A stretch of 22,272 nucleotides of DNA from a virus. The position numbers were made by a program, and so were the translations under genes. Shown here piece after piece: positions 1 to 22,272 of the stretch. A model generated the notes under the pieces. It had not been told where the DNA came from. It worked only from the letters and a program-made list of their open reading frames with translations, and did no database searches. Each line of letters begins with the position of its first letter. Within the stretch, counting starts at the first letter, position 1. The DNA is taken from positions 1-22,272 of the IMG/VR virus record IMGVR_UViG_3300017917_000913; one strand, 5' to 3'.

Positions 1-9
1 CTTTCCACG

Positions 10-1170
10 TTATACTCCGTACTTGTTCTTTTTAGGTTTAGCCACAGGGCTAACTGTATTTGTTGACTCTAATTCTTGGCTACGCATGTCACCGTGATTC
101 ATATCTTGATGATTAGCACCAGCGGCCTTGTAGGCCTTTTTTAATATTTTAGCATCTTGTTCTGAATACGGAAATGCTACCTTGAATTTTCCGACCCAGC
201 TTTTAGAATCGATATCCGGATCATTTTCGCCGTCGGTCATGGCCGCTGCCATCATAGCACGGTACTGTACATAATCAGCATTCCACCGTTCGGCATCTGT
301 AAATCTATGAATACCTCTAGTAGACTGCTGTTGTCTTTTAGTAATTTTTCCTTCTTTCGCTTCTTGTAATTCTTGTTCAATAACTTTAATTTGTTCTGCT
401 AGTTTGAAAGCACGTAAGTTCTTACCTGGTGTTGATGCATCAACATCAACAGTAGTGTTTTGTGCAGTAATTTTACCTACACCAAATTCTTCTGCAACTT
501 CTGGTTGTTTCTTTTTAGCTTTGGCAGCTTCTTTTTCAGCTTTAAGTCTTTCTTTTTCTGCTTTGGCTTTTTCTTTCTCTGCGGCTTGATGTAAGTAGGG
601 TGTTAGATAATGTTTAACAACTTCAAAGAATGGCTTACCGCCAATCGGTGTGTTAGCAGGCACACCAGCTGCCTGTTCAAATGCCTGCGGATCGTTATTA
701 GCAACAGCCGCACGTAATTCTGTAGCACTACTAATGCGAGGTGCTTCTTCCCATACAATATCTTTAAATCGGTAAAAACCGTGTGGGCCTTCTACACCGT
801 TAGATTTTTGTAATCCTGCAACAAATACTTTTGCATCAGCCGGATCAGTTACAACGTGTAGGGTAACAGGTCCGTGTTTTTTATACACATGTGCGGCTAA
901 TGTCCACCAACTTTGTTCGGCAACAAGATGTTCTTTAACATCTGGCCAAATTGCCTGCATGGCTGCAATTTTAACTTTAAATGGTAAAGGGTCTTTAGGA
1001 CCTTCTGTACTTTGATTTGTACCAACGTACCAAGCACTAAATCCAGAAGCTAATTCCCAAGCGGCTTTATGTCCTTGATGGGGAGGATTAAAACGGCCAA
1101 AAATGATTGCAACATCTTCGACTGATTCACCTGCTTCATATATGTTTTCGTATAGTTCTCTTAATTTCAT
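10..1170 (-). CDS. HxGH-motif nucleotidyltransferase (NMN adenylyl/cytidylyltransferase-like) with phage-specific C-terminal half
   Basis: The N-terminal half (about residues 18-155) has the nucleotidyltransferase Rossmann-type signature: IFGRFNPPHQGH at 23-34 with the HxGH signature at 31-34, and ISSATELR at 146-153, matching the ISSTxxR phosphate-binding motif of NadM/CoaD-type enzymes. Such enzymes transfer NMP from ATP or CTP to a phosphorylated substrate; NMN adenylylation is the closest guess but specificity cannot be read. Residues 195-225 form a Lys/Glu/Ala-rich likely coiled coil, followed by about 160 residues I do not recognise. The first residues, MKLRELYE, resemble the N-termini of the next two upstream genes and contain LxE, the cleavage consensus of the T4 prohead protease. 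The start codon overlaps the stop of the upstream gene by 4 nt (ATGA), so they are translationally coupled. Confidence 0.85.
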   Translation of the reverse strand: MKLRELYENIYEAGESVEDVAIIFGRFNPPHQGHKAAWELASGFSAWYVGTNQSTEGPKDPLPFKVKIAAMQAIWPDVKEHLVAEQSWWTLAAHVYKKHGPVTLHVVTDPADAKVFVAGLQKSNGVEGPHGFYRFKDIVWEEAPRISSATELRAAVANNDPQAFEQAAGVPANTPIGGKPFFEVVKHYLTPYLHQAAEKEKAKAEKERLKAEKEAAKAKKKQPEVAEEFGVGKITAQNTTVDVDASTPGKNLRAFKLAEQIKVIEQELQEAKEGKITKRQQQSTRGIHRFTDAERWNADYVQYRAMMAAAMTDGENDPDIDSKSWVGKFKVAFPYSEQDAKILKKAYKAAGANHQDMNHGDMRSQELESTNTVSPVAKPKKNKYGV

Positions 1171-2384
1171 ACTCTAGTTGCTCCCGGAGCCCACGATGTT
1201 GGTACTAATTTTATATTACCATATTTATGCCCTGGCTGTGCATAGCGAACGTAGCCTTCGCCCTCAGTGTCCCATATCTCAGGTCGACTCTGCGATTTAT
1301 AAGTAGCTACTACTTTATCTTTCATGTCGCGAATATCTTTAATCAAATCAAATATAGCATCAAGTCCGCCGGGCTGTTGTTTAATCATATCGATGATATG
1401 CTGTTGTTTCTTTTGGCTTACACCTTTTTGTTGCATCCAGTTCATAAAAGTTTCGCCAGTAATACTACGGAAGTCTTGTTTGCCAGCCGCATGTAGGTTA
1501 CTCATCTGATTAAAGAACGGATAAAATATTCCGTTCTTATCAGGATCGGGTAGGCTAGCTAAGAAAGCATCTACTTTTGGACCTAATTTAGTAGCACGTT
1601 GTATTGCGATATCGATTTCTTTCGTATCCATACCGCTACCTTCACTAGTATAGATGGGACCTTGAACAATTAGTCCGGCTGTTTGATTAAACATTGAAAA
1701 GTCATCCATTGGTTTCTGCGCTCTGTCAGGAGCACCGAACTGATCAAACGATCCATGTCCTACGACCATTACTCTTGCCTTGCTAATACGCTGTCCTAGT
1801 TCACTTGTGGCATCAACGTGGTAACAGGTCTTTGATTTAGGATTAGGACAGAAAGTCCATATTCCGTTAGGATATTCTTTAGTCTTTTCTAAACGTTTGT
1901 CTAGGCTAGGATCAACTCCAAATAAACTATCAGCATATACAAAGCCTACAAAGTCTTTAGGTGTAGCCAAATCAAATAATGGATATAGATTGGCAAAATT
2001 CTTAGCAAACGATTGCCTTGCTTTTTGGTCTTCAGGTGTTTTAGGTTTTCCGCTTTGATTAGCAATAAAATCATATACACCCTCTGGAGTATCTGATTTT
2101 ACACCTCTGCTCCACTGATTGTGTCCTGCAAGAATTAAGGGACCGCCCTTAGTTTCTCTACCCCAATAGACTTGCGGGTTACCATCCCATTTGCCGCGTA
2201 CTGTAGTACCGCCTGCTTTTTCCTGTGCGATTTCTTTAAAATGCTGTAATGCTTCCAGCGTACCTTGAGATCCTTTAAAGAATACTAGATGTTCTGGATG
2301 ATTAAATGCCCGACCGTATTTTTCCATACTGTCATCAGCAGGTCCAGATTTATCCTCAAAATAAAATAGTTCTCTAAGTAACAC
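1167..2384 (-). CDS. Conserved T4-like phage protein with divergent ligase/nucleotidyltransferase motifs (KxDG)
   Basis: 405 residues, GTG start 2 nt after the upstream stop codon, so tightly coupled. KWDG at 65-68 in the context RGKWDGNPQVYWGR looks like motif I (KxDG) of the ATP-dependent DNA/RNA ligase and capping-enzyme superfamily, where Lys carries the nucleotide. FVGFVYADSLFG at 145-156 sits where motif III would be, and EGYV (376-379) plus KLV (392-394) near the C-terminus resemble motifs IV and V. I recall similar proteins of unknown function in aquatic T4-like phages (the DUF6267 type), but this is from memory. The N-terminus, MLLRELFYFED, resembles the start of the T4 virion ADP-ribosyltransferase Alt (MELITELFDED, from memory). 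Function unknown; enzymatic activity is inferred only. Confidence 0.8.
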   Translation of the reverse strand: MLLRELFYFEDKSGPADDSMEKYGRAFNHPEHLVFFKGSQGTLEALQHFKEIAQEKAGGTTVRGKWDGNPQVYWGRETKGGPLILAGHNQWSRGVKSDTPEGVYDFIANQSGKPKTPEDQKARQSFAKNFANLYPLFDLATPKDFVGFVYADSLFGVDPSLDKRLEKTKEYPNGIWTFCPNPKSKTCYHVDATSELGQRISKARVMVVGHGSFDQFGAPDRAQKPMDDFSMFNQTAGLIVQGPIYTSEGSGMDTKEIDIAIQRATKLGPKVDAFLASLPDPDKNGIFYPFFNQMSNLHAAGKQDFRSITGETFMNWMQQKGVSQKKQQHIIDMIKQQPGGLDAIFDLIKDIRDMKDKVVATYKSQSRPEIWDTEGEGYVRYAQPGHKYGNIKLVPTSWAPGATRV

Positions 2385-2386
2385 AG

Positions 2387-2761
2387 TTAGTCCTTATATT
2401 TGCCTTCTTGGAAATTTTTACAAAATTCTTCATGCATTTTTTGGCAAACTTCGTTACAAGTTTGTTCTTCTATTGTACGAGGAAGCTGTCTAATAGGAAA
2501 TTCTTTTATATAATTTTTATATGCTTGTTCAACAACTTTTTTAAACACATTAGGGGATGGTTCTTTATTAGAGTTCATAGACTCTACGCAGTTGCTAATA
2601 ACTGGGTATAAATGCCTACGATAAAGGTCGTCATTATTGTTTAGATAAAAAACTAAATCTTCAACTAAATCATAGGCGATATCTGTTCGTCCGTCTTCGG
2701 TTTTAGTAATAAAGTTAAGATCGTTAAACTTTTTGCCTTCTAAAAGCTCTCTAATACGCAT
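2387..2761 (-). CDS. Small conserved phage protein with MxxRELxE leader
   Basis: 124 residues, ATG start, first gene of a three-gene run ending at position 10. I do not recognise a domain. The N-terminus MRIRELLEGKKF shares the MxxREL pattern with the two downstream proteins and contains LxE at residues 6-8. The rest is helical-looking and charged, with three Cys in the C-terminal third (a CNEVC pair and one more). A GATAAATA late-promoter-like octamer lies about 47 nt upstream of the start. Late expression and the shared leader suggest a virion-associated or capsid-internal protein, but this is inference. Confidence 0.75.
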   Translation of the reverse strand: MRIRELLEGKKFNDLNFITKTEDGRTDIAYDLVEDLVFYLNNNDDLYRRHLYPVISNCVESMNSNKEPSPNVFKKVVEQAYKNYIKEFPIRQLPRTIEEQTCNEVCQKMHEEFCKNFQEGKYKD

Positions 2762-2789
2762 TTTTTATTCCGTTTTTAAAAGTCGCATG

Positions 2790-2815
2790 AATACTACGCG
2801 AATGTAGTATTTATC
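2790..2815 (-). promoter_or_regulatory. T4-type late promoter motif GATAAATA overlapping a hairpin
   Basis: The minus strand reads GATAAATA at 2815-2808, close to the T4 late consensus TATAAATA, in the 72-nt gap before the 124-residue gene. The same octamer precedes the two large virion genes in this window (18651-18658, 21908-21915). It overlaps an inverted repeat with 8-bp arms AATACTAC (2790-2797) and GTAGTATT (2804-2811) around a 6-nt loop. The stem lies at the expected transcript start, so it could affect opening or the 5' end of the mRNA. Confidence 0.65.
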
Positions 2816-2833
2816 GCAAACGGGGTCTTTAGA

Positions 2834-3490
2834 TTAAGGTTTGATTATGCGCTCTATTTTGTTTATAGAGCTTCCGAGGTGCATTTTAGCCATCAGCAGG
2901 TTGTTTTCACCCGTGATATAAAAGAAAGTACCGCCCCAACTACGATCTCTGCTCAGTTCTTTTGCACAACTTTTAGTAAGTTTAACCTTGGGATTTTTTT
3001 CGGCCCAACTAACAAATGCTGAATGTTCCTGAGTAGTTTTGCCCATAGTAACGCGAAATTCATAATTAATCTTGGGCATAATGATAGTATTACTATCAAG
3101 CTGTGTTTTATCAGGGGGAACGCAGACATACTTAATTCGTTCTTCGTCAATTTTAATAATGCTATTAATATCAGATTCGGAATTAGAGTAAACACTAATC
3201 CAAGGAGTTTCTACTCTTACATCAATGTCTTTGAGTTTTTTAAGTTGCTTTTGTAGCTTAAATGCGTAGTCTAAATCTTCTTGGGTTTTAATACCTGATG
3301 GTCTTCTACCGCCCCATGACATTGTAGCCGCATTAGAAGAATTTAAATTAATCTTCTTAAGGTGGTCTAATGCTGTGTCCATATCCCCACCACGAAACCA
3401 GCTAGCACCAGCACAAGTTATTACTAACTTGTACTGATATTTGCTTTTAAATAATCTCGTGGTTGTTTTATACAACATTTTGCTCAGCAT
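2834..3490 (-). CDS. Conserved phage protein of unknown function, downstream of clpA
   Basis: 218 residues; no catalytic motif recognised. The sequence has a compact alpha/beta look with a conserved-looking WFRGGD motif near residue 32, a SWGGRRPSGIKT stretch, an SWGGTFFYITG stretch and an LLMAKMHLGS C-terminal block. I recall similar proteins in other aquatic T4-like phages but none with a known function. It is the last gene of the dnaJ-def-clpA operon and overlaps the end of clpA. Two starts are possible: ATG at 3490 (23-nt overlap, no clear ribosome site) or the internal ATG at 3478 (MLYKTTTR, with TGAG a few bases upstream), which I find slightly more likely. Its position invites the guess of a Clp adaptor or substrate, with no sequence proof. 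Confidence 0.8.
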   Translation of the reverse strand: MLSKMLYKTTTRLFKSKYQYKLVITCAGASWFRGGDMDTALDHLKKINLNSSNAATMSWGGRRPSGIKTQEDLDYAFKLQKQLKKLKDIDVRVETPWISVYSNSESDINSIIKIDEERIKYVCVPPDKTQLDSNTIIMPKINYEFRVTMGKTTQEHSAFVSWAEKNPKVKLTKSCAKELSRDRSWGGTFFYITGENNLLMAKMHLGSSINKIERIIKP

Positions 3491-5732
3491 TGTCCGCAGT
3501 TAACAGAGGAACTTTCTGCATTTTTGGTCTAGATACTAACACCAATTTATCATCGTCAACTGTAATAGTTAACCATCCTCCGGATTTAAGATCTCCAAAC
3601 AGCATCATCTTAGCAAGGTCTCGCTTAATCTCTTTGTCAATGACACGAGCTAGTGGTCTTGCTCCCATCTTATGATCAAATCCTTTTTCGATGAGCCAAT
3701 CGATTGCTTCTTTAGATACTTTAATTTTAATGCCTTTTTCTTTAACCTGATCTCGAAGTTCTTCCATAAACTTTTCAACGACCTTGACCATAGTTTCTTT
3801 ACTAAGTTTATTAAATGTAACGATTCCATCTAAACGGTTGCGGAATTCTGGTGTAAAAAATTTGTTAAGTTCTTTGTCGCTATAGTCTTTTTGTTGGCTA
3901 CCAAAACCAATTTGATTCTTTTCAGCTTCTTGTGCTCCAGCATTAGTAGTAAGAATAAGGATAAGCTGTCGGCAATCGGCTTTCTTGCCGTTACTACCAG
4001 TGATGAAACCGTTATCCATCATTTGTAGAAGGACAGTAGATACATCTGGATGTGACTTTTCAACCTCATCAAATAATAGAACAGCATTAGGATTTTCTTG
4101 GATGCTTGTAATAAGTTGTCCAGCATTTTCTTCAAATCCCACATATCCCGGAGGACTACCGATCAACTTACTGATGCTATGTTTCTCTTGATATTCTGAC
4201 ATATCAAATCGTAGTAACTTAACACCTAAGTTCTTAGCAAGTGCTTTAGCAGTTTCTGTCTTACCACAACCAGTTGGACCCATGAATACAAAACTACCAA
4301 TTGGCTTGTTATCAGGTTTAAGACCGGCCTGAGCAACAATAATCTTATCAACAACTTCTTGGATAGCAAGGTCTTGCCCAAATACTTCAAGTTCTAGTTT
4401 ATCTTGTAAGCTGGCAAGATTATGGCTTTCAGTTTCGCTGATAACTTCCTCAGGCATTTGTACTACTTTAGCAAGTTCGTACTGAATTTCTCTTTCTGTA
4501 ACTACTTTTTCATCTGCTAATTTTAAATTGAATCTAGAACAAGCAAGATCAATTAAGTCGATAGCCTTGTCTGGAAGTTTCTTATCGGCTTGAAATTTTA
4601 CTGAAAGTTTAATTGCGGCTTGTAGTGCATCATCTTTAATTTTGACACTATGAAATTGTTCATAGTATTTCTTAATACCTTTGAGAATCTGTAGTGTAAC
4701 TTCTGGTGTAGGTTCGTCAACTGTAATGCGTTGGAATCTACGCATTAAGGCACGATCCTTTTCAAAGTGCTTACGATATTCTTCCCATGTAGTTGATGCA
4801 ACTACTTTAATGTTACCTTTACTTAATGCCGGCTTCATCATGTTGGCAAGATCGTTAGCATTGTTGTTTGCTGACCCTGCACCACTGATCATGTGTGCTT
4901 CGTCGATGAACAATACAGTCTTACCTTTCTTAGACAGTGCTTTTAAGACCATCTTAAATCGTTCTTCAAAATCGCCTCGATACTTACTGCCAGCTAGCAT
5001 GGCACTGATATCTAAATTATAAACAGTATAATCTTTAAGGAAGTCGGGCACAGCACCTTTAACGATGTTAAATGCAAGACCTTCTGCAATAGCAGTTTTA
5101 CCTACTCCGGGGTCTCCAACAAGAATTACGTTATTTTTACTGCGACGTCCCATTGCTAGTGCAATATTTTCAAGTTCGTCTACACGACCAATAACGGGAT
5201 CAATTTTATTCTTCTTAACCTGTTCGTTAAGATTAGTTGTAAATGCAGATAGTGCTCTGCTACTATTAGAGCCTTGGTCGTCTTGTTCTTCTTGTTCTTC
5301 AACGGCGTTATTAATATAGTCTGCAAATTTGTCTTTATCAATTTCTGCTTTTTGTATGTAGTAATATGCCCAACTACGCTTCTCACCCATCATAGCAAGG
5401 AAAACATCTGTAGGTTCAATACGCTGACGTCCGTTGAAAAGAACCTGCGTAAACGCACGATTGAGAATGCGCTCAACTGATTGTGTCTTACGAGGTTTAA
5501 CTACAACATCTTGTACAGTGATCTCATTACACTTTTCTTGCAAATAACCAGCAACACTTTTCTTAAACTCGTCTACATTAACACCGTATCCTTGTAATGT
5601 TTTACCAAATGAATCTTCGAGAAGCATAGCAAACAATAAGTGTTCTATTGTTAGATATTCGTGGTGTAGCTTCTTTGCGGTTTCGATCGCCTTTTCGAAG
5701 ATTGCTTGTAGATTGTCGCTTGGTTCTACCAT
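3468..5732 (-). CDS. clpA: ClpA-like AAA+ unfoldase, ATP-binding subunit of Clp protease
   Basis: 754 residues, about the size of bacterial ClpA, and apparently intact. Order: Clp N-domain (1-145, two repeats), a Glu/Gln/Asp linker (145-155), AAA1 with Walker A GDPGVGKT (206-213), Walker B VLFIDEAH (273-280) and an arginine-finger region ALMRRFQ (328-334), then AAA2 with Walker A GPTGCGKT (485-492), Walker B VLLFDEVEK (551-559), FRNRLD (630-635) and sensor-2 GARP (690-693). The tripeptide IGF at 608-610 sits in the loop that docks on ClpP in ClpA/ClpX. No long coiled-coil M-domain as in ClpB/ClpC is seen, so this is a protease partner rather than a disaggregase. No ClpP gene is in the window, so host ClpP is the likely partner. 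A good ribosome site (AAGGA) precedes the ATG, which overlaps the def stop by 7 nt. Confidence 0.96.
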   Translation of the reverse strand: MVEPSDNLQAIFEKAIETAKKLHHEYLTIEHLLFAMLLEDSFGKTLQGYGVNVDEFKKSVAGYLQEKCNEITVQDVVVKPRKTQSVERILNRAFTQVLFNGRQRIEPTDVFLAMMGEKRSWAYYYIQKAEIDKDKFADYINNAVEEQEEQDDQGSNSSRALSAFTTNLNEQVKKNKIDPVIGRVDELENIALAMGRRSKNNVILVGDPGVGKTAIAEGLAFNIVKGAVPDFLKDYTVYNLDISAMLAGSKYRGDFEERFKMVLKALSKKGKTVLFIDEAHMISGAGSANNNANDLANMMKPALSKGNIKVVASTTWEEYRKHFEKDRALMRRFQRITVDEPTPEVTLQILKGIKKYYEQFHSVKIKDDALQAAIKLSVKFQADKKLPDKAIDLIDLACSRFNLKLADEKVVTEREIQYELAKVVQMPEEVISETESHNLASLQDKLELEVFGQDLAIQEVVDKIIVAQAGLKPDNKPIGSFVFMGPTGCGKTETAKALAKNLGVKLLRFDMSEYQEKHSISKLIGSPPGYVGFEENAGQLITSIQENPNAVLLFDEVEKSHPDVSTVLLQMMDNGFITGSNGKKADCRQLILILTTNAGAQEAEKNQIGFGSQQKDYSDKELNKFFTPEFRNRLDGIVTFNKLSKETMVKVVEKFMEELRDQVKEKGIKIKVSKEAIDWLIEKGFDHKMGARPLARVIDKEIKRDLAKMMLFGDLKSGGWLTITVDDDKLVLVSRPKMQKVPLLTADNAEQNVV

Positions 5733-6214
5733 TTAATTTTCCTTTGCTTTTTTCTTGCCAAAATTAATTTCATTTGGCTTACTTTATCGGTAAATGTAAT
5801 TCCGTTTAAATGATCTAATTCGTGTAAAAAACATCTAGCATCGATGCCAGATAATGACATTATACATTCTGTTCCTTGCTTGTCAAAGTATTTGATATCA
5901 ATAGTTTTTGGACGTTTAACATCTAGCCAGAGATTTGGAAAACTTAAACACCCTTCTTCTGCTGATATATCCATATCGTCTTGTTTTACAATTTCAGGAT
6001 TGAACATTCCGACAGTTTGGCCTGTGCTTTCTAATTTTATAACAAATACACGTTTGAGTAAACTGACTTGATTTCCAGCAAGACCGCGTCCTCGAAATGA
6101 TTCCATGATTTTAATCATTTCTTGTTCAACTTCTTCGGCGTTAGTATCTATGGAAAAATCCCATTCTACTGCACGTTGTTTTAAAATTGGATCAGGATCT
6201 AGTGTTAATTTCAT
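5726..6214 (-). CDS. def: Peptide deformylase
   Basis: 162 residues, typical for phage and bacterial deformylases, which remove the N-formyl group from nascent proteins. The three metal-site motifs are present: GRGLAGNQ (42-49, motif 1 GxGLAAxQ with Gly for the second Ala), EGCLS (87-91, metal ligand Cys89) and HELDH (131-135, both His ligands and the catalytic Glu132). The residue before motif 3 is Leu rather than the more usual Gln. The C-terminus is short and basic (KKQRKIKW). The start overlaps the dnaJ stop by 23 nt and the end overlaps clpA by 7 nt, so the three are one operon. Deformylases are known in cyanophages and other aquatic phages. Confidence 0.96.
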   Translation of the reverse strand: MKLTLDPDPILKQRAVEWDFSIDTNAEEVEQEMIKIMESFRGRGLAGNQVSLLKRVFVIKLESTGQTVGMFNPEIVKQDDMDISAEEGCLSFPNLWLDVKRPKTIDIKYFDKQGTECIMSLSGIDARCFLHELDHLNGITFTDKVSQMKLILARKKQRKIKW

Positions 6215-7025
6215 TGTTGAGATCCTTGAGCTTTTGTATTAAATGTGGATCTGTAATCTTTGGAGTCCTGATAACAACAACTATTACAAATTTTCCTTTT
6301 CGGCCAGTATGCGGATTTCGGAAACCATGATTTGCCGAGGCATATTCTATACCGGATTCGATGCCCGGTCTGATATCAACATCTCTGTCAGACCCATCAA
6401 GGTGTTTTACTTGCTTTCTACAACCAATAATGGCTTCAATTGGATTAACATATACTGTAGTATATAGATCGTCATTTTCTCTTCGATAATTTTGATCTGG
6501 TTGTACTATAATAGTTACGTTTAGGCTACCTCTAGGCAAATTAGGTACGCTATCATCACCTAATCCTTGATAGCGTATCGTTTCGCCGTGACTTATACCA
6601 GGAGGAATATTAATTATTACTGTCTGTGGTTTTCCGCTAGGAAGAGTATAGTTTGCTTCAATTTGTTTACCGTTGAAAGAATCTAATAAAGAAATTTGAC
6701 ATTGAATATTGAGATCTCGATTCTTTCTTATTTGCCGTCCAAATATATCTCCGAACGGTCCGCCCATTCCTCCAAAGATGTCGTTGAAGTCTTGGAATCC
6801 TCCTGATCTAAATCTAAACTGCTGACCACCTGATCTCATTTGATCATATTCGGATTTCTTTTGTGGATCACTAAGTGTTTCGTAGGCTACACTAATATCT
6901 TTGAATTTAGATTGGTCACCTCCTCGATCAGGATGGTGCTTCATAGCCAAACTACGATACGCCTTTTTAATTTGGTCTGGCGTAGCATCTGGCTTTAATC
7001 CTAATGTTTGATAATAGTCACTCAT
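6192..7025 (-). CDS. dnaJ: Type-B J-domain co-chaperone (DnaJ/CbpA-like)
   Basis: 277 residues. The J-domain (1-67) carries the essential HPD at 31-33, needed to stimulate DnaK ATPase. A Gly/Phe-rich linker follows (about 65-97, e.g. GGMGGPFGDIFG), then two C-terminal substrate-binding beta domains (about 103-265). The CxxCxGxG zinc repeats of true DnaJ are absent, making this a type-B protein like CbpA. It is the first gene behind a perfect sigma70 promoter whose predicted start lies about 24 nt before the ATG; no clear Shine-Dalgarno sequence is visible. No DnaK is encoded here, so it presumably recruits host DnaK. It is followed by def and clpA with overlaps. Confidence 0.95.
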   Translation of the reverse strand: MSDYYQTLGLKPDATPDQIKKAYRSLAMKHHPDRGGDQSKFKDISVAYETLSDPQKKSEYDQMRSGGQQFRFRSGGFQDFNDIFGGMGGPFGDIFGRQIRKNRDLNIQCQISLLDSFNGKQIEANYTLPSGKPQTVIINIPPGISHGETIRYQGLGDDSVPNLPRGSLNVTIIVQPDQNYRRENDDLYTTVYVNPIEAIIGCRKQVKHLDGSDRDVDIRPGIESGIEYASANHGFRNPHTGRKGKFVIVVVIRTPKITDPHLIQKLKDLNNEINTRS

Positions 7026-7030
7026 GGTCG

Positions 7031-7081
7031 TAAAAACAGGTCAAGTAATATAGTAATTATACTATACTAGGCTTGACCTGT
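7031..7081 (-). terminator. Terminator-like inverted repeat overlapping the dnaJ promoter
   Basis: Perfect 10-bp arms, ACAGGTCAAG (7036-7045) and CTTGACCTGT (7072-7081), flank an inner 7-bp repeat TATAGTA/TACTATA (7049-7055 and 7060-7066). On the minus strand the second arm runs into a T tract (TTTTA at 7035-7031), as in an intrinsic terminator for the upstream exported-protein gene. The loop is long, so strength is uncertain. RNA started at about 7049 lacks the 5' arm and could not form the outer stem. Confidence 0.5.
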
Positions 7082-7084
7082 CAA
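7056..7084 (-). promoter_or_regulatory. Perfect-consensus sigma70 promoter for dnaJ-def-clpA
   Basis: On the minus strand TTGACA (7084-7079) and TATAAT (7061-7056) are separated by exactly 17 bp, an exact match to the sigma70 consensus. Transcription would start near 7049, upstream of dnaJ. This marks the operon as early, read by the unmodified host polymerase. The -35 overlaps the left arm of an inverted repeat that also resembles a terminator for the upstream gene. Confidence 0.85.
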
Positions 7085-7099
7085 GAGTTTGGTAAAAAA

Positions 7100-7324
7100 T
7101 TACTTTTTCTTTTCGTCCTTCTTGGCAGGTGCCTTTTCTGGAACTTTAGTGCCTTCGTGTTTCTGATGTACCTTTATTGTTTTGCAAACTTCTTTATCTT
7201 TACCTGTTTTAGCATCTTTCTGCATTACACAAACTTTCTTTGTTTCTGGTTTAGCTGGCTCATCTGCTGCCATCGCAACAGTAGCGAATGATGCTGCCAT
7301 TACTAGTGCTAATAATTGTTTCAT
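7100..7324 (-). CDS. Small exported Lys-rich protein with signal peptide
   Basis: 74 residues. Residues 1-19 form a Sec signal peptide (basic n-region, hydrophobic core) with a likely cleavage at AMA/ADE. The mature part, about 54 residues, is very rich in Lys, Glu and Pro, has a VCVMQKD/EVCKTI pair of cysteines and ends in a KKDEKKK tail. It would be periplasmic; a disulfide is possible. A good ribosome site AAGGA lies 8 nt before the ATG and overlaps the stop of the upstream 37-residue gene. The protein looks more like small host periplasmic proteins of Proteobacteria than a classical virion protein, so host origin is possible. Function unknown. Confidence 0.75.
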   Translation of the reverse strand: MKQLLALVMAASFATVAMAADEPAKPETKKVCVMQKDAKTGKDKEVCKTIKVHQKHEGTKVPEKAPAKKDEKKK

Positions 7325-7334
7325 ATTTTTTTCC

Positions 7335-7448
7335 TTATTTTTTAAATGAGGCTAAAATTTTAGCCTGTATAGTTTTTGCGAATTCTGGCTGTGGAAAATT
7401 CCATCCAATAAATGCGCCTAATGCTAGCCAAAAAAGTGTTTCTAACAT
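7335..7448 (-). CDS. 37-residue single-span membrane protein
   Basis: A short reading frame beginning MLETLFWLALGAFIGW and ending ILASFKK. It has a strong ribosome site, AGGAG 8 nt before the ATG, and fills the gap between the 182-residue membrane protein and the exported protein, with its stop codon (7337-7335) adjoining the ribosome site of the next gene. Residues 4-16 are hydrophobic, followed by a charged, likely helical tail. A perfect 16-bp palindrome (GGCTAAAATTTTAGCC, 7350-7365) lies in its 3' end. Function unknown; position, ribosome site and tiling make it a probable real gene. Confidence 0.65.
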   Translation of the reverse strand: MLETLFWLALGAFIGWNFPQPEFAKTIQAKILASFKK

Positions 7449-7462
7449 ATTTAAATCTCCTT

Positions 7463-8011
7463 TTAGAGTTCTGGTTGTTCTGGTTGTACAGGCATTAATT
7501 TTCCTGTGCTACTCATCGTCGGTGCCGGTGCCGTTGCGCCAAACGGACTAGTTGGTGCAGTTGGTGCACCGAATGCACTAGTAGTTGCAGGTTTATTAAA
7601 ACTTAGGTTAGCACCTCCGAAACTAGCACTAGCACTAAATCCTCCACCTGATGACGGTGGTGTGCTTGATGGAGCTGAACTTACAGTAGGAGCTCTTGTT
7701 GCTGCCTCTAAGGCTTTCATTTTAGCATCCTTATCGTTACCAGCAAGCATAATACCTGATAAAGTTCCTGTTAAGAAAGTAGCGATAGGAATAATCAATT
7801 CAAAAAACTTTTGATCGATTGGGCTAATGGCATTTAAAGGCTGTGTAACAAAAATAATCGAATAAAGAACAACAAAAACAATTCCTGTTAATGTTAGTGC
7901 TAAACAAATACCTATGAAGAACTTTAGTCGAGCCATTAACTGCTCTTCAGTATAGATAAAGTGTTCTCCTGTATCTTTATCCTCTTTTTTAAATCTTGAT
8001 AACAGTTCCAT
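7463..8011 (-). CDS. Two-span membrane protein with Pro/Ala/Ser/Gly-rich tail
   Basis: 182 residues from the ATG at 8011, chosen over the ATG at 8020 because AAAGGA lies 8 nt before it and its start overlaps the upstream stop as TAATG; the longer form adds three residues. After a charged 27-residue N-terminus there are two membrane segments (about 30-54 and 68-90), then a short charged stretch and a long low-complexity tail of A, P, S, T and G ending PEQPEL. The segment around ISPIDQKFFELIIP separates the spans. The architecture suits a holin-like or other membrane protein, but I cannot assign it. It follows a small Cys-rich membrane protein in the same unit. Confidence 0.75.
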   Translation of the reverse strand: MELLSRFKKEDKDTGEHFIYTEEQLMARLKFFIGICLALTLTGIVFVVLYSIIFVTQPLNAISPIDQKFFELIIPIATFLTGTLSGIMLAGNDKDAKMKALEAATRAPTVSSAPSSTPPSSGGGFSASASFGGANLSFNKPATTSAFGAPTAPTSPFGATAPAPTMSSTGKLMPVQPEQPEL

Positions 8012-8292
8012 TATTTGCATCCTTTATTATCTAGTGTTACTGGAGTTGGTTTTGTTGCTAGAGATACTTCCCCGTCTTTGGGAGGTCCTAATCTAGGGTC
8101 TCTGCCACCTTTAAAAATATGTTCTGGACATGTTCTAGTTACATCGCATAAAGGTAATTTGCACATATCTTTATCCCAGTTTGCAGGATTCTGGCAAGGA
8201 TAGCGGAAACTATCTCCACCAAATATGGCTAAGCCCAAGGGTAGTGCTAGTAGAAATACTACCCACTTGAATAATTTTAGATCTGCGTTCAT
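8011..8292 (-). CDS. Small Cys-rich membrane-anchored phage protein
   Basis: 93 residues from the ATG at 8292, preferred over an ATG at 8313 because GAAGGAG lies just upstream while the earlier ATG has no ribosome site. One N-terminal membrane anchor (about 7-24, VVFLLALPLGLAIF) is followed by a soluble part with five Cys (RYPCQNP, MCKLPLCD, RTCPEH, and a final GCK). The Cys pattern suggests disulfides in the periplasm. I recall similar small proteins in aquatic T4-like phages, none with a function. It is the first gene after a GGTAAATA late-like motif. Confidence 0.75.
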   Translation of the reverse strand: MNADLKLFKWVVFLLALPLGLAIFGGDSFRYPCQNPANWDKDMCKLPLCDVTRTCPEHIFKGGRDPRLGPPKDGEVSLATKPTPVTLDNKGCK

Positions 8293-8325
8293 TGCGCTCC
8301 TTCTCTCGAACATTAACTACAAACT

Positions 8326-8333
8326 TATTTACC
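8326..8333 (-). promoter_or_regulatory. Possible late promoter (GGTAAATA)
   Basis: The minus strand reads GGTAAATA, a 6/8 match to TATAAATA, in the short gap before the Cys-rich membrane gene. It shares the TAAATA core with the GATAAATA motifs at 2808, 18651 and 21908. It overlaps the edge of a small palindrome (CCAAAATTTGG, 8333-8343). Confidence 0.4.
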
Positions 8334-8359
8334 CAAAATTTGGATAAAAATACGCTCAA

Positions 8360-8602
8360 CTATTTGTTGTTATTTTCGCTATCTTTTTTTGGTCTAGAAA
8401 ACTTTTCGGATGCTGTAAATCCTAGCCCTGCAATAACAATGTACATCATAGCCTCATACACGTTAGGGTCTACTTTCTTATCCCAAACTAAATCCCCGAT
8501 AAATCCAGCCGCACACAGTAAGAAAGCCGCAACAGTCACAGCTCTTTTGCTACTAATTCCGTCATCAGTACCATCGGTAAACATACTGTGTAGCAATCCC
8601 AT
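8360..8602 (-). CDS. Small two-span membrane protein, holin candidate
   Basis: 80 residues from the ATG at 8602, with GTGAG 7 nt upstream; a GTG at 8614 directly after the previous stop would add four residues. Two hydrophobic segments (about 20-38 and 48-63) are joined by a short charged loop and followed by a Lys/Asn-rich tail (KKDSENNNK), as in class II holins. SSKRAVTV and YIVIAGLGFTASEKF look like a conserved phage small-membrane family. It directly follows the endolysin and spanin genes, which supports a lysis role. The holin call rests on topology and context, not on a specific motif. Confidence 0.7.
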   Translation of the reverse strand: MGLLHSMFTDGTDDGISSKRAVTVAAFLLCAAGFIGDLVWDKKVDPNVYEAMMYIVIAGLGFTASEKFSRPKKDSENNNK

Positions 8603-8614
8603 TTTATATCTCAC

Positions 8615-8881
8615 TTATTTTACGCTGTCGAAATTTTGTTTTTGTGTATCGTACCACTCTTTCCACAATTCGTTTTTAAATTGACATTCGTGGTATTGAC
8701 TGTAATTTTCAGTAACTATCTTTAACACTTCACTAAACTTCTCAGTACCTGCCGGTACTTCTTTTAAATTAGGGCACAATTCTAATAATTCTTTAGGTGC
8801 TTCTGGGAATGTTCTTTTAACAGGTGTAGCAATACAGCCCGATAGTAAAATCACAGAAGTTAAAATTAATAGGTATCTCAT
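8615..8881 (-). CDS. o-spanin-like outer-membrane lipoprotein (Rz1-like)
   Basis: 88 residues. A signal peptide ends in the lipobox LLSGC with Cys16 as the lipidated residue, so the mature protein should be an outer-membrane lipoprotein. The mature part begins IATPVKRTFPEAPKELLELCPNL, of a type found in phage Rz1-like proteins that pair with coiled-coil inner-membrane partners. Two more Cys (in ELCPN and HECQF) are present. The start overlaps the upstream coiled-coil membrane gene by ATGA, the usual spanin-pair arrangement. Together the pair would fuse inner and outer membranes at the end of lysis. Confidence 0.75.
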   Translation of the reverse strand: MRYLLILTSVILLSGCIATPVKRTFPEAPKELLELCPNLKEVPAGTEKFSEVLKIVTENYSQYHECQFKNELWKEWYDTQKQNFDSVK

Positions 8882-9348
8882 TCTTTAGTCCTTTCGGGTT
8901 TTTTGGCCGCCTCATTTAAAATATTAACAGCCTCCGGAGTTACCTTACATTGTGCATCTACTACTTTTTCAACTTCCTTGATCTTTTCTTGTACAATTAC
9001 TTTAGTATCGGTTATTACTTTTACTCGATCCTTATATTGTACAACTATTTTTTCATTGATCTGTTTAGCCTTTTCTTCTGACTCTTTGACCTTAGCTTCG
9101 AGTTCCGCTACACGTTCTCGCCATGCCATTTCAACGCCGTATCCGCCTTTAAAATAAAGACCAGCTACAAGTAACACAGCACTGATGATTTGTAGTATTA
9201 GATGATAAGGTGCAAGTGCAGGAAACCAACGAACAACACGGTGGATAATGAAGAAGGATAAAAATGCACTAACAGCTCCAGCGACTAATAAAATATTAAC
9301 CGCATAAACAAGAACACTATCAGGAATCCAACTCATTAGCCAAAACAT
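8878..9348 (-). CDS. i-spanin-like membrane protein with coiled coil
   Basis: 156 residues. Two membrane segments (about 11-36 and 46-67) are separated by a short basic loop (HRVVRWF), so by the positive-inside rule both ends face the periplasm. Residues 75-130 are Glu/Lys/Val-rich with heptad-like spacing, a probable periplasmic coiled coil, followed by a short tail with one Cys. Classical i-spanins have one span, so two spans is a variation. The order endolysin, coiled-coil membrane protein, lipoprotein supports the spanin call. AGGA 7 nt upstream of the ATG lies inside the end of the endolysin gene. Confidence 0.7.
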   Translation of the reverse strand: MFWLMSWIPDSVLVYAVNILLVAGAVSAFLSFFIIHRVVRWFPALAPYHLILQIISAVLLVAGLYFKGGYGVEMAWRERVAELEAKVKESEEKAKQINEKIVVQYKDRVKVITDTKVIVQEKIKEVEKVVDAQCKVTPEAVNILNEAAKKPERTKE

Positions 9349-9349
9349 A

Positions 9350-9976
9350 TTAGATTCCTAAAACATGTAATGCGTGGTTATAATGCTTGATACGATCTTC
9401 TAAACCAATAGTGCCGCCGTTAATACGTTTTGTTAGTGTTAGGATATCGCCTTTATCGGCCCACTGATTTAAATTATTTGTTTCCCAGAACCAGCAAGCT
9501 GATTGTACAGCACCTTCAAATGTTTCTAGATATTCGGCTGCTTCTTCTACAGGAATTTCTAAGCTGGCAGCGAACCATGTATAGTTTTCTTTACCAGTTA
9601 ATTGAATTAGACCACGACCGCAGTAACGGAAGCCATCACCGCTTGCTTCGTCACCGTTGCCCATACGATTACCGTAGATTCTATTAGCAATCTTAGCTGG
9701 TTGCTTTTCGTATGCTCGTGCTTCGTCTAGTGTTTTAAAATATTTAGGAAAAACTTTTACTAGGCTTTCTGCTTTATAATTTAAGTTTTCTTTTAAGAAT
9801 TTAAACCCGCCTGACTCGTGAGCACACTGAGCAATAAAAGCCGCAACACGTTGTGGAGTATTAATTTCATATTCAGGAAGAATCTGAGATATTGCATCAT
9901 ACCATTGATCGACATACGGATTGCCTTTGATCATTTCTGCTAGGTGTTCTTTTTTAAAGTCGAATTTAAAACTCAT
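9350..9976 (-). CDS. GH19 chitinase-like endolysin
   Basis: 208 residues, a single domain. AHESGGF (52-58) holds the probable general-acid Glu54, and GFRYCGRGLIQLTG (115-128) is the hallmark of the GH19 family used by many phages as a peptidoglycan-cleaving lysozyme. WFWETNN and the TKRINGG block near the C-terminus also match the family. There is no signal peptide, so release should depend on a holin. It is followed with 1-nt spacing by the spanin pair and holin candidate, a complete lysis cassette. The start overlaps the preceding stop by one base (TAATG). Confidence 0.93.
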   Translation of the reverse strand: MSFKFDFKKEHLAEMIKGNPYVDQWYDAISQILPEYEINTPQRVAAFIAQCAHESGGFKFLKENLNYKAESLVKVFPKYFKTLDEARAYEKQPAKIANRIYGNRMGNGDEASGDGFRYCGRGLIQLTGKENYTWFAASLEIPVEEAAEYLETFEGAVQSACWFWETNNLNQWADKGDILTLTKRINGGTIGLEDRIKHYNHALHVLGI

Positions 9977-10704
9977 TATTGTTTCTCCAAAACTACAGCG
10001 TAGTTGCTGTTTTCAAAAATAAAAACATTACCAACCTTGGTAATGTTGTAGTTACCAATGTACTTGGTTAAAAACATAACCTCAGCCATGTCTTTGTTTT
10101 CTAAAACGATAGGACCTTTAACTGCTTCATAAACTTCTTGTTTTGTTCCACTAGTTATAACTTTAAACTTTATAGTGTCTCCAAAGATTTTCTTAAAACT
10201 AATTGATTCGTCTAGTAGTTTTATTTCTTCAGCAAAGCTGTTGATGAAAAATTCTTGGAAATTTTCAAGTTTATTTCTTTCAGTTGATATTCGATACGAC
10301 TCTTTATCTTTAGGTATTGATGTTTCGAGATTTTCTAAAGTAGCATCTTGACTTTTAAAACTTTTAAAATATCGAAATTTAAAGTTATCAATGCCTGTAA
10401 TTTTTTCCACACCGTCTAACACCTCTCTAATTTGGTCTGCGGCGTGTCTAGTTCTTTCAAACTCAACGTACACTTTGTAAGTGCCATCGTCGAGTTCTCC
10501 GGGGCTAACATCTGCATCAAGTACAAAGTCATAGCCCATCTCAATAAAGTTTTCTAGATCTTTTGCAGGATCTTCGTGATCAACTGTGAAGGCGATGACA
10601 ATGATATCTTCATCATCTCCGATTTTACTTTTGAAAGAATCAATCTCAACAATTCTGCTGACAAAGTTTCTTAGATCATATTCTCTTAAACTCTCGTTAA
10701 TCAT
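9976..10704 (-). CDS. Conserved phage protein of unknown function upstream of endolysin
   Basis: 242 residues, acidic, no signal peptide or membrane segment. The N-terminal half has a repeated beta/alpha look (EDIIVIAFTVDHEDPA, DGTYKVYVEFERTRHAADQI) and the C-terminal part reads as a small beta-rich domain (IGNYNITKVGNVFIFENSNYAVVLEKQ). No catalytic motif is seen. A ribosome site AAGGA lies 5 nt upstream of the ATG. It sits between the 197-residue protein and the endolysin in one transcription unit behind a late-like motif, so a virion role is possible. I cannot name a family. Confidence 0.78.
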   Translation of the reverse strand: MINESLREYDLRNFVSRIVEIDSFKSKIGDDEDIIVIAFTVDHEDPAKDLENFIEMGYDFVLDADVSPGELDDGTYKVYVEFERTRHAADQIREVLDGVEKITGIDNFKFRYFKSFKSQDATLENLETSIPKDKESYRISTERNKLENFQEFFINSFAEEIKLLDESISFKKIFGDTIKFKVITSGTKQEVYEAVKGPIVLENKDMAEVMFLTKYIGNYNITKVGNVFIFENSNYAVVLEKQ

Positions 10705-10712
10705 AATAATCC

Positions 10713-11306
10713 TTAAACAGTGGGTGCAGGTGCACCGGCAACTGGTGCTCCAGGCATTCCGCCTGCAGGTGCACCTGGTACTGCACCAGCAGTTGGCATT
10801 GGTGCAGTTGGCATTGGTGCTGCCATAGCACTTGGTGCCGCACTTCCTGTTTTACTTTCTTCGCTTGATTGGTGTTCGTTCTTCATCTTTTCCATGTATC
10901 CTCGATACATGTCGAACGCAACTTTCTTAGGCATTTGTATTTCAACAATCCAGATAGGCTTGCGATCTAGTTTACCTTTTTTAGTTCCTGGACGATAGTC
11001 TTCGGGTGTTTTAATTTCTCTAGGTTCAATTAAATGACTGCGTTCGTATTTGATCTTGCATCCTAGATCTTGTAAGCGTTTAGCGGCTATAGGATTAGGC
11101 ATTTTTTCTTTAGGCCACATAAAGCCTGCTGTGATCCAATGACGGTCAACTTGCGGGCCGTAGCATAGTTCGCCATCTTCCCAGTTTTCGTAGGCATAAA
11201 TGTCTAACTCGTCGATAACACGTTCAAAGTCTTTTAGTACAGCAAGACTTGAGTTGTTTTCGTAAAGATCGCTAACGTTCCTAATAATGTCTAAAATATC
11301 GTACAT
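10713..11306 (-). CDS. Conserved phage protein with low-complexity Ala/Pro/Gly tail
   Basis: 197 residues. Residues 1-145 are a folded, strongly conserved-looking domain (LKDFERVIDELDIYAYENWEDGEL, GFMWPKEKMPNP, RPGTKKGKLDRKPIWIVEIQMP); I recall this type in aquatic T4-like phages without a function. Residues 154-197 are almost only A, P, G, M, T and V, with a tandem APMPT repeat and AGG/GAP blocks; such tails are common in phage virion proteins. It is first in the unit that leads into the lysis genes. The only upstream signal is GCTAAATA at 11332-11339. Confidence 0.78.
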   Translation of the reverse strand: MYDILDIIRNVSDLYENNSSLAVLKDFERVIDELDIYAYENWEDGELCYGPQVDRHWITAGFMWPKEKMPNPIAAKRLQDLGCKIKYERSHLIEPREIKTPEDYRPGTKKGKLDRKPIWIVEIQMPKKVAFDMYRGYMEKMKNEHQSSEESKTGSAAPSAMAAPMPTAPMPTAGAVPGAPAGGMPGAPVAGAPAPTV

Positions 11307-11331
11307 GTTGGGTTCCAGAATATTCTATACT

Positions 11332-11339
11332 TATTTAGC
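11332..11339 (-). promoter_or_regulatory. Possible late promoter (GCTAAATA)
   Basis: The minus strand reads GCTAAATA 26 nt upstream of the ATG of the 197-residue gene. It keeps the TAAATA core of the late-like motifs elsewhere in the window but differs at the first two positions from TATAAATA. No sigma70-type pair was found on this strand in the gap. Confidence 0.35.
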
Positions 11340-11363
11340 TGGATCAAAATCATAACATAACAG

Positions 11364-11452
11364 TTTACTTTTTAGCGTAGAGGTTAAATATTTTTGTAGG
11401 ACCTCTGTAGTTTTCCGGGCGGTCGCTACAAGTCCTGCTTTTATAGTAGGAG
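11364..11452 (+). promoter_or_regulatory. phoH leader: weak promoter and competing stem-loops
   Basis: The 155-nt gap before phoH is the longest non-coding stretch. A weak sigma70-like pair TTTACT (11364-11369) and AATATT (11387-11392) has 17-bp spacing, and GTTAAATA (11383-11390) resembles the late motif. AGAGGT (11379-11384) can pair with ACCTCT (11401-11406). Alternatively GGAC (11399-11402) and TGTAG (11406-11410) can pair with GTCC (11432-11435) and CTACA (11426-11430). The two folds exclude each other. AGGAG (11448-11452) is the ribosome site, 9 nt from the ATG. Confidence 0.35.
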
Positions 11453-11461
11453 CTAACCTAG

Positions 11462-12178
11462 ATGAGTAAAAGAGTGAAGAAACGCTTTACATCAGAAGTT
11501 AAAGTAATTGATTTTGAACCATATCTTCCGCAGAGAAAACAGCGAGTTTTTATACAGGCTCGCAATCCCAACCAAAAGCTCTATTTGCAAAAATTACAAG
11601 ACGAAGAAAAAAGCATAGTTTTTGCTATCGGGCCAGCCGGTACGGGTAAAACCATGATTGCTGTACAGCATGGTATTAAACTTTTTCAGGAAGGTATAGT
11701 TGACAAGATCATTGTTACTAGACCCGCCGTTTCCGTAGATGAAGACTTAGGATTCTTACCAGGTGACTTGAATGAAAAGATGGCACCGTGGACAAGACCT
11801 ATTTTTGACGTTTTTGGAGAGTATTATCAAAAGAAAGATATCACAAAGATGCTAGAGGAGGGCACTATAGAGATATCACCGTTAGCCTATATGCGTGGCC
11901 GTACGTTTAAGAACGCATACATTGTTGCAGATGAAATGCAAAATGCCACACAGAATCAGATGAAGATGTTACTAACACGTTTAGGAGAAGGATCTAAAAT
12001 GGTAGTAACAGGAGACCTAGCACAAGCAGATCGATTAAAAGATAATGGTCTGATTGACTTTTGTAGTCTATTAGGAGGGAATGCCTACAAACATATTGAC
12101 ATTGTACAATTTGATGCTAAGGATATTGAAAGACATGAAGCCGTCAAGGAGGTGTTAGAAATTTACGGCGATAGTTAA
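11462..12178 (+). CDS. phoH: PhoH-like P-loop ATPase
   Basis: 238 residues. Walker A GPAGTGKT at 57-64 and Walker B YIVADEMQNAT around 153-163 (Asp157, Glu158) match the PhoH family, as do TRPAVSVDEDLGFLPGD (86-102) and VVTGDLAQAD (181-190). PhoH proteins are RNA/nucleotide-binding ATPases related to the helicase-like N-terminal part of RNA-degrading PhoH2; they are common in aquatic phages, but their role in infection is unknown. This is the only plus-strand gene in the window, set between two minus-strand blocks, with its own leader and a strong terminator just after the stop codon. The first 20 residues are basic (KRVKKRF). Confidence 0.95.
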   Translation: MSKRVKKRFTSEVKVIDFEPYLPQRKQRVFIQARNPNQKLYLQKLQDEEKSIVFAIGPAGTGKTMIAVQHGIKLFQEGIVDKIIVTRPAVSVDEDLGFLPGDLNEKMAPWTRPIFDVFGEYYQKKDITKMLEEGTIEISPLAYMRGRTFKNAYIVADEMQNATQNQMKMLLTRLGEGSKMVVTGDLAQADRLKDNGLIDFCSLLGGNAYKHIDIVQFDAKDIERHEAVKEVLEIYGDS

Positions 12179-12180
12179 GA

Positions 12181-12204
12181 AAAAGGGCTCCTAAGAGCCC
12201 TTTT
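12181..12204. terminator. Bidirectional intrinsic terminator between phoH and dCMP deaminase
   Basis: Perfect 10-bp arms AAAAGGGCTC (12181-12190) and GAGCCCTTTT (12195-12204) with a 4-nt loop CTAA. Read on the plus strand the right arm ends in TTTT and continues CTATTT; read on the minus strand it ends in TTTTTC. It stops phoH from the left and the deaminase operon from the right. The deaminase stop codon (12193-12191) lies in the loop and its last codons in the stem. Confidence 0.9.
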
Positions 12205-12715
12205 CTATTTGTTCTACAGTTATTCCCGACGCTTGAAGAAATTTGATCCCCGCATCATCTCTATAGTTTTCACCATAGTAAACACGATTAATCCCAGACT
12301 GATAGATAAGTTTGGCGCAATCGAGGCAAGGAGCGTGAGTAATGAAAATATCAGCACCAAGCCCAGACTCAGTACTGCGAGCCAATTTTGCGATAGCATT
12401 TGTTTCAGCATGTAGTACCTCCGGTTTAGTTTTTAAACGATACCTTTTAGTAAATGCTTGATCAAGGTCACACCAATCTGTAAAAGGCCACTGCTCTTCA
12501 ATTTCATCAGGATTCAGCCAACCGCCTGCATCTCTACTCATGTATTCTCGATTTTCACAGTTGTTGTCCCAACCTGCAGGCATTCCATTATAGCCAATAC
12601 TAATAATCCTGTCATCTTTAACAACAATAGCACCTACATGTAATCTTTGTGCATGACTAAGCTCTGCGAATGTAGCCGCAGTTTTCATGTACGCATTTTT
12701 TAATTTTGTTTTCAC
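12191..12715 (-). CDS. cd: dCMP deaminase
   Basis: 174 residues, similar in size to phage T4 Cd. The zinc site is complete: HAE at 102-104 (His ligand and catalytic Glu) and PCLDC at 129-133 (two Cys ligands). GAIVVKDDRIISIGYNGMPAG (28-48) is the usual N-terminal strand-turn of the family. The enzyme converts dCMP to dUMP, feeding dTMP synthesis. It begins with GTG, whose TG overlaps the TGA stop of the clamp-loader gene; an internal ATG at codon 10 would cut into the first helix, so GTG is preferred. The 3' end is embedded in the shared terminator. Confidence 0.95.
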   Translation of the reverse strand: MKTKLKNAYMKTAATFAELSHAQRLHVGAIVVKDDRIISIGYNGMPAGWDNNCENREYMSRDAGGWLNPDEIEEQWPFTDWCDLDQAFTKRYRLKTKPEVLHAETNAIAKLARSTESGLGADIFITHAPCLDCAKLIYQSGINRVYYGENYRDDAGIKFLQASGITVEQIEKGS

Positions 12716-13626
12716 AGAGCTGCCAATCTAATTAATGTTGCCGCAAGATTAATTTCTGGATCGATAACCAATGTGTGGTCAACTAGTCCTTGTTTAATAA
12801 TAAGGATAGCTTTATTCTGTCGATCTTCATCTCCGAAAATTGCTATGTTATCATAAAGCCAACGATAAATTTCTTCCATTTCTTCTGGCCGTGCCTGACT
12901 ACATACTAATTTACGAGCTTCGCTAATTTTGCCTGCTTTAAACAGTTCAACCATTTGTATTTTGTAGTCAGCTTCGCCTGTGTCACCTTTTTCCGGACTG
13001 TGTAATTTACCGTCCATACTGTTCATTTGTACCATATTGATGCATTTACGCAGATCCGGATATGTAGCACGAACAAATGTATCTAGCGTGTCCAGATCGA
13101 ACTCCACATTCTCTTCAACAAGAATAGTAGCAACACGAGCGGTAAACTCAGTAATATCCGTTCGCTCAACGTGAAATCCTTGACATCGTGAATGTAAAGC
13201 AGGGATAATGCGATTAGGGTAGTTACAGGTGAGGATGAAACGAGCAGTTGTATGATACTCTTCCATGACCCCACGTAACGCCGCTTGAGCATTCGGACTA
13301 AGATAATCAGCTTCATCTAATAATACCACCTTAAAGTCTCCAAACGGAATCATTTGGACAAAGTTAACAATTTTATCGCGAACATCTTCTACAGAGTTTG
13401 TCCTTGATGCGTTTATTTCTAATATGTCTAAAGGATTGATATCTAATTCGTTAAACAATATTTTTGCCAGTGTTGTTTTACCAATGCCAGCATTACCGCT
13501 GAATAACAAATGCGGGATCGTTCCTTCTTTGACCCAACGCTCAACTTGTTCTTTTTGGTGTGCATCTCTAAAAACATATCCGTCGATTTTTTTAGGACGA
13601 TATTTTTCTACCCATAATTCTTTCAT
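12712..13626 (-). CDS. 44: Sliding-clamp loader large subunit (T4 gp44-like AAA+ ATPase)
   Basis: 304 residues. Walker A GNAGIGKTT (44-52), Walker B VVLLDEAD (100-107), sensor-1 TCN (133-135) and the SRC arginine-finger motif (146-148) define an RFC/gp44-type clamp loader. The N-terminal LWVEKYRPKKIDGYV is the typical RFC-box start. It would load the gp45 clamp with a gp62-like partner, not seen in this window. It shares ATGA overlaps with the membrane gene upstream and a GTGA overlap with the deaminase downstream, in an operon behind a sigma70-type promoter, consistent with early expression. Confidence 0.95.
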   Translation of the reverse strand: MKELWVEKYRPKKIDGYVFRDAHQKEQVERWVKEGTIPHLLFSGNAGIGKTTLAKILFNELDINPLDILEINASRTNSVEDVRDKIVNFVQMIPFGDFKVVLLDEADYLSPNAQAALRGVMEEYHTTARFILTCNYPNRIIPALHSRCQGFHVERTDITEFTARVATILVEENVEFDLDTLDTFVRATYPDLRKCINMVQMNSMDGKLHSPEKGDTGEADYKIQMVELFKAGKISEARKLVCSQARPEEMEEIYRWLYDNIAIFGDEDRQNKAILIIKQGLVDHTLVIDPEINLAATLIRLAAL

Positions 13627-13898
13627 TTAGTTGCCTCAGTTGTTTGTTTTTTTAAACGAATCGTTTCTAAGTGCTTGATCAGTTGATCATATTCTTCTTG
13701 ATTCACAGAATATAAATTATCGCTCATGTTATGATGACCGCTGAAGATACTGAAACTCTCTCTTGTAAAAATAGTAACAGGCTTCCAATGTTTGTGTACG
13801 ATATTATTGATGAACACTAATCCACATAGTAATACTATCGAACCAAGAGTGAACAGGATTGATCCAACTAACCATAAACTTGCTTGTTCTAAACTCAT
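13623..13898 (-). CDS. Small single-span membrane protein
   Basis: 91 residues. One long hydrophobic segment (about 8-32, WLVGSILFTLGSIVLLCGLVFI) is followed by a hydrophilic part with a His-rich GHHN and a C-terminal helix ending KKQTTEATK. No motif recognised. It is linked by ATGA overlaps on both sides, to the cytidylyltransferase-like gene and to the clamp-loader gene, so it is part of the same early operon. Function unknown. Confidence 0.75.
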   Translation of the reverse strand: MSLEQASLWLVGSILFTLGSIVLLCGLVFINNIVHKHWKPVTIFTRESFSIFSGHHNMSDNLYSVNQEEYDQLIKHLETIRLKKQTTEATK

Positions 13899-14341
13899 TT
13901 ATTTTCTGCCTTTACTATAAATTTTTCTGCTTCAGCATCGATTACACGTTGTCTTAGTTCAGTTGTAGAGAATGTGTGTTCTCGTTTGTTAAAATAAAAC
14001 TTAATACCTTTTGTGATACATTCTTGTCTTCCAGTAAATCCACGATGTTCATATTCTTCTCCTAATATTCTAACATTTATAGGATAAGAAAGCAAGATAT
14101 CCACTAGATCTTTTTCCGTAGCATATACTACTATTTCGTCTACATACTTACAGGCCTGTAATTGTACATATCTTTCAAATATGCTTTGCACAGGTTTATT
14201 TTTTTCTAATGGACGATCAATAGTTGGATCTGTTTGTAGTCCTACGATTAAGTAATCGCATTGTGCCTTAGCTTCTTTGAGCATAATAATATGCCCAGCA
14301 TGGAACAGATCAAATGTTGAACAAGTAAAACCTACTTTCAT
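13895..14341 (-). CDS. Cytidylyltransferase-like enzyme (glycerol-3-phosphate cytidylyltransferase family)
   Basis: 148 residues, near the size of TagD. GFTCSTFDLFHAGHIIML (4-21) has the HxGH motif at 14-17, and FSTTELRQRV (124-133) matches the RTxGISTT/ISSTELR motif; FERYVQLQACKYVDEIV (55-71) fits the conserved RxxxLxxxxxVD helix. The family makes CDP-glycerol, CDP-ribitol or similar nucleotide-activated compounds from CTP. The substrate cannot be told from sequence. It is the second gene of the early operon and is distinct from the other HxGH protein at 10-1170. Confidence 0.88.
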   Translation of the reverse strand: MKVGFTCSTFDLFHAGHIIMLKEAKAQCDYLIVGLQTDPTIDRPLEKNKPVQSIFERYVQLQACKYVDEIVVYATEKDLVDILLSYPINVRILGEEYEHRGFTGRQECITKGIKFYFNKREHTFSTTELRQRVIDAEAEKFIVKAENK

Positions 14342-14589
14342 ACTACTTCTTCAGCTATACCGAGAATTTCTGCTAGAATTAGTAAACTACCTGCATACCA
14401 GAACATACTGTAACACAACGCAACACCGGCCGCAATTCTAATACCACTTTTGGCAAAACTAATGTACTTGTGTTTTATAGGATCTGGATGTCGATATTCT
14501 GCTTCAGGAACCTTATTCGATGCTAATACTGCATCAATCCTGTTTCTCAGATCTTTCATTACTTCTATATTTTGTTCGTATTCGGTCAT
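14338..14589 (-). CDS. Small membrane protein, first gene of the clamp-loader operon
   Basis: 83 residues. A charged N-terminal half (about 1-48) is followed by a C-terminal hydrophobic stretch (about 49-80) long enough for one span or a hairpin, ending in acidic EEVV. No family recognised. AGGAG lies 6 nt before the ATG, and the promoter TTGACA-17-TATACT is just upstream. It overlaps the cytidylyltransferase-like gene by ATGA. Early expression suggests a host-takeover or membrane role, but nothing specific supports this. Confidence 0.75.
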   Translation of the reverse strand: MTEYEQNIEVMKDLRNRIDAVLASNKVPEAEYRHPDPIKHKYISFAKSGIRIAAGVALCYSMFWYAGSLLILAEILGIAEEVV

Positions 14590-14612
14590 AAGATTCTCCT
14601 TTTTACTACCTA

Positions 14613-14641
14613 AGTATAAAGGTGAGAACAGGGCTTGTCAA
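14613..14641 (-). promoter_or_regulatory. Sigma70-type promoter for the clamp-loader operon
   Basis: On the minus strand TTGACA (14641-14636) and TATACT (14618-14613) are 17 bp apart, 11 of 12 consensus bases. The predicted start is near 14606, about 17 nt before the first gene. The context CTCTTGACA matches that of the dnaJ promoter. The -35 hexamer occupies the loop of a perfect hairpin. Confidence 0.8.
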
Positions 14642-14651
14642 GAGCCCTGTT
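14627..14651 (-). terminator. Hairpin with the -35 box in its loop; possible terminator after groES-like gene
   Basis: Perfect 9-bp arms AACAGGGCT (14627-14635) and AGCCCTGTT (14643-14651) around a 7-nt loop. It lies 14 nt after the stop of the co-chaperonin gene. On the minus strand it is followed by CTCACCTTTA, not a T tract, so intrinsic termination is doubtful; it may instead be an operator or cruciform-type element acting on the promoter. Confidence 0.4.
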
Positions 14652-14665
14652 ACTCAAAAGAAAAA

Positions 14666-15052
14666 TTAGATAGTTTTGCTGAAGTCGTACATACCGCCTT
14701 CTGTTGGTGTAGAAAATTTTCCTAATTCCAAATCGGATGGCTTCTCATCTGCTGATGCTAGGATTCCGTCTGGATCAGCTCGCCATATAGTAAATTTAGT
14801 GCCGTCATCTTCTTCGACTTCGATTCCTCGAGTCCAACGACCGTGTTCGAGTAGAATCCATTCGCCGACTTTAACATCAGTCTGCTCAGGGCCAATCGCG
14901 AATACTTTTGCCCAACGAGGCTTAACACCCTCGGACTTGCCATCATCACTACGGATAACAATACCACTAGCAGTAGTTTGCTCGCCAAAGTTCATATCTC
15001 GAACTAAGATATGTTTACGAATAGGTCTAATTTTGTTAGCTAGAGCTTTCAT
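14666..15052 (-). CDS. groES: GroES-like co-chaperonin (T4 gp31 analogue)
   Basis: 128 residues. IRPIRKHILVRDM (8-20) matches the GroES N-terminal strand; the following segment ends in SGIVI (29-33), the hydrophobic tripeptide site of the GroES mobile loop that binds GroEL. VKPRWAKVFAIGPEQTDVKVGEWILL (43-68) and the final DGILA (95-99) complete the beta barrel. About 30 residues after the barrel (to DFSKTI) are extra relative to bacterial GroES. T4 gp31 replaces GroES so that the major capsid protein can fold; the same role is likely here. It is the last gene of the late block and starts within the ATGA overlap of the 80-residue gene, with AGGAGG just upstream. Confidence 0.88.
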   Translation of the reverse strand: MKALANKIRPIRKHILVRDMNFGEQTTASGIVIRSDDGKSEGVKPRWAKVFAIGPEQTDVKVGEWILLEHGRWTRGIEVEEDDGTKFTIWRADPDGILASADEKPSDLELGKFSTPTEGGMYDFSKTI

Positions 15053-15291
15053 ACGCCTCCTGTAGGATCCTCGTTAATTTCTTTTGAAGTTTGTTTGTTA
15101 GTAGTTTCTCGTAATACGTCTTCTCGTTTACGAATAATTTTTCCACCCGGGCCAAGTTCATCGCCACGAGCATTTACTTTTACGTTACCAACTGCAACAG
15201 TCATTTCATGTTGCATAGCCATTTTTTGCATATCAACTTCTTTACCTTGCATAGAACGGTAAACTTGTTTTGGTGTTTCTTTCATTGCCAT
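15049..15291 (-). CDS. Small conserved phage protein
   Basis: 80 residues, hydrophilic. The core MTVAVGNVKVNARGDELGPGGKIIRK (about 30-55) looks highly conserved, and I recall closely similar small proteins in aquatic T4-like phages; no function is known. AGGAG lies 6 nt before the ATG. A GATAAGTA octamer 24 nt upstream may be a weak late promoter. It overlaps the co-chaperonin gene by ATGA. Confidence 0.8.
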   Translation of the reverse strand: MAMKETPKQVYRSMQGKEVDMQKMAMQHEMTVAVGNVKVNARGDELGPGGKIIRKREDVLRETTNKQTSKEINEDPTGGV

Positions 15292-15314
15292 AATAATCTC
15301 CTAGGACTGTGCTT

Positions 15315-15322
15315 TACTTATC
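15315..15322 (-). promoter_or_regulatory. Possible weak late promoter (GATAAGTA)
   Basis: The minus strand reads GATAAGTA, one base from the GATAAATA motif, in front of the 80-residue gene and co-chaperonin. It overlaps the last Arg codon and stop of the DnaE-like gene, so the sequence is partly constrained by coding. Confidence 0.3.
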
Positions 15323-15833
15323 TCAGGAATTCCTGCCAGTCCAAATTAAATTTAATAGGGTCGATGCTATGAACACCTATTAAGTATAATACATAACTTG
15401 CTACACTAGATCCACGTCCTACTCCCCATACTACACCTTCTTTTGAGCAAGTATCTACAAAATATTTTAACCAGCGTAGTAAATCTAGCATATTTCTTGC
15501 TTTGTACGCAGCCAATTCTTCTGCTAGTCTAGTACACTGAGGATCCCACGGCGGACATTGTTCTTTGAGCCATGCTTCTATATCCATTTGTTTATATTCG
15601 CTAGGCATGTTCCAATTGTCTTGCATATATCGATCATAATCTTCAATGCTCAACTCATCATTGGCATTAATCGGCGGAACGAAGCTAAAATCTAAATGTT
15701 GTTCCAATTTAGTAGTTTCTTCTGTTCGATCGACAATAATAGTATCAGCAGAAGTTAGTTTGAAGCCACGATATAATGCTTCAAATATATCTTGATCGTT
15801 AAGTATTGGATTTGAATATTGATCTAATCGCAT
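15318..15833 (-). CDS. Stand-alone DNA polymerase III alpha (DnaE)-like palm fragment
   Basis: 171 residues. The last 36 residues read WGVGRGSSVASYVLYLIG then HSIDPIKFNLDWQEFLR, a clear match to the C-family polymerase segment GPGRGSGAGSLVAYALxITDLDPLxFxLLFERFLN. The preceding helix (LLRWLKYFVDTCSKEGV, about 119-135) also fits DnaE. The gene stops exactly before the DxD catalytic aspartates of bacterial DnaE, and no PHP domain precedes it; the N-terminal 110 residues are not recognisable. I recall this short gene in other aquatic T4-like phages, so it is probably a functional small protein rather than a broken one. Polymerase activity is not possible without the aspartates. Its role may be binding of a nucleotide or primer, by inference only. 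Confidence 0.8.
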   Translation of the reverse strand: MRLDQYSNPILNDQDIFEALYRGFKLTSADTIIVDRTEETTKLEQHLDFSFVPPINANDELSIEDYDRYMQDNWNMPSEYKQMDIEAWLKEQCPPWDPQCTRLAEELAAYKARNMLDLLRWLKYFVDTCSKEGVVWGVGRGSSVASYVLYLIGVHSIDPIKFNLDWQEFLR

Positions 15834-15839
15834 TCAACT

Positions 15840-15868
15840 ATATTAGTTGACTTTGATTAATTTGTCAA
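15840..15868 (-). promoter_or_regulatory. Possible sigma70-like promoter with inverted repeat, before the DnaE-like gene
   Basis: TTGACA (15868-15863) and TAATAT (15845-15840) are 17 bp apart on the minus strand. The -10 lies in an inverted repeat TCAACTA/TAGTTGA (15834-15840, 15844-15850). The start would fall about at the ATG of the DnaE-like gene, giving a leaderless mRNA. Most of it is inside coding sequence, so chance is a fair explanation. Confidence 0.25.
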
Positions 15869-16073
15869 GACCTTTGTCCCGACTTTGGATCATTTTCTCG
15901 TATTCTTCTTGTTGTCTTCTGGACAAAGCCATTTTATAAGTGTCTAATGCTAAGACTATTTGATTTCTTAATTCTGGATTAGCTGTAGAGAAATACTTGC
16001 GAGTTAGATCACTTATTCGGTTTTCTAACTCGCTAATTTTAAGTTCATTAGTATCGTGTATTAATGGATGCAT
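15843..16073 (-). CDS. Small conserved helical phage protein
   Basis: 76 residues, almost wholly helical and charged, starting MHPLIHDTNELKISELE and ending KLIKVN. The pattern of an N-terminal MHPL, a leucine-spaced ISELENRISDLTRKYF helix and a Gln/Glu-rich second helix resembles a small family I recall next to virion genes of aquatic T4-like phages; function unknown. It lies 3 nt after the fibre gene and 9 nt before the DnaE-like gene. No clear ribosome site is visible. Confidence 0.75.
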   Translation of the reverse strand: MHPLIHDTNELKISELENRISDLTRKYFSTANPELRNQIVLALDTYKMALSRRQQEEYEKMIQSRDKGLDKLIKVN

Positions 16074-16076
16074 AAA

Positions 16077-18620
16077 TTATGTTGCGTCACTGTCGTTAAC
16101 CCACTGTGTGCCGCTCCATTTGAGTACTTGTCCAGCAATTACTCCGGATATAGCAACGTCTGTTAATTCGTCTAGTGTAGTAAAGCCTTGTGCAAAACTC
16201 TCACCGAATGCGCTGAGGAACGGTATTGCCTTCCATGTGTTTTCTTGGATACAAATATATAGATAATCTGAATCATATGATATTTGTCCAGCTTTTCCAG
16301 TTGAGCTAGCAGTGACAGGGGTTGAAATAATTTCAGCAGGTGTAACGCCTCCTATTTCACAGCCATTGTTACCAATTACGTACCAAGAGCCATCAACGTA
16401 TTGTAGTGTTACAGAATCACCTCTTGTGTCAAATACAATAGTACTTGATCCACCACCACTAACCCAACCTGCATTAGTAACGGTGACTGTAGCATCACCT
16501 TGGTCCACTTTCATTACTAAAACTTTTGTCTGTCCTTCAGAACCAGCACCGAGGTTATAACTTTCTACGTCTTCAGTTGATAGATAAGTTACAGTAGTGT
16601 TTAAACTTATATTTGAACTAGGTACACCTTGATCACTGCCATTGTAACCTGCTTTAATGTAAGTCCAATTAGTAAAACCGTCATATACGAACGTTACAGT
16701 TCCGTATGCACCACTAAGCACTCTTGATTTGTTAACTGTATCACCGTTTATTGAATTACTAATATCATCTTTTACTTTGATAGTTATAGGATTAGTATCA
16801 GCACTACCATTATCTGTTATAGTAATATAAGTTCCTGGTGTAAGTACATAACCTTCATTATCATAAGGTAATGTAATTGTTAGAGATCCGTCGGCAGAGT
16901 CTACAACAATGTCTTGATTTCCGTATGCAGTATAGTCTTTGCTAACTAATACAGGACCGTTGCCTACTTGGATCGGAACCGCCGCACCTAATAACGAAGT
17001 ATCAGGACCACCGGTTACTTGTTGTCCGTAAAAATACAATGGACTAGGAGTTTCTTCTGTAACTAATATTTCAACATAAGAACTAGTTATAACAATATTG
17101 TCAGTGTATGGAGTAACGGTATCCGGTGAGTTGCCATCAACAGTTACGATAGTATCGGGTGTTAAAGAAAATCTTAAAAGACGATTTTCATTGCTAGCGT
17201 CAGTGATGTCAAATCGATATTTTTTTCCTCTTTGGAACTTAATAGGATATTGTGTAACAACACCAGTACCGAGATCAACTTCTGCTAGAAGATTGCCGTC
17301 GAACGCAAAGACTTGTCTAACTCCGTCGCCGTATTCTTCGATGCTTACTGCATATTCAATTAAATCTGCTTGGTTAGTCCATACGGAACCGTTCCATTTT
17401 AAGCTGTCGCCTGCTATCGGAGTTGAAACAACAACGTTTTGTATATTGTCTAGGTCGGTAATTGTAATTGATGAACTAGTTAAGACACTCTCGCCGTTGA
17501 CTGTAAGGTCACCTTCTACTAAAAGGCTTCCGCCTACATTTAAGTTTTTAGCAATACCGACACCACCGGAAACTACTACTGAACCTGTTTCTATATCTAG
17601 AGATTCTGTAGCATCGTTGACTGATAGCGATCCGACATTTAATGCGTTGTAGTTTGATGCTCCAGACCCCATGGTACCAACATAGTCTAAAAATACTTTC
17701 TTGGTAGTACTTCCAGTCCATGTCCATGCTTCAACTACTTGGTTTGATAAATTAGGATTTAATTTGATAGGTAAAATAAAATCAACATTGGGTACGATAA
17801 CGCCCTGTCCTTCAGTGGCAAATGTTATTTCGTGCCAAGGTTTAACAGTACCGTCACCAGATCCATTAGTGTCAGCGTCAAATACAGTTCCAGAAATAAT
17901 TCCGTAGTACGTATCACTAGGATTATTTAAGGTTATACTGTTATTAACTGCGTATGTTCCTGTACCACCAGTACCGGACCCTAGGCCAGTTATTCTTGTT
18001 CCAGGAGTAATACCAGTTCCGATCAAATATGTTCCGACTGCTAAATTTCCGCTAGAAACAGATGTAACAGTTAGTGTTGTACCGGAAAATGATCCCTTCC
18101 ATATTGCACTGGGACTAGCACCCATGGAAATCCAGTTAGTCGTTCCTGGATTATCAATAGTATATCTTTTACCAATTTCAATGTCGTTACCGACGTTTAT
18201 AATAGATCCGTTACTGACTAAATGTACTTTTACTCGAGCATAATTTCCACTGTCCGGCCATTCGATAAATGTAAATTCGGTATCACCCAACACAGTATAA
18301 GACTGTAATGACCCGTCAAGAATACTAATATTTCTAGTGCCACTGGCTTCAGCCGCATAGCTAGTACCATGAAAATTAGTAAAACTACCGTTAGATATAT
18401 TGCTACCGCCTAGGTCGTTACTAAATGTTCCGCTTACATTGTCCCCGGCTAGCGGAGCTTTTAATACGGCTTTTGATTGCAAATCTTCAAGTTCTTCTTT
18501 TGCATAGCGGAAGTTACGCTGGATAACATCGAAGTTATCTCTAAATCCTTGGCTATCATTGTCTTTGCCTGCAACAGGGTAAGTTTTATCAATGCTCTGG
18601 TAGTTTATCTGGCTTGTCAT
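16077..18620 (-). CDS. Virion structural protein, tail-fibre/baseplate-like, with nested repeat domains
   Basis: 847 residues. The N-terminus ([29 protein letters not shown], with DLQSKAVLK near 47-54) is typical of virion proteins of aquatic T4-like phages. The rest is Gly/Ser/Thr/Val-rich beta structure: [20 protein letters not shown] (351-370) resembles trimeric beta-helix fibre repeats, and a LTDVxxxxxxxGQxLKWxGxxWxN repeat occurs at 389-416 and at the C-terminus (about 816-843). Residues 148-176 and 242-259 form one known-looking motif (YTIxxxGTTNWxxxGA ... GTVFxA) that is split by a second motif (177-238, [24 protein letters not shown]-type). AGGA 7 nt before the ATG; ATGA overlap with the upstream virion gene. 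A GATAAATA motif lies 31 nt upstream. Confidence 0.85.
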
Positions 18621-21600
18621 ACGGTTATCCTATCATTTCTGAATACTAGATATTTATCTTGTGTTTGACCCTCTATGGAATCTATTATATATCGATCTAC
18701 AGTATAGTCTAGCTGATTAAAGCTAAATCCTGTAGTACTAAAGTAATTTTTAATATTTAAAAGCAGATCATCAGCAGTGCCAACTTTGCAGTAGCATAGC
18801 GGCACAGCCAGTTGAAAATCTAGCTCTGTTTTAGTCCCCGGCTGTATGCTACGCATCCAAAGGGGAAGATAGTTTCTTTCAACGGCAAAATTTTCGCCAT
18901 CGCTAGACCAATTTTTTATACGATCTCTCCAATTGCTAACACTATTCGGAAAATACTCTTGATAGTTGCTGTCACTAGATTTATATCCAGTACCATCTGC
19001 TGTAATTATATTTTCTGGTCTCCGAGCTTCGGGAAAATCAGCAGTTAAATCATTTATTTTTCTACTCCATATACTATTACTAGTATCAATTGTAATTGGA
19101 TTAGGTTGAGCTTTATGTCTATTTAATTTGTTAGGAAGACGCTTGCCTTTTGGCTCAAGTGGATCAGCCATTTCGACATATATTACTTCATATATTGCTG
19201 TCTGTGTTCCTGGAACATACGCAGTGGCTTTTTTAATCTGATTAAAGTTAAATCTTTTTCTCTTATGGTTCAGTCCAATAGCACTGATATATGCAGCCGC
19301 TTCTTTGGTCTCGACTCCGGCAAATACTACCATTGATAGATCTTTTTGTACTCCGAAGTTTGGATCATTTGGTCTATAGATACTACCAGGTGTAAATACA
19401 TCGGTATTGTCTATAAAACTACTCCATAAAGATCTTTGTTCTAGTTTTAATAATGGTTTAACTCGAATATTACTATAGACTAATTGATCTGGAGTTTCTA
19501 CGTTTATTCTAAATGTGCGAGTAATAGCACTGTAACCAAATTGATCTCGAGCTTCGATTGTGAATACATAGTCTCGATCAAACGATGTAGTACCTCCGTC
19601 GAACTCTGAAGGTTGTGTAATAGTGGCATAGGTAGTAAAAGAATTTCCACCTGAAACACTATCACCGGATCCATATGCATCTCCGCCGTCTATGTCATTG
19701 TTTGAAGAATACTCGTCTTCGTAAGCATCACCGCCCGTTAACAGATCTAGATATACAGTATCAACAAATCCAGTTAAACCGCTTTGATCTTCTGTACTGT
19801 ATTGATTTACTTTTCCGATAATTTCGCCATCAAGGTCTAGAGTTAAACCGGGTGGTAAACGACCACTTATAAGATTATAAAGTATAGTTGCCCCAGGAAT
19901 ACTACTTGTAGCTCGTACACTTAGCGTCGAAATAAAGTTAGCATTAATAGTGCCAAGGTCGCTAGGTGTGTTCCATGTTAATGCGCTATCAACTTCACCT
20001 AATATATCAACGGTGAATATTTTTGGACTACTAGATCTTTCCCCTGCTGAAAGGATATACTTAAAAGATACCTTAGTGTTACTATTAATGATAATATTAG
20101 TTAAAAGATTAATAGTAACTTGAGATGGGTTAGAATAGTCAACTGATGTTATATTAGATGAATCATAGCTGACATTGTCAATTGTAAATGAGCTAACTTC
20201 GTTTAGAACCGATGATATTAACGGATAATCAATTTTATTAACAACAATTTCGTTAATTCTAATTCCTTGGTTAGTTGGAACAACAACATATTCTGCAGAA
20301 TTGATTTTACCGCTGAGTTTAGTAGCTGTTACTGTAAAGGTGTAAGTTCTAGTAATGGCTGGCTGATACGGAACTAGTCCGTGTACCTCTGCATTGTTTT
20401 CGTCGAATGCCATTCCGGGAGGCAATTCACTAACAGTTCCAATTAAAAACTCAACGTCATCCGGAACATCAACTTCTAATGGGTAATATAATGTTAACTT
20501 ATAAGCACCGTTACCTAGATCTTCTACTGCATCAACTCTGTTTATTCTAAAAGCCTCGGGAACTTTACCGCTAAAAGTTAAAAAATGACCAACAGTCGGC
20601 TTGACGGTAGTTAACGTTGTTGTTAAAAACTGTGAACCAATGATATTAGCACTTTCATAAACTGGCTCACTGTTTACGATGGAAAATCTTCTTTTAGTAG
20701 TTGCTTTAGAATCTGCATTTACTTGCTCTAATTCATAGATGATATTTTCTGTTTCGTATGTGTCTAGTATTAGAGTGATATAATTGTTTGCTCTTTTTAA
20801 ACCGAGGTAGCTGGGAGTCAACCAAGTTGGTGCTCGCATGTAAGTAACGTCAGATGTGAACAGTGGATCAGCATTTAACCATGTAGTGTTGTCAGCACGG
20901 AAATAATCATCACCAACAACAAATATTTTAAAAGTTCTCTTTTTATAACTATCACCGTCAGTTACAGTTACAGTAAATTGATAAGTTCTATTTAATTTTT
21001 TTAGTCTGCCTGATGCTAGACTGTAATCGAAGAAAACACCGTCGTACACGTAGCTATCGAAACCATTAGTTGGTCGGAAAGCAAAGTCATAGGCTACTAC
21101 ATCGTACGTGCCATCGTCAAATGTACCATCACCGTCTTCTGGTTTTATAGATAGTGTAGGTTGTATAAATCCTACTAACCTTCCGTCTTGAGTCAAGGTT
21201 AGTCCAGGAGGCAATTCACCATCACCCCTAGAAATGAAATAACTTAATCTTTGCCCGGCACCTGTATCTGAATCATATGCTTCTATTTGATAATCTACAA
21301 AGGTACTGTCCATTACAAATAATTCGCCAGGATCCCCTAACTCTAACAGACCTGCAGGAGTATCAAACTCTGGCTCGTCAGCACCTTCTATAGTAATAGT
21401 AAATGTTCTATCGCTAATTTGTCCTTCTTTACTAGCACGTATAACAAATGTAAAATCTGTAACTCGAGGAACTTCAAAGGCAGAACCGACTATCGTAGTT
21501 CCTTCTAGTCTTAATCCAGGAGGAAACTCACCGCTTATTTTAGTAAATGTAACCCCGGTAAAATTTTCAATAGGCAAATTAAGAGTGAGCGATCGTCTTT

Positions 21601-21886
21601 CGCTGAATGCTACTCTGCTAGCGACTCCAGTTCCGGGACTTGGAGATTGCAATCCTGTTGAGGGATTAGTGACTATAGGGCCTGCTTCGCCCCCGTTATT
21701 AGTCGCTGTGAATACTGTTCCTACTGTGTTCACAGGTGCACCGATTTTTGTAAAATCTGTAGTTCCTACTGATTGAATTACATACTGTAAATTAGGTATA
21801 AAACTACCACTATTTACAGATGTGTTGGATCCCGCAGGGTATCCAAAATTCCAACCAGAGGGTTTAGTCCATACATTTAACGCCAT
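18617..21886 (-). CDS. Large virion structural protein with Ig-like (He_PIG-type) repeats
   Basis: 1089 residues. It opens [15 protein letters not shown], which I recall as the start of related virion proteins in aquatic T4-like phages. At least four copies of the Ig-like signature G-x-[LF]-PPG-[LM]-x-[LF] followed by G-x-[VI]-x-G occur: 119-137, 222-241, 487-506 and 674-693, within extended beta domains, suggesting a long surface-exposed fibre or baseplate appendage. A YVIxSxGTTDFTxIGA...VGTVFTAT module (32-68) sits between the N-terminal motif and the first repeat. The C-terminal 150 residues are different, with [19 protein letters not shown] (about 1024-1042), and may be the attachment or trimerisation part. 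Exact virion position unknown. Upstream GATAAATA at 21908-21915; ribosome site weak (AGAGAG). Confidence 0.85.
18651..18658 (-). promoter_or_regulatory. T4-type late promoter motif GATAAATA for the fibre-like gene
   Basis: The minus strand reads GATAAATA, 30 nt upstream of the fibre ATG, inside the last codons of the preceding virion gene. Identical octamers occur at 2808-2815 and 21908-21915, each just before a gene. Confidence 0.6.
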
Positions 21887-21907
21887 AATTGCTCTCTACT
21901 GTAGCAA

Positions 21908-21915
21908 TATTTATC
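21908..21915 (-). promoter_or_regulatory. T4-type late promoter motif GATAAATA for the 1089-residue virion gene
   Basis: The minus strand reads GATAAATA in the 40-nt gap between two virion genes, 21 nt before the ATG. It is one base from the T4 late consensus and identical to the motifs at 2808 and 18651. Confidence 0.7.
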
Positions 21916-21926
21916 GTTAATTTTGA

Positions 21927-22272
21927 TTATAAACTACCGAAGTCTAAGTTTGGAACACCTGGAGCTGTAGGAAAACCTAGTAACGATAGTCCGTTAAAAT
22001 CTAAATCTGTGCTAGGAGGCGGCGGAGCACCGATATTACCTTGTGATTCTATAGCACCAAATTCTAATGATAAATTGCCAGAACTAAACAAGAGTTCAAT
22101 AACAGCATTAGTTTGTCTAATATCTAGACCCCATACTGTGGTTTGTACATCACCGTTGCCGGGCCCTGTTATAATATTATGTCCGTTTAACTGTAGATCA
22201 GCGCCTAGCTTGGGTGCAGGGTCGTTTTCTATTTTGCTGAGATTTTTAAGATTTATTGTAGTAGTATTTTCA
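21927..22272 (-). CDS. C-terminal part of a virion structural protein (partial, start outside window)
   Basis: An open frame enters from the window edge and ends at TAA (21929-21927), giving 114 residues without a start. The visible part begins ENTTTINLKNLSKIENDPAP and continues KLGADLQLNGHNIITGPGNG, the LGxDLxLNGxxI motif common in phage tail-fibre and baseplate proteins. It ends in a Pro-rich segment (IGAPPPPSTDLDF) and LDFGSL. Its position directly upstream of two other virion genes in the same orientation supports a structural role. No complete domain can be judged. Confidence 0.75.
   Translation of the reverse strand, partial: ENTTTINLKNLSKIENDPAPKLGADLQLNGHNIITGPGNGDVQTTVWGLDIRQTNAVIELLFSSGNLSLEFGAIESQGNIGAPPPPSTDLDFNGLSLLGFPTAPGVPNLDFGSL

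Follow-up and report, generated by a model that had tools for sequence, protein, structure and literature searches.

Capsid-targeting-like leaders on unrelated proteins in a three-gene cassette of an uncultured T4-like phage

Results

Organization of the cassette

The window analyzed here (the whole 22,272-nucleotide stretch, from an uncultured T4-like phage) contains a cassette of three coupled genes, read from its open reading frames (ORFs) on the (-) strand at 10-2761. Gene 1 (P0001, 386 aa, 10..1170, (-)) and gene 3 (P0003, 124 aa, 2387..2761, (-)) start with ATG, while gene 2 (P0002, 405 aa, 1167..2384, (-)) starts with GTG, so that the first residue of its N-terminus MLLRELFYFED is the initiator methionine. 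There is a 4-nt overlap between genes 1 and 2, and a 2-nt gap separates genes 2 and 3; the adjacent starts MKLRELYE, MLLRELFYFED and MRIRELLE read on this strand as an earlier, sequence-only reading of the locus had described them.

The same reading placed a late-type motif before the run, which the comparison with relatives bears out. The T4-type late promoter-like motif GATAAATA lies at 2808..2815 (-), 46 nt upstream of the gene 3 start, and is found within 150 bp upstream of the gene 3 homologue in 41 of 50 cassettes homologous to that of the window. GATAAATA is not over-represented in the window, where three copies compare with a shuffle mean of 1.92 and 28 of 100 shuffles reach three; over-representation, being within chance, was dropped as an argument. 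Judged by its position and conservation, this one motif supports a late promoter for the cassette. All three copies in the window lie 21-46 nt upstream of ORFs: the second precedes a tail-fibre-like ORF starting at 18620 (PHROG match), and the third a large ORF (18617-21886, starting at 21886) with no PHROG match. A different motif, CATAAATA, found upstream of gene 1 in 22 of 58 homologues, is probably gene 2 coding sequence and was set aside. An Rfam search of the window returned zero families, and PADLOC zero matches for all three cassette genes.

Domains encoded by the three genes

The product of gene 1 consists, in order, of the leader, an NMNAT-fold nucleotidyltransferase, a charged helix and a C-terminal KRQQQSTRG module. 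The NMNAT-type domain (residues 19-194; 589..1116, (-)) carries the HxGH motif, in GRFNPPHQGH, and RISSATELR. An AF2 model has pLDDT mostly above 90 across this domain, and its best structural matches are chains of NMN adenylyltransferases (Z 13.3 for 2r5w and 13.0 for 1m8k), with PPAT/CoaD chains less than 1 Z from the NMNATs. A profile match to NadR (E 0.0057) and membership in PHROGs 395 and 3041 accompany the modeled fold, which together with the HxGH motif identifies a predicted nucleotidyltransferase of NMNAT type. The C-terminal module (about residues 256-386; 13..405, (-)) occurs elsewhere as a free-standing gene with a leader of its own, at L037:1143-1514 (MRAKEFIAEKKNGKLTKRQQQSTRG) and in the related contig G001 at 129496-129885 (MKVTEIISEAKQAKITKRHSQSSRG).

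Gene 2 encodes a DUF6267 protein (PF19782; E 7.2e-12, 45.8 bits against a cut-off of 27), and the profile is matched by all 37 homologues in our alignment A1, which holds 37 of 38 homologues, the incomplete L105 being omitted. For the ligase motifs we assumed the definitions KxDG for motif I, EGxV for motif IV and a lysine for motif V. The candidate nucleotidyl-lysine motif I is KWDG (in KWDGNP; K65; 2181..2192, (-)), invariant in 37/37 rows, and KxDG is present in 5/5 further DUF6267 proteins read. Candidate motifs IV and V lie in EGEGYVRY...NIKLV (1203..1265, (-)), placed by invariant residues (E376, G377, V379 and K392, 37/37 rows) and by fold neighbours. Comparison of the gene 2 model with known structures gave a weak best Z of 7.4, to RNA/DNA ligases, and ligases occupy ranks 1-49 of the 50 listed; plain Foldseek found no significant match (best E 0.11), and the DUF6267 alignment searched against sequences of solved structures gave chance matches only. 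No paper on DUF6267 was found in the mainly open-access literature searched, and a tblastn search of the phage collection with gene 2 gave no match. The motifs and the fold neighbours suggest that DUF6267 is probably a covalent, ligase-type nucleotidyltransferase, which we treat as a putative assignment.

For gene 3, Pfam and PHROGs gave sub-threshold, chance-level matches only and no convincing family, tblastn against the phage collection had zero matches, and NCBIfam had none for genes 2 and 3. The bodies are unrelated, as had been supposed: an NMNAT-fold nucleotidyltransferase with HxGH, a DUF6267 protein with KxDG and a small orphan. The earlier description of a nucleotidyl-transfer system is supported in part, gene 1 having a modeled NMNAT-type fold and gene 2 ligase-type motifs with a weak fold match.

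Form and conservation of the leaders

Each gene begins with a short leader of spaced hydrophobic residues ending in glutamate, so that one genome carries the same leader on unrelated bodies. The predicted cuts follow E8 in gene 1 (MKLRELYE, 1147..1170, (-); L-Y-E / N), E10 in gene 2 (MLLRELFYFE, 2355..2384, (-)) and E8 in gene 3 (MRIRELLE, 2738..2761, (-); L-L-E / G). The [LI]xE form proposed for each start applies to gene 2 only as LRE; at its conserved downstream Glu the most frequent forms (YFE, YRE, FNE, IRE, LFE) have Y, F, I or L as the P3 residue. A cut after LRE/IRE, one option of the sequence-only reading, was rejected because the later Glu comes after the full run of hydrophobic residues and its conservation is as high or higher. 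The DNA of the gene 1 and gene 2 leaders is also similar (TAAGAGAACTAT and TTAGAGAACTAT).

Of the 28 ORFs in the window, 3 match a leader pattern built from the three cassette leaders; in eight records the count is 17 of 1184, every match belonging to one of the three cassette gene families. Since these genes supplied the pattern, what is informative is the lack of any match in another gene. Shuffled N-termini gave 0.00-0.01 matches per record. Gene 1 loci were fetched with six internal peptides, none of them N-terminal, and the leader is present in 34/34 nucleotidyltransferase loci that include an N-terminus, a retrieval independent of the leader. A leader-like start is found in 57 of 58 non-redundant gene 1 homologues, the window copy counted (51 by pattern, four from an upstream start and two in another spelling). 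Across these 57 rows, recounted with four starts corrected and without L037 (a lone C-terminal module), the mean majority-residue share is 0.86 in the leader, 0.30 in the next ten residues and 0.62 in the core; the leader share of 0.88 in alignment A2 (48 of the 58) is flattering because A2 lacks rows whose start was wrongly picked. The Glu at the expected cut site is nearly invariant in homologues of genes 1 and 2, and leader codons differ synonymously among homologues, which indicates that selection acts on the peptide.

Among gene 3 homologues, 39 of 51 non-redundant sequences match the pattern and about 10 of the 51 lack the leader. The relative P-HM2 keeps both bodies, nucleotidyltransferase and DUF6267, without it, which is, in this one relative, the observation that the sequence-only reading had named as refuting. 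Apart from these exceptions, the alignment of homologous N-termini proposed earlier upholds the conservation of the leader. Its spelling tracks lineage rather than body and changes in several genes at once. In phage Melnitz, whose isolation host is Methylophilales sp. H5P1, four adjoining genes share another spelling (MQGFKTFLSEA; MINFSKYITED, on DUF6267; MKKFSELTSELIE; MKKFSEIIEA), and in L004 further downstream genes start MKAYEILSEA (found by eye) and MKKFVQIVKEG (start uncertain). The peptides are short, and one might suppose that they agree by chance or through tandem duplication of a common ancestor of the three genes. The different folds modeled for genes 1 and 2, the near absence of matches among shuffled N-termini and a spelling that goes with lineage and not with body make this exceedingly improbable.

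Likeness to the capsid-targeting sequences of T4

The capsid-targeting sequence (CTS) propeptides read from T4, such as MKTYQEFIAE of IPIII and MAKINELLRE of gp24, resemble the cassette leaders; CTS function in T4 is treated in PMC9026906. A strict ten-residue T4-type pattern was written from T4 sequences after the N-termini of cyanophage S-CREM2 had been inspected; in a control on T4 itself it matches 5 of 265 ORFs (IPII, IPIII, Alt, gp24 and gp61.1) and misses IPI. In the window and in six related contigs the strict pattern matches 0 ORFs. Genes 1 and 3 have leaders that fall two residues short of the T4 length, and all three depart from T4 spacing, so equivalence to the T4 CTS is drawn by analogy.

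The families of gp21 and Gp23 are both found in the related contig G001, and a gp21-type protease also in Melnitz; the window, probably a fragment, has no match to gp21 or the capsid protein, and nor do 17 of 18 IMG/VR relatives searched, apparently fragments too. The gp21-like protease gene, whose presence the sequence-only reading had proposed as a check, is found in relatives and not in the window. Maturation sites of the capsid protein are similar by eye: LLTE/A in S-CREM2, ILTE/A in S-SZBM1, FLSE/A in Melnitz and FLTE/A in T4. The leader might instead dock the proteins uncleaved on the virion or scaffold, as structural or assembly factors and not as injected effectors; according to PMC9026906, Asp at position 10 of T4 IPIII inhibits processing and still allows targeting, and D replaces the Glu in L094 (MLLRELFLFD), with D or P there in some gene 3 homologues. 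Against this stand the near invariance of the Glu in genes 1 and 2, the capsid maturation sites of the same form in related lineages, and the non-structural folds of the NMNAT and ligase-type bodies, and we regard uncleaved docking as unlikely.

Leader-bearing proteins in cyanophage virions

In S-CREM2 the strict T4-derived pattern matches 5 of 219 proteins, and every one of the five belongs to the virion proteome that was published. Fisher's test gives 6.5e-4 over all 219 CDS and 4.4e-5 over the 195 that the paper does not class as structural. Looser patterns were less selective, the one written first matching seven CDS with three detected and another seven with five. Most detected proteins lack the strict pattern (47 of 52; 23 of 28 outside the structural class), so the leader is not the sole way in, and in S-SCSM1 just one of two pattern matches is flagged as a virion protein. 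Leader-bearing nucleotidyltransferases are reported in virions of three isolates (MKNFSSFLTEA in S-CREM2, MKSFLQFLKEA in S-SCSM1, MRFRQFIIEA in S-SZBM1), all distant from gene 1 (25-31% identity, E 4e-7 to 1e-9), and the leaderless DUF6267 proteins of the same phages are not reported in those proteomes. This contrast is imperfect, since S-CREM2 gp87 and S-SCSM1_257 are shorter (294-295 aa) and located elsewhere in the genome, S-SZBM1_141 being the only full-length, adjacent leaderless DUF6267 of the three.

Published cyanophage proteomes place NMNAT-like and other enzymes in virions in a way that does not separate cargo from contamination, which the authors of two of them leave open for such proteins. 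For S-CREM1, 14 virion proteins were found by MS, and S-CBWM1, S-CRM01 and S-TIM5 figure in PMC10665884 and PMC9602691. Among the titles and abstract openings listed, drawn mainly from open-access journals, none describes such a leader in cyanophages, and the one paper found there to combine capsid targeting with cyanophages is a T4 review.

The likeness in DNA of the gene 1 and gene 2 leaders could be taken to favor a peptide with no link to the head that serves for docking in the cytosol or for regulation (involving, for example, a phage complex, a chaperone or translation control). The synonymous codon variation, the late motif GATAAATA and the leader-bearing nucleotidyltransferases in S-CREM2, S-SCSM1 and S-SZBM1 virions, where leaderless DUF6267 is unreported, speak for the head instead, and we consider a cytosolic role very unlikely. 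The leader was first called capsid-targeting-like, and its similarity to the T4 CTS, its presence on unrelated bodies and its link to virion presence in cyanophages all agree with that description.

Discussion

We consider it highly probable that the cassette encodes late-expressed internal head proteins with CTS leaders, which would be cut by a gp21-type protease before ejection of the proteins along with the DNA. At the level of sequence we establish a conserved leader that is exchanged between bodies, the late motif and the ligase-type motifs, and a predicted model gives the NMNAT-type fold; head packaging in the phage of the window is supported by analogy, and virion presence of the cassette proteins is suggested by that of relatives. 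We propose that the cassette stands at the start of a run of late-expressed genes for internal head proteins, and that the leader of 8-10 residues may bind the prohead scaffold core, so that the protein would be enclosed in the prohead. A gp21-type prohead protease would then cut behind the conserved Glu and release the proteins from their leaders, and in this mature form they would leave the head together with the DNA. The leader would act as an address and the bodies as interchangeable cargo, here a DUF6267 protein, a small protein and a nucleotidyltransferase of NMNAT type joined to a second cargo module, which might act on NAD/nucleotides or on the ends of nucleic acids in the earliest minutes of infection.

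A more speculative extension, which we offer tentatively and think on balance doubtful, is that the leader is an address code readable in T4-like phages of both marine and fresh waters, and the cassette a pre-packed first-response kit against NADase and nuclease defences, in which the NMNAT would restore NAD+ and a DUF6267 ligase would reseal cut tRNA or DNA before phage gene expression, with DUF6267 entering and leaving the virion by leader gain and loss.

In aquatic environments T4-like phages are highly abundant, and the enzymes that accompany their DNA are known only where virions have been analyzed. A short leader that marks virion enzymes, and that related proteins unreported there do not carry, is a simple and testable rule, by which the payload that an uncultured phage is likely to inject becomes readable from its genome. 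The ligase-type motifs give DUF6267 a first functional handle.

The packaging system of the T4 type is known; the cargo types and the leader variant are new. The cassette proteins share with the gp21-processed proteins of T4 (IPI-IPIII, Alt, gp24) a short N-terminal leader, hydrophobic residues at i/i+3, Glu at the predicted cut, unrelated bodies, a T4-type late motif and a T4-like phage. In contrast to the T4 CTS, the leaders of the window are mostly eight residues long, the second hydrophobic residue being preceded by RE (LRELFE), and in place of the small inhibitors and ADP-ribosyltransferase of T4 the predicted cargo comprises NMNAT-fold and ligase-motif proteins. Gene 1 is alike to S-CREM2 gp154, S-SCSM1 ORF91 and S-SZBM1_140, which were detected in purified virions, in its PHROGs (395 and 3041) and in placing a nucleotidyltransferase behind a CTS-like leader; unlike the cyanophage NMNAT/cytidylyltransferases it has an extra C-terminal cargo module and adjoins a leader-bearing DUF6267 gene. 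Gene 2 resembles RNA/DNA ligases (Naegleria RNA ligase, REL1, T4 Rnl1) in motif I KxDG and candidate motifs IV and V, and differs from them in an extensive helical segment ahead of motif IV and a Foldseek E-value short of significance. It shares KxDG, EGxx and KLV with the DUF6267 proteins of T4-like phages, among which the leader is present in members from the clade of the window and from Melnitz and absent from those of P-HM2, S-CREM2, S-SCSM1 and S-SZBM1.

Leader peptides on three coupled genes

Three consecutive minus-strand genes of the window, which with its 22,272 bases is the entire IMG/VR record, encode proteins with similar starts, as the sequence-only reading rightly observed. Gene 3 (2387-2761; MRIRELLE) is followed after 2 nt by gene 2 (1167-2384; GTG start, MLLRELFYFE), which overlaps gene 1 (10-1170; MKLRELYE) by 4 nt. 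Profile hits of gene 1 are CTP_transf_like (E 3.2e-4) and a cytidyltransferase family of PHROG (E 7.2e-14); gene 2 scores 45.8 bits against DUF6267 (E 7.2e-12), above the cut-off of 27; and gene 3 gave no convincing match in family and profile searches, PHROG included.

To find relatives of gene 1, viral contigs were searched with six peptides from inside the protein, none taken from its N-terminus. The leader, M[KRL][LI][RN][EQN]LxE, starts the protein at 34 of the 34 loci that contain the N-terminus; the 35th, L037, matches the C-terminal module only and starts MRAKEFIAEKK. Among 58 non-redundant gene-1 homologues, 51 follow the pattern, four more do so from an upstream start, two (L037 and that of phage Melnitz) spell the leader differently, and only that of phage P-HM2 lacks it. 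The gene-2 set is somewhat biased, one of its six retrieval peptides being N-terminal; here the pattern is found in 30 of 38 homologues, D replaces the leader E in L094, L036 starts MRYRELVE, and six members of a more distant clade have MRF.EF followed by [IV].E/[AN]. For gene 3 the pattern is present in 39 of 51, with two more from a downstream Met and about ten without a match. The alignment of N-termini proposed earlier as a check comes out in favour of a kept leader, with P-HM2 and these gene-3 homologues as exceptions. The mean share of the majority residue is 0.86 in the leader, 0.30 in the next ten residues and 0.62 in the catalytic core of gene 1 (57 homologues), and 0.83, 0.42 and 0.73 (core) for gene 2 (37 homologues). 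Synonymous changes occur at the Leu, Phe and Ile codons of the leaders, so it is the peptide itself that is kept; at four loci (L088, L101, L103 and L057) a long insert separates the leader from the body, and such insertions are tolerated.

The leader goes with position and not with the body behind it. In L037, and in the related 383-kb contig G001, the module that makes up residues 256-386 of gene 1 stands alone as a gene behind a leader of its own (MKVTEIISEAKQAKITKRHSQSSRG in G001); G001 also has a DUF6321 gene that starts with a leader, MKVSEIISE. The near-identical contig L004 (gene 1 95% identical, genes 2 and 3 >99%) continues the run beyond the window's edge with a 260-aa protein starting MKAYEILSEA (seen by eye; missed by the pattern) and a further downstream gene, MKKFVQIVKEG, of uncertain start. 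Additional leader starts in relatives are MKVTDILSE, MKITDLLTE and MRIYEIITED. Four adjacent Melnitz (methylophilales phage) genes, a DUF6267 and a nucleotidyltransferase gene among them, use another spelling: MQGFKTFLSEA, MINFSKYITED, MKKFSELTSELIE and MKKFSEIIEA. A broader leader pattern matches 32 ORFs in eight records, vs about 7.7 in sum from shuffles. By contrast with gene 1, the window's second HxGH nucleotidyltransferase (13895-14341; CTP_transf_like, E 6.4e-16) has no leader.

Directly after gene 1, L004 has a leaderless Dps/ferritin-like gene (7142-7576), and similar ORFs without a leader follow gene 1 in several relatives. One leader gene of G001 (174604-175926) has long hydrophobic stretches. 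Elsewhere the window carries proteostasis genes (3468-7025 and 14666-15052: a Clp-type double-AAA ATPase with Clp_N, peptide deformylase, DnaJ and a GroES-like protein), a probable lysis block (8615-9976: an Rz-like spanin match, a lipoprotein-like ORF and a GH19 match below cut-off, E 8e-4) and a 171-aa stand-alone DNA polymerase piece (15318-15833) that aligns to phrog_11127 almost from end to end.

Probable late expression and the maturation protease

The late-type motif reported ahead of the run is indeed there: GATAAATA lies on the minus strand at 2808, upstream of the cassette. Its two further copies, at 18651 and 21908, precede a tail-fibre-like ORF and a 1089-aa ORF (18617-21886) with no PHROG match, respectively. 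Three copies, all minus, are no more than chance would give, and it is their positions that carry the argument. Of 50 gene-3 homologues, 42 have ATAAATA in the 150 bp before the gene, 41 of them as GATAAATA; of 38 gene-2 homologues, none has it there.

A gp21-like protease, also suggested as a check, is present in the related G001, with no match in the window to it or to the capsid protein Gp23. Peptidase_S77 (gp21) and Gp23 were each found in three of 20 records (G001, Melnitz and P-HM2), and neither in the other 17, apparently fragments. Capsid-protein maturation sites, located by eye, read LLTE/A in S-CREM2, ILTE/A in S-SZBM1, FLSE/A in Melnitz and YLAE/S in G001. G001 (L122-L141) is T4-like and holds gp21, Gp23 and several leader genes.

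Leaders in published virion proteomes

Mass spectrometry detected 52 proteins in S-CREM2 virions (PMC10665884, Table 3). A T4-type leader pattern matches five of its 219 annotated CDS (0.14 from shuffles), and all five are in that table: a SAM hydrolase (MKDFDSFLEE), gp13 (MKDLHSFLTE), an APH-like kinase (MKRFDAFLTE), gp136 (MQTFSMFFSE) and a cytidylyltransferase (MKNFSSFLTE). Fisher's test gives 6.5e-4 for all CDS and 4.4e-5 when the paper's structural class is set aside (195 CDS left), for a pattern written after the S-CREM2 N-termini had been seen; with looser patterns three of seven and five of seven matches are among the detected proteins, and 47 listed proteins do not match the T4-type pattern. 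In S-SCSM1 this pattern matches two of 271 ORFs, an NMNAT (MKSFLQFLKEA) reported in virions (PMC9602691) and a 106-aa protein whose gene is flanked by virion genes but which carries no virion flag in the record. The cytidylyltransferase S-SZBM1_140, examined as an individual protein, is listed in the virion proteome table (PMC9146016) and starts MRFRQFIIEA, outside the strict pattern. These three virion nucleotidyltransferases are distant gene-1 homologues (25-31% identity, same PHROGs).

The DUF6267 proteins of the same phages lack a leader (MNKATKPLTHIEH, MQNKHQEHPEDT, MAKNTHLEHLED) and are missing from the virion lists: that of S-CREM2 from the proteome table (PMC10665884), that of S-SZBM1 from the names in the main text (PMC9146016), and that of S-SCSM1 has no virion flag in its record. 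This is said with reserve, since two of the three are shorter and encoded elsewhere in the genome; S-SZBM1_141 alone is full-length and adjoins the nucleotidyltransferase. In the window's clade and in Melnitz DUF6267 has a leader, and packaging is therefore predicted there.

The Cas9-like virion protein gp12 of S-CREM2 (L176, OR473000) has a leader-like RFASFMAEA after 17 residues, and its neighbours gp13 and gp14 and the nearby gp6 have clear leaders; from these sequences we predict that the region (OR473000 3837-13331) is a cluster of injected enzymes. Two further virion proteins, S-SCSM1_97 (L181:33121-33306) and S-CREM2 gp160 (L177:28342-29235), share a GFTGxxAxEGPxAGYDPLM stretch that recalls capsid protein sequence just past the cut site.

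Relatives and the published cyanophage proteomes give good support to the proposal that the cassette proteins would be packed in the head; the proteins reported in virions are gene-1 homologues of other phages.

Predicted functions of the proposed cargo

The AlphaFold2 model of gene 1 is of high confidence over residues 20-220, and the solved structures closest to it are those of NMN adenylyltransferases (2r5w, Z 13.3; 1m8k, Z 13.0). Phosphopantetheine adenylyltransferases score within one Z unit of these, and the gene-1 profile also matches NadR. For the gene-2 model (pLDDT 88) Foldseek returned no significant match. In a second structural search, hits 1-49 of the best 50 listed are RNA or DNA ligases, the best aligning at Z 7.4 over 184 residues, a middling score on the tool's own scale. 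All of the 37 gene-2 homologues have K65-x-D67-G68, E376-G377-x-V379 and K392 without exception, and KxDG, EGxx and KLV are present again in five further DUF6267 proteins; in ligases, motifs I, IV and V follow one another in this order. DUF6267 is probably a covalent nucleotidyltransferase. We hypothesize that the cargo might restore NAD+ and reseal nicked nucleic acid early in infection.

Comparison with the T4 packaging system

T4 N-termini were read from sequence in this analysis: IPII and IPIII start MKTYQEFIAEA, IPI MKTFKEFTST, gp24 MAKINELLRES and Alt MELITELFDED, and gp23 is cut at FLTE/A. A strict ten-residue pattern derived from the internal protein, gp24, Alt and gp23-site sequences matches five of 265 T4 ORFs (IPII, IPIII, Alt, gp24 and gp61.1; 0.74 from shuffles) and misses IPI. 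The hypothetical 54-aa gp61.1 (AF158101 18966-19130) starts MKTFKEFIKED, a full leader like the T4 capsid-targeting sequence (CTS), which makes it a candidate unrecognised internal protein.

Ten residues of IPIII are described as enough for head incorporation, residues 4 and 7 as important in targeting and residues 8 and 10 in processing, and foreign proteins fused to the leader as reaching the host interior (PMC9026906); T4 internal proteins are described as diverse defence proteins in which the CTS alone is conserved (PMC3012670). The window leaders keep the i/i+3 hydrophobic pair (L3 or I3, and L6) and the final Glu of the T4 CTS, but two of the three are only eight residues long, and the strict T4 pattern matches none of them. 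The cassette would add a leader variant and new cargo to a packaging system that is already known, rather than represent a new kind of system.
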